Below, one piece after another: positions 1 to 64,000 of a stretch of DNA of 64,000 nt. Below the pieces are notes generated by a model that made no database searches, was not told the origin of the DNA, and worked only from the letters and a program-made list of their open reading frames with translations. The stretch is taken from contig OX344754.2 in the NCBI GenBank assembly GCA_947034885.2, forward strand, positions 22,338,501 through 22,402,500, in the 5' to 3' direction. The translations under genes were made by a program, and so were the position numbers. How positions within the stretch are numbered: the first letter of the stretch is position 1; the number at the start of each line of letters is the position of its first letter. The stretch comes from Thuidium tamariscinum. Its lineage: Eukaryota > Streptophyta > Bryopsida > Hypnales > Thuidiaceae.

Positions 1-1530
1 CCCGGCCCATTCTCAATTTGTAAGAGAAATTGAATTCGAATTGTCAGTTCAGTTCTCCCCATTTCTCACATGAGTGATTTGTCTTTCTATGGAGAAGAAA
101 AACATGTAAGGTAGTAAAAATTTATTCAACAATGGCCGGCAACAGGGCAAAGCAGGCATCCTATAGGCTGGTTTACCGGTACCAGCCCATCCAGGCCACC
201 GGCAGCCGGCAGCCGCCAAAGAACTGAACATTCGAGAGCCAGCCACTGAAGCCACGCGACAGCCGCCAAGGAACTGAGCATGTGAGAGGGAGCGTGTGGC
301 CGAGCGGCAGCCGCAAAGGAGCATGGCGGGGGGAGTGCTGTGTGGCCCGCGTTAGTCTAGTAACTTAGATACCGTGGCAACTTACCACTGGTAAGTTCGA
401 AGCGGTTACTTCTCAAGCAACCAGCACGCGCCACCTGGACGTGCAGTCACTCGTACGGTTGTGCTGAGCACTCCGACATGCCGTACTCATGTCCATCGGT
501 GGCTGCACACCCACACACTACCGTAACGGTGCAGTGGCTTATTTGATTTTAACTACAGTAAGTTAACTTAGAGCATCCCCACTGGCTGCGCACAGGAGAG
601 GCGCAGCCAGGGGATGCTTGCCGAGCCATTGAAGAAGGCCGGGCCCAGGCAATTGATTTTCCCCCACCCCAACAGGCCAAACGAACACGGGGAACAATCA
701 ATTCCGGGTTTCGAGGCACTTTTCCATCGATTCCAAAAAAAGAAGTTGTTTGTCAATGGCAAAGCTTCTCGAAAAGTAGAATTAACTTTAAAAAAAGGCA
801 CACCGAGCCCGGCCAAGGTTTCTCCATTTGGCCGTGCCATCCTTAAATTTGGCCAGGCCCAGCCTTTTTTTTGTTTGGCCGTGCCTCCCGTGGGGCAATT
901 TATTGGCCCTGGCCCGGCCATTCCCCTAGTTGGTCCGCTGCCAGAGTCACTCCCTGAGGCCCGTGGGGATGCTCCTAGGTTAGATTGAGCCACCTCCCCT
1001 TCTAGAAGCTTACAACACTTCTAGGAGTTTAGCATAGCTAGCGGCTTGTTTTTTGTAGTGGATTTTTTTTCCCGTGTCAGTGAAGAAATAAATTTTTGAA
1101 AAATTTAAATTTTCTTAATACTTTATCACCCAACCACAAGATTATTGTTTTATGAAACCTTGACGTATAGATACGTCTAATTTCAACCATAAGCTTGTTA
1201 GGAAGTCCTGAGGAAATCAATGGCTCATAATGCATCATAATGGACTTGATTACTCTCACCTCTTATGCTCAAAAATATAACAACCTAAACTTTGGAAATG
1301 GAGGGTGATGAGAAAAGGGTTGGATATTTTAATCACCAAAACAATTATGTTGAACATAAATAAGGGGCACTAATGTTTGTTGTAGGTTTTACGCACTTTA
1401 GATATTCATTAATCCTATAACTCAAGCCCCTTAGCTGTATAGAAAATAAGAGCGGTAATCCATGGTTGTAGGTGATCAACCCTTGCATGCCTAAGGCATT
1501 GAATTTTGGTGTTGATAACACTTTGAAGTT
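1..1530. repeat. Left arm of a long (about 12 kb) inverted repeat
   Basis: This stretch reappears reversed at about 10560-12110. The first bases, CCCGGCCCATTCTCAATTTG, are matched in reverse by the bases ending at 12110. Positions 1-570 pair with roughly 11560-12110, and 980-1530 with roughly 10560-11110, with small indels. The left arm is interrupted by a MITE at 571-974. Because the match begins at base 1, the true outer border may lie outside the window. No transposase is seen between the arms. The outer part (about 400-540) belongs to a dispersed family recurring at 6250-6700, 16990-17160, 17940-18130 and 57490-57650. Confidence 0.8.
571..974. mobile_element. MITE, PIF/Harbinger-like
   Basis: The ends are perfect 12 bp inverted repeats: GAGCATCCCCAC at 571-582 and its complement at 963-974. 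The flanks are TTA on the left and CTA on the right, an imperfect version of the 3 bp TWA duplication of PIF/Harbinger elements. The interior is GC-rich and related to the element at 24831-25318, which has a clean TTA duplication. The segment is absent from the matching arm near 11.1-11.6 kb. The open frames inside on both strands look like chance. Confidence 0.7.
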
Positions 1531-1879
1531 ACATGAAATTCAACCAAGTTATTATTTTTAGTTATATATATATAGTGATTTTCCTATTCAAGATTTTGTA
1601 CAAGGGGGGCCATTGCAATCTTGACTCTTTGTAGTGTTGAGGGCTCTAGGGAATGAACCTCAAATACACTACATTGAATGGGGATATTATGGGGATCAAA
1701 AAATTAAAGATAAATATTGAGAAAAAAATATAGATGTTTGAAGTATGATGCATGACTAAAGAATATTGTAATCTGAAGCTCGCTCTGAATTCACCAATGT
1801 TTGATCAAGAGTAAAGTATATGACATCTGAGTTCTTCTCTAGCAAAGAGTGTTAATTTTTTTGGAATGATTACTAGCAA

Positions 1880-2160
1880 TTAAGGTGGAGGTACCCATAA
1901 TCAATCAAATAAGAAAATTTAGACATAATTTGGATAGTGGAAGGCAAAGCAAATATTTTCAGAGGTGCATAGACATAAATGAAAAGGATTGTAAAAAATT
2001 TGGTAATTTTATCTTTTTGAATTGAAAGGCCAAAGTTGGGTTTAATCCATGACTAACATCTAGAGTCATGTAATTCCGATCATTCAAGAATACTTTCCCA
2101 CTAATTACTTCCTACATTTATGCTCACTTACGTGTCATTAACTTATTGTTCTGAACCTTG
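1880..2160. repeat. Dispersed repeat, 'GGCAAAGCAAATATTTT' family
   Basis: An AT-rich, non-coding repeat. Related copies lie at about 12300-12610, 26190-26350 (partial) and 58745-58930 in the same direction, and reversed at about 27590-27860. No ends or target duplications could be fixed. The upstream part, 1530-1880, holds no gene that I can see. Confidence 0.65.
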
Positions 2161-2219
2161 AAAAATACAAAAATATGCATTCCAAAGCTAGAACAAAAAT
2201 TTGTTACAATCATTGTTGA

Positions 2220-2870
2220 AATTTGCCTCTGTTTTGAATTTCTTTTGATTCAATCATGGCATTTCAACAACAACAAACTTCAGGGGACTTGGAGAGGGAC
2301 ATGGATGGTGGGAATCCACAAATTAATTTGTGTCAGCGTTAGTGCTGGGCTTTGCAGTGCTGCAACTGGAATCACCACCACCACTCCTCAATGCATTGGC
2401 ATGTAAGGCTTTGCCCTCACAATCTCCACCTCCGTGGGTGTGGGCATGGCCATTGGCATCCTCATCAACAGCACCAACCAGTGATCCAAAAACTGGCTAA
2501 ATTTTGCTCATTTTCTACTTAATTTTTTCATGCCCTTTGTATAAAATTTTAAAAACCTTCCAAAAATGAACATTTGGCTAAAAACCCTAAATTTGTTCTC
2601 AGATCACTGGCACCAACAGCAGCGACATGGGCAACTGGATCTTCGCTGTGTGGATGGGCATTGGCACTGCAAGCTTCTGCAAAAGAGCAAGTGCTCTTCC
2701 AGCAATTAGCTTTTCTCATGGACTGCATATTGTCTCAATCTAAGGTAAGTTTCCCTATGATAGGCCAATTAAATGTCATCCTGCCCATCACAAGCAAAAT
2801 TGTACTTATGGTGTACATATCCAAATCTAAATTGTGCTCTACTAGAATATTTTGCCTATGATGGGCTGAT
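2220..2870 (+). pseudogene. ZIP-family zinc/iron transporter-like fragment, copy A
   Basis: Broken frames resemble the C-terminal half of a ZIP metal transporter. One frame reads GIHKLICVSVSAGL near 2310-2350, like the metal-binding transmembrane segment with an HK motif. A following frame reads like the next hydrophobic segment (an ALTIS then GILINST pattern), and a third near 2625-2680 reads NWIFAVWMGIGT-like. The frames are separated by stops and by a run of about 110 bp after 2480. Two sister copies (about 15760-16160 and 35370-36190) help rebuild the frame. The ZIP assignment is by motif only. It is clearly not functional here. Confidence 0.5.
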
Positions 2871-5650
2871 AGGTAGTTTGCTTGTCATAGGCAAACTTAC
2901 CTAAAGTCTAAATGAACTATTTAATTTGCTTTAGGTTGTCTGAGATAGAAAATGGTGCCTTAAGACATAAGTTAGTATAGTATGATACAAGTGAAAATGT
3001 GTGCACATGGGGTCAGTCCTTTTTTTTCTGGCACCGTGTAGCCAAATTGCACCATTACAAATAAATGTCTTTTTTTCGCCAGATAAAAGTAATCTTTTTT
3101 CACCAGAAATTTTCTAGTTCTCTTTAAAATATGGATGAAGTTGCCAAATTTGGATGAAAAAGTGTATGAATATGACTGAAAAGTGTTTTTAAGTCCAAAA
3201 GATGGATGAATGTAGAAATACAATGCTTCACCAAATTTGAAGTGATCGCCATCTTGGCACTTTCTCAAAAAGTAAAATAAAGGGCTGCATGGGGTAGTAC
3301 AATAGAGTAGCCTTCATTGTTTCTTTGGAATAATGTACCAAGTGCAGAGCTCTGGAGCAAGAAGGAATTTGGTTTCCCTCACACACTAGTATTCAGGACA
3401 AGATGTTTATGTATTGGAAGCTTGTGGGAGATGGCTTCAACATGTGTGGTATGTATACTCTCAATTTTGAGGGAATTCTAAAACCGAAAGCCACAAATAG
3501 CCAACTACTACACATAATGTCTCAATTCTCCAACAATTGAACTTATATTGAAGAAGGTGCCACTACCTCTATTATATATAATGCTAAGGTAATATGCAAA
3601 TAAAGCATACTCTTGTTTAAAAAATTCAATGTTATCTTTAGTGAGTGAATTTGCATTACTATACTTTGTAAATGAATTGAAGCAACATCAAAAGAATTAA
3701 TGAGTTTTTTTCCATCCTATAATCTTAGGTGTTGACAATATTGGCATAGGGTGAACCTCAAAACGATGTAGATCAGATTGGTTGAATGAATGACAAAGAA
3801 TCTTCTTATTTAAAATAGAAGTGCAATTGTACATCCTTAAAATCTTGTGCAAAAGGGGAGATCTTGCACAATAGTTCAACCTCCAATGAGTACTTTTTTA
3901 GTTTTGTTTGAGAAAAATTGATTTTTATAAGATTTTTTGAAGAAAAAGTGAAGAAAAAATCATATCAAATGGAATATTATCTCAAAAATCTAAAAATTTC
4001 ACCATGTGTGTACATTACAACAACAGACATCATGGTGTAAACTCAATTTCCGTGTCCTTTTATAATTAGAATGCAATAATCATTGAAATACATCCAAAGT
4101 TCACACTACAATAAAATATTCAATATTACAAAAAAATTCAAAATTCCAATTGAAGTAGAAACTACAATAGAGGACCTTTATTTCATTGGTTGGACTCAAA
4201 CTCGAAAAATATCATTTTTGTAGAGAAATTTCAGATTTACTCGATTTCACAAAATACACTAAAATGGCATATTTTGCCATTTGTTTTTTTACTCACTTTT
4301 CAACTACATGAAAACAAACATTATGATAGTTGGAGTAAAAACTCAATTGAAAACTCTTTGTGACTCAACATGAAAGGTCATTAAAAAAATGGATGAAAAA
4401 ACTACTTCTAATAACTACTTCTAATATCTTCTTATGATCTTAGATTGTCATCCAAATGCCAAAGAATGGCATTGGCAGGAGGCCAAGGTTAACTATTTAA
4501 TGCTTCAATGCTTGGAGAATGACAAAAGAGTTGGAGCTACTTGGAGGTTTTGAAATTTTTACCATATGTGCATATCATAGTGAAGAATATTTTAATGTAA
4601 ATGAAGTTTTTAGGTCACTCTTTAACTAGAATTCAATAGACATTGACAAAGTTCAACTTGCAATAAAATGTTCAATTTTTCTTAAAATTCAAAAATTCAA
4701 AATGGAGTAGGAATTAGAAGAGATGATCTTTATATTACTAGTTGAGTTCAACTCAAAAAATGTCATTTTTATGGAGAAATTTCAAATTTCAAGCAAAGAA
4801 CAACAACTTCCCAAAATACACTAATATAGCATATTTTGTGATAATTTGTCTATTTAATAACTTCTCATTTTTGTAAAGATAAGCACTAACAAGTTTACAA
4901 AATCTAGTTGCAACTCTTTATAATTCACCATGAAACGTCAACAAGACAAAATTAGATGAAAAAATACTTCTAACCTCCATCTAGCTCATTTGATTGTCAT
5001 TCAAATGCCACAAAATGATGTCTCGGCAATTATGAACCACCACAATTGTTTTCTACATTGCCAAGAGTTAAGTGTAATGGGATTAATGATTATCCTTAGT
5101 GTGTAAAGCCAATAACATCAACCTATTGTCTATATATGCAACAAAAGGTTACTAGCCTATAATAGGCAAACCTCCCAATGCAAACACCTAGGGAATGCTC
5201 CATTACAATCTTACATCAATTAATGAGAGGATTTTTTTCATGAATGAGATTTGAACTAATTAGATTGAGTTAGTGGCTACAATCAATGCCTTGGGTGATG
5301 TTAAAGGAGTTATTAGTGACTACAATAGGAACCTTCATCTTTTTGGTGTAGATTCATCACAAGAAGTAATTTTTTAATTCCTTTGTGTCAAGACTACAAA
5401 CGTTAAAAAATATTGTTGCCATCTTAGAAAATATTGTGATTGCTTTGGGTGCTAAGGTAACCATGATGGGTACATTTTTTGGTGGTTCTAGGTTAGTCTA
5501 TGGACTCTTTAGGGTCAATTGGGTAGCACACTTTAAAAAAAAATTCAATTGCTCTCTCAATTTTTCACATTTGTGTTCTTATAAAATTTATTTAAAAATA
5601 TTCATTAATATCAACAAGCCAAACCAGTTGTTTTGCTTGTCATAGGTTGG
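2870..5650. repeat. AT-rich gene-free stretch with dispersed repeat copies
   Basis: No convincing gene. Positions 2870-3880 repeat the DNA that follows ZIP copy B (about 16160-16990), so they belong to the same duplicated block; the stretch 3590-3880 also resembles 9830-10300. Positions 3880-4200 match 62830-63120 closely, and a more diverged relative occupies about 4540-4780. These share phrases such as TTTCACCATGTG and TGCAATAAAAT. Short open frames here are AT-rich and have no recognisable protein features. Confidence 0.6.
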
Positions 5651-5751
5651 TTTAGAAACTTACCACCCATTTTTGACCACTTAAGGAATTCAACATAACT
5701 CCTAGATCATTTTGGTGGGGGAAAATTTTTCTTGGGTGGGAAAATGGATTT

Positions 5752-6047
5752 AAGGCCCCCTTCCATGTGAGCCGGGCCGGTAAGAAAGCAGGAAGACGAC
5801 AAAACGCTCTTGTCGATTCTCTTGCCGGCCTCGGTGAGCGGAGAAGTAAGAGCAACAGCTTCACCGATATTGGTGGACAATGGGATTGGTGGAGAGCGAT
5901 CGAACTTCAAGGGAATTGTTACGTGTGCTCTTCTTACTCGACATCTCCCCACCCACCGGATTCACATAGAAGTGTCATCACTCACTTGTCACTGTAGCTC
6001 TCCCTTGCAAGTTCTACTGGCCCGGCTCACATGGAAGCTGGCCCTAA
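5752..6047. mobile_element. Foldback MITE with CTTCCATGTGAGCCGGGCC ends
   Basis: About 30 bp imperfect inverted termini: CTTCCATGTGAGCCGGGCC at 5760-5778 is repeated in reverse near 6019-6037. The element is about 296 bp, GC-rich against AT-rich surroundings. The exact target duplication is unclear (TAAG occurs on both sides). The element at about 60178-60415 has a similar inner terminus. Overlapping short open frames on both strands are products of the GC-rich interior, not genes. Confidence 0.7.
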
Positions 6048-6059
6048 GAGACATTTGAA

Positions 6060-6700
6060 ATTTTTTCATATTATTCAGTCCAAAAACAAAATTACTGTGA
6101 ATTTTTTTGTTGAGATTCTAAGATACCTGTTCTCAATATAGAGGTATGTCTAATTCCGACCATAGGTTGATTAAAAAATTCATAGAGAATCAATGGCTGA
6201 TAATGCATCTTAATAAACTGGTTACTCCCAACTCCTATGGCTCAGACCTAGACTCTAGAAATGAGGTGATTGGAAAGACGTCGGCTACCTTACCTTAAGT
6301 CCAGCGGTGGCTCAAGCAAGTTACCAGAAAAGTGATGATACCGTGTTAGCCACGCTACTGTAAGCGGTGTTTTTCAGGCCACCGTACTCTGGCTTGCTTT
6401 GCCGTCGAAAAGCGGTGGAGTATCTTCTGTGCATGTAGCCCCGTGACAGGACTACAGGGACACTGCATGTCGGAGTGCTCAGCAAAGCTGTCGGAGTGAT
6501 TGCGAGTCCAGGTGGCGCGAGCTGGTTGCTAGAAAAGTGACGACCTCTACGTTCAGTTGGTGTAAATTAGGCCACACTCTCCCAAGTTTGGTATTTAGCG
6601 GCTCTGCTTGGGTGGGCTATGCAAGCCTGGTACTGTACCGGTAAACCAGCCTATGACAACCAGCCTATGACAACCAGCCTATGCCAGAAGGACTGGTGTG
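6060..6700. repeat. Partial internal copy of the long inverted-repeat arm
   Basis: Positions 6060-6250 match the inner part of the left arm (about 1080-1310) in the same direction. Positions 6250-6700 match the outer family in the right-arm orientation, including phrases like CATGTCGGAGTGCTCAGC and TGGTTGCTAGAAAAGTGACG. A short tandem triplication (ACAACCAGCCTATG units) sits at about 6655-6690. No coding potential. Confidence 0.65.
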
Positions 6701-7054
6701 ACTGGTTGCCATTGTGGAATTTTTTCTAGTTTTTATCCTCCATGTAAAGACACATGTTTAGAACGGGGAGAACAATTACAATTTTATTTCTTTAACAATG
6801 TATGAATTTGTTATGAATTTTTAAAGTGCGCTACTAGATTGCTCTACAAGAGTCTCTAAATTACCTCAAACCAACAAAAAAAAGAAAAAGTGTAAGTATT
6901 TGTAATGGTCATTTTACTCACCTAAAGCAATAACAATATTTTTGTATCATGGTAACGACATTCCTTACTACAACATACGTACATATTCATTTGGAGATGT
7001 ACACGGACTAATGATGGTGGTTTTAAAAGGAGTGCAATTTGCGAGGTGCTTTAA

Positions 7055-7939
7055 CCCCTAAAAGACTAACATGGTTTTGACAATGGAGGTTTTCAATCAA
7101 TTCTACCACTTTGATATTTTTTTGCACATAGATGTAATTAAATTTTTAAATTTCAACCGTACAAAATTAAAGATCACTAAATCTAGTATGCATGGAATTA
7201 ATTGTAGAAAATTTTAACTATTAGATCTTTAGATTATAACAATTTTTAATGATGAACTTCATAGGCAAAAAATGCAATTTTTGGAGAAATTTTTTTATAA
7301 AAAGATGAATAAAGATTTTTTAACCCCCTAGAAAAATTTATTTGGATTCCAAAGAAAATTTATTATTTTTATATTAAAAATTTTGAAAAATAAAAAACTC
7401 CCTCAAATTGGTACACATTTTCAAACATGAAGACTAGAAAGTCAAATCTAAACAAATTTGATCCTACAAAATTCTTAAAAATTTATATATGGATAAAATT
7501 TTGAAATTCAACAACTAACGTTATTATCATATTGTTTGGAACATCTCAAAAAAATTTGGAATCATTTTAATTATTTTGTATTGTTAATTACACTGGATTG
7601 AACCTTTTATTTAAAAAAATTTTAAAAACAAAAAAAATAATTTTTTTTCCAATGTTTTTTGTTTTTGTGAATTATAGAATTGAAATGTGTAAGAAAATGA
7701 AAAAACATTATTTTTGCTCCCTTTTTCTACTAGACTACATTCTTGACTACATTTCCTAAATGAATTTTTAACTACTTCTCACATTCAAAATCAGAAAATC
7801 AGAAAATTCAAAAAGTATGTAAACTTCTTTTTCTACAAGATCTTAGTTTACAAAATATTGAAATTTGTTTCACCCTTCCGAGAAATTGCCATTGAAAAAT
7901 TTGAAGAGGACACATTGTGTCCTCTTAGTCCTTTAGGGG
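7055..7939. mobile_element. TTAA-flanked piggyBac-like non-autonomous element
   Basis: CCCCTAAAAGACTAA begins at 7055, and its near-perfect inverse TTAGTCCTTTAGGGG ends at 7939 (14 of 15 match). TTAA lies directly outside both ends (7051-7054 and 7940-7943). A TTAA duplication plus ends starting CCC is the known signature of piggyBac elements. The 885 bp interior is AT-rich with no transposase, so it would need one in trans. The right TTAA is shared with the next element. Confidence 0.75.
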
Positions 7940-7943
7940 TTAA

Positions 7944-9016
7944 CCCTTTAAATTTCTTGACTATGTTTTCATCAAAAACATTCTAAAACTCCTATTTTTA
8001 GCACAAGTACCAAATTTTTGAAAAAGAATATTTTTGACATATATAACCATAGGATCTTGTAGTATATTGGCTAGAAAAGATGTGATAAAAAACTCAAAAT
8101 TTTTCACCATGTGGATTGCAAAACATTAGCATTTGAATTGACAAAAATCTAGTTTGGGGCTTTGCAAAAAAGAATGTAGTTGCACTTCACAAGGTCACAT
8201 TTGCATGAGAAAATGTCCATGTTGTTGGTGCTTCTTTGGATTTAAAGCAAGTTGGGTACATACTTGAAAATTTTGAGATCATTTGGAATTGTACAACATA
8301 CAAGAAAAAAATAATAACTAGAAAGAATTGAACCCGGGGAGGACACTTCTTGTATATTTGGGGGACCCACATGCGGCGGTGGGGTATTTTTAGGGGGGCT
8401 ATCAATTACTTGTAATCATTACTTGGCAACATTAAAAGAACCCCTATTTTACCATAAAGCGAAAAAATCAGCCATATTATATCATCCCTATTTTATTTTC
8501 AAAACACTTTGCCTTTTTAATGTCCCCTATTTTATATGTAAATTTCTTATAAATTTTACCTAAGATTATTTACATGTACCCTATATTCCGCCGCACGTAG
8601 GTTATTAAAAAACGGAAAGTGTCCTCCCCTAGGAGTTGAAGTAGATAATGATTCAAATACTAAATTGTGGATAATTTAGTTATAGAATTAAAAAATGACA
8701 ATCCAATGAATGTAATGTTCTAATGAATAATCTAAATCCTACAATTTTATTTTTTTCAAAAAATATTGAAAGTTGAGTTAGATAAAGGCCTTTAAAGTTC
8801 ATTTTAGAGTAGGAAAATTATAACTACTTGCAAACTAAAGCTCCCCACAACTTTCACATCATTAATCAAAATGGAATGATTCAAAGCTATCTATCTCTCT
8901 CTCTAAATCTAGAAAATCTTGCACTACACCAGATTATATCTAGAGTACCTTAAATGATTGGTTATAGGTGGTTCTACCTTCTATTACCAAAAAAGTGAAG
9001 CTTGGTCCTTTAGGGG
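7944..9016. mobile_element. Second TTAA-type element, interrupted by a nested MITE
   Basis: It begins CCCTTTAAA directly after the TTAA at 7940-7943 and ends CCTTTAGGGG at about 9007-9016 followed by CTAA, a one-base change from TTAA. The interior aligns along most of its length with the element at 34305-35249. That sister copy lacks the nested insertion at 8333-8632. No coding region. Confidence 0.65.
8333..8632. mobile_element. MITE nested in the TTAA element
   Basis: GGGGAGGACACTT (8336-8348) is repeated in perfect reverse at 8617-8629. The flanks GAATTGAA (8325-8332) and GAGTTGAA (8633-8640) look like an 8 bp target duplication with one change, fitting a hAT or Mutator-like origin. The related element at 34305-35249 shows the uninterrupted sequence near 34690, giving an empty-site comparison. 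About 300 bp, non-coding. Confidence 0.75.
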
Positions 9017-10004
9017 CTAACACACTTAACTACCATTGGCAAAAAAATTCATTTCATTTTGGAGGTTCTATAAGCTTGGTATGATTCATGATTTAACTTT
9101 GGAAAGACAAGAAAATGACCATTGATGTTTTCAAGCTTCATTGTCTATTATTTTATTTGCTATCATTTGCAATTAGATATGAATTAAAAAATTTATATTT
9201 ATCTTTCAAAGATGAAATCATATATCTACTTACAAATCATAAATTGTTCAAATTTTTGAAAAAATTTAAGAAAAAAATGAAGAAAATTCATATCAAATAT
9301 CAAATATACTTGAAGATTTTCAAATATTCATTGTAGATCCATATTATAGTGTATAACACAATAATACATATCAAATTTACCATATTTTTCTAAGATTAAA
9401 AAATCAACTAATGATGGTTATAAGCCTAAAGTTTATATTGTTATAAATGATTGAAATTTCTACATTTTTGAATTTTTCTAATTGGAGTAGGAACTACACT
9501 TGATAAATTTTATTTCCTTAGTTGAATTTGAATTCAAAATAGATTTTTTTATGGCTTAAATTCACATCAAGAATAATTAGCAAGAAGTGGCCAAAATACA
9601 TCGTGGCACCACACAGATTTCAATTATCTATCCTATTCTACTAAGTATTTTGGGTGGTATTTTGCCATTCTATATTATGAAAAATTCTTTAAATTGCAAA
9701 ACATTCAGCAAAATAGGGAGGACAATTGTGTATTGGCTTGTATTGTATAAAAAAGATACGTGAAATGAGCATCTTTTTCTTTGGAAAAGTCAATTTTATC
9801 TATAATGAGGGAACTTCCATTTTTATTCATTGAAAATGTATTGAAGCATTTTTTTTAAATGGATGAAAAAATGTTTTTTCCATCCTATAGTCTCAACTAA
9901 AGCCATTCATTGGACACTTACCATCCAAAATAGCAATACAATGCTAACCCCATAATGTCACCATGGACCTAAGTGGTCCAATGGTTGATGAAGAATCCTC
10001 CTAT
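9017..10004. other. Gene-free AT-rich stretch
   Basis: No gene seen. Parts (about 9280-9560) resemble the AT-rich repeat at 3880-4200, and about 9830-10000 resembles the DNA after ZIP copies A and B. The open frame at 9115-9336 is lysine- and phenylalanine-rich, as expected from AT-rich DNA by chance. Confidence 0.5.
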
Positions 10005-10221
10005 CACTAGAAGAAAAACACTGAAATCCCTGTTAATTTCAACGCAGTACGTCAAGTAGATTGTGTTGAGACTGCGTTGCTGAAAACGAAGGAAACCCTG
10101 AAAACGCTGAAAAAACCCTGAAAACGTGTTTTTTTGTGTTTTTTCTGCGTTTTTAGCAACGCGGCCTCAACACAATCTACCTGACGTGCTGCGCTGAAAT
10201 TAACAGGGATTTCTTCTAGTG
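10005..10221. mobile_element. CACTA-type MITE with TAT target duplication
   Basis: A 217 bp foldback element. It starts CACTAGAAGAAA and ends with the inverse TTTCTTCTAGTG; the inverted similarity extends about 80 bp inward with few changes. TAT lies directly outside both ends (10002-10004, 10222-10224), the 3 bp duplication expected of the CACTA superfamily. Related DNA near 3810 and 16910 lacks the insertion, so the empty site is visible. The centre carries short GAAAACG repeats. Confidence 0.88.
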
Positions 10222-10559
10222 TATATAAGTTATAAGTGCAATTGTTTGTCTTTGGAATTTTGTGATTATTGTGCAAGATCTTGCACAATAGTCTAACCTC
10301 AATGAATATTGTTTAAATTTTTTTTTCAAGAAGGTGATTCATTCTATGGTGATCAACCTATCCTTACTACATATGAGTTTAACTCCTAAATGCCCAAGGC
10401 CTTTTATGAGCTTCTAGAAATTTGCTCTAACATAAACCAAAAAAAAGAATTTGATAAATTGTATCAATTTTTTTGGATTGTAATATACAAATTCAAAGTA
10501 GACATGTTAGAGATCACATAGGGAATGAAATCTAGTCACTTCAAAGTATTGTCAACACC

Positions 10560-12110
10560 AAAATTTAATGCCTTGAACATATAGGGGTTAAACATCCATC
10601 TCTATAGATTACCGCTCTTGTTTTCCATGTAGTTAAGGGGCCCATGTTATATAATTAATGAATATCTAAAGTGTGTGGAACCTATGATGGACATCATAAT
10701 CATGTGTTTGTGTCCAACAAAATTGTTTAGTGATTAAAATAGCCAACCCTCTTAGGTCACCTTCCATTTTGAGAATTTAGGTTGTTTATTTCCATGCATA
10801 AGAGGTGGGAGTAACCAATCCATTATGATGCATTATGAGCCACTGATTTCCTTTCAACTTCCTAAGAAGCATATCGTTGGAATTAAATATACCTATACAT
10901 CAAGAATAGGTTTTCCAAAAACTTGACAAAATAAATTCACAATAATATTATTTTGGAGCAAAAAAGTATTAAAAAAATTCAAATCCATCTAAAATCTATT
11001 TTCCCACATGCAAATTTTGTTTCCACCACATAACCAAGGCGACAGCTATGCTAAACTCCTAGAAGTATTGTAAGCTTTTAGAATTGGAGGTAGCTCAATT
11101 AAAGTAGACCAACCTATTAGCACGCTGATTTGCAATTCAACTATCTTGGGGCCAATTCCAAGTTGGACACATATTTTTCAAAGGTGTGCACATGTTTCAT
11201 GAATCAAACCCAAGTGGAATTATAATTCTCTGATCAAAATTATAATTTATGTGAATTTTTGAAGTGTTCAGCCCTGAATTACGAAAGCACCCATGACTAG
11301 GGTCATAAACATCCTAATAACAACTCATAACCACCTTCTTATGTCCCTATAAGCATCTAGGTATTCACCAATCAGCTATTGCCATGATACCCTAAATGAC
11401 ATAAATGTAGTGATTTTGTCAAATTTCTAGGAAGAATTGGCTCATTCTTAGACAAATTTGGATAGTAAAATGGGTGGTAATGGGCCCAACTATAGGGTGA
11501 TGGAAATGGGTTGCAGACGGAATTAGGCAGGTCTACCTTATCAGATAAGCCACTGTACAGTTAGAGGTGTTTTTCAGGCCACCGTACTCTGCCTTGTTTT
11601 GCCGTTAAAAAGGAGCTGTAAGTTAAGCTTATCTACAGGGTGTGCAGCCACTGACTGGCATGAGTACGGCATGTCGGAGTGCTCAGCACAACCGTACGAG
11701 TGACTGCACGTCCAGGTGGCGCGTGCTGGTTGCTTGAAAAGTAGCGGCTTCGAACTTACCAGTGGTAAGTTGCCACGGTGTCTAAGTTACTAGGGCCACA
11801 CAGCACTCCCCCCGCCAAGTTACTTTGCGGCTGCCGCTCGGCCACACACTCCCTCTCACATGCTCACTTCTTTGGCGGCTCTCGAATGTTCAGTTCTTTG
11901 GCGGCTGCCGGCTGCCGGTGGCCTGGATGGGCTGGTACCGGTAAACCAGCCTATAGGATGCCTGCTTTGCCCTGTTGCCGGCCATTGTTGAATAAGTTTT
12001 ACTCCATGTCTTTCTTCTTCATAGAAAGACAAATCACTCATGTGAGAAATGGGGAGAACTGAACTGATAATTCGAATTCAATTTCTTTTACAAATTGAGA
12101 ATGGGCCGGG
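10560..12110. repeat. Right arm of the long inverted repeat
   Basis: Reverse partner of 1-1530. It ends GAATGGGCCGGG at 12110. Positions about 11110-11560 have no counterpart in the left arm and look like an insertion or lineage-specific DNA. After 12110 the text TGCTAGAAAAGTGACGAATTTGGCC continues the dispersed family, so 12110 may be an insertion junction inside an older repeat. The open frames at 11778-12062 and 11856-12041 lie within the repeat and are not genes. Confidence 0.8.
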
Positions 12111-12159
12111 TGCTAGAAAAGTGACGAATTTGGCCACTCTCTCATATCATAGCCACACT

Positions 12160-12754
12160 CACTAGAAGAAATTCAGTGTGCTATTGTCACTAGCTGATGC
12201 CTTTTGTTAAATCCAACATTGATGTGCTGCAAAACAACATAGATTAATAGAATTGTGACTCAAATAATGTTGAAATTGAGATAATTCTAACACCAGGTAA
12301 AGGCACTCAAATAAGCAATTCTAGACATGGTTTAGGTAGTGCAAGGCAAAGCAAATATTTTTGGAGGTGCTTTGACATGCATGACAAGCATTGCAAAACA
12401 TTCAATGGTAGTTTCATCACTTGAATTGAAATTACTATGAAATTTGGGAGGCAAAGAGTGTGTTGGACCGATAGCCAATGTCTAAATTCTTGCAATTCCG
12501 AACATTCAAGAACTAATTTTCAGCTCATTGTTTCCTACTTTCTTGCTCACTCATGTGTCATTCAACTTATTGGTCCAAACTTTGAAAAAGTACAAAAACA
12601 TGCATTCCGAGGAGATAATGGAAATGTGTGGTTGGAAATACAACCCTCTATTGATTGTTGATGGAGGATAGTCAATATTGTGTGCTTTTACCTTAGTTGT
12701 GTTAGACTTCTAAAAACACCTCAATAAAAATAACACAAACTGTTTCTTCTAGTG
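12160..12754. mobile_element. Probable CACTA-like non-autonomous element
   Basis: It starts CACTAGAAGAAA at 12160 and ends with the inverse TTTCTTCTAGTG at 12754, the same 12 bp terminus as the element at 10005-10221; similarity then becomes weak. No clean target duplication is seen. The homologous DNA at about 18110-18140 lacks the segment, which supports an insertion. Inside is a copy of the repeat also found at 1880-2160. About 595 bp, non-coding. Confidence 0.5.
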
Positions 12755-13174
12755 TGTACTTTGTCATTTCATGTTGTTGATTTTGTTTGAGCTATTAAAG
12801 ATGGGCCAACACCCCTACAAAAACACTACCAGTGGACGATTGTGGTCCAATGGGTGGCTTCAATGTTGAGTTTTAAAACAAAAGAATGCTCCTATTGGTT
12901 CAATAATTGGAGTAGTTTGGTGGCTACCTCGGTCACAGGGTGCCACATCATGCCATGGGTGAAGTACCGTATTGTAGAGTTATAGGAGTGACAATTAGAG
13001 TGTATGCTACAAACCATGCAAAGTTAGTTTCATTATTTTCTGACTAGGGTATATATTTTTTACCAGACCATGTGCACAAATAACCGAAGCTAAGCTTAAG
13101 GTGGGCAGTGCAATGAGGGGGGATTCCAAAGTTGGCTGACCTACTGTTCACGCCGCCTTAGCGAGGTCTGGGCG

Positions 13175-13180
13175 TATAAA
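13175..13180 (+). promoter_or_regulatory. TATA box of MTPSL gene 1
   Basis: TATAAA sits 135 bp before the first ATG. The sequence around it (TATAAAGCAGAGACTCGCTC) is conserved in genes 2 and 3 at the same relative place. Conservation of TATA plus downstream bases among the paralogues is the main support. Transcription would be expected to start about 30 bp downstream. Confidence 0.75.
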
Positions 13181-13219
13181 GCAGAGACTCGCTCCATTGT
13201 TTCCTGCGCCATCCAGTCC

Positions 13220-13231
13220 ATGAGCAAGTGA
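13220..13231 (+). promoter_or_regulatory. Upstream mini-ORF in gene 1 leader
   Basis: ATGAGCAAGTGA encodes Met-Ser-Lys-stop, 84 bp ahead of the main ATG and about 40 bp after the TATA box, so it would lie in the 5' UTR. Such upstream ORFs can lower translation of the main frame. The sister genes 2 and 3 do not have this ATG at the matching place. A regulatory role is inferred only. Confidence 0.4.
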
Positions 13232-13314
13232 GAGCTGCACACTCCCAACTGAAGGCAAAATACTTCATTCCAGCCTGTCAAGTGCAGTTGCAGCCTTGTC
13301 TTCCGTCGTTCGTC

Positions 13315-15195
13315 ATGGAACCAGCCTTGTCTTCCGTCTCCCCTGCTGGAGAGCTTCAGGCCCCTGCAAAGGGTGCCGGTGGGAACGGTTTGAACGGTAA
13401 GCCTCCAGCGCTCTGACCAGCCGGCCCTTGTTTTCTGACAGGCCAGGGGATATCTTGGATACCCAGGCCCCCCTCCAGTACGGTACAGTACAGTGCAGAG
13501 CGTTTCTGTCCTGGGATTTGCTGGGGTATTGTTTGGATTTTTCTTTTAAAAATATTTTATCAATTTTTTTGGAATTTTTACTTGTGTGTGGTTGCCAGCG
13601 CAAATGCAGGCTTTGTGCGATGGCTTCTACTTCGTTTTTTATTCTTTATTTTTTTGACACAAATGAAATTCTACTTCACCTTTGAAATTTGCTGTACTTA
13701 CAGTTCCTGAGTAACAGATTCTGTCTCAGCAGTTCCAGTCCAGGCTCACCTAGCAACTGTATATTTGTTATCAGTATATATACTTACAACGCAGAGTTGT
13801 CAATGGTAGAGAGAATTGGCAATATTATTGTTAGTGTATTGTGAACTCGTGAAAATGTGAAAAGTACTAGCATTCAATCTCTCATGAAATTTACAAAGAA
13901 ATGACCACTTTTGGTATATAATCTGACGATTGAATATTGGTAAAACCAACCTTATGAATCTATGTTCAACAGATCATGATCGGAATCTTTAAGAAAATCC
14001 ACCATTTATTTATACTTCTTGGGTTCATGAAACTAATAACTTCTCTTGTTTTGAGTCAATTCTAAAGACCTACATATTGAATTTGTCAGGGACCAAGATT
14101 GTGGAGCTCAAGGATCCGATTTCACCTGTCAAGCTTTCATCCACGGTTAATGATCAAATTCCCTCCTTGCTCTCTATGGTCATTGATGGCCTCCCACCAA
14201 TGTCGATGTCCAAGTACGTGAATGAGGCTGAGGAGCGCTTGCACCAATATGCTAAGCGCTATCCGCATCTCACTTCTTTGGTTCCCTATTGTCGTGTGGG
14301 CCTTTCTCTAGGATGCTACCTCCACCCTAGAGTGATCAACGTTGATCGTCTTGTCGTGATTGGCCTTAATTACGGATTGCTATTCTTGGTGGATGATATT
14401 CTTTTTGACACACCATATGACAATCTCCAAGACCATTACGGAGTTAGCCAAGATGTATGTGCAAGCCCCCAAAGAATTAAAGAGTATCTCATCTACTTGG
14501 ATGCACTTTTCGAGCAACAAGTGGAGCCAAGCAATCCTGCTCCTTTGATTGAGACCATGATGTGGGAGTTAGGACGGGACACGTTGGAGTTGTCCAACCC
14601 TGACTGGTTCAAACATTACGTCACTACTGTCAGGGAATGCCACCGCGCAAGTGTTGATAGCCACACGGATATTGTCCAAGGCCGTGACTCGTGGGTCCAA
14701 AACTTGGACTCATATATTGATATGCGTATTGGAAATGCCGGTGGGAGATTTATTCAAATGTTGGTGGAATTTGCCAACAACAACTACATTCCGCGTGAGT
14801 GGAGGACAGATCCATACTTGGAAAATTTGACCATTTTAGGTTGCGTCCATATTGGATTTGCAAATGATCTGTGCTCCTACCACAAGGAGAGCAAGCTTGA
14901 GAAAAACCCTCGCAATTTGATCACCGTGCTCCAAGAATGTGAAGGGAAGCCTTTTGCAGAGACAGTGCAAATGGCAATAGACTTGACAAACAAATATGGT
15001 CAAGCGATTGTGGATTCGAAGGCTGAAGCTTGGAACCCTACTTTGCAAAGTCATTTGCAAGATGTCATAATCGTGATTGCTGGAAACATTTACTTCAGCA
15101 TCATGGACTATCGCTATCGGCATCCGGAGTCCATGTTTCCAGTGTTGACAGACATGACCAAGAGCTGGAAGATGCCTGCTTATGCTGATGTTTGA
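13315..15195 (+). CDS. Microbial-type terpene synthase-like protein, gene 1
   Basis: Two exons: 13315-13396 and 14090-15195, joined through a phase-1 GT/AG intron of 693 bp (donor CG|GTAAGC, acceptor TTGTCAG|GG). The product is 395 residues, the usual size of single-domain class I terpene synthases. DDILFD at about residues 129-134 is the DDxxxD metal-binding motif; NDLCSYHKE at about 286-294 is the NSE motif. Arg about 240 lies 46 residues before the NSE, matching the pyrophosphate-sensor Arg of microbial enzymes, and an RY pair follows at about 369-370. It should ionise a prenyl diphosphate (geranyl, farnesyl or geranylgeranyl; which one cannot be told) to a terpene. The 27-residue exon 1 does not look like a strong transit peptide, so the cytosol is likely. 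The ATG was chosen because it fits the paralogues and the phase. Confidence 0.92.
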
Positions 15196-15700
15196 TGGGA
15201 GAATTTTGTTTACTGCTGTATGCTTTCATTACCTTTATTTCCTAGAAGGTAACAGTAGCTAGCACGTCCCATATATTCTGTAATTTCCTATGCATATATG
15301 AAAGTTGGAATGTGAGAGATTCTCAGCTTCTAATCCAAGTCTCCATGCCAAGAGAATGGAAACAGGCCAAGTGAGTGAAGTTGCAGACTTTGTAGGGGCA
15401 GTGCACTTCATCTTGAGTTACATAGACTTGATTCTATTGTTATCCTTAGTCTATATTCTATACTTTTAGTGACTCCATTAATAATGCTTCTCAACTGATT
15501 GGCATGTGCCATTGTCGATGACACAGAGAGTATAAGCTTACACTTCACCACCAGTGAAGTCTTCAGTGACTTTTGGTTTGGACTGACCTGCCTTGTAATA
15601 CAAGAATAAGAAATAAACAAATTATGGATGCAGAGAGCAGTCAGAGCACCATTCATCAAGCTAAGAGGAACAAAAAATTGTGCACTTGATGTGTATATTC
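15196..15700 (+). other. Conserved 3' flank of MTPSL gene 1
   Basis: Sequence after the stop is strongly conserved with genes 2 and 3, for example AGTAGCTAGCACGTCCCATA and TTCCTATGCATATATGAAAG, followed by a block near 15560-15660 (TTTGGACTGACCTGC and ACAAATTATG). This probably covers the 3' UTR and poly(A) region. No canonical AATAAA was found at a convincing position. Confidence 0.6.
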
Positions 15701-15759
15701 TTTTGATTTTCCAGTGTCAGTAGTCTTGAACTCTAACACCCCTCAATACAACCTGAGAT

Positions 15760-16160
15760 TTGCCACTGTTTTGAATTTCTTTTGGTTTGGATCTTAGCAT
15801 TTCAACAACGACAAGCTTAAGGAGACTTGAAGAGAGACATGGATGGTGGGAATCCACAAATTAATTTGTGTTAGCCTTAGTTAGTGCTGGGCTTTGCGGT
15901 GCTGCCACTGGCATCACCACAACTGCTCCTCAACAATGTTTGTGTTTGTGTATGGCTTTGCCCTCGCAATCTCCACCTCCATGGGCATGGCCATCGGCAT
16001 CCTCATCAACAGCACCAACACTGGTGACGCGGGCGACTGGATCTTCGCTGTGTGGACAAGCATTGGCGCTGCAAGCTTCTGCAAAAGGAGCAAGCACTCT
16101 TGGAGTGGCTAGCTTTATTCATGGACTGCATTGGAATTGGAATTGTCTTGATCTAAGGTA
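15760..16160 (+). pseudogene. ZIP-family transporter-like fragment, copy B
   Basis: Best-preserved of three related fragments. One frame (about 15950-16110) reads GFALAISTSMGMAIGILINS, then a short polar loop and WIFAVWTSIG, like two adjacent transmembrane segments at the C-terminal end of ZIP transporters. The preceding frame, with an HK-type segment in copy A, is broken here by stops. Flanking DNA to about 16990 is shared with copy A. It lies 0.6 kb after gene 1, so it likely moved with the MTPSL duplications. No start codon or full-length gene. Confidence 0.5.
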
Positions 16161-16990
16161 AGTTAAGTCTCTCTATGATACACCAAATGCCATCCAGCCC
16201 ATCATTGGTAAAATTGTACTTATGGTGTACATATTCAAATCTGAGATGTGCTCCACTAGAATATTTTTGCCTATGGTAGGTTGGTAGGTAGTTTGCTTGT
16301 CGTAAGTAAACTTACCTATAGACTTAGTGACCTATTTAATTTGTTTTAGGTTGTCTGAGATAGAAAATGGTGCCTTAAGACATAGTACAATATGATACAA
16401 GTGAAAATATGTGCACATAGGGTAGTATAGTAGACTAGCCTTCATTGTCTCTTTGGAATAATGTACCAAGTGTAGAGCTCTGAAGTAAGAAGGAGTTTGG
16501 TTTCACTCACACACTTAGTATTGTGGGCAAGATGTTTCTATGTTGGAAGCTCGTGGAGGTTGGCTTCAACATGTATGGGATGTACACTCTCAATTATCAA
16601 GGAATTCTAAAACTGGAAGCCACAAACAACCAACTACAACGCGGTATGTTTCAATTCTCCAACAATTGAACTTATATTGAAGAAGGTATGACTACCTCTA
16701 CTATAGTGCTCAAGTGATATATAAATATAGTATACTCTTATTTAGAAAAGTCAATGTTATCTAAATGAACTAAAGCAACATTAAAAAAAAATGAATGAAG
16801 TTTTTTTTTTCTATCTTATTATCTTAGGTGTCAACAATATCTGCACAAAATTAATTTTAGAACAACGTTGTGGATCAGATTGGTTCGATGAATGACAAAG
16901 AATCTTCTTGTTTAAGATAGAAGTGCAATTGTTCATCCTTGAAATCTTGTGCTGAAGTGGAGATCTTGCTTAAGAGTTTGGCTCCAATGA
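16160..16990. repeat. Duplicated flank following ZIP copy B
   Basis: This matches 2740-3890 with several indels (phrases such as AATTGTACTTATGGTGTACA and GATAGAAAATGGTGCCTTAA). The sister block has extra DNA at 3000-3270 that is missing here. No gene is seen. Confidence 0.65.
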
Positions 16991-18176
16991 CCAAGTGTCT
17001 GTGTGCTCAGCAAAACTGTACGAGCGATGGTGAGTCCAGTGGTGACTGGGGCTAGTCACCAGAGAAGTGATGATACGGCACAGCATACTGTGGGTGGTGT
17101 TCACACGGGCATCAGGCCACTGCACTCTGGCTTGCTTTGCCGTTGAAAGGGGGTGTTGGAAGCAGTTTTTATTTTTATTATTTTTATTTTTTATATATAT
17201 TTTATAATAAATTTAAGAGAATCTGGATTTGGGCTCCAGGTGAAAAGTAAGTGGTTGAGGTTAGGCAACACTCAAATTTATTTTTGGTGCAAAATTTGGC
17301 TCCAAGTTAGAAATTAGTGTAAGCTATATGGTTTCAGAACAAAAAAACAAAAAAACATCTTCATCAACTAGAGCTCTTAGATTGGTGCAAAATAGGCAAC
17401 CATATTTCAAAGAGTGGTGCAAAATGGGATGCTCATGAATTATGAAAACTATGACTCACAAGTTCAAGCACCTGAACTATAATCCATTCATATACTTGGG
17501 CTTCAAAGTTTAATACCTTCCTAATTCATGTGCATGAAGTTTTAAATGGTTTCTACAAGAAAAATGCAACCTCAAAGATTGCAATTGGGAGGAAAAGCCA
17601 AGTCAAATTGAGAGCAAGAAAATTGTAGCTTCAAAGGAAATGACAGAATCTAGTGATAGGATGAAGGTGCCCTTTATATGTGGCTATAGTCTATACCTAT
17701 ATCTGCAACTTTGGTATATTTTAGGTGACTAAAGATGAAAAGTTGTTAAATCAACATTTGGATAGGTGGCGACAAGGTGGAAAATCCTAGTAATCATTGT
17801 CAAGGTAGTGGCTAATAAAGTGTGATTGAAAATTTACATCTGACTTTTTAAATTTTTTTTCCTCCAAATTTTTCTAAGGGCTTGGTGCAGAAGATAATTT
17901 TTTTGGTGCTTTTAGTCTTTTTATTGCCTAAAAAAACCCGGCTGGTTGGAAGTTGGAACCTTCTGTGCGTGCCGTGGTGACAGGAGCATGGCGTGTCGCT
18001 GAGCTCAGCAAAACTGTACGAGTGGTTGCAAGTCCAGTGGCTTGCGCAGGTTGCTTGAAATGTGACAAATTTGGCTACTCTATACTACCATGCTGTTTAT
18101 CAGGCCACACACTATCATTTCAAGGTGTTTCTTTCGTCCGTGCTGTTGAGAGGGGCCACTACCTGTGGAAGAACAC
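16990..18176. repeat. Dispersed repeat block shared with 57500-58270
   Basis: Two pieces of the GTGCTCAGCAAAACTGTACG family (16990-17160 and 17940-18130) flank an AT-rich interior. The interior 17200-17780 matches 57700-58265 in the same direction (GCAAAATTTGGCTCCAAGTTA, GTGCAAAATGGGATGC, GTGGCGACAAGGTG), whereas the neighbouring 57500-57650 piece is in opposite orientation. No coding region is supported. Confidence 0.65.
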
Positions 18177-18178
18177 TA

Positions 18179-18451
18179 AGGTAGGTACACTCAAAAGCGC
18201 CATTTTTTCATACTGTGCCTAGTTCTTGTTATTAGCTAGTTCATATTTTTATGCAGTCTTGTTGACAAGTGAAAGCATGTTCCAACGCACCAAAGAACAC
18301 AGGATTTGGATACCATATGCAGAAGTTATTAACGGTCAAAGTCTGTTTCTAAAAGCGTCATCTACAGCTTGTGAACATGACTGATTTTGGAAATGTATGT
18401 GTGCTGTAGATGGTGCTTTTAGGAACAGGGCACTTTTGGGTGTACCTACCT
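18179..18451. mobile_element. MITE with AGGTAGGTACAC ends and TA duplication
   Basis: AGGTAGGTACACTCAAAAG at the left end is inverted at the right end with one change, and TA lies directly outside both ends (18177-18178, 18452-18453). A TA target duplication points to the Tc1/mariner type. A second copy in opposite orientation is at 57251-57497. The 273 bp interior is non-coding. Homologous DNA upstream of gene 1 lacks it. Confidence 0.8.
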
Positions 18452-18763
18452 TACAATTGGACTATTGGCATAACAAAGAATGCATCTACTGGTCCAATAA
18501 TCAGAATAGTTTGGTGACTACCTTGGGCCTGGGATGCCTCATCCTTCCAAGAGCAAAGTATTATTGTAGAATTGCACTAGAGACAATTAGAGTGTTTGCT
18601 TACCTACAAACAATGCAAAATTAATTTCCTTATTTTCTGACTATTTTTTTCCCAAACCACGAGCAAAATATTCCAAGCTGAAGGTGATCAGTTAACTGGG
18701 TATTTCAAAGTTTGCTTACCTACTGTTTACACCATCAAAGCAAAGGTCTGGGGCAATGTGGCC

Positions 18764-18770
18764 TATAAAA
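18764..18770 (+). promoter_or_regulatory. TATA box of MTPSL gene 2
   Basis: TATAAAA, 122 bp before the ATG at 18886. The context GGCCTATAAAACAGAGACCC is nearly identical to gene 3. Upstream conserved blocks include TTTCAAAGTTTGC and CCTACTGTTTAC, shared with gene 1. Confidence 0.78.
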
Positions 18771-18885
18771 CAGAGACCCCCTTCATTTGTTTTCATAAGC
18801 CAGTCTAGTTAGCAAGCATTTGCACACATTCCAGTTAGCAAATTTCTTCCTTTGTGAGGTTTCCAGACCCTTCAGTTGCTTCGTC

Positions 18886-21800
18886 ATGGCGCAAGCATTG
18901 TCTTCCTTCTCTGGTGCTGAAGTTGCATCTCATGTTCAAGTCCCTGCCAAGGATGCCAGCGTGCAGGCTTCCAATGGTAAGCCTCCAACTTTCTCATGTA
19001 TAGAAAATTACAGAATACATGTTATGTGCTACTTTTACTGTTACAGCTTCCAATAGTTTCTACTTCACCTTTGAAATTTGTTGCGCAGTGCAGCACAATG
19101 ATGAGCAGATTGTGTGCCTCAACAGTTTTTTGTTTGTTTTTTGTTTTTTACACGAATAAAGGGTAACCTTTACTGCAGGGAGAGCCTCTCAACAGTTTCA
19201 GTCCAGGCTTGTATACTAAATATTTTCTGACATTTCTGATATTTTTGTTTGTATACTTAAAATGTAGAGTCTATTATAGGGAGAGGATTGGCAGTATAAT
19301 TGTTAGTATACTGTAAACTCATGAAAATGTGAAGAAGTTCTTATATAGTATTCAATAGGTAAATAAATGTAAGTAGAATGATCAATTTTGGTATATAATC
19401 TGGCAAGTAAATATTGGTAAGGGTAGTAGTAAAACCAACCTTATAGATCTATGTTCTAGGAATCATGATTAGTAACTTTAAGAAAATCCACCAATTCTGT
19501 ATTCCTCTTAGTTTCATTCTACACTAGATCTTCACAATGTTAGATAATTGAATTACCTCTTTGACCTTAAAAGGTTAAGGCTGGAGTTAGACTAGGTTCC
19601 TAAACCAGGTCCAAAAAAGCACACAACTAATAGGATTGTTCTCAATCAATGGGGTTCAAACCCTCAACCAATGGGTTATTGCAAGAAAGACCGGTACTAT
19701 TTTGGGTCACACTTAGAACATTAAAATTGTCATCTATTGCCAATATAACTTTTGAAGCATGAACTTGATTAACTTGAAATTATTACTGGAGATGTCTAAT
19801 ACAATAACAATGAGATTCCTTATCTTTCATAAATTTAAAAAAATCATTTTATATCTAAATTTAAATTTAGATAATTTGTCACACATTGCAGCTTGGGGGG
19901 GTTTAGTATTGGGGAGTATTCAAAATTCATGATCTAAAGCTGAAATTTTTGTGGTGTATTTCCACTCTAGGTGGGCATGCACCTACTAAAGAAAATTTCT
20001 TAAAAACATTATTTTATTTCTTCTACATGCGTGCTAATAGGGCTCCCTTGTACATGCAATTTTGAGCATTCAAGATAGTTTTGAGATCATTCTTTTAGTA
20101 AAATCTCTTCATCATGAAGTTCTTCCAAATTGAAATTTTTAGTCTTTTAGGAATTGATTTGTCTTATTTTTTACAAATTAAAATGTTAAAGAACCAATTT
20201 TTATTAAGTTTTGTACTATTCTAGTTCTCTTACTTTGAGAATTTTTCAATGCTTTTCCTTCCTAGGATAACTTCTTATTAACATCAAACATTTGTATACA
20301 TAAATTTTTTTTTCATTTTAAGAAAGTTATTTTTCTCATTATACAATACTTCCAATGAGTACTATGCAAAATACTACAAAAATCATGCAATCTTTCTTGC
20401 AATGACCCACATAGGATTGTTTGAATTCTAGAATTTCTTCATATTGGACCCTAGTCTATCAAAAATGTGCTAGCAAAAGTCATTAGGAAAGTACTTTTGT
20501 CATAGTTTTCATCCTAAATTCATCATATATTTCTAAAACCTCCAAAAAAAAAGATTGTAAATATTGGATTATATAGTTTTTATCACCAAAGTGCAATTTT
20601 TGGCCACTATAGTCCCTAACTGGTTGCAATTTATATTTTCTATTGATTTGCCAAGAATCTTTCATTAAAAAACAAGTGTCGATGAAATACAAAAACATTC
20701 ATTTCTTGAACTTGAAATTAATAACTTGTCTTGTTCTAAGTCAATTCTAAAGCCCCAAATATTGAATTTGTCTTACTCAGGGACCAAGACTATGGAGCTC
20801 AAAGATCCTATTTCACCTATCAAGCTTTCATCCACAGTTAATGATCAGATCCCCCCCTTGTTCTCTATGATCATTGATGGCCTCCCACCGTTGCAAATGT
20901 CTAAGTACGTGAACGAGGCCGAGAAGCGCTTGCACCAATATGTTGAGCGCTATCCGAATGTCACTTCTTTGGTCCCCTATTGTCGTGTGGGCCTTTCTCT
21001 AGGATGCTATGCCCACCCTGGAATAATCAGTGTTGATCGTCTTGTGGTGGTTTCCCTTAATTATATGGTACTATTCTTGTTGGATGATCTCTTTTTTGAT
21101 TCCCCATATGAGAATCTTCAAGACCAATACGGAATCAGCCATGATGTTTGTAGGAGTCCCGAGAAAAGTCAAGAATATCTTGACCACTTGGATGCAATTT
21201 TCAAGCAACAAGTGGAGCCAAGCAATCCTGCTCCCTTGATTGAGACCATGATGTGGGAGTTAGGACGGGACACGTTGGAGTTGTCCAATCCTGACTGGTT
21301 CAATCATTATGTCTCATGTGTAAGAGAATGCCACCGCGCAAGTGTTGATAGCCAAGCTGATATTATCCAAGGCCGTGACTCGTGGATCCAAGACTTAGAC
21401 TCATATATTGATATGCGTATTGGAAATGTTGGTGGGAGATTTGTTCAGATGCTAGTAGAGATTGCGAGTGATACCTACATCCCAGATGCATGGAGGGCGA
21501 ATCCGTATATGAAAAATTTAACCGCGAAAACTTGCATCCATATTGGATTTGCAAACGATCTCTTCTCCTACCACAAGGAGAGCAAGCTCGAACAAAACCC
21601 TCGCAATTTGATCACTGTGCTCACCAAATGTGAAGGGAAGCCTTTTGCAGAGACAGTGCAAATGGCAATAGACTTGACAAACAAATATGCTTGTGCCATC
21701 ATGGATTTGGAGGGTGAAGCTTCAAACTCTACCTTGCAAAGTCATTTGCAAGATATCATAGCACTGATTGCTGGAAATATTTACTTCAGTGTCATGGACT

Positions 21801-21886
21801 ATCGCTATCGACATCCTGAATCCATGTTTCCGGAGTTGAGAGATATGACCAGTAGCTGGAAGATGCCTGCTTATGTTGTTGTTTGA
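18886..21886 (+). CDS. Microbial-type terpene synthase-like protein, gene 2
   Basis: Exon 1 is 18886-18976 (MAQALSSFSGAEV...), exon 2 is 20781-21886; the phase-1 intron of 1804 bp has donor AATG|GTAAGC and acceptor TTACTCAG|GG. Product 398 residues. DDLFFD (about 132-137) is the first metal motif, NDLFSYHKE (about 289-297) the NSE motif, with the sensor Arg 46 residues before it in DMRIGNVGGR and an RY pair near the C-terminus. Exon 2 has the same length as in genes 1 and 3, without indels. It is closest to gene 3, sharing intron sequence as well. Expected role: metal-dependent cyclisation of a prenyl diphosphate. Substrate and product cannot be predicted. Confidence 0.93.
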
Positions 21887-22800
21887 TGGGACAATTTTGT
21901 CTACCAATATATGCTTTTCTAGAAGGTACCAGTAGCTAGCACGTCCCATATATTCTGTAATTTCCTATGCATATATGAAAGTTGGAATGTGAGAGATTCT
22001 CAGCTTCTAAACCAAGTCTCCTCCACGGCAAGTGAATGGCAAAAGGTGAATTTGCAGACTTTGTAACCTGGACAGTGCTCTTCATCTTGAATTATATAAA
22101 ATTGATTGTATTGTTTTCGATAAGGGAGAAACATTCAATATCACACCTGTATCTTGCAATGAACTCTAGATTTGTAACTATCCCTAGATTGCAGTGAATG
22201 TAATTGCCAAATGTTTGACTGTAATTCGTTGATGCGATTAAAGAACACATACCAAAATCTGATTGGCTCATTGTTGATTTTAGCAGCATTTTGATTTGGG
22301 GGCATCTATTGAATAGTTTCAGTGGTCTAGAGAGTCAACACTTTGAAAAATGATAGAAATTACATATAACATCTGAATTTTTTTAATTTTTTTTTAATAT
22401 TTATAATTTTCACTTATTATTATTAAGAAAGATCATTTTTAGAGAAAATACCTCCAACTATGCTAAATTCCTTATTGGGACAGTTTTGGGTGCTTGGACC
22501 ATAGTCCATTCCATACTTTCAGTGACTCCAGTAACTTAATTAAGCTTCTCAACTGATTGGCGTATGCCATTGTCAATGACATGGAGAGTTTACACTTCAT
22601 CACCAGGAAAGTCTTCAGGAACTGCTGTAACAACTTGTGGTTTGGACTGACCTGCTAAATAATACAAGAACAAGAAACAAACAAATTATGCATGCACAGA
22701 TCAGCTGAGACTTTCAAAAAACCCTGTTGTGAGCAAGGCATTGACACCAAATCCTTGAGAATAGATACAGTAGTGTTGGCCATGCAAAGAATCAATTTTA
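21887..22800 (+). other. Conserved 3' flank of gene 2, plus an inserted repeat
   Basis: 21887-22090 and 22500-22800 match the DNA after gene 3 (33015-33240 and 33240-33545). Between them, about 22115-22500 is an extra segment absent after gene 3 and similar to 28070-28460 (both start with TAAGGGAGAAACA and include CCTCCAACTATG). So this is an insertion of a dispersed repeat into the gene 2 flank. Confidence 0.65.
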
Positions 22801-23720
22801 ACCCGTAAATGCCCAAGCCTTTTCAAGTGTGTTTTGACTATGGAAAAAGTACATGAGCTTGTACCCAAAAGTGCACGTGACCTAAACTCCAAAGTGACAA
22901 AGAAGATAGAAAGTGTCCTTGTGTTTTTTCTACTACAAAATCTTAAAATGGGAGGAATCAATTGGGAAAACATTCTAAGAACTTTTTGTAGATTTGTGGG
23001 AGGCCTTTGTGATGAGATCTTCTCGAAAATTTGATAACTCTTTGGTTTTCTATGCTCATTTGCCTCCTGCATATTTTGCATATACACCACTGCCCAGGCA
23101 GCACTCTAAATCCAGGGTAGCTTGACAAAACATTGGGTTTGGAAAGATGTAGAAATACGTTGTTCTTTGTCTTCAAACTAGAGATCACGGCAGTGAATGT
23201 CCTCCAAATTTTTGGCTACCACTGATTCCAAGTAGCTCTGAATGCACCGAAGCAATTTTGTGAAATCCTCATCCTCGTTTTGCTGGGTTATTTCTCCATT
23301 CAAAGCCTTCAAATTGCTTACTTCAACAAGGCTCCAGAACCTACTTCAACTATAACAACACTTTGGAGCTTTTGCATTTTTTTCAAATCAGGGTTCCTTC
23401 TCATGTCACTATGCACATTTTTGTAGTTGACCATCAGTGCTAAGTCACAATGGTGGATGGGTGAATGCCCCTCCAAGTACAGTTTTCTCTGTATTTACTT
23501 CTATTTTGAAGTACCTTACCAAGTCACACGGAAAGCAAAAAAAAAGCCTCCTTAACTAGGAATCAATAGTTGAATTTTTGTGAAGATGTATCTAGACAAC
23601 CATCCCCTTTGATTGTATGGTTGGATGTATCCATAGTGCCTTCAATATTCAGAAAATTATTAGCATATTATAGCAGCTTTCAAGAGTTCTCTGCCAGTGA
23701 GAAAACTGAATGTCACTTTA
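22800..23720. other. Gene-free stretch with a possible decayed coding remnant
   Basis: The base composition is more balanced than the surroundings, and several overlapping minus-strand frames (22701-23190) are open. On the minus strand near 23340-23460 a frame reads NYKNVHSDMRRNPDLKK-like. I do not recognise any family, and frames shift repeatedly. It may be an old gene fragment, or chance. Confidence 0.2.
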
Positions 23721-23723
23721 GGG

Positions 23724-24480
23724 TTAATCCCTAAGGGACGAAGGCCATTTTTCTGTCAAAAACCACTCAAAACTACCATTTCTATTGCATTCATATAGAG
23801 AATGAATAAATCAAAACTTAGAATTTAACCAAAGGATCTTATACTTTATATGTGTTAGATCATGTAGTAAAAATTTCATGAATTTTGACCACGTAGATTA
23901 GAAGATATTTGTGTTCAAAGTTGGAAAAAAGAGTTTTTTTTAACACTGTCCTCCAATTTCACATGATTTTGACTATCATTTGTTGAAATTTTTTGTACTA
24001 TGAGCTTTGAATTTAAAAATATTTGTATTGAAGGATTGAGTTGAAAATCTTGGGAAAAATTTCAAGGAAAAATGCTCGTTTTTCATTCTTTAAAAAATCA
24101 TTAAATATAGATAAATGCAAAATAGAAAGGAAAACTAAATTGTTAATAGCTCTAATATGGGATCAAAATGCAATAATCCCAATGGTGAGATTGCTCTAGA
24201 AAGCAATTTTAATCTTGTCAAACAATTTTTTTTTTAATTTCAAAAATTGCATTCAAAAATGAATCCTATAAGTTATTTTTTCAAAAAGATGCTCAAACTA
24301 CCCAACAAATAAGATTGTTCATAATTTTCATATAACAAATCCAAATGTAATGAATCAAAGCTTCACATGTAGACAAAAATATAATCTATAAGATTAAAAA
24401 TTAATTAATTAATTTCAATTTTTTGTGGATTTATTTTTTTACCCGCCGAGTCAAAATTTTAGCCTTTTCTAGTTTAACTT
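23724..24480. mobile_element. Degraded TTAA-family repeat copy
   Basis: TTAATCCCTAAGGGAC at 23724 resembles the left end of the elements at 7055, 7944 and 34305. The following sequence shares phrases with them (AGGATCTTAT, the GACCACGTAGATT region, AGAAGATATTTG). The right end could not be defined with confidence. Non-coding. Confidence 0.45.
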
Positions 24481-24830
24481 TTAAAGAACCAAGCTGCGTT
24501 TATTGGCAACATAGTGACTTTAGGTAGCTCAATATGAGCGGAGTTTGTTTGTTTTTCTTAAAAAATTTCACACAACATGCACCGGAAGAGTAGCTTTACC
24601 CAAATGACCCAAAAGAGGCAGCCCTCTGACAAGCCCCCTCTTCAAGCGTTACAGTTTGTAGAGCTTTGTTGTGGGAGCTTCGCAGCTTAGTTGAACCTCA
24701 ATTCAGTGAGACGTGAACTTTTTCTGTGTCGGTGTTTCAATTCAGGTGCACATTGTCTTCGGTTGAGTTTGGCTGAGCTTTGGGTTCCTTCACTTGACGG
24801 GTGTGCTGAGAGGTAGGTACCACCGTCTTA

Positions 24831-25318
24831 GAGCCCCCATGACATGCACGCCAAATAGGGGTGCCAAACTAACCTTTGGCGTGCTCAGTTGGTGAGCTAG
24901 GGCCGTGTTCTCTTCGTGTGCTCCATCGCAGGAGCAAAATTTCAGCACGCCAAGACACAATCTACTAATTTAAAATCTAGTTTATCCACAACACAAATAC
25001 AATATTTGAACAAAATTGATTTAAAATTGAACAAAGCATTGATGGTTCTCGATATTTTCACTTGTGCATTTATTAGCATCAACTTCAAGCATTCCAATTT
25101 TGCCACGTAGAAAGAGAATCAAGGCTTTGTACCTCGAAGATTGTTCCACATCATATAGCGTGCCCTCCCAAGACCCCCAATTTGGCCGTGGCATCCTCAA
25201 ATTTTGGAGAGCCCGGCCACTTTTGCTCGTTTAGCGAGCCTAGCATGGGGCACTTTTTTCAGCGTGACTCGCCCAACTGGCGTTTTTCCTCCTGTAGCAA
25301 GCTGGCGTGCAAATGCTC
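24831..25318. mobile_element. PIF/Harbinger-like MITE with TTA duplication
   Basis: It starts GAGCCCCCATGACATGCACGCC and ends with an imperfect inverse (GGCGTGCAAATGCTC). TTA lies directly outside both ends (24828-24830, 25319-25321), the typical PIF/Harbinger duplication. The interior has GGCCGTGGCATCC-type text related to the element at 571-974. The open frame at 24916-25110 lies inside and is not a gene. Confidence 0.78.
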
Positions 25319-25321
25319 TTA

Positions 25322-26349
25322 CACTACACAACAGTAGAATGAATCGGGGAACCTAGGTTTCCAGTCGCTCAAGTTAGGTTGATAGAATTCTCAAGATTTG
25401 TAACAGAAAATATTGCATAACAATAGGTGAAAGTTTGAGTAATTTGAGTAGTTTTCTTTGTTTCATTAGCAACCTGTGAGGGATTCCTGATTAGGATTTT
25501 GTCAACCAGGATTAAAGGCAATATGTCATTCAGTGTGTATTCAAGAGGATGGTACCTTGCTATTCAATTTAGCGTATGTGTCTTGTTGTTTGCTTAGAAT
25601 CTGTTTGCTCTTTGTGCTTGCTGATAGTGTGATTGATGTTTCTTGATAATTTTGTGGTTTTCAGCAAGGTTCTGAATGGTACCCCTAATGTTGTTGAAGG
25701 AGAATGTGTTTTTCTTTGGCAATTTTGCAATTTGGAATTTTGCCTTTTGTACCCCTTTCGAAAAGCTTAATAACAAATGGGATAATACCATGTGTACCCC
25801 TTTTGGCAATTTCTTTATGTTTTCTTTGAAAAGTAACATTAAATGTAATCAAAAGGAGTAATTGTCCTTTTTTTTCATTCATGGGAGCCCCCACAAATGC
25901 AAAGAATACCTTAAACTCATGAATGCAATTTTTAGTCAATAAGTGCAATTAAACCAGAATTTGTCAAGTTGAGCAAAATTTTGTTAAAAAAAAGTAGTGC
26001 AAGTGTTGCAAAGCTAAGTCATGTGTATCTTGTCTGAGGCCAAAACTTAATTAAATTGAGGCACCAATTACCAACCATTTAAGCAATTTTGGAGTAGATT
26101 GTGCATAGTATGAGGGAGTGGAAATTTTTCTTACGTAAGAAGATAGGAAATATGGGGATATAAAAAAATTTAGAATTTTATTCCCCAAATTGAAATTACT
26201 TTAAATTTTGAGAGGCAAAAAGTATTTTTGACCAATAACCAATGTTTAGAATCTTCCAATTCCAATCATTCAAGAATCACTTTCCTGCCTACTACTTCTT
26301 ACTTTCTACATTCATCAATTTGGGACATGTGTTAAAACCTTATTAGTCT
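25322..26349. other. Gene-free AT-rich stretch
   Basis: No supported gene. Open frames on both strands around 25590-25950 overlap and lack features. 26190-26345 is part of the repeat family of 1880-2160. Confidence 0.5.
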
Positions 26350-26863
26350 CAACCTCAAAAAAGACCTAAAACTGCAATTCAAGCTCTGGTTGAAAATCAG
26401 TTCTGGCCTTGATTGGAAATACTGCACCTATACATGTTGGCAATTGGGTGTGGTTGGGTGTGGTTGGTAATTGGTGCCCCAACCTCAAAAAAGACCAAAA
26501 AAATGCAATTCATGCTTTGATTGAAAATCAGTTCTGGCCTTGATTGGAAATACCACACCCATACATGTTGGCAATTGGGTGTGGTTGGGTGTGGTTGGTA
26601 ATTGGTGCCCCAACCTCAAAAAAGACCAAAAAAATGCAATTCATGCTCTGATTGAAAATCAATTCTGGCTTTGATTGGAAATACCGCACCCATACATGTT
26701 GGCAATTGGGTGTGGTTGGTAATTGGTGCCCCAACCTCAAAAAAGACCAAAAAAATGCAATTCATGCTCTCATTGAAAATGAGTTCTGGCCTTGATTGGA
26801 AATACTGCACCCATACATGTTGGCAATTGGGTGTGGTTGGGTGTGGCTGGTAATTGGTGCCCC
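26350..26863. repeat. Tandem array, four units of 121-131 bp
   Basis: Units begin CAACCTCAAAAAAGACC at 26350, 26480, 26611 and 26732 and end in AATTGGTGCCC. Within each unit a 10 bp GTGTGGTTGG piece is itself repeated once or twice; unit 3 has one fewer, which explains its 121 bp length. The copies differ by only a few bases, so the array is young or homogenised. A 201-codon minus-strand frame crossing it is a by-product of the repeat. Confidence 0.93.
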
Positions 26864-26948
26864 AGCCTTTCTGCTTGGAGGATTTGGAATCATACACTGT
26901 TTTGTGTGCTGGAATTGTTGGTGGGAACTTTGTTGCACACTGCCAAGA

Positions 26949-27420
26949 GTCCGGCAATCCAGGATTAATGACATCAACACCACGTATGATACTTGTGTGC
27001 TCCGCAAAACTGTATTGCTGGGAAATTTGTTTCACACCACCCAAAGGGTCCGGCAATGCAGGATTAATGACATCAACACCACATGCTTGTATTCTCAGCA
27101 AAACTGTATTATTGGTGATTGTAAGCTCAGGCCACTTGGGCTGGTTGTGAGAAAAGTGATGATGGAGTCCGGTTTCTTTTTTTTTAAAGGAGTTACTATC
27201 AAATATTAGCAACTCTACCACTTTGTGTTTTGTGTGTTATTCCACACTGCCGTGTTTTGGCAAACAAAAGCTCCTGGTCCTCTTTTTTGTACACAGCTGT
27301 TGACATCAGCACCACATTGGGGTGCTCAGCAAAAACTCGTGGAATGGTGGCAAGTGGTCAAGTGGCTCCGGGTGTTGCCAAAAAAGTGACTCTGTCTACT
27401 CAGCAACTCTGTCTACCATC
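26949..27420. repeat. Short tandem duplication plus dispersed-family fragments
   Basis: GTCCGGCAAT...GGATTAATGACATCAACACCA occurs at 26949 and 27048 (period 99 bp). It is followed by GTGCTCAGCAAAA fragments at about 27290-27420 of the family found at 6250 and 11700. Further decayed fragments are at 27950-28060. Non-coding. Confidence 0.65.
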
Positions 27421-27589
27421 TGGTGTTTTAATATGCCACACTGCCACGTTTTTGTTTTGTTATTGTTTTGTTTTTGTATTATTTTCGTCTGCACTGTTAT
27501 GTTTTGAAGAAGTAAGGTAGATGTACTCATTACTAACACACACCATCAACAATAAATAGGTACCCCATTCCTATTCCAAACAAGGTTGG

Positions 27590-28460
27590 AATGGATTTTC
27601 ATTTTCTCCTTGAAATGTGTATCTTTGTACTTTTTCAAGGCTTGGATCAATAAGTTAATGACACATAAGGGAGTATAAATGTAGGAAGTAATTAGTGGGA
27701 AAGTATTCTTGAATGATGGAAATTGGATGACTTTAGATGTTGGTTATAGGTCAAGCCCAACTTTTGCCTTTCAAAATTCATAGTGATTTCAATTCAAGAG
27801 ATAAAATTACCAATTTTTTTGCAAATTTCATTATTTTTGTCAATGCATCTCTAAATATATTTGCTTTGTTGGGCACTACCTTGGATTATATCCAAATGTG
27901 CTTATTTTATCGGTTATGGATACATCTACCTTAGAAGATGTTGATACCCTTTTTTGTACGCAGCCAATGATATCAGTACTTCAATGCTCAAGGAAACTGT
28001 ATGAGTAATTGCAAGTCTAGGTGGTGGCTATAAAAGTGACTCATTTAGACACTATACCATAATTTTTGCAACTAAGGGAGAAACACCCATTCCCGAACGT
28101 GTCCCTTGCAATGGACTCTAGACTCATCAAATTGCATTAGTATATAGAGCTCCCTTAATGTGTTCGCCACATGCTTGATTCTAGTTGGCTAATGCATTTC
28201 AAGGACACATATAAATATTTGATTGGCTCACTATTGATTTCAATAGAGTTCAATTTAGGGTACACCTATAGGACAGTTCCAATGGTCTAGGGAGCCAACA
28301 CTTTGAAAATTTATAGAAATTACATATTGCATCCAAAAAATCTATTTTTTTTAATACTCATGATTTTCACTCGCTAATACTAAAGAAATATCATTTTGAG
28401 AAAAATTTGCCTCCAACTATGTTAATTTTTTTATTTGGACGTTTTTCGGTGCTTCCACCA
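27590..28460. repeat. Inverted and direct copies of dispersed repeats
   Basis: 27590-27860 is a reversed copy of 1980-2160. 28070-28460 is the counterpart of 22115-22500. No gene is seen. Confidence 0.6.
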
Positions 28461-29700
28461 TATTTAGCATCATGACAATGTACTAGGAGAGGATTCATGC
28501 ACTTGTCAATTTTGTCCCACCACACTTTGAAAAATCACAAAAAAATTCATTTTTGTTGACAATGTCTTGATTCTCCTTGCAAATAGAACTTGTTCAGTGT
28601 AAAGTGTATGTAGTAAGCAACCAAGAGTAGGAGTTTGAGGAAAATAGAGGCCAAAACTCCTTGAAGCATCCAAACTTGGATTGATGGAATTTGGTGTTTG
28701 TACTAAGGTAGACCATCCCATTATGATCAAACATACTATACCCCATACTAGATATGTAGGATAATGTCCTTATTATAAAGATTTTAGTAAATGAGATTTG
28801 GGCTACATTCAATGTTTTACCTAGTAGTAAAGTGACCTCATTAGAAACTTCTATTTTTTCAATGTAAATTCATTCTAGGAAGTGACTTTTTCAAGCCTTC
28901 CATGTTGGAAAATATTATGACTACTTTACAATAGTAAGGCAAACATTATGGATACAAATCTTGTTGGTTTAGGGGAAGTCTAGAACACTTCCAAAATTCA
29001 TTAAAATTCATACTTTGTCAAGAAAAAATGCAATATCAATTGTTCAAGATTGTTGTTGGTCACACTTGTCTATATGTAAATTTTTTTTAAAAAATTTAGC
29101 AATGGCATGACAATAAACTCCTAATTTGGGCCATAATAGGTTGTTTTACCTTGTTGGACATCAAAGCTTGGTTTGATATCCCTTCTACAAACTAGGGTTA
29201 GACTTACAATAAACTCAATTTAATGACTTCTCTCCAACTTGTCAATCTGTGAAAAATATATGAGTTGACAAATAACTTCTCCATAGTAATTAGATAGCAA
29301 CTATGCTTGATAATAAGGTAACAACAACTAATTTTGACTACTTCAATCTAAAACCAACCACTATAAATTCTTTCCTAAAACGTATTCTCATTATTCATGA
29401 GAGTTTATGACTGGTTTTAAAAGCCCCTATTTTCAACACTTTAAAAATTCATAGTCTATTTATATAGTGTCAAAAAACTGCATTCTAAGAGAATCTAGAA
29501 TCTCCTTTTGTCTATTAGATAACAAGATTCTGCAAACCAACTATCAATATAATAGTGAGAAGCATCTTGAATTCCTTATTTGCGCAATTTCAGGTGTAGA
29601 TAACCGTAGGTATGTTGACCTTGAGTATCAATGCTGCAAACAGTGCAAGGTATCCTTATTTCCGACTATTTTTTGACCACACAATGAGCATAATACTGAC
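28460..29700. other. Gene-free AT-rich stretch
   Basis: I see only AT-rich DNA with short chance open frames (such as 28506-28812 on the minus strand and 29467-29676 on the plus strand) and no recognisable protein. Confidence 0.45.
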
Positions 29701-29803
29701 CTAGGCTAAAGGTGGTCATAGAATGGATATTTCAAAGTTTGCGGACCACCACAGGAAGCAATGGTCTCACCTAACCCTGCTGGTTTTCAGGGCCTGTGTG
29801 GCC

Positions 29804-29810
29804 TATAAAA
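29804..29810 (+). promoter_or_regulatory. TATA box of MTPSL gene 3
   Basis: TATAAAA, 116 bp before the ATG at 29920, in the context GGCCTATAAAACGGAGACTC. Just upstream, CCCTGCTGGTTTTCAGGG resembles CCCTGCCGGTTTTCTGGG ahead of gene 4's TATA box and is not found at this spot in gene 2. Confidence 0.78.
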
Positions 29811-29919
29811 CGGAGACTCCCTTCCATTTGTTTTCACAAGCCAGTCCAGCCGTTAGCACTTATTCCAGTTGGCCAATTTCTTCCTTCGTGAGGTTTCCAG
29901 CCCCTTCAGTTGGTCCGTC

Positions 29920-32900
29920 ATGGCCCAAGCATTGTCTTCCTTCTCTGGTGCTGAAGTTGCATCTCATGTTCAAGTCCCTGCCAAGGATGCCGGTGTGCAG
30001 GCTTGGAATGGTAAGCCTCCAACTTTCTCATGTATTGGAAATTACAGAATACATGTTATGTGCTACTGTTACTGTTATAGCTTCCAATAGATTCTACTTC
30101 ACCTTTGAAATTTGTTGCACAATACAGCAACAAATTTCAAAGGTGTGCTTTGAAATTTGTGAAATGCTGAGCAGATTGTGTGTCTCAACAGTTGTTTGTT
30201 TGGTTTTTGTTTTTGTTTTTTGACACAAATAAAGGGTAACCTTTACTGCAGGGAGAGTGTCTCAACAGTTTCAGTCCAGGCTCATATAGCAAACATTTTT
30301 CTGACATGTATGTGTACTTAAAATGCAGAGTCAATGAGAGAGAGAGGATTGGCAGTATAATTGTTAGTATACTGTAAACTCATGAAAATGTGAAAAAAAT
30401 ACTTATGTAGTATTCAATAGGTAAATAAATGTAAGTGGAATGATCAATTTTGGTTTATAATCTCGCAAGTCAATATTGGTAAGGGTACTAGTAGTAAAAC
30501 CAACCTTATGAATCTATGGTTGTTCTAGGAATCATTATTTGTAACTTTAAGAAAATCTACGAATTATGTGATGGTCTTAGTTGCATTCTAGACTAGATCT
30601 TCACAATATTAGATAGCTGAATTACCTCTTTGACTTGAAGAGGTCGAGGCCAAAGTTAGACTAGGATCCTAAATAGGGTCCCAAAAAACACACAACAAAT
30701 AGGATTGTTCTCAATTAGTGAGTTCCAAACTCTCAACCAATGGGTCTTTGCAAGAAAGATCGACTAGTACTATTTTGTATCACACTTGGAACATTAAAGT
30801 TGTCATCTACTATAACTTTTGAAGCATGAACCCAATTAACTTGAGATTATTGTTGAAGATGTTTAACACAATAACAATGAGGATCCTTGTTTTTCAAAAA
30901 CTAAATTTTTTTAATTTTATATTTAAATTTAAATTTAGCTAATTCATCACACTTTACAGTTTTTGGGGGCGTTTGTACTAGGGAATATCCAAAATTCATG
31001 ATTTAAAGCTGAAACTTTTATGGTGTATTTCTACACTAGGCAAGCATGCATTTACCAAAGGGAATTTAAAAAATATTATTTTAATTTCTTCCATATGTAT
31101 GCTAACAGGACTTCCTTGTGCATGCAATTTTGAACATTCAAGATAGTTTTGAAATCATTCTTTTAGTGAAATCTCTTCATCAAGAAGTTCTCTTAAATTG
31201 ATAATTTTTAGTTTTTAGAAATTGAATTCTCCTATTTTTTTATTAATTAAAATGTTAAAGTACTTATTTTTATGAAGTTTTTCACTTTTCTAGTTCACCT
31301 ACTTTGAGAATTTCTCTATGCTTTTCCTTCTAAGGGTAACTTCTTCTTAAAGGTGTATACATCAAACATTTTTTTTTGCATTTTCTTAAAACTATTTTTC
31401 TAATTATACTATACTTCCTCCAAAAAATTCATGAGTACTATCCAAAATGCTACAAAAATTGTGCAATCTTTCTTGCTATGACTCAAAAAAATATTGTTTG
31501 ATTTCTAGAATTTCCTAATACTAGACCCTATTCTATCAAAAATGTACTAGCAAAAGTCATTAATGGATTCAAAATAATAAATTACTTTAAAACCATGTTT
31601 GTGGGCCTTTTCATCTTAAATTCATCATATTTTTCTACAATCTAAAAAAAAAGATTGTAAATGTAGGATTATGTAGTTCTTGATCACCAAAGTTGACAAT
31701 CATTATGCAATAGTGCAATTTTTGGTACCCATAATCCCTAATTAGTTGCATTTTAGATTTTGTACTAATATGTCAAGAATCTTTCATTAAAAAACAAGTG
31801 CCAATGAAATACAAAAACATTCATTCTTTACTAATGAACATGAAATTAATAACTTGTCTTGTTTTAAATCAATTCTAAAGACCCAAATATTGAATTTGTC
31901 TTGCTCAGGGACCAAGATTTTGGAGCACAAGGATCCAATTTCACCTATTAAGCTTTCATCCACAGTTAATGATCAGATTCCCTCCTTGCTCTCTGTAATC
32001 ATTGATGGCCTCCCACCGTTGCAAATGTCCAAGTACGTGAATGAGGCTGAGAAGCGCTTGCACCAATATGTTGAGCACTATCCGAATGTCACTTCTTTGG
32101 TCTCCTATTGTCGTGTAGGCCTTTCTTATGGAAGCTATGTCCACCCTGGAGTAATTAACGTTGATCGTCTTGTGGTGGTTTCCCTTAATTATGCAGTACT
32201 ATTCTTGTTGGATGATCTCTTTTTCGATTCTCCAGATGTGAATCTTCAAGACCAATATGGCATTAGCCATGATGTTTGTAGGAGTCCCGAGAAAAGTCAA
32301 GAATATCTTGACTACTTGGATGCAATTTTCAAGCAACAAGTGCAGCCACGCAATCTTGCTCCCTTGATTGAGACCATGATGTCGGAGTTAGGACGGGAAA
32401 CATTGAAGTTGTCCAACCCTGACTGGTTCAATCATTACGTCTCATGTGTCAAAGAATGGCACCACACAAGTGTTGATAGCCAAATTGATATTATCCAAGG
32501 CCGTGACTTGTGGGTCCAAGACTTAGACTCTTATATTGATATGCGTATTAGGAATGCTGGTGGGAGTTTTGTTCAATTGCTGGCAGAGATTGCAAATGAT
32601 ACCTACATCCCAGGTGCATGGAGGACAAACCCGTATATGAAAAGTTTAACCATGACAACTTGCATCCATATTGGATGTGCAAATGATCTCTTCTCCTACC
32701 ATAAGGAGAGCAAGCTCGAACAAAACCCTCGCAATTTGATCACCGTGCTCACCAAATGTGAAGGGAAGCCTTTTGCAGAGACAGTGCAAATGGCAATAGA
32801 CTTGACAAACAAATATGCTCGTGCCATCATGGATTTGGAGGCTGAAGCTTCAAACTCTACCTTGCAAAGTCATTTGCAAGATGTCTTAACAGTCATTGCT

Positions 32901-33014
32901 GGAAATATTTACTTTTGTGCCATGGACTCTCGCTATCGGCATCCGGAGTCCATGTTTCCAGAGTTGAGAGACATAACCAGTAGCTGGAAGATGCCTGCTT
33001 ATGCTGATGTTTGA
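29920..33014 (+). CDS. Microbial-type terpene synthase-like protein, gene 3
   Basis: Exon 1 is 29920-30010, exon 2 is 31909-33014; phase-1 intron of 1898 bp, donor AATG|GTAAGC, acceptor TTGCTCAG|GG. Product 398 residues. DDLFFD (about 132-137) and NDLFSYHKE (about 289-297) are kept, as is the sensor Arg 46 residues before the NSE. Changes near the active site set it apart from genes 1 and 2: DMRIRNAGGS where the others have DMRIGN.GGR, Cys instead of Phe two residues before the NSE Asn, and DSRY instead of DYRY before the C-terminal pair. It is open throughout, so probably expressed, but product profile or activity may differ. The intron has a local inverted repeat at about 30090-30155. Confidence 0.92.
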
Positions 33015-33545
33015 TGGGACAATTGCATCTAGGAGTGTATGCTTTTCTAGAAGGTACCAGTAGCTAGCACGTCCCATATATTCTGTAATTTCCTATGCAT
33101 GTATGAAAGTTGGAATGTGAGAGATTCTCAGCTTCTAAACCAAGTCTCCTCCATGGCAAGTGAATGGCAAAAGGTGAATTCACAGACTTTGTAACCTGGA
33201 CAGTGCACTTCATCTCTGAGTTACATAAAATTGATTGTATTGTTATCCTTAGTCCACTCCATAGTTTCAGTGGCTCCAGTAATTAAGCTTCTCAACTGAT
33301 TGGCCTGTGCCATTGTCTATGACATGGAGAGTATACACTTCATCACCAGGAAAGTCTTCAGGAACAGCTGTAACAACTTGTGGTTTGGACTGACCTGCTA
33401 AATAATACAAGAACAAGAAACAAACAAATTATGCATGCACAGATCACCATTCAACACCTGGACTCTTAAGAAGGAAACCCTGTAACAAGCAAGGCATGAC
33501 ACCAAATCCTTGAGAATGGATAGTCTTGGCCAAGCAAAGAATCAA
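33015..33545 (+). other. Conserved 3' flank of MTPSL gene 3
   Basis: Matches the 3' flanks of genes 1 and 2 (CTAGCACGTCCCATATATTC, TTTGGACTGACCTGC). Similarity to gene 2 ends at about 33545, which marks the border of the duplicated unit. Confidence 0.6.
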
Positions 33546-33639
33546 TTTTACACACACAACATTAATACTGTAGAGCTTGATTTGTCAAAAGGCCCCAAAG
33601 TTTACAGAAAAGTGCAATGATAATAAGCAAAAGCAGACT

Positions 33640-33945
33640 GAAAGAAATCCAGACTTTACTTGAACTTCCCCCACATGATGTAGAATTCATGCTCCTGGCC
33701 TTCTGGGCTTCTTTTCATACATCCAGAAGTTCTTCTTGCTTGCATGGTCCGCTCCCAGTTTCCATCACTTTGCCAACATGGCTTAAGGCCTATGCCATTT
33801 TTTGACAGTGCACAAAATATTGTTTGGCCTTCTTGGAAAAAATGAAGGATGGACCATTTCGATGAGGAGCCTGAGCATCATCCTCTTTTATTTTAATTTG
33901 CATTTCATGATAAACAGACTCTTGCAAATCCATAGTATCTGTCAT
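33640..33945 (-). pseudogene. Oligopeptidase B (prolyl oligopeptidase family) remnant
   Basis: On the minus strand from 33945 a frame reads LQESVYHEMQIKIKEDDAQA then PHRNGPSFIFSKKAKQYFVHC. This matches the N-terminal propeller-entry region of oligopeptidase B (family S9A), where (L)Y.EM..RIKEDD..AP.R.GP..Y is typical. After a stop near 33790 further fragments in shifted frames read LLDV.KEAQ and EHEFYIMWGKFK, also in the expected order. The catalytic domain is absent. It is a broken fragment of about 300 bp beside the gene 3 duplication border. Confidence 0.68.
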
Positions 33946-34304
33946 GCATGATAAAAGTTGGGGTTTTAAGGGGACCCATACTAATTAATCGATATTTCAC
34001 ACTGTATAAATATCTACTAAACTATACAAGGATAGTTATTGAAGTGTGTGGGGTGTACATCAAGTTGCAAACATCTACAGTTTTAACCCCTATTTAACTA
34101 ATTATGGACTATAGTTCACTCCAAAATTAATATCCAAATGTAGATTCCATTTGCCAATTTGAGGTGAAATCTAGGACAAGTATAGATATATCAACTATTA
34201 GTCAATATGGACTTTTGTCCATAAATCGTAAATAAGTTCATAATTAGTTAAATAGTTTGTTTGTTTTTCCAAAATAAGTCCTTTTTAAATTTTGGTCCCC
34301 TTAA

Positions 34305-35249
34305 CCCCTAAAGGTTTTTGACTATGTTTTCACCAAAAATGCTCCAAAACTGCCATTTCTAATACAAGTGCAATTTTCTTTTTAAAACACATTTTTGAAT
34401 CATGTAACTGTAGGATCTTGTAGTAAGGTGGTTTGTAAACATGTGGAAAAAATTTCAGAAATTTCCACCGTGTAGATTGCAAGATATAAGCATTTGAATT
34501 GAGAAAAATTATTTTTTTATCCCTGCGAAAATCCAGGCAGCTGCACTTCACAAGGTCATATTTGTGTGAAAAAAATTTCAAAATGGTGGTTACTCTTTGA
34601 ATTCGTACTTCAATGCAAGTTGGCTACATCTTCAAAAAATTTCAAACCATTTGGAATTGTACAACATATAAGAAAAAATAAGTAAGTAGAAAGAAGTAAA
34701 AAATGAGCCAAAATACTAAATTGTGAACATTTTATTCATGGAATTGAAAATTTTCAATCCCAATGCTTAAAATGGTGTAATAAACAATCTACACCTTCTG
34801 TTTTTATTTTTTTCCAAAAATATGAAAAATTGAATTAAATGAAGAATTTCAAACTTTTTTTGTACTGTAGAGATTTTGTAACTGGCTACAAACTACTCCA
34901 AACTCAATATCTTCATAACTTTTGACTCATTGATCGGAATGGATTGATTCAAAGCTTTCCATGTCTGTATAAACCTAAAGAACCAATTTGAAATTTCACT
35001 TTTAAGAAAAAAGTTTTTTTGAAGAAGTTTTTTCAGCTGCCCGGGATGCCCGCCGAGTAAAGAAAACAACATATCCTGCTACAATTTTTTAATTGTGAAG
35101 TCAAAAGTTATGAAAATTGTCGGGCCTTAAAGCTACTCCTCGGGCACACATTTTATCAAAATTTCAAAGAAAAAAAATAAAAACTCTTTCCATAGTGAGC
35201 TGCCCAAAAAATTTATAATCTCAAAAAATGTTGTTAAGGGTTTTAGAGG
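34305..35249. mobile_element. TTAA-flanked piggyBac-like non-autonomous element
   Basis: TTAA at 34301-34304 is followed by CCCCTAAAGG; the right end reads TTTTAGAGG then TTAA (35250-35253). The 945 bp interior aligns with 7944-9016 without the nested MITE. The interior has no transposase. Open frames are AT-rich and unrecognised. Confidence 0.7.
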
Positions 35250-35369
35250 TTAAAACCCCTATTCAGTGTAGATTGTATCAAGCCAAGGACAGTAAAAAAA
35301 CTCTGCACTTGACATATTCTTTTGATTTTTTAGTTCAGTCTTCAACTCTAGTACAGCCAAATATGACTG

Positions 35370-36190
35370 CTGAGATTTGCCCATGTTTCGAATTTCTTTT
35401 GGTGTGCATCATGGTATTACAACAATAAAGGAGACTTGGAGAGAGAGATGTGGATGGTTGGAACCCACAAATTAATACGTACGAGCCTTAAGTAGAGCTC
35501 TGGGCTTTGCAGTGCTGCCATTGGCATCACCAGCACCACTCCTCAATGCATTGGCATGTAAGGCTTTGCCCTCACAATCTCCATCTCCATGGGAGTGGCC
35601 ATTGGCATCCTCATCAACAGCACCAACACTGGTGGCGTGGGCAATTAGATCTTATCCATGTGGGTGGGCATTGGCACCAGAGTCTTGGGTTACCTCTTCA
35701 TCAATCAATCATCTGCTGGTGGAGGATAATGACAAGCTTCTGTGTTAAAAAGCAAGTCTAGGCCATATTCGTCATATTGAGATTTTTTGCAGATTTTGAA
35801 ATAAAGTGTTAGTTATTAGAAAATGACAAGCTTCTGTGTTAAAAAGAAAGTTAGTCAGGCTTATTTGGCCATTTCTTCATTTAAGTTAGGATGCAAGATC
35901 TGCAACGAGGTGGTGAGAGGCCGTTTCTGTCCAGTTTGCCGATTTTGCTAATTGTTTTGCTGATTGTGGAGATGGCGAGGCTTGCTTTTAAAGCTTGAGA
36001 GCAGGCAGCTCCTTGTGCATTCTGCCATGCATGCGGCTATAGGTCTTGTCCTGTTGGACTCACCCTGAATCCCCTTGTGTGGTAGAATGCGCAAGGAACT
36101 GCTCATTCTCTAGTACAAGAAGAGCAAGTGCACTTCTCACAGTTGGCTTTCCTCATAGACTATATTTTTGTTGGAATTGTCTCATAAGAG
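35370..36190 (+). pseudogene. ZIP-family transporter-like fragment, copy C
   Basis: From about 35564 one frame reads GFALTISISMGVAIGILINS, a polar loop, a stop, then MWVGIGTRVLGYLFINQSSA to about 35710, covering more of the C-terminal membrane segments than copies A and B. DNA at 36100-36190 continues the similarity to copy A after an insertion of about 350 bp, and 36480-36610 matches copy A's downstream flank. ZIP family is inferred from the pattern of small residues and IGILI..S spacing. It carries an internal TAG stop and has no complete frame. Confidence 0.5.
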
Positions 36191-36764
36191 GATTTTTGGC
36201 CCTTTTACAAGATTGCGAGTTTCCAAACATTGGAACACAGTGGGAACTCTGGGAGCCTCATGTTGATGTAGTCAAGCGACTGCCACTTCAGATCATATTA
36301 ATTAATTTGATTAGTTATTAAATATTTTTTTGAAAATAAAATAAAATAATAAATCATTTTTTTCTTTTTGATAAATTTTGAAAAAGGAAATTCAAAAATT
36401 CAGACAACAGGGGCTAGTTTGCAATAGTGGGAATAGTTTCAGGGAACAACCCTGAAACAATCTCTCATAGGCCTAGAGATCCTCTTATGTGATCAAAGAC
36501 TAAGTGACCCATTTGATTTTCTTTAGTTGTCTGAGAGAGAGAAAATGGCGCCTTCAATCATGGGACAGTATGATACAAGTGAAAATATGTGCATATGAGG
36601 TATGGCAACTACCCCTACTATAAAAATGAATTTGGCATTTAGTGCCACTTTTCAGGATATTGTGTAACAATGTCCAGAACTGTGCCTGAAATTGCCAAAA
36701 TAATTTAAGATTTTTTCATTTCCCCCCTGCCCCCTTTCTTATAATTTTCAAAAACAATTCTAAG

Positions 36765-36995
36765 TGATAAACAATATGGGACAATTCATCCCATATTTGT
36801 ACCCATATTCTGATATTGTATCCATATGCGTACGCATATCCGTACTCCAATACTATATCCATACTCGTATTGTCATATTGTATCCATATCCATATCCAAA
36901 CCAGTATTTGTATCTATATTCAAATCCATACATCCAATATCCAAATCTATGTCTGTATCCGTACCTCCAATATTCATATATGGTATTGTATCTGT
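36765..36995. repeat. Degenerate TATCCA/TATCCG hexamer repeat
   Basis: About 230 bp made of variants of TATCCATA, TATCCGTA and similar units. The sequence before it (CCCCCTGCCCCC...TTATAATTTTCA) and the phrase AATATGGGA have counterparts ahead of a similar array at 61770-61955, so both belong to one dispersed element. Open frames encoding Tyr/Pro-rich or Ile/Ser-rich peptides are by-products. Confidence 0.8.
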
Positions 36996-37133
36996 GAGAT
37001 TAAATCCCACAAGGTCAACGGCTTGTGATTTTTCAAGAAATCAACAATAATTTCAAAGATAAGCATTTTTTGTTTTAAAACAATCAATGGCTTGTAAATT
37101 TTTTGAAAGAGGCAAGGGGCTAAGAGCCTGTTT

Positions 37134-37472
37134 CCATTACCGGGCTGGATGTCCAGCTCCTGGAGGGCGGGCTGGATAGGAGCCGAATGGTTGGAAAGGA
37201 GGTCCTGCTTTCCATTGGAAGCCAGACTTCTAGGACCTACAAGAGCCATAGCGCTTTCCATGGGCTACGTCTTGTCGTTTTCCTATTCCAGAGGGGTCCA
37301 GTGGGGGGGGGGAGGGGGGCAGGCCCTCCAGGTCTATATTTGAGCATCCTGCGACTTAGAGGCTGGAGGGGACCTGGACATCTGATTGGAGGTCTAGCTC
37401 CCCATTCCTTCCAATGGAAACCACTTGGACCTTCCGGCCCTGGAAGTCTAGGCGGTCAATGGAAACGCACTC
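37134..37472. mobile_element. MITE with GTTTCCATT ends and TAA duplication
   Basis: The left end GAGCCTGTTTCCATTACCGG is imperfectly inverted at the right end (CGGTCAATGGAAACGCACTC). TAA lies directly outside both ends (37131-37133, 37473-37475), fitting PIF/Harbinger. The 339 bp are GC-rich and contain many CTGGA/TCCAG words and a G-run at about 37304-37318. The long plus frame that runs through here (37187-37774) has no recognisable domain. Confidence 0.75.
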
Positions 37473-37479
37473 TAATTAA

Positions 37480-38100
37480 TCAACCACAGGTGTGCAACCA
37501 CTTTTCGAGACATTGTTGCACTGAACCTCACAGTTGCACAACTTGCAACCACGACTGCTCTTATTTTTCCACTGTTGGATCTAAAGTCAGTAAATATCAA
37601 CCTTTGAATTTTGCATCCTTCCCCATCATTTCTTTGTGTCTGCATATTGCCAATCCATCTGTAAGTTGTTGCCATGCCTATTTTGTAAGCTTGTCAATAG
37701 CCACAAGCGCCATCTCCAATGGTGAGCAGGCAACAGCTAATTGCATTCTTCAGAAATTATTGATAGCGGTCTAATAGTAGCTCACAAGAGTTTCACCTTC
37801 AATCTATATCCCATTTGCTACTAAGGCCAGAACAACTAATCAAGCGCCTTCAAATTCAGAGATTATGAATTGAATCTGGTGGCTTTTATCTTCCAATAAT
37901 CGTTTTAACTCTTGAGTTTGTAGTCTTACATTTGTTGGGCTTGCTCAGGGATCTAATGATCAGTGGTCACTTTAATGATATGCTAGTGCACTAGAGCAGC
38001 CTTCATTGTTTCTTTGGAATATTATAGGCCAACTGTTGAGTTGAAACAGTGAGAAGAAATTTTGAATGGTTTCAGTGACAAACAAGTATTTCCAACAAGG
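37480..38100. other. Gene-free stretch of balanced composition
   Basis: Composition is less AT-rich than around it, and a minus frame at 37472-37675 is open, but I recognise no protein. It may be a decayed gene or transposon fragment. Confidence 0.25.
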
Positions 38101-38119
38101 TGTTTCCATACGAGAGAAC

Positions 38120-38221
38120 ATGCTCCCCAAGGGCCATTCTATCCTACAAGTGGGCTCATGGGTTAGCCCGGGAGGGCAAGCTGTGGCTAGCGAGTAGGAC
38201 ACAATGCGTCCTTGGGGGCAC
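38120..38221. mobile_element. Small foldback element
   Basis: ATGCTCCCCAAGGGCCATTC at the left is imperfectly inverted at the right (GCGTCCTTGGGGGCAC, preceded by GTAGGACACAAT). About 100 bp. No target duplication was determined. The following AT-rich stretch to 39300 holds no gene that I can see. Confidence 0.5.
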
Positions 38222-39305
38222 GTTTTCTAGCGTTAAGAGTAAGTTCCTATGCTTCATCGGCAACATTCCCTTCGGAATCGACTCCTTTGGCAGATTCTAT
38301 CTAACCTTACCAATTCATCAAAAAAAATCCAAAAAAATTGGAACCATTGTATGGAATATCATCAAAAGACTAAAAATTGTCAAAAATTACATTGACATTC
38401 ATAAAATTGGGAGTTCTTTTGATGATTTATCTTGTAATGGTTCAAATTTTTTTGGATTTTTGTGATCAATTATGTGTAGCATGAATTCTAGTGTTTGTAC
38501 AAAGAAGTTGAATCTAAAATTGCATTATATGATTGTAAAACATGTATTGAACTCATTGCCCAATTCAACAAATATTTCAAATGCAAGGGCATTACAGTAT
38601 AACAATGGTCTATATTGCAATATATACTCTCTCTACAATGGTTAATGCAATCTTATGCTCTCAATTCCAAAAAAATACTCAAATATTGTAAGAACTAGCA
38701 TCATTTGCATGTTTGTCAAATTATTAATATTTTAAATTCTATAAATGTCATTTTCCTTGAATTTTTGTATACAACAATTTGAAATGACATATGCCAACAT
38801 GCTAAGGCAAGAAATATATTTTTGGAGTCTTAAAAAATATTTGACAAAAACTAAAGTAATTCCAAATCAAGGTGATCAAAACCAAGTTTTAGACATGACT
38901 AACTTTGAAACCAATTTTCTTCCAAAAAATATTGTAAATGTATATTTTGTGTTGAATTATTGTAAATATGTTTTGTATTGAATATAGTAGTTTTATTTTG
39001 AAAAATGAAATGTGAAAAATATGGAATCCTTTTCAAACTTAGTTGTGTACGTGGGGAAATTTTTTCCCTCGATGTATCCACACTTCAAATACGCTCAATT
39101 GATTGAGAGTTGGAAAATAATGGGCAACCTCCCTTAGTTATTGCTTGTTTGCAAGCGAATATAGGACATATAGCCAGAGAGCTATAAAAGTGCATTATCA
39201 TCCAAAAGTCTTGAGTCCAAGCCATAGGACCATGAGTAATGAAAGAAGATTTGAGCATCTTGGATGCCTTGCCTCTTCCATGAACTTGCAAGGTTAGGAA
39301 CTCCT

Positions 39306-39321
39306 TTAACCCCTCACAGCC
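39306..39321. repeat. Left terminal inverted repeat with TTAA
   Basis: TTAA followed by CCCCTCACAGCC. It is the exact reverse complement of 54271-54286. A 16-base reversed match this far apart, starting at TTAA and CCC, is unlikely by chance next to a piggyBac transposase. Confidence 0.78.
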
Positions 39322-39367
39322 CTAGCCTCGATGGCATCACGAGGACGTTTTAAGAGTAGGGTACAAT

Positions 39368-40370
39368 TTAATCGGTGCAACTGTTTACTAGGCCATTTTC
39401 TCGACTCAGAACTGAGGGCGCAGGGATGAAGAAGTTTTCTATTAGTAGCGCGTGGACGGAATCTCTAAGCACATTTGAAGACGCCGCGATGCATGGAGGT
39501 CCTCTTGATTGAACGACAAAGTACATGATTGCAAGATTCATCCCCGAATAAAAACAAATACTTTCTAACACAATAACATCATCAGAGTCGGAGCTTTCAA
39601 AACTTTTTTTATTGCCGAATGTGAATGAAAACAACAATGGTCTCTGACCTGAAAGATCTGCAAAAGCCAGTAATCACGAAAAGGGAAACAACCTATGAGC
39701 TTACAGCCGTAGTGCATGGAATTACAATAAGAAGCCTACGAAGGAACTCCCGACTACAAACATACTAACAAAACCTCAACTCGGAGAGCGATATAAGCAA
39801 AATCCGCCCATGCAGCAGCTTCAACTCGCTCCGCATAACCTACTAACATAACTGCGACAATCCAAAAAAACACCAAAACTGCATCCAGTTCATCAACTAC
39901 CTTCAACCGATCCTCTTCTAGCCCTACCATAATCTTTAGCCCCAATGTTCAAAATCTCATTATAGAATGTCGGAGACGCTGACCTTTGTAGATACAACAT
40001 CCGACATGTCCTTGCCAAGAGCACCCTCCTGATGACGTCGAGACTTTCCTCCACTACGGCTCATTGAACCTAGGGACTTTGCAGAGGTTGATAAGATAAA
40101 TGCTACACACATAAATGTGAAATTAGATTACTGAGATAAGCGCAGAGCCCATTTTCGACCTGTATGAGCCTTCACAAAACAAGGATCATCACACAAGAAA
40201 ATTCCACAAGCCCTGCACCAACAGTTCTATCTCCTCTTGTAGATCTTGCAACGACGTCTAGCTTTCGGGTGGACAACACTATAGTGGATCATGTTTGCGT
40301 TGGTATTGTGCGGGGTGCACGTCACAGGGGGAGAAATCAGCAGCTGCACTAGCTCTATAGCGATGCTATA
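39368..40370 (-). other. Unrecognised stretch inside the composite element
   Basis: A minus frame of 89 codons (39368-39637) has ordinary composition and reads SDSDDVIVLES near its start, but no family is recognised. The rest has only short frames. It may be the 3' part of the transposase unit or captured DNA. Confidence 0.25.
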
Positions 40371-42698
40371 GTAGAAGCTACGCCGAGTGAGTTGCCGACC
40401 TCCTTCACCACGGGCTTATTGATTTGCTTTGTACAGAACCCAGGCGTTTTGCAAGGACGAATCTATAGTAAAAAAAGAAATTTGTGCCACCATTTATGAG
40501 AATGAAACTGGACACAATAGTCCTGCCTCATTTGGTCAATAAGATCCACTCCTTATATATATTGTTGATACTCAACTTGTTGTGGGGTTGTAGGGATTGG
40601 TTCTCGGACACCACGTAACCACCGCATAGCTATTCCAGGACCAACTGGATCTGCGGAAGTACTAAGGAAACTCACAGGCTTGGAATCAAACCAAGTCGTC
40701 GTGGCCATGCATAAACTGTCATGCATTTGCCAGAACAACATTTGACCGCAGGTGCTCATCTCTTTGAAAACCAGTCAGAATGGAAGAGTACCCTATTCTA
40801 CCGCCCTTTACTATTCCTGTGGCATAAATGCCTTGCTGTAGGAACGAATCAAATAACAAAGGACTTGTGAAGAAATTGTCGCATACAATGACATGCCACT
40901 TGTGGCCTAGCTCCCTTGTCAACTCATGGACAACACGCTTTCCTTGCCCTTCCTCAGTAATACCTCTATCTTTTCCCATATATGGAAGAATGTTATAATA
41001 TAGCAGCTTGGGTTAGATACCAATGTCCACACCTTGAAGCCATATCTGGTGGGCTTTGCTGGCAAGTACATACGACATGGAAAGAACCTACCACGAAAAA
41101 CTATCATTATCTCGTCAGTGGTAACATACTTCTCACAATTGAAGAGCTCACGGGACGAGGTTACAAAATGGTCTAACAACCACCTGACCTTTTCTAATTT
41201 GTCAAATGAAGCATTGTTTCTATCATGAGTAATTTGTGTGTTGTCAACACAATGAAGACAACACAAAATCGACTCAAACCTATGTCTCGGGATATGAGGC
41301 CACAACGCCAAAAAAGATTCCTGCGCCAATAATCACAAACTACAAAGGAGCCCTTCAAACCCATGAGAATGACAAGGCCAAAGAAAGCTGACATTTCTAT
41401 GACAGACACGTCCTTCCATCGTGGCCCACTATTCAAGCCAGGTATACGCCCCCTACACCGTGGGTCTAGCAATTGCGTGCACAACTGCCTAGCATACAAG
41501 TTCGTCTGAATTACTACAACTTCTACAGTGACATCATCCCACTAGAGTCCAAAAAAAGGAAGCACTGCATTTACAAGTGCTTTGTGTAGCGTTGCGTGGG
41601 CCCAGGGCAAGGCCCTATAAACGTGGACCGATTGCCAACAAGGGTAGAGCACGCTTGACCCCATTTTTCATCAGCATAGCGATGTCTAATATCTTCCACG
41701 GCTAATTTACGTTCCCGAGTCAAATGTGCAAACTCCTCATAACGTTGTAGATCCAACGACTCTCCCTCAGAAAACCACTCATCCTCACTATCAAGAAGGA
41801 AGAAGTCACAATTTTCCTCGTCTAAAGAATTATCTGCAAAATCTTGGTATTCTGCCATCCATGATTCGTCTTGGGAGTCGCTTGTCCATACCTCGTATCT
41901 TGTCAATGGCTCATAAGTATCGCAGTCGACAGGTTCGTGAAAGGAGATAAATCGGCATGGTTGGCCAAGTGGTGTGACCTGTCTTTCTTTAACAACGTTC
42001 AAGGCTGCACCAGACCCGATGATTGATTGGGAATCCTCGCTCCTCGGCATTTGATGCTGCAACCTTCCAATGCTACCATCATGGAAAGGTGATGGGGCAT
42101 GGTAAGGTGGGCAAGGAGGAACTGTAGTTGTATATGGCCGTGGCAGAGGGTGGTGAAGAAAGTCCAAGGTTTTGTAGTCTGCTTGGGCAACCTTCTTCCA
42201 TCCAATAGCCTCGCCAAACTCGACACCGTACCAATACACACCGTCCTCAAACCATCCGTGTTGCACCTCTCTCATGAAGTCCTGTAGATCACCGTGTTGA
42301 GTAGGGTCATATCCGAGGACATACAAGGGCACCCACACTTCTTCAGGCAAGATGTAGGTAGGATTCGAGGAATTGTGGCCTCTCGGGACGCAAGCTCGTA
42401 GCGGTCTCTGCAATGGCCGTGCCCCGGACAAAGACGCGCTTGCAGCCAAAGTTGCATGTTCAACGCAAAGACGGTCTTTTCTGAAGTGGGTCCCCGATGA
42501 AGGACAACGGGAATCTTGTCCAAGTGCTGGTTCCACTAGCAGTGCATTGGTTGCCAACTCGGTCACTGCAGTAACCCAATTATCAGTACGTGCTGCGTTA
42601 TTAAAGGCTGCAGTAAGATTCAGTACTCGCCCATGCTCTCGCTGCCGCTCTTCTTGTCTCTGTAGTAGTGAATTCCTTGGTGTTTGGATTGCCTGCAT
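40370..42698 (-). pseudogene. piggyBac-type transposase, broken
   Basis: Minus strand, read from 42698 down. An open first part (42698-41571, 375 codons) has acidic stretches (DSEDEWFSEGES) but no recognised domain. Then come pieces in shifted frames: NLYARQL...VIEMSAFFGLVILMG, then HRFESILCCLHCVDN and KVRWLLDHF, then TTDEIMIVFRGRFF (first catalytic Asp region), then VCDNFFTSPLLFDSFLQQGI with ATGIVKGGR (second Asp region), and GVDLIDQM near 40545 (third Asp region), followed by KWWHKFLF. This order matches the DDE_Tnp_1_7 domain. At least three frame changes separate the parts, so it is inactive as it stands. An intron could explain one break but not all. Confidence 0.85.
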
Positions 42699-43080
42699 TG
42701 GGGACAGAGGAGAGCGAGAGGGGACAGGTGTTTTTCTACATCCAATTGGAGGAGAGCGTGGACCTCGTCCCTATCGTGCCCTTCGATACACATGAGACTT
42801 CCATGTTGATCTCGTGAAGTATTCTTCCCATAAATCGCAAGCCCCTACATCTTCATCAACCAAATGTAATCCTCCACAACTTGGACATGTAGTGGTAGAT
42901 TGAGAAGGCTTCCTTTGGCATAGCATTGGTGGAGATGTTCAATTTAGGAAAATTTGCCGTGGAATCCATTGTTCCCTTGCAGGGCCCCGTCCACCGCGGC
43001 CACCGCGCCCTCTTCCTTCTATTCCTCGTGTAGTTGGAGACAATGTAGGAGGGGGACAAAGTAACCGATCTTCGACAATT
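42699..43080 (-). other. Possible 5' part or leader of the piggyBac gene
   Basis: A 75-codon minus frame (43083-42856) is Arg/Trp-rich in the middle (RRKRARWPRW) but unrecognised. Its place just upstream suggests a leader or N-terminal exon of the transposase gene. This is weakly supported. Confidence 0.2.
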
Positions 43081-43141
43081 CACTATAACAAAACATGGTA
43101 AAAAAAACCCGTAATGGAATATCCATTACGGGTTTTTTTGC
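43081..43141. repeat. CACTATAACAAAA end followed by perfect hairpin
   Basis: CACTATAACAAAA at 43081 is like a CACTA-superfamily terminus. It is followed by a hairpin whose 18-base arms, AAAAAAACCCGTAATGGA and its inverse, are separated by 3 bases (about 43101-43139). A further TCCATTACGA lies at about 43160, like subterminal repeats of CACTA elements. It could be one end of the element that carried the TNP2 remnant at 50-52 kb. I did not find the matching opposite end. Confidence 0.5.
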
Positions 43142-43169
43142 CACCATTCTGTACAGACATTTCCATTAC

Positions 43170-44943
43170 GAAGTTTTCTTGATTTGGAATTAATGACCGA
43201 CTGTCGATTGAATTTTGCAATCATTTTTTTCTAATGTTGTGTTCACAACTTTCTAATTGGTTGCCTTTAATTAAGTTTGCACTTGCAGTAAACAGAAGTT
43301 GAGGATTTTTTTAGCTTAAATCATGTTGCGCTCCCCTTCATATGCATATGTTTTTATGTATGCAATAATGCTGGATCTACATGTCGTAGTCAATCAATGT
43401 AATCAAAGTACTATGTCTAGCTTCAAGGGCATGCATTCCTCTACAACTGCAATTGACTGTGCAATCATGCCCTACGCATTGCATATGATGTAATGTTTTT
43501 GACTACGACTGCCACACACTCCTACATAGAACTTCATATATACAGATGTCATACACAACGGACAGGTACATACTCTATGCAGATCCACATGACTGCAAAT
43601 CAAAGCAACTACATATACAGAACACATCTATCTTGAAGAAAATCAAATACATTTCTCAGCTCGTACATGCTACTGTAATCAATCCAAGATGTCGTCATCC
43701 AAGCATGCAATGACAAAAATTAATCATGCGGACATGTTGAATTGGGTGTAAATTCCATTAATGCATGTGAGCGCCTATATAGATACCTATACCTCAACTT
43801 CATGTAATAGAGGACTGCAAGCATATTGCACTTGCACAAATTATCTCAACCTACAGCTTCGAAAGTACTGGAGTCACCTGTTGCACATATAACAGAAGTC
43901 CTCAATACCTACTTGCTAACGCAGTCCTTCCAAACGACATTTCTTAGTTCCAGATGATTCACTACATACCTCTACACAAGTATCAACGGATTCCCTCATG
44001 ATGACTTCTATTTCGCACGGTCAAAATTCCTGATCACTAGTAGAGTGCCCTCTTACTGTCAATGTATTTCCCGCTATATCCTTAAACGCCAGTGACATTA
44101 GTAACGCTCTACAAAAGAGTCCAACCTGGAACGCTGCAAGATTGACAACCGTCTTTAGAAAAAGGAAACCTCAGATCCTATGCATATGAATCCATTGTTA
44201 AACGTGGCAGGATAAGCACCATTTCCAACAACCGCTAACACCAAAACTCTCCACGTGCTACTTATAGTGCGACTTTGTCGACTACTTATAACTTAGCTTG
44301 CACTCTAATTTATGGACCTCACAACTCTGTAGTCCTTCCTATAGCCCCTCCACACGTCTAAACAACGTCCACCAACTTAACATTTACTTAATTCTGTTCT
44401 CCTCAAATTAATGTTAAGCAATTCATTCCTCGTCGGTTTGTCACATTCCAATGACTCATTACAACAATACAGTTTTCATTACATTCCGAGCAACTAACGT
44501 ATAACACATAATTCACTGTTAGGTCGTTCATCACTTGTGCGAGTGTGCGCTTTCTCGGAACCACACTTGAGATTTCGGAAATTGCCTTCCTAAGGCCAAT
44601 ATCTTACTCCACTTCTTTGACCTCTACCCGCAAGGAAACTAGATAGCCTTCCCAGAATCTTGGCACGCTGCAATCAATTAAACACATTTTGCTTGTTCAC
44701 ATCACCCACTGCAGCAGTGATCTACAACACTTGCATATACGGAGACCGACAAGAAATCCGCCACTACTCCGTTGTAGTTTTTACCCTGCAGTCTTCCTTC
44801 TCTTAGTCTCCTACACTTGAGACACATCAACTTCTCTAACTACAAAGTTGCATTCCATTCGCCCCTATGAATCATAATCACAACATATTTGTTCCAAACT
44901 TACTGTTGTCCCAAAATGAAACTTCCTCGATGTGAGGAACTCT
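43170..44943. other. Gene-free stretch inside the composite element
   Basis: About 1.8 kb with frequent stops in all frames and a more even base mix than the AT-rich flanks of the composite. I see no domain, tandem repeat or RNA gene. Confidence 0.4.
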
Positions 44944-45676
44944 GGGTGATTGCAAGAAAGGCCTCCCATTTTTTGTCTCATTTTGAATAGTACTCACAAT
45001 TTTTTCAGGAGTACTATTTAATTAGAAAAACAATTTTTAAAAATTGTGAAAAATAATTTTCATGAATATACCTTTAAGAAGAAGGTACCCTAAGAAGGAA
45101 AAGTTCAAGAAAATTCTCTAACTAGGAGAACTAGAAAAGTGCAAAATCTCATGAAAATGAGTACTTTCACATTTTAATTTGTAAAAAATAGGAAAAGCAA
45201 TTTTAAAAAAAACTAAAAATTGGCAATTTGGGAAGGATTGATGATGATGAGATTTCACCAAAAGAATTATTTTGAAACCATTTTTGATGTTCAGAATTGT
45301 ATGCGCAAGGGGCCCCTGTTTGCATCAATGTAGAGGACATAAAATAATGTTTTTAAAAAAAAAATTTCGTCAACTTATAAATCTTTAGTGTATAAATATA
45401 CCATACAAATTTCAAGTCTATATCATTAATTTGGGATACTCCACAGTACTAAAAACCCCTAAATTGCAAAGTGTGACAAATTAGGTAAATTAAAATTTAA
45501 TTAGAAAATGTTTTTTGGAAATTTATGAAAAATAAAGAATTTTTTTATTATCAAGTTGGCCATCTTCAATAAAAATTTCAAGTACATTGGATCAATACCC
45601 CAAAAGTTATAACCAATGGCACAAATGTCACTTCCATTGTGACGCCAAAAAGGACAGCCCTTTCTTGCAATCACCC
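44944..45676. mobile_element. MITE with GGGTGATTGCAAGAAAGG ends
   Basis: The 18 bp GGGTGATTGCAAGAAAGG at 44944-44961 is perfectly inverted at 45659-45676, with CTCT directly outside both ends (44940-44943, 45677-45680). The 733 bp interior is AT-rich and has no transposase. A partial relative starts at 58975. Its AT-rich content contrasts with the host composite element, showing a later nested insertion. Confidence 0.8.
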
Positions 45677-46199
45677 CTCTGTTCAAGTCACCGAAACACC
45701 TACTACTCCTATCAGTCACGGACGTCCGATTTCAATTGAATTGACCGGGCTTCATCTCCTGCAGAAAAGAAACATTTGTTCATATACAGAATACACGATT
45801 ACTTGACATTGTGCCGCGCACATGTACTTCTCATACAATTAAAACAACTATGCTCACAAAGTCCGTCACCTACTCTGCGAGAAGCTATTATCAATTCCTT
45901 TACCTCATAAACAATTTCACCGTGCCAAATTATAACGATAAAGCACAACTGAATTCACAGGACCAGGATACGGAAGTGGAATACAACATGTCCACCGATT
46001 TGCTTCCAATCTTTATAAAAATCCTTCTACTAGAGCCGCTAAACCAGTTGTCATCTTCTACGCTCCCTTGTGTGCTTACAGATCTGATCGTATTCTTTGA
46101 TGTCTCCACGAACATAGACATCCTCGCCACCACTATTCATGTCAACTTGTGGATGGCAAGTTCGAATGAATCATGAATTCGTATTGATACTTCACAGGT

Positions 46200-48885
46200 T
46201 CATCCTTCGAAGATTGCAACTGCAGTAAATGAATATGCAATTTTAGAGAGCTCTGAGCTATGGGCGCCTCTTCTCACATTGTACTTGACAACCAAGTAGT
46301 GAGCACCGATTGGACCACGGATGCCGTAATGATAAAGCTCTAGAGCTATCTTTTGATTTCCCAATTCTTTCAAAACAGGAGTGAACATGAGTGAACAATG
46401 ACCATGGAGCATCCAGTTCATCATTGTAAATAAATAGTTGGCACTCACCTTCATTAGCATCAAGTAATAGTCGCTCATATGCATCCGGAATTTCTCGATC
46501 GTATCTGAATAGATTCATGCAACCACATCAATATCAGGAGATATTGGAATACTTTATGGCATTCTCAAGGATGTGAAGATAGATCCATAACTATGTAACC
46601 CTTCCATTGTTACGAATGCTAATAAAAAAGTTATAGCACCAGTAAATGGAAACTATGAGGCCCCACTCATGGGAGTCATCCGACAGAATTAAGCCAGGGC
46701 CCACTATGTGACATACATGCATACTGAAGATCAATAGATTTAAGATAACAGCATACCGATCAGTGTAATGTAGGTTCAAGTTTGAACGATCCAATCTCAT
46801 ACCAAGGCCTACAACCTTGTTTTTGATCTTCAAGTAAATGGCTTCATCAAGTTGGATGTGAATTACCAATTCATTAGTTGCTAACTCAAGGTTAGTCCCA
46901 AAACTCTCCTTGTAAAGGTTAACAGGAGCATGTCTAAATTGTACTTGGATCTTAGCCCTGCCAAAACCATTTCAAATTCGTCAAGTTCTTTTTCCTTCAA
47001 ATGATTCTGACAATTTATTAACACTACACTTTTTGTTATTTCCATTTGTCAGATACTGAAGCACATATTCTTTGATCTAGAAAAATCAACAATCCCTGTC
47101 AATATGAACTTCACTGAAAAGGTGCACCTTTTTCTATGAAGGGCCTTGCTAGCCTTCATCAGAAATGGAACCCCTCCGAACGTGCATTATCAGTAAAAAG
47201 AGAAGCTGCGGCAAACGTGGGAGTAAGACTACTGTTGGGCACGATTTTATCATCTACATAGGCAGGAAACTTCACTCCTCCCCGGTTGTGTCCTTTATAC
47301 TGTCCAACCACTGAATTTTCAACATCCAGTACCCTCATTGACCTCAGAACCTTCACTTGCAAGGACAAAACATAGCAAAAAGAATACACATAATTGAAGT
47401 GACCTCAATACCCCGGATAATTTATCTTATTAGTGCATGTAACATAAATTTACCGAGGTCTCACTAATTATAAAATAATTGTAGTATCGCAAGCTAAAAT
47501 ACTACTGCATTGTATTAATTTCCAAAACTAAATTTGTAATAGCACTACTTTTGTGACAACATTAATTTGCAGCCTCACTTATAAGATAATCAATATTTAT
47601 ATAATGAAAATCAATTACTTTAATTTTGCCAAACAGAAGGCTACTAAGAGGAAATGTGTGACGCACCTTCTCATTTTGTATGTCTTCAACTTCCAGACTC
47701 ACCGACAACTCCATGGCAAATTGTGCCAACTTTTGAAGAAGACGATTATGCATAGTGTCTTGAATAATCCCATATTTATCAAAATACCTGCATATTCCAC
47801 CCAGGAAAAATACAATCAAGCCTCTAGACATCCAATAAGCACTTTAGCCTCATAGATACCACAGAAACGTAAACACTACAAGTTTCATGACACTTCCAAG
47901 AGCAGGTTCTTTGCCGATTACGTTTCAGGTGAAGTAATAATAAATAAGGTCAAAATGCATTGCTCATATGATAGTAGAAATCATTACCCGCCAATCATGT
48001 CTGTCAGAGAAAATGAAGTCTTCAGAGAAAATGAGTTGGACATTTTTGATGTATTGTGGGGACCACAATGGTTGGAAAACAAGATTTGAGGATCACAAGA
48101 CTGACAAATTCTCCACCAGCTCTTTCCGAGGTAATGGTCGATTCTGCAAGGATAAACAAGCTTTGACAGAAATTAAGCAAGTGATGAACACTTCAAAATA
48201 AACCAATAAACTCAATGCTCTCACATACTCTCAACAAAAAGTAAAAATAAACTATATGTGATGCATGCATACAAAACGAATATTCAGATTGGCAACGGTG
48301 TTGAGTATAGGATTGCAGAAACCTACCGATAGATCTGGTCTTCCTTCAAGTACTTTTTTAAGCTTGCTGTCAGTTCTGCAGAGGACTTTGAACCCCGACC
48401 AAATAGTTTTTCCACAATAACAGTATAACACGGATCCAACCATTTCCGGAAGCAGTAAGATTGGAGGACCGGGCAGCATCCACGAAGACATCAAGCAGGA
48501 TAGAAAGGTAGACCAGTTGGTTAGCCACACTGTCGCCCTTATACAACAATTGCAACAATCACTTTTCTATACAGTGCATAGACAGAACAACACTTGAAAT
48601 CAAAATATGGGAGTGCCGCTAGCTTCATGTTCGACTCTTCTGCATTAAAAGTTTTGAGATATTTCAGTATGGAGAGTGCACTAGAGAAACAAGAATGACA
48701 AACACACTATCAAAAGAGGACATAAACCTCATGCATGTGAAGCTTTTTAGAAAGCTCTCCAAATGACTCCTCAAAGTTGTACTAGCTGGCATGATAAAAG
48801 AAATGTTTCAAAAACTCTTCTTGCTTATCACCATAATTTTCTTTGCCAACGTGAATTGCACTAGAGTGGATCACGTGTAATCGGG
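46200..48885 (-). pseudogene. G6PD: Glucose-6-phosphate dehydrogenase, plastid-type, broken, introns kept
   Basis: Minus-strand exons in correct order: HVGKENYGDKQEEFLKHFFY (about 48860-48740); NGWIR then [19 protein letters not shown] and KEDQIYR (about 48540-48310); [25 protein letters not shown] (about 48155-48010); [18 protein letters not shown] (about 47800-47690); [26 protein letters not shown] (about 47350-47120); [30 protein letters not shown] (about 46960-46750); [14 protein letters not shown] to RGPIGAHYL (about 46510-46260). These fit the NADP-dependent enzyme that starts the oxidative pentose phosphate pathway. Splice borders (CG|GTAGG, TTGCAG, TTCAG) are still visible, so it was copied as genomic DNA. 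Lesions include TAG at 48782-48784, TGA at 48093-48095, one-base losses near 48120 and 47175, and small insertions near 48415 and 46385. The N-terminal exons were not found. Confidence 0.88.
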
Positions 48886-50116
48886 TTGTACTTAAGAGAC
48901 CTAGGTTTTAGTCATATACGATGAGGTCTTCAGGCATCATCAACTGCTGACCCTCGACATCAAGAATCCACTAAATAACTAATAAATATGTGGACCACCA
49001 CAAATAACTTACCTTTGATAAATTTGACAAGTAACGGATCCTGATGTTGCTTCCTGCAACATCTCATCAGTTATTTTGCTCCGAGCGAAACCAATAACAG
49101 TAAAATACTACAACCAAATAAGGTTGTGAGAAATTAATTTAAAACATTCACAAAGAAATAATAGTAGATAAAACTAGGCAACACCCACTCACTAAAAGCC
49201 CAGGAAGGAACATGAAAAATTCGATAACCAAAAGTTTCACACCATTCACTAGAATCATTAAGTTAGAAAAAATCCAAACAAATTGAAGAAATCGTTTGAT
49301 TAATTTATGACACATAAGAGCCCGTAATTAAATTGCAGCACGACTTCATCTCTAAAAAATGCAGTTCTGAACCTTAGGCAAGCAACCCTCACAGTAGAGA
49401 CCAAGTAATGCATTCAATTGCATTATGACATCTTGTACAGGAAATATTGCCAGTAGCACTAGAACAACATAAGCATTCAACAAATTCCAGTCTATAAATG
49501 GAAATTCTAGACCTTCAAACCCTAACTACTTCGAATACCACAACATTCCCTGTGTTCCTTCCGAAGTAAGCTACAATGTTGACTTCTACTTCATTGCTTA
49601 CCAAACTTTTTACTTGTGCCGTCATCAACGTCTACCACAAGAAAAAACGTCATACTAACACTTGTCAGCATCATTTCGACAACTACGGAGCACTCTTCCT
49701 TGCCCAGGTCTACAAAAATCGTTTAGTCACGATTAGTGGAATCCAACAATTCAGAGCATGCAGTTTTTATTCTAGGATTTCCTTCAGCGACTATTCTTCA
49801 ATAAACAAATTTACTACTTTCCATTCTCAACATTCCACGCTTTCGTGACACCAAAAAAAACGTCCAAGGTTTAGGCCTACAGCTTTATCAAGTGCAATTA
49901 CCATGTCCTTCTCGGCAAATACCATTTCAAACCTAAACCTACAGAACTTGTTAGAATCCCACTTTTGGCCTTACCAAACATCTGAATACAAACTACTCTA
50001 GCCTTTATCGCTGCAACAACACTTAAAATTCTGAAGACCTAGAAGGAATTTCATTCTGCTTAAAAACTCACAGTGATGAATATCGCTGGACACCTTCTAC
50101 GAGGGTTATTCTCCCC
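48886..50116. other. Unassigned stretch between G6PD and TNP2 remnants
   Basis: It may hold remnants of upstream G6PD exons, but I could not read any with confidence. A 90-codon plus frame at 49576-49848 has no recognisable features. Confidence 0.3.
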
Positions 50117-52372
50117 CTATCTGCGTACTCCACGGCGCCTAAGCCTGCCCCGACCCTGCACTTGTGGCCGCTCTCCGTTCATAAGCGTGTTCAAGCGAGC
50201 GATTTCTGCTTCCGGAACAGCCTCGCCATCCAATCGAATTATTGGTCGGAATTCGGGAGCATTCAAGTCCATAGGTAGGTTGAGTCCACCATAAGCATCA
50301 GAAATCCCCAAAATTTGCTCGTCTTCGGCATCGACCACTCGTCTAGACCTTGCCTCCTTCTGCAGCACTACCTTCCACCCTGGCTGCCTCCAGTCGTCTA
50401 TAAAAAAAACCTATGCACATTCAACACTCCAAAGAGTCATTTTCTCTCTTCATTTCAGAAGCCAAAATGATAAATAATTAATGCAAAACACACTTTGAGC
50501 AACAATCCCTGATTCCCTGTTACTCTGTTCGTTGCGTTCTCTTTATTAGTCTTCACTCAATGCCAAACCCTACCCTTCTCTTCTGCAACTCTTAAAAAAA
50601 CGAACAATGAACGTGTTGACATGATTTGAGGCAATGTCACTGAAGACAACATAATTTCACTCCAACACAGATGAAAATTCAATTCTCTTAACACAATAAG
50701 GGCCACTAAAACACGAAAAGTAACTAATAGACTTCCCTCATCCTCTCTTCTCAAATAACGGCCTACTACTATTTTTTTGTTAAAACTAACCTGCCGAACT
50801 GTTGCGGGTTAAACGTAAGGTTCCCTTGCCGCTGCAATTCTATCATTAAAACGAACTGTCGTGAATCCATAATCATCCACCCTTGTTGAGGATTGCTCTC
50901 CGTCGGTGTTTCGTATCCAAGAACCCTGCATCACTATTCTTCTTCTAGCAAAGTATCGGACCACTATAATATCCTTCAAAACCCCAACCATACTTACACC
51001 AGCAGTGCGTCCGTCTTCAGCGCCAAAAAAACATGCAATACCGTAGTCTTGCGTAACATATCCAAATTGAACGCCATCTTCGAAAACCCTATAGTGATTT
51101 CCATATGCCCACATGTGCTTGTAAGATTCGGCTTGCACGCTCGGTAATTCGGACAACCTCCGCAACTCAACATCGACAGTTGTTATTCCTTCTGTGTTGA
51201 TGAGGGATGTTGTGTAATTAGCGATCCACTCCACGAAGTCTAGGAGATCATCCCAAAGGTGAGCCGGGTAATTATATTGTTCCCTCCTTGACATCCCTCT
51301 CCCTAAGGCATGCCTTCGGTACAACTGCCGCTCCCTTTCCAATGACTCATTTTCTTCATTGTAGATTCTGCAATTCATTATCAAATTTATGAGCAATTTA
51401 TAATTTAAAAAAAATTCAAAACTTTCAAAGGTCATTGATTCAAATGACAATAATGAACATGTAAATACCTCCAAGGCTCTGTTGTTGCGGTAGAATTCCT
51501 GATGATCCAAGAATGTATTGTACGACGCTCTTCAGGGGTCAACAATTTCTCCTCCATGCTACCCATCAAAACTTCTCCATTATCTGCAAGTTCTTCATCA
51601 TCGTCCCAAACTCTTCTTTTCGTATGGGTATACAACTTAAAATATTCTGTACAAAATCCCAAAGCCTCCTCATACATGTACGCATTGGCTATACAAGCCT
51701 CAGGCCTCGATCTCTTCCGAATATACCTTTTGAAAAAGCCCATTTGCCTCTCTATAGGATAACACCATGCATTTGCAATTGGGCCACATTGTTTAATTTG
51801 CTTGGCCAAATGAATTGGCAAATGCCACATTACGTCAAAGGCAGAGGGTGGAAACCAAACCTCCAATAGGCAAACTGTCTCAGCTGCATATACCTCCAAA
51901 CTCTCCAACTCTTCAGGACTAAAAACTTTTTTGCACAACATTGTAAACAAACGTCCCAATCTGATAATAGCCATCCGTGGTCCAGGGTTCATAAGGTGCC
52001 TCAAGCAAACTGGAAAAATGAATTGTAAGAGGATATGATAGTCGTGAGACTTCATATTTCCTAGTTTATTCTTCAAAATATGCTTTTTCATATTACCACA
52101 ATAACCAGTTGGAAGTGATATTCCTGCAATTTGTTGTAAGAGAATTGTTTGTTCTTCTTTCGTTAACACATATGGAGCCTGTGGCTTCACAAAATTACCG
52201 TTCCCATCTACATCCCTTCGAACCCATAAATGTGGTTTAATTTGCTCTTCCTCCATATCTCGACGACATGCGGCACTGTCTGAGATGCCAAATAAAAACT
52301 TTAACATACCTTCACATATGTTTTTCTCAATATGCATTATATCCATCAAATGTCGAAAAGGGAGTTGCTGCA
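50117..52372 (-). pseudogene. CACTA (En/Spm) TNP2-type transposase remnant
   Basis: Minus strand. The exon from 52372 starts after a CTGCAG acceptor with QLPFRHLMDIMHIEKNICEG, the standard junction before the DUF4218 domain. The domain continues with KSHDYHILLQ, FPPSAFDVMWHL and CYPIERQMGFFKRYIRKRSR, ending near 51430. The next segment (51510-50809) carries a DUF4216-like pattern: YGNHYRVFEDGVQFGYVTQD, then VGVLKDIIVVRYFARRRIV and DDYGFTTVRF. A final piece from about 50410 reads DDWRQPGWKVVLQKEARSR, the usual C-terminal element. The Transposase_21 catalytic core that should precede the first exon is missing, and a frame change follows EPYV near 50810. So it cannot make an active transposase. 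Confidence 0.85.
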
Positions 52373-52554
52373 GTACAACAACAAAACTTAGTCACTATTG
52401 CCTTAACAAATATTTCTTACTATACATGATTGTATTCATTGCCGGTTTCATACAAATTATTATTTTCATTTAAACTTGTGCTAAGAAGTGCTTTGCTTCA
52501 CAATCCTAATATGCTCAACTGTATAAAAGGTTTTTACTTTTAGATTTTAAAAAT

Positions 52555-53300
52555 TTATAATATCACCTCAACTAATTTGAAGCTACATTTGTGACCATTA
52601 TTCACTATTAAATACTCCCTAAAAAATATTTTTAATTCAAATTGCAATATTGCAGCAGTCGAATGACGAGTGCCTCTTCTACAACCTCGTCCCCGTCCTC
52701 GAATTTGGGTTGTGAATGGAGAATTCGACTGTGAATTCACGTAACCTCCAAATTGATGATCCTGCCTACCATGATTACGCTCGCCTCCCCTTGCGCCCCT
52801 TTGAGAATGTCGTAGGGACTCTGTGGCATTGAAATTACTTCCCTTCTCATCAAGTTGTTGAGTTGCCACCCTTATCTCCTGCGAATTCAAAATTTCCTCT
52901 AGTATGTGGTTGAATTGACCGTTGATGTCTCCTTTCAACGCTTAGTGCATTGTAAGGGTGGCCCGCTCCTGACTTTGGTGAAGCTGCGGAAATTGTTTGG
53001 GAGGGCCCAGAAGATGATCCACGGACGTCGTCCCCATGCTTTTCTCCTTTATGGTGGACCGTGCTAGCATCCGGGTAGCAGTTGATTGCCGAGCTAGATT
53101 CTTCATTAAGGTATTGTGGCCAATATTTAGTCCTCATAAATGTATTCAGGAAATTAGGAATCTCCTAGGATGTCCCTCGGGGTAAAGATGAGACCACCCT
53201 AGCAACCTCGCAATTTGGCGCCTGCAAAGGTTTCGCCAATTGTGAGTTGTTGGGTAAGTAGGCCACTGGTGTTTCTCTACAGGGCGAGCTAAATTGAGCA
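52555..53300 (-). pseudogene. Unrecognised coding-like remnant upstream of TNP2 fragment
   Basis: Minus-strand frames in sequence read VEKHQWPTYPTTHNWRNLCR near 53280-53220, then WPQYLNEESSS (53137-52850), then an RGRGRGCRRGTRH region (52938-52555). They need frame changes to join and match no family that I know. Basic, Gly/Arg-rich ends suggest a nucleic-acid-binding protein, possibly the companion ORF of a transposon. Confidence 0.3.
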
Positions 53301-54270
53301 AGTAATCCTCCTGCAAGCAATTTACAACCTTTTAGGCAATGACTAGGCTCTCTGAACTGCCGAGCGCCTAATAATATAGCTTATCTTATACTGTGAAGAC
53401 TTCCTCCGCTGCCGCTCTCCCCGCCCACAAAGCAGTTGTCATGACCATGGCGCTGGAACACAGGAAACGAAACACCGTATTGCATGCACTCACAATCGTG
53501 GAGAAGGTAGGGTGCACCGTGGTGTAATTTCTACACTTAGTGGCCCCCATAAACCCTAAATGAAGCTGAGAATTCCGTATTCCACGATGAGGAGCACCTC
53601 CGATCATCATACAGAACCAAATGTGGAGAGGATGTTTCACCCCACGATGAGAATTTCGTACTGACAAAGCCCCCATGTCTGCCTATTGAAATCGTAAATG
53701 TCATCACAATGCAGCCCTAAACTTGAGTTGAAGCAAGCATATCTGGATTCATGAAATCGTGCACCGTGCTAGCGTCGCCGTCGCCACCCTTGAGCCCCTT
53801 GGAAAACCAATCCTCTCCAACAAAATGCACTCAAAGCCTCAACGCCCTTGAGTGCACCAAACAGATGTCTCCACAAGGCCGTTGGAATTGTGCTTGTGTC
53901 GCTATCAAATAGCCCTACGCCCCCACCTCGCACGGAACCCTAAACCACCACGACAATCACTCCAACTCCAGACGCTAACCTCAATGGAGTACTGAATTAG
54001 TGTGGGCGAATCCAAGGCTAACGGTCTGTGACCGGTCCTAGCAGGTCAAAAATCGGATAGGCCCTCACAACCGCCATGTCCGATTTTTGGGTGTTTGTAT
54101 GCAAACGCCAATTTCACATGTATGGAGCATGTTGTTTCTTGATCAAACTGCACATTCACATACCCCTTCCCACATTGCACATTTCAAGTTTCCACCTTAT
54201 CTTCATTGCTATCACAGTTCGGGTGCTACAGCGGTTCTTCAATCCACAGGGGCCAGATTTTGGCCTCTTC
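53301..54270. other. Right subterminal region of the composite element
   Basis: A 96-codon minus frame (53386-53676) reads ALWAGRAAAEEVFTV at its end but is unrecognised. Near 54050-54090 a hairpin with AAAAATCGGA arms lies about 190 bp from the right terminus. No other gene is seen. Confidence 0.35.
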
Positions 54271-54286
54271 GGCTGTGAGGGGTTAA
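54271..54286. repeat. Right terminal inverted repeat with TTAA
   Basis: GGCTGTGAGGGG then TTAA, exact inverse of 39306-39321. It sets the right border of the composite piggyBac-type element. Confidence 0.78.
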
Positions 54287-57250
54287 TCCAATAACACCGG
54301 TAGTACCAATTTGTAGTATTTGGATGATGATGAGGTAGTTTGTAGAGAGATTGAAAGCAATTTTTCATCCATGTTTTGTTTGTTGACCTTTCATGGAGGG
54401 TTATGAAAAGTACCTAATTGACTTTGTAGTCTTCGTAGTGTCTTCATGGTGTCTTCTATACTTCACACATATAATTGTAACTTCATCTCTGAAACATGAA
54501 CAAATTTTTTTTATACATATCTAGTTCTAAAATGGCAACAAACTAATTCAATGATGGGCAATGAGGCTTGAAATCAGTGGTTATAGGTCCGTCCTTTAAA
54601 GGTTAATTAAAGAAAGGTAACGTGTGTTGTAGGATCATGAGACTCTTTAACTATGTGGACCATTTGAGAGTTGAGACACCCTCTTCTTCTCAAGGAGGAA
54701 AGAGAGACCAGGGACTTCATGCAAGTTCGTGGCGCGCAGTGGATACGAGGGGAACACACACAAATCGTCTGCGTGGAAATTAATCATCGATCTGGATTGG
54801 ACCTCACGGGGAATTTTAGACGAAGCCTTGATCGAATGTGTGCTCCAGCGATCTCCTCCGAACTTAACAATCTGGCTCATCCAGACAAAGGAGCAACGAA
54901 GCCGAATCAGTCTCTGATTTTTAGAGGCCACACGTACTATCCGATCCCAGATACCCCCCCGAGTGGGATTGATTGATGCTAAGACGACGGAACACAAGCA
55001 AACTCGGAACAACGAGAAGATTGAAACTAAGCACAGAAAAAACTGTAGACTGTCTGTATAACTCTAGATTGAGAACACGGTTTCATTTCAGTTGCCAAAT
55101 ATTTGACATAAGACATAAGTGTTCGATATTCAGGTGGAAGTGTGCAAATTAACCCCTCAAACTGAATAAAAAACGTAAGAGCCCTGAGCAATGAAAGACA
55201 TTTCCTAACCAGTAGCCCCGTGCTACATTTGAGAAGCAATGCTTGAAATGATAACTAAGAAACTTGTCGATGAACACCAGGGGAAGGAGCTTCAATGCAT
55301 CGCAAGTTATTTAAGAGTCCCAGACCGAAGCTCATGAATGTTCTGTCGAGGACGGATTTGCGCTTCTCAAGATCGGTAGCTGGTTCTGAACCATTCCATG
55401 TCTGAGTGCAGATGGGCCGGGGAGAAAAGATGCACTACTACTAAAAAATTTCAGCGTATGAACTCTGAAGAATCAGAGAAATTTATTGAATCAAGTAAAA
55501 CGCAAGTTAGTTAGAATACTAAATTCTAACGTACTTCCATCAGGTTTCGATATATCCACTATAGTAAATTCTTGCTTACTGTAAATTGTACATTCCAGAA
55601 GAGGCACTGCAGACATTGAACATGAATTTACAGCTTCATCTGAAGTTAAGGTTCCAGCACGGCAAGCTGGATCGTTTGAAGTATTGTCTCTCTCAGTTTC
55701 GTCTTAGCTTCCGACTCAACACCAATTAATGCAAGGCGTCTTCATAAGCTCTTGAATCCTGATCATGGGGTTCATTGCTCGTTCACCCTTCTCCCAGCCA
55801 GCCATGAGATTCTAAACCGATGCATGAATTCGTTCAACGCCGACTGAATTGTAACGACAAACGCAACCGCACAAAAGAGTGATACCACACATCTTCTCTC
55901 CAATCGATGAATCCATCATGGCTTGGGTCCCGCCCTTGTGACGTGGACCTCAAGCTACAAGCCAGATTCTGGCCTTATTATTTTTTAACCCTTCAAAGGA
56001 CCTGACTGGTGATGACAGATGACTGTGGAAATCATTCATTTTGATACAGTGCAAATCTTTGGTTTACAAAAATTCAAAAGGAATCATTCGAAGTCAAACT
56101 AGTGTTGAAGATCTCCTGTATCTAGGAGGAAGAGTTGCAATTCTTGTTCCACATATAAAGATTCTATGTAGTCCATTGGGCACAAAATGTTAAACAAAGC
56201 CACAAGTAATACCATACATCTTTTCTCTAAACACCTATGATGGGCAAAACATGTAAGTGCAACAAGCAAAAGAACCTATGACATACAAAGCATGGAGGCA
56301 CGACGTGCAAAATCCCCCCCATGATGAGCAAAATCCCCGTGATGTGCAAACCACGTAAGAATCAAGTACAAACTAACCCTCCATGATACCTAAAACTTAC
56401 TCCTATGACAAACACCTAGGTATGGATCCTATGCATCAATCCATGCTCTAATTTCTTTTTAAATATAGGGATTTGGCTACATTTATAGCTACAATCAATG
56501 TCTTGTGTGATAGTGATGAAAAATGTCAACATTCCATTACTTTAATACTTTGAACACTTCAAAACACGCAATCTAAAATCTAAATTTGTCATAGATTTTT
56601 GAAATCTATATATTCTAGATGTTTGAAATCTACACCTAGTCAAGATGTTTTAAACAATATAGTTTGAAATGTATACCTATTATAGATTATTTGAGATCTA
56701 TAAGAGTCTTAGATGTTAGAAAATTAGTCTATACATTTCTTGGATGTTAGTTTTTATTTTTGATTGCATGTTCTGAAGTGTACAAAGTGTCAAAGTAATG
56801 AAATGTTGTCATTTTAATGAAATTTGCCATTGTTGTATTAAAATTTAAAATAATTATTTCAATTTTTTTGTGATTTGTGTTTTTTATTTTGTAATTTGTA
56901 ATTTTTTATTTTATAATTTGTAATTTTTATTTTGTGTTTTGTGATTTGTATTTAGCATTGCAAAGACAACTCTATAAATACACACATGGTGGTGGGAGGC
57001 AAGACAAACAATGTGGGATTTGTAAATTAGTTCATAGTTTAAAAAAAACCAAAGTTGATGTCCTGCAGCAGGACGACCTAATGCAAACAATGTTTTGCAG
57101 AGTCGCTGTTCTGTGCAGCTACGCGATCAGCCGAGTCCCATGATCCAAGATGGATCTAACAACGGCCAACTGGGCTAGGCCCACTTTCAATTACAGGATT
57201 TAACGTCGCGCCTAACCGTGCCCCCTGGAAATTCACCTAAATTTTTACTA
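54287..57250. other. Repeat ends and unassigned DNA
   Basis: 54420-54612 looks like the right end of a TTAA-family element (GGTCCGTCCTTTAAAGG then TTAA), matching 62480-62660. Around 55985, TTAACCCTTCAAAGGACC looks like a left end of the same family. Between them is about 1.4 kb of balanced composition with a 121-codon minus frame (54647-55012) that I do not recognise. 56870-56960 is a TAATTTGT/ATTTTG-rich simple repeat. No gene is supported. Confidence 0.4.
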
Positions 57251-57497
57251 AGGTAGGTACACCCAAAAGCACCTTGTTCCTAAAAGTGCCATCTACAGTG
57301 CACATACATTTCCAAAATTAGTCATGTTCACAGACTTTAATCGTTAATAACTTTCGCATACGGTATCCAAATCCTACGTTCTTTAATGCGTTGGAACATG
57401 CTTTCACTTGCCAACAAGACTACATAAAAATCTGAACTAGCTAATAATAGTAACTAGGCATAGAATGAATAAGTGCCGCTTTTGAGTGTACCTACCT
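57251..57497. mobile_element. MITE, second AGGTAGGTACAC copy, TA duplication
   Basis: Inverted relative of 18179-18451: AGGTAGGTACACCCAAAAG at the left and its inverse at the right, with TA outside both ends (57249-57250, 57498-57499). 247 bp. The interior matches in reverse, for example the GCATGTTCCAACGCA region. Confidence 0.8.
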
Positions 57498-57499
57498 TA

Positions 57500-58270
57500 A
57501 CAGCAGGTAGGAACGTACCGTTAGTGTCTTGCTCACTTTTTGGCAACCAGTCCCCGCCACCTGGACTTGGAATCACTCGTACAGATTTGCTGAGCTCTCC
57601 GACACGTCATGCTCCTGTCACCGGGCTGCAGGGCTGCACGCACAGAAGATACCAAGCCGTGTTTTTTTTAATCAATTTTTATTTCAATTTTTATTTCAAT
57701 TTTACTTGAAGGGGATCTGGACCGAGGTTAGGCGCCACACAAATTTACTTTTGAAGCAAAATTTGGCTCCAAGTTAGGAATCAATGTGAGCTGAATGGCT
57801 TCAGAACAAATCAATAAAACAGTATATCTTTGACAATTTGAGTTCTTGGATTGATGCAAAACAAGGCAACCATGTTTATAAGAGTGGTGCAAAATGGGAT
57901 GCACAATTATACATAAATTAGGTAGATTGTAGCTCACGAGTTTATGCATATTAACTACAACTCATTCATGTACTTGGGCTTCAAAGTCTAACTATCTTCC
58001 TGAGTCATGTGTATGAAGTTTGAAATGCTTTCAACAACAAAAATGCAACCTCAAAGATTTTAATTGAGAAGAAAAGTCAACGAGGATCTAAAAGAAGAAA
58101 ATTGTGGCTACAAAAGATTGACGTGGTGGAACTTGGTGATAGGATGAAGGTGCCCTTACACATGTTGCTACAATTTGTATCCATACCTCAAACTTTGGTA
58201 TGATTTGGGCGACTATAGATAAAAATATTGTTGAACCAACATGTAAACAAGTGGCGACAAGGTGATAGAT
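57500..58270. repeat. Dispersed repeat block shared with 17000-17780
   Basis: 57500-57650 is a reversed piece of the GTGCTCAGCAAAACTGTACG family. 57700-58265 matches 17200-17780 in direct orientation. So the two loci share modules in different arrangements. Non-coding. Confidence 0.65.
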
Positions 58271-60177
58271 TAGACACATACTTCCATTTTCTAGACTTTA
58301 ATCTATTTCTGCTTAATAATTTTCTTGAAGAATAAAAATCACCTTCTTCTCTTATGAGTTTTCATTAGACTCTCAATTCAATTCTTCATGATAAATTTAA
58401 AAAAATTCAAACTCCTTACTAATACAAAAAAATTTAAAGTAAAAAATATTCAAAGTCTTATAACCTAATCATGCCAAATGCAAAATAACATGTTCTCTTT
58501 ATACCCAAATATCTTGCAATCTATGAAGCCAACATTTTCAAATTTTCATCTTCACATTGAATTATACAAATCTAGTGCAAGATTTTCCAATTGGATGTGC
58601 AAAAACTTCACAAAATAAATTTGCTCTTTGTAATAGGAATAGCAATTCTAAGTGCCTTTTGATAGAGAAAAGGTCTAATCATATGTTAAGCCCACAATGT
58701 TGATGGGAACCAAAGAAATGTCCTATTTGAAGAATGGAAATCCTCTAAGGTAGAACCACCCATAATCTATCATTTAAGGTATTGTAGACATGATTTGGTG
58801 TGGTGCAAGGCAAAGCAAATATTTTCAAAGGTGCAATGATAGAAATCTCTTGGATTGCAAAAACTTTGGTAATTTCATCATACAAATTGATATTACTACA
58901 AATTTTGAAAGGCAATAAGTGATTGAGACCCGTAGTAAATCTCTGAACTCTTTGATTTTTCATTATTCAAAATAGGGTGATTGCAAAAAACACTTGTCCT
59001 ATTTTTTGTCCCCTTGCTTTAGGATATGTGTTTTTTTACTCATAACTTTTGTGTCGTTTGTCCATTTTATACGAAACTTGAAATGGAAGTACACATAAGA
59101 ATTTTAGACATAATGTAATTTTTTGAATTTAAAAAAAATTACTATTTTTAAACAAACTCCAATTGGATGTCTACCTAGGCCATTGGGGGGGGGGGGGTAG
59201 ATCTATTTTTGACCCAAAAATTAAAATTTTAAGCTCAAAATTGTCATTCGAGGACTTTTCCTAAAGTTACACAAGACCAAATTTTTTAAAATTAAAATAG
59301 CTAATTGTCCAACCACTATAAGGGAAATGGGCCCTAATTTACAGAAATTTTGACAGAATAGTGTCCGAAATGACAACCACAACTTGTGAAATTTTGCTTT
59401 TTGTCAATACAGTCAATATTGCAATGTCTGTCAAATTTCTTGTCAATATTCTTGTCAATTTCTCAATCAATTTTGACAAACAAAGTTAATGTTTTTCTAG
59501 AAATCCAAGAAATTTTTATATACAATTTTTATTTTAGATTCAAAATGATGTAGCTATCATTTACTAACTTTATAAGAAATTATACCTCATTACAATCTTT
59601 AACCATTCACCATCAACACCTTAATATTATTTGTCTTTAAGGGAGAGATACTCCCTATATATATGAGGAGGTCGGAGGTCGGAGGTCGACCAACCCATAT
59701 GGGATATGTGATTTTTTGAAGTTGTGAGTTCATAGTGAAGTTAGAAATCCGTAATTTTGTAATAAAACTAAGATTTTAAACCTCATTTGAGCATAGTAGA
59801 ATGTCTTTTTTCAAAAAAACTTTGAACTATGACTAGTTAGAATATGAATTGGAGTTTCAAGTTCAAAAATTCTTTTGACATTTCAAGTTTTCAATCAAAA
59901 TTTATAGGCAGATTTCAAAGAGGAAGTTTCAAAAAATATAATAAGGACAATTTCAAACACTTCTTTGAGATTTCATAACTTTTGATTGGAAACTTGAAAT
60001 GTCAAAAGAATTTTTGAATGCAAAACTTGAGTTTATTTTTTAACTAATGTTAGTTCAATTTTTTTATTTTAAAAACACATTCTTCTATGCCTAAATGAGG
60101 TTTGAAGTCCTACTTTCAACACAATTCCTATTACTAACTTAATGTGTCAGGGGTTAACTAAATTCTAGCATTTTCAT
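58271..60177. other. AT-rich stretch with repeat fragments
   Basis: 58745-58930 is a copy of the repeat at 1880-2160. 58975-59100 begins GGGTGATTGCAA and resembles the end of the MITE at 44944-45676. A run of 12-13 G lies at about 59186-59198. GGAGGTC is repeated three times near 59672-59692. No gene is seen. Confidence 0.5.
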
Positions 60178-60415
60178 AAGTGGCCAAGTAAGGGGTCGGT
60201 TCACCCCGGCCATTCTTAGGGCCTCCTTCCATGTACTCTCGTGGGCCGGTAAAACCTGCCAATCATTGGTGTGATGGGACTCCCCAATAACCAGCCCCCC
60301 ATTCCACCGTTGATCAGTGGGCTTCACCGGCCCCTATTAGCAGCCGGTAAGTTAGCACATGAAGCCTGCCTTGAGGGGCAGGGAGAACTGACCCCCTTGC
60401 TCGGCCACTCGGGTA
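60178..60415. mobile_element. GC-rich foldback MITE
   Basis: AGTGGCCAAGTAAGGGGTCG at the left is imperfectly inverted at the right (CCCCCTTGCTCGGCCACTCG). An inner part, AGGGCCTCCTTCCATGT with GGGCCGGTAA, resembles the ends of the element at 5752-6047. About 240 bp, GC-rich in AT-rich surroundings. Confidence 0.65.
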
Positions 60416-60946
60416 AAATACTGTAATTTTTTATTTTTCACATAAATTTTTTTTTTGCAAATTTTGAATTCATATTTGCAATCAGAGACCCCGATTTAGC
60501 TAGGGGTGAAGAAAGTAGGGATGATCATGGCCCAAACTAGTTTTTTTTTGTTTTTGATTGCACCTCTAATAAAACATGGTAAGGCCAAGCGAGGGGGCCA
60601 ATCCACCCGGATCTGCCTTGAGGTGGTTTGCATGTTGATTTTTTTTCTGCGCGTCATCCTGACGTGCTTTGCCCTCATAGGTGGTTTACCTTTTAGTGAT
60701 ATTCCGAGTGCAAGTTGCACAAGGTGGCTCACCTTCGGAATGTTCCAAGAGCAAACTGCAAAGCCTTTGTTGATGCTGTTGTTTTGAAACCCATTTCTCT
60801 GCCAGAAAATGAGCACTCATGACGGAGACCAGGCGGGGCCCTCAGTTAGAAGAAGACGTAAGAAACACAGTAACTGAAATATTCAGAAATTGTTTGGGTT
60901 ACATTTGGCAAGGCCCACCCTGCCGGTTTTCTGGGACAGGGTGCCC

Positions 60947-60953
60947 TATATAA
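60947..60953 (+). promoter_or_regulatory. TATA box of MTPSL gene 4
   Basis: TATATAA about 150 bp before the ATG at 61098. Downstream AAGACTCCCCT and CTCATTGTTTTGA correspond to conserved bases in genes 1-3. Upstream CCCTGCCGGTTTTCTGGG is shared with gene 3. Confidence 0.72.
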
Positions 60954-61097
60954 GAAAGACTCCCCTGAGTCCCCTCATTGTTTTGATCAGGTCCCCGCTC
61001 CCCAGTCTGATAAGTTAGTAACTGAGCAGGTCAGGAGAGCTTTCTCACATTCAAGGCTTTCTCAAATTCCCTTGTGAGACCCGCCCTCCACTCCAGA

Positions 61098-64000
61098 ATG
61101 ATGCTTCCAGCGCAGGTGCTTTGTTCCCCTCGGACCCCACAGACGGGAACGTGCATACCGGCCCTGGTCTCGCTTCCCCCGTGGGGCAGACGGGCCGGTA
61201 TCCAATGCTCCAGTGGCTTGCAAAAGGGACGAGGCCACAGCACCCGGGACACAAAGCAAGCGTCGCCTCTCTCGTCCAGCGCTGAAGAGGCGTTGCTTGA
61301 TGGAGTCCCTGCAAAGGACACGGGGGTGCGCTATTCTACCGGTCCCGGTAAGCCTCCAACCCTCCAAATTCTTTGTCAAAATTTCGCTCAAAATGTTACA
61401 TGATGGACAGTATGATGGAAGTATGCCAAAGTATGTTTTTTCTTCTCTGTGATGTGAGGCAGTGACTGCCTCTTTTGAGCTCATTGTCATTGTGACAAAC
61501 TGTGTCACAATCAGCTCAAAAACTAAAAAAATTTAAAATTAAAAAAAAAATTTGCACCTCCCCCTCAGCCCCTCCCAATCTGATTTAATGATTTAAACAT
61601 TAAATTTTAAATATTAATATTTTCAAGCCCCCTCCCCTCCCAAATTGATATAAATGTTAAATTTTGAATTTTCAAATTTTTTGAATTTGTAAATCCCCCC
61701 TCCCCCCACCCCCTCTTATAATTCTCAGAGGGTGGGGTTGGAGACAAAGGATATGGGATAAAGGATTCAGTATATAGTATTTTGTATTTGTATACCCGTA
61801 TACCGTATTTGTATTCATCATATCTATATTCAGTACTAGTATCCGTATTACATATTAGTACTCTGTATCCCTATACCGTATCCATATATTGTATCAGTAT
61901 TCAATTTCCGTATTCAGTATCCGTATTGGTATGCAGTATCAATATCTGACGGTTGTTGATTTTTTGTAGAGGGGGGTTGGGATTTTTTTAATTCAAATCC
62001 AACGGCTACTGCTTTTTCTGATGAGGGGGGGTGGGAAAATTAATCACATCACAGTGATTGCCTCTTTTCGTCACATTGTGAACCCTGCACAGATTAGCTC
62101 TGGAACACAAAATGTGCTTTGGATGGTTTTACCTGAGACTACAAAAACGATGTCTTTGTCCCATGTTTTGTTGGAAGTTGCTTGAGTATATTTTCAATGA
62201 ATAGTATTACAAATTTTCGCATGAGTATGAGAGTACCGATTTTCCAAAAGAAGAAGGTGCTTAATCAACAAATCCATGTGAAGTAGATGTTTAATCAACA
62301 AATCACCCATTGATCAATAACCATGGATTGCTGATTTTTTTAATTTAGATTAACAAGGTAACTTTGGATTATACCATGATGTTTCACACTAAAGTATGCT
62401 TCTATGGTGCAATTCTCAGACTTTTTGAGTATGTTTTGTATTGGATATGATTTTTCTTCATTGTTTTCTTAAAAAATTTGCTATAACTTCAAAGTTTCTT
62501 CACAAAATTTGAAAATGTTATGACTTGTACTGGCTACACATATAACTTCATCTCTGAAAAAATAAACAGAAAGTTTCGCATTTGTATCTATGATAGCAAT
62601 CAGGGTGATGCTTAAAACCGTGGTTATGGGATTCAGTTGTCCTTCCAGGCTTAACTTTCAGTGTGAAGCTCACTCTAAACAATGCCCTCTTAACCCTTAA
62701 AGGACAGACCCATTACCACTGGTTTGAAGCCTCCTTGCCCATGACTCAGCTTGTTACCATTTTAGAAGCAGATATGTCTGAATTTTTTTTTTCCAGAGAT
62801 GAAAGTACATGTCTTCTATACTTCACAAAAAAAGGCAAATTTTTTTGAGGAAGATTGATTTTTATGAATTTTTTTGAAGAAAAAGTGAAGGAAAAATCGT
62901 ACCAAATAGAAAATTATCTCAAAAAATCTGAAAATTTCACCATGTGAGTACATTATAGTGACAAACATCATGGTGGAAACTCGATTTCTGTGTACTTCTA
63001 TAAATAGGATGCAATGGACATTAAAAATGCAATAAAATATTTAATTTTATGAATTTTTCCAAAATTTCAATTGGAGTAGAAACTAAAGTAGAGGACCTTC
63101 ATTTCATAATCAGAGGGAAATTTCTAATTCTAATGTAAATAAGGGTAAAAGTTGGAGTAGGTATGGGAATTGAGGGATAGAAGCTCATGAGTTTTTCTTA
63201 AACCAATGGAATGTATTAAGGGGTTGTTTTATTCAAATTTCACCCTAAATTATTTTAAATGGTGATGTCAATTAAATTGACAAAATTTTAGTTGAAAAGT
63301 CAAATTTATGTTAGACATAGAGTTTTGAGCCATAATCACTTAATGCTATGAGACAAATCCTATTTTTAGACCCCCTTTAGGACTTGGAGTGAATAGGGGA
63401 TGAATGAAAACATGTCCTATGGACCTAACATTTTGAGTTTTCATCCATTCAATTCTTTGTAAATTCTTTGTAGATACCAATCTTTAAAAAAATCATAAAT
63501 AGAACTTCAAATTTAAAGATGAAACATCTATTCTTCACTAAAGAACATGGAATTAATCATTACTCTTATTTTGAGTCAACTTTGAAGATACAAATATTGA
63601 ATTTGGCTTGCTCAGGGACAAACACTATGGAGCTCTTGGATCCTATTTCACCAGTGAAAGTTGTTGATGATCAACTTCCATCCTTGCTCTCAATGGTTGT
63701 TGATGGCTTCCCACCGTTCCAGATCTCCAAGCTTGTAGATGAGGCTGAAAAACACTTAGATGAGTTGGTTGAGCGCTATCAGAATGTCTTTGCTTTGGAT
63801 TCCTACTATCGTGTAGGCCTTGCTGCAGCAGCCTATGGACACCCTGGAGTAATCAACGTCAATCGTCTTGTAGCAATTTCCATTAATTACGCATTACAAT
63901 TCTTCCTAGATGACCTCTTTATTGATTGTCCAAGTGAGTTTCTTCAAGACCAATATGGCATTGGCCATGATGTACGTAAAAGCCCTCAAAAAATGCAAAA
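61098..64000 (+). CDS. Microbial-type terpene synthase-like protein, gene 4 (partial, runs off window)
   Basis: Exon 1 is 61098-61347, exon 2 starts at 63616 and is cut by the window end; the 2268 bp phase-1 intron has donor CCCG|GTAAGC and acceptor GCTCAG|GG, as in genes 1-3. Exon 2 so far encodes MELLDPISPVKVVDDQLPSL and continues open through DDLFID, the DDxxxD metal motif; the NSE part lies beyond the window. It is more diverged than genes 1-3. Exon 1 is 83 residues against about 30 in the others: the ending (SSSAEEALLDGVPAKDTGVR) aligns with them, but about 50 Ser/Arg/Pro/Gly-rich residues are extra, which resembles a plastid transit peptide or an insertion. Two adjacent ATGs (61098, 61101) can start it. 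Confidence 0.8.
61500..62060. repeat. Intron-located element with TATCCG-type hexamer array
   Basis: 61770-61955 consists of variants of GTATCCGTAT, GTATACCGTA and similar, preceded by C-rich text and TTATAATTCTCA as in the array at 36765-36995. Flanking it are similar direct sequences (AGTGACTGCCTCTTTT at about 61458 and AGTGATTGCCTCTTTT at about 62053), which may be a long target duplication. Confidence 0.65.
62480..63120. repeat. TTAA-family repeat ends in gene 4 intron
   Basis: 62480-62660 resembles the right end near 54420-54612 (ACTTCATCTCTGAAA, TTGTCCTTCCAGGCTTAA). At 62690, TTAACCCTTAAAGGACAG starts a left end whose interior 62830-63120 matches 3880-4200. Two members seem to lie next to each other. 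Non-coding, inside the intron of gene 4. Confidence 0.55.

What the first reader, a model, noticed from the sequence alone, without database searches (positions are those of the whole stretch)
39306..54286. A 15 kb piggyBac-type element carrying a captured intron-containing G6PD gene and a CACTA remnant
A perfect 12 bp inverted repeat next to TTAA on both sides encloses a broken piggyBac transposase and foreign cargo. Known piggyBac elements are usually a few kb, and gene capture by piggyBac in plants is, to my knowledge, not commonly described. The G6PD copy kept its introns, so it was captured as DNA, not by retroposition.
Basis: partly seen in the sequence, partly recalled or inferred. Interest (0 to 1): 0.88.

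Follow-up and report, generated by a model that had tools for sequence, protein, structure and literature searches.

The report
Gene-carrying CACTA nested inside broken piggyBac
The 15 kb unit is an ordinary-sized plant piggyBac transposon whose own transposase gene was split by a second, damaged transposon of the CACTA type, and it is that second transposon, not the piggyBac, that holds the dead copy of a sugar-metabolism gene.

Summary
TTAACCCCTCACAGCC at 39306-39321 and its reverse complement at 54271-54286 enclose decayed piggyBac transposase, an intron-containing G6PD copy and CACTA transposase. The ends are real: the same genome (363 Mb, 19 contigs) holds thousands of near-matches, seven piggyBac copies of 5.1-6.4 kb with such ends, and a 1.3 kb copy sharing both subterminal regions.

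The interpretation must change. Related piggyBacs have 0.6 kb where this copy has 10.5 kb. The extra DNA splits the transposase gene: N-terminus at 53466-53006, the rest from 43049 down to 40131. It begins at 43081 with a CACTA terminus that recurs genome-wide from exactly that base, and CACTA-family DNA flanks the G6PD copy on both sides. The G6PD copy (46141-49411) matches a gene on contig C5 (88.9%, introns included); it lacks the exon 1 part with GASGDLAKKK and has exon indels. A MITE lies at 44944-45676.

So this is nested transposons with a gene fragment carried in CACTA DNA, a known kind. Nothing shows that the 15 kb unit moved as one. More striking in passing: this plant genome has a very large piggyBac population with long open transposase frames.

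The parts
39306..39321 (+). left piggyBac end: TTAA plus 12 bp terminal inverted repeat
54271..54286 (-). right piggyBac end: 12 bp terminal inverted repeat plus TTAA
   Evidence: 7 of 12 genome matches of 53450-54286 (self included) end at exactly 54286
40131..43049 (-). piggyBac transposase, all but its N-terminal part; several frame changes and stops; the three aspartate motifs are still readable, in different frames
   Evidence: 42750-43049 by tblastx to L063, L066, L067, E 4e-23 to 9e-25
53006..53466 (-). piggyBac transposase, N-terminal part, cut off from the rest by the insertion; stops inside
   Evidence: (tblastx to L063, E 6.7e-58; 71% over 100 aa)
53661..54286 (.). right subterminal piggyBac DNA, 83% identical to the 1.3 kb non-autonomous copy at C1:13123454-13124761
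43081..52391 (-). 5'-truncated CACTA element inserted in the piggyBac transposase gene (secure extent; the right edge of the insert lies somewhere in 52391-52947)
43081..43154 (+). CACTA 3' terminal repeat, CACTATAACAAAACATGG..., containing a palindrome at 43101-43139
   Evidence: (42 of 52 rows, self included, start at this exact base)
44944..45676 (.). 733 bp MITE with 37 bp inverted arms (81% complementary), inserted among CACTA DNA; up to 99% identical to other copies
46141..49411 (-). G6PD copy with introns, from inside exon 1 to about 92 bp past the stop of the C5 reading frame; pseudogene
50117..52391 (-). C-terminal half of CACTA transposase (TNP2: DUF4218, DUF4216 region); the upstream Transposase_21 exon of the C10 relative is missing here
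52392..52947 (.). unassigned join between CACTA and piggyBac: AT-rich to 52650, then an RG-rich open frame; holds the right edge of the insert
54287..54623 (+). flanking TTAA-ended repeat family that begins at the TTAA shared with the piggyBac right end; its far end was not mapped

Best explanation
A piggyBac element, originally about 5 kb, lies at a TTAA site between DNA found nowhere else in the assembly on the left and another TTAA-ended repeat on the right (shown). A CACTA element, or the 3' part of one, then entered the 5' coding part of its transposase gene and split it (position shown; transposition as the route inferred). The CACTA segment carries a piece of the host G6PD gene copied as genomic DNA with introns, lying between the CACTA transposase and the CACTA 3' terminus (shown). 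The CACTA most likely acquired it by CACTA-type gene-fragment capture (inferred). A MITE later inserted (order inferred from its 99% identity to other copies). The CACTA is now 5'-truncated, the piggyBac transposase is decayed and split, and the G6PD copy is a pseudogene. The whole is a dead nested block that looks like one 15 kb element only because the outer piggyBac ends survived.
For: Relatives complete between TTAA ends measure 5421 (L063), 5308 (L066), 6352 (L065) and 5094 bp (L064, L068, L069, L070). L063 aligns with the window at 40042-42347 and 42550-42620, then at 53117-53445, 53988-54081 and 54248-54286, in order; it has 605 bp where the window has about 10.5 kb. Transposase N-terminus at 53466-53006, E 6.7e-58; the rest from 43049, 31 bp short of the CACTA terminus (E 4e-23 to 9e-25 against L063, L066, L067), down to 40131. 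CACTAYAASAAAA occurs once in the window, at 43081 (0.02 expected). Its first 63-91 bp, mostly 72-75, recur genome-wide: 40 of 134 candidates scored, 52 rows, 42 (self included) starting at exactly that base. A complete small CACTA, L074, has this terminus at both ends (72 bp, 91.7%) and CTT on both sides. L075, a CACTA on C10, is collinear with 43081-43282 (116 bits), 43731-44297 (82.5 bits) and 49459-49589 (44 bits), against maxima of 28.3, 28.3 and 25.4 in 20 shuffles each, and has no G6PD (26.8 bits against 31.1). G6PD source: C5, one alignment at 88.85%; divergence 9.4% in anchored exons, 9.8% elsewhere.
Against: The CACTA 5' terminal repeat was not found and the right edge of the insert is not pinned (52391-52947), so a clean CACTA insertion with a 3 bp target duplication is not shown: ATT precedes 43081, CAT follows a TAGTG at 52943, and that TAGTG lacks the 72 bp repeat. 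The clues to the edge disagree: a G+C step points to 52651, the spacing of the relatives points to about 52.9 kb. The nearest piggyBac relatives are only about 66% identical in DNA, so the empty site cannot be read to the base. The RG-rich frame at 52651-52941 is assigned to neither element; it has no other match in the genome. The stretch 45677-46140 shows no match to L075 beyond chance (22.6 bits against 28.3). The order of G6PD capture and CACTA insertion is not resolved.
Confidence: 0.9

Rival explanations
1. One reading: one large piggyBac captured G6PD and CACTA pieces as cargo and moved as a 15 kb unit.
For: Perfect outer ends with TTAA; the same kind of ends occurs on many other elements, so such ends are mobile in this genome.
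Against: The cargo sits inside the transposase gene and starts at a CACTA terminus. CACTA DNA brackets G6PD. Apart from the C5 gene, only weak G6PD matches (67-76% over 94-245 bp) were found in the genome, so no second copy of the unit is seen; a cut-and-paste move would however leave none.
Confidence: 0.05
2. G6PD was pasted into a CACTA already resident in the piggyBac by double-strand-break repair that copied genomic DNA from C5, without any capture by a transposing CACTA.
For: Single extra copy; sharp edges with no obvious microhomology; the carrier is truncated and lacks a second terminus.
Against: CACTA elements are a documented kind of carrier (PMC8978399, PMC8903248, passages; PMC1947982, abstract). 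Nothing here separates the two routes.
Confidence: 0.3
3. The two piggyBac ends belong to different elements and the block between them is a chance juxtaposition.
For: The left flank has no match elsewhere while the right flank begins with another TTAA-ended repeat.
Against: A 1.3 kb copy on C1 has these left and right subterminal regions together between TTAA ends, and both parts of one transposase gene lie collinear inside.
Confidence: 0.03

Closest known systems
piggyBac superfamily DNA transposons
   Same: TTAA target, short CCC-starting inverted ends, DDE_Tnp_1_7 transposase related to solved 6x67 and piggyBat 9c0f
   Different: Larger than its relatives because another transposon is nested in it; in a 1214-codon open frame of a relative (L069) Pfam finds only PF13843 at residues 732-1110, so most of the long N-terminal part has no Pfam match
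Pack-CACTA and other Pack-TYPE elements (PMC8903248, PMC13317346, passages seen)
   Same: A host gene fragment held inside CACTA-derived DNA
   Different: Only one CACTA terminus was found and CACTA transposase remains are still there, so it is not a two-ended Pack element
CACTA elements with captured gene fragments: Chenopodium (PMC8978399, passages) and soybean Tgm-Express1 (PMC1947982, abstract)
   Same: Gene fragments inside a CACTA-type carrier
   Different: Here the fragment lies downstream of the transposase, towards the 3' end (Chenopodium: 5' region), it is one long nearly complete gene, and the carrier is nested in a piggyBac
Giant piggyBac fusions such as Teratorn (PMC6431247, passages)
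   Same: A piggyBac-ended unit much larger than usual
   Different: Teratorn is described as an active 41-182 kb element; here the transposase is split and the size comes from a nested insertion

Membership tests
piggyBac | TTAA target duplication on both sides | tested here: met
   same in 7 relatives and the 1.3 kb copy L002
piggyBac | short inverted ends shared by a family | tested here: met
piggyBac | DDE_Tnp_1_7 transposase with the catalytic aspartates | tested here: met
   PF13843 on two frames; motifs TTDEIM, VCDNFF and GVDLIDQM readable, in different frames. That these hold the catalytic residues is recalled
piggyBac | C-terminal cysteine-rich domain | tested here: inconclusive
   cysteine-rich stretch aligned to the relative; no separate Pfam domain reported for the relatives
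piggyBac | intact transposase (autonomous copy) | tested here: not met
   split by a 9.3-9.9 kb insert, frame changes and stops
CACTA (En/Spm) | terminus starting CACTA, shared by a family | tested here: met
   3' end at 43081
CACTA (En/Spm) | two inverted termini | tested here: not met
   no second terminus above chance in 43300-54290: best local score 21 against 17-22 in ten of eleven control segments; the eleventh (36) overlaps the terminus itself;
CACTA (En/Spm) | 3 bp target duplication | tested here: inconclusive
   CTT in the relative L074; not demonstrable here because the 5' end was not found
CACTA (En/Spm) | TNP2-type transposase | tested here: met
   DUF4218 E 3.8e-31; DUF4216 E 0.018, below cut-off; 61 genome rows from 31 candidates; only the C-terminal half here. 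The upstream exon with Transposase_21 (PF02992, E 1.5e-60) is in the C10 relative
Pack-TYPE/Pack-CACTA | host gene fragment between two compatible CACTA ends, no transposase | tested here: not met
   one end only, transposase remains present
Retroposed gene copy | introns absent | tested here: not met
   introns kept at about 90% identity to the C5 gene

The most novel reading that the evidence does not exclude
The genome carries apparently recently active piggyBac families with the same kind of ends, including copies with 1023-1214 codon open frames. The 15 kb composite, with G6PD and CACTA inside, may therefore have been moved, or may still be movable in trans, as one piggyBac-ended unit. 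That would make it a plant piggyBac that ferries a captured gene by way of a nested CACTA.
Probability: 0.1. Interest if true: 0.65.

Novelty: new member of a known kind. Interest (0 to 1): 0.35.

Why it matters
It shows how a nested insertion can pass for gene capture by the outer element, and that comparison with other copies in the same genome settles it. It adds a well-aligned case of a nearly whole host gene copied as DNA into a CACTA-derived segment, in what looks like a non-seed plant (inferred from the terpene synthase-like genes; the species is not known). The by-product may matter more: a plant genome in which piggyBac is a large family with near-identical copies bearing long open transposase frames, which would allow piggyBac biology to be studied in a plant host.

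Tried and rejected
Looked for a matching CACTA 5' terminus by pattern over the window (whose output was cut in its middle; the rows for 43-54 kb were seen) and by ungapped scan and local alignment: nothing above controls. TAGTG at 51092 with a matching ATT was rejected because it lies inside the TNP2 coding region. TAGTG at 52943 fits the spacing of the relatives but lacks the 72 bp repeat; left open. Tried to read the exact junction from three relatives by dynamic programming: the best splits ranged over 42898-43088 on the left and 52758-52929 on the right, so no base-level claim. Retroposition: rejected, introns present. Empty site: with joined flanks the left flank matches only itself, the right flank is repeat, and no empty site was found among the 40 of 2126 candidates scored. 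Plasmids (no match) and viral contigs (4 pattern matches, none a relative) gave nothing. RG-rich frame 52558-52941: no other match in the genome. Of the ten piggyBac regions fetched, L071 and L072 were too broken to use for spacing, and L064 and its three near-identical copies match this element only in short stretches of DNA (L064 shown). Ten paper searches: from the titles and abstract starts listed I saw no report of gene capture by piggyBac in plants, but only one search had gene capture among its terms, and that with CACTA, so this is weak. The word piggyBac does not occur in the plant gene-capture papers PMC13317346 and PMC8903248. The fern genome paper PMC6890710 lists 1,230 PiggyBac annotations (passage); in PMC10619864 the hits were 'piggybacking'. 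Most subscription papers are not held.
Full report
WHAT WAS CLAIMED AND WHAT IS THERE. The window is C6:22338501-22402500 of a 363 Mb, 19-contig genome. The terminal repeat is 16 bp including TTAA, perfect, unique in the window, at 39306-39321 and 54271-54286. Inside, all on the minus strand, are piggyBac transposase (PF13843; 6x67 E 1.2e-8), G6PD (PF02781) and CACTA transposase remains (DUF4218 E 3.8e-31; DUF4216 E 0.018, below cut-off).

ARE THE ENDS REAL? Yes. With up to 2 mismatches the 16-mer occurs 1337+1460 times in the genome against 58+50 for the reversed control; 18 exact sites are listed, including both ends here; the commonest variant in the cut listing has CACCGCC. From the rows of C1 and C2 that I retyped from that listing, 26 plus/minus pairs lie within 20 kb: four of 80 bp, fourteen of 966-987 bp, and eight others from 880 to 5421 bp. 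L002 on C1 is a 1308 bp copy with TTAA ends; it matches this element's right 626 bp (83%) and left end (87% over 82 bp, then 77% over 181 bp); the left and right matches meet directly inside it, though it has about 0.4 kb of its own between the two left pieces. Of 12 genome matches to 53450-54286, 7 including self end at exactly 54286.

WHAT THE piggyBac LOOKS LIKE WITHOUT THE INSERT. The search with 39306-43080 gave 46 rows from 33 candidates, all scored. I fetched ten regions. Seven are complete between TTAA ends: L063 5421 bp, L066 5308, L065 6352, and L064, L068, L069, L070 at 5094 bp each; the last three are 99.7-99.8% identical to L064. L067 has one end, L071 only a doubtful pair, L072 none. 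L063 and L066 align with this element at 40042-42347, 42550-42620, 53117-53445, 53988-54081 and 54248-54286, in order; L063 has 605 bp between the anchors where this element has about 10.5 kb; L067 agrees as far as it goes. At protein level the transposase N-terminus is at 53466-53006, with stops (71% over 100 aa, E 6.7e-58). The next part is at 43049-42750 (E 4e-23 to 9e-25 against L063, L066 and L067), and the rest runs from 42620 to 40131 in several frames with stops. The 15 kb size is therefore a normal piggyBac plus an insertion within its own transposase gene.

WHAT WAS INSERTED. CACTAYAASAAAA occurs once in the window, at 43081 (0.02 expected), with a palindrome at 43101-43139. Searching with 43081-44940, 40 of 134 candidates were scored and gave 52 rows; 42, self included, start at exactly base 43081; most of these cover only the first 72-75 bases, two reach 150. 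Seven plus/minus pairs lie 19-28 kb apart; I did not read these. One short pair was read: L074 has 72 bp inverted ends at 91.7% and CTT on both sides. So 43081 is a CACTA terminus. The transposase at 50117-52391 is 81% identical to a copy on C10, and the rows that reach its upstream side stop at 52351-52392. In the C10 relative an upstream open frame of 500 codons carries Transposase_21 (E 1.5e-60); no match to it was found in the window's 52400-53200 beyond short chance-level pieces. No second terminus was found. The CACTA is thus 5'-truncated. The right edge of the insert lies in 52391-52947: a G+C step at 52651 and the spacing of L063 (about 52.9 kb) disagree.

WHERE G6PD SITS AND WHERE IT CAME FROM. 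The best other genome match is C5:18391970-18395221 (11 rows from 9 candidates; besides self and this one, nine rows of 67-76% over 94-245 bp). It aligns in one piece with 46141-49411 at 88.85%. The C5 gene has an exon 1 with GASGDLAKKK (recalled as the dinucleotide-binding motif); the copy begins inside that exon, past the motif, and ends about 92 bp past the stop of the C5 frame. Divergence is 9.4% (133 of 1408) in the exon stretches that I anchored by peptide and 9.8% (180 of 1828) elsewhere, with 23 indels, six of them in those exon stretches. The exons are no better kept than the rest, so the copy looks free of selection; and with its introns it was copied as DNA. The CACTA relative L075 matches 43081-43282, 43731-44297 and 49459-49589 in order at 116, 82.5 and 44 bits, against maxima of 28.3, 28.3 and 25.4 in 20 shuffles each, and lacks G6PD; 45677-46140 gave no match above chance. 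CACTA DNA therefore lies on both sides of the G6PD copy. The edges show no obvious microhomology.

LATER EVENTS AND FLANKS. 44944-45676 is a MITE; the search with 43081-46000 had 5665 candidates, of which 40 were scored; beside self, 39 places match this stretch at 95-99%. A 94.8% copy sits in piggyBac L065. The left flank matches only itself, while the right flank begins, at the shared TTAA, with a repeat (2126 candidates, 40 scored) whose three copies that I read also begin at TTAA (L077, L078, L079).

HOW IT WORKS. The most likely history is: piggyBac insertion at TTAA; CACTA (with or still without G6PD) into its transposase gene; loss of the CACTA 5' part before or after; decay; MITE insertion. 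Capture of G6PD by CACTA is inferred from position and from precedent (PMC8978399, PMC8903248, PMC13317346, passages; PMC1947982, abstract). Repair-mediated copying into a resident CACTA is the main rival. There is no evidence that the block moved as a unit.

NOVELTY. Nested transposons and CACTA gene capture are known; the case is a clean new member.

Noticed in passing
genome-wide; e.g. L069 and L070 (1214-codon frame in a 5094 bp element), C2:31546222, C5:1289005: Very large piggyBac population: 659 candidate PF13843 loci, 116 scored, all 116 over cut-off, none in the 14 control genomes (kind not stated); 11 of the 116 rows show a stop-free match in a 1023-codon frame with scores of 269.4-269.6. 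Looks like recent or current activity.
   Followed up: partly
C6:24893411-24913916, C3:29105268-29125780, C5:14720498-14747001 and four other pairs: Inverted pairs of the CACTA terminus 19-28 kb apart suggest giant CACTA elements; pairing is inferred from positions only.
   Followed up: no
window 13993-15192, 20669-21883, 31791-33011 (+): Three open frames of 400-407 aa matching Terpene_syn_C_2 (E 8e-21 to 1.5e-22), i.e. microbial-type terpene synthase-like genes (recalled as typical of non-seed plants). A fourth similar start at 63474 was seen by eye only.
   Followed up: partly
window 54287 onward: The piggyBac right end shares its TTAA with an abundant repeat; three other copies read also begin at TTAA (two of them TTAACCC), so two TTAA-specific elements may sit side by side.
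   Followed up: partly
window 44944-45676: 733 bp MITE with 37 bp inverted arms and at least 39 other copies at 95-99% identity: a recent burst.
   Followed up: partly
window 26350-26868: Tandem array with 131 bp unit, 4 copies.
   Followed up: no
window 52651-52941 (-): RG-rich open frame between the CACTA and piggyBac parts, no other match in the genome; origin unresolved.
   Followed up: yes
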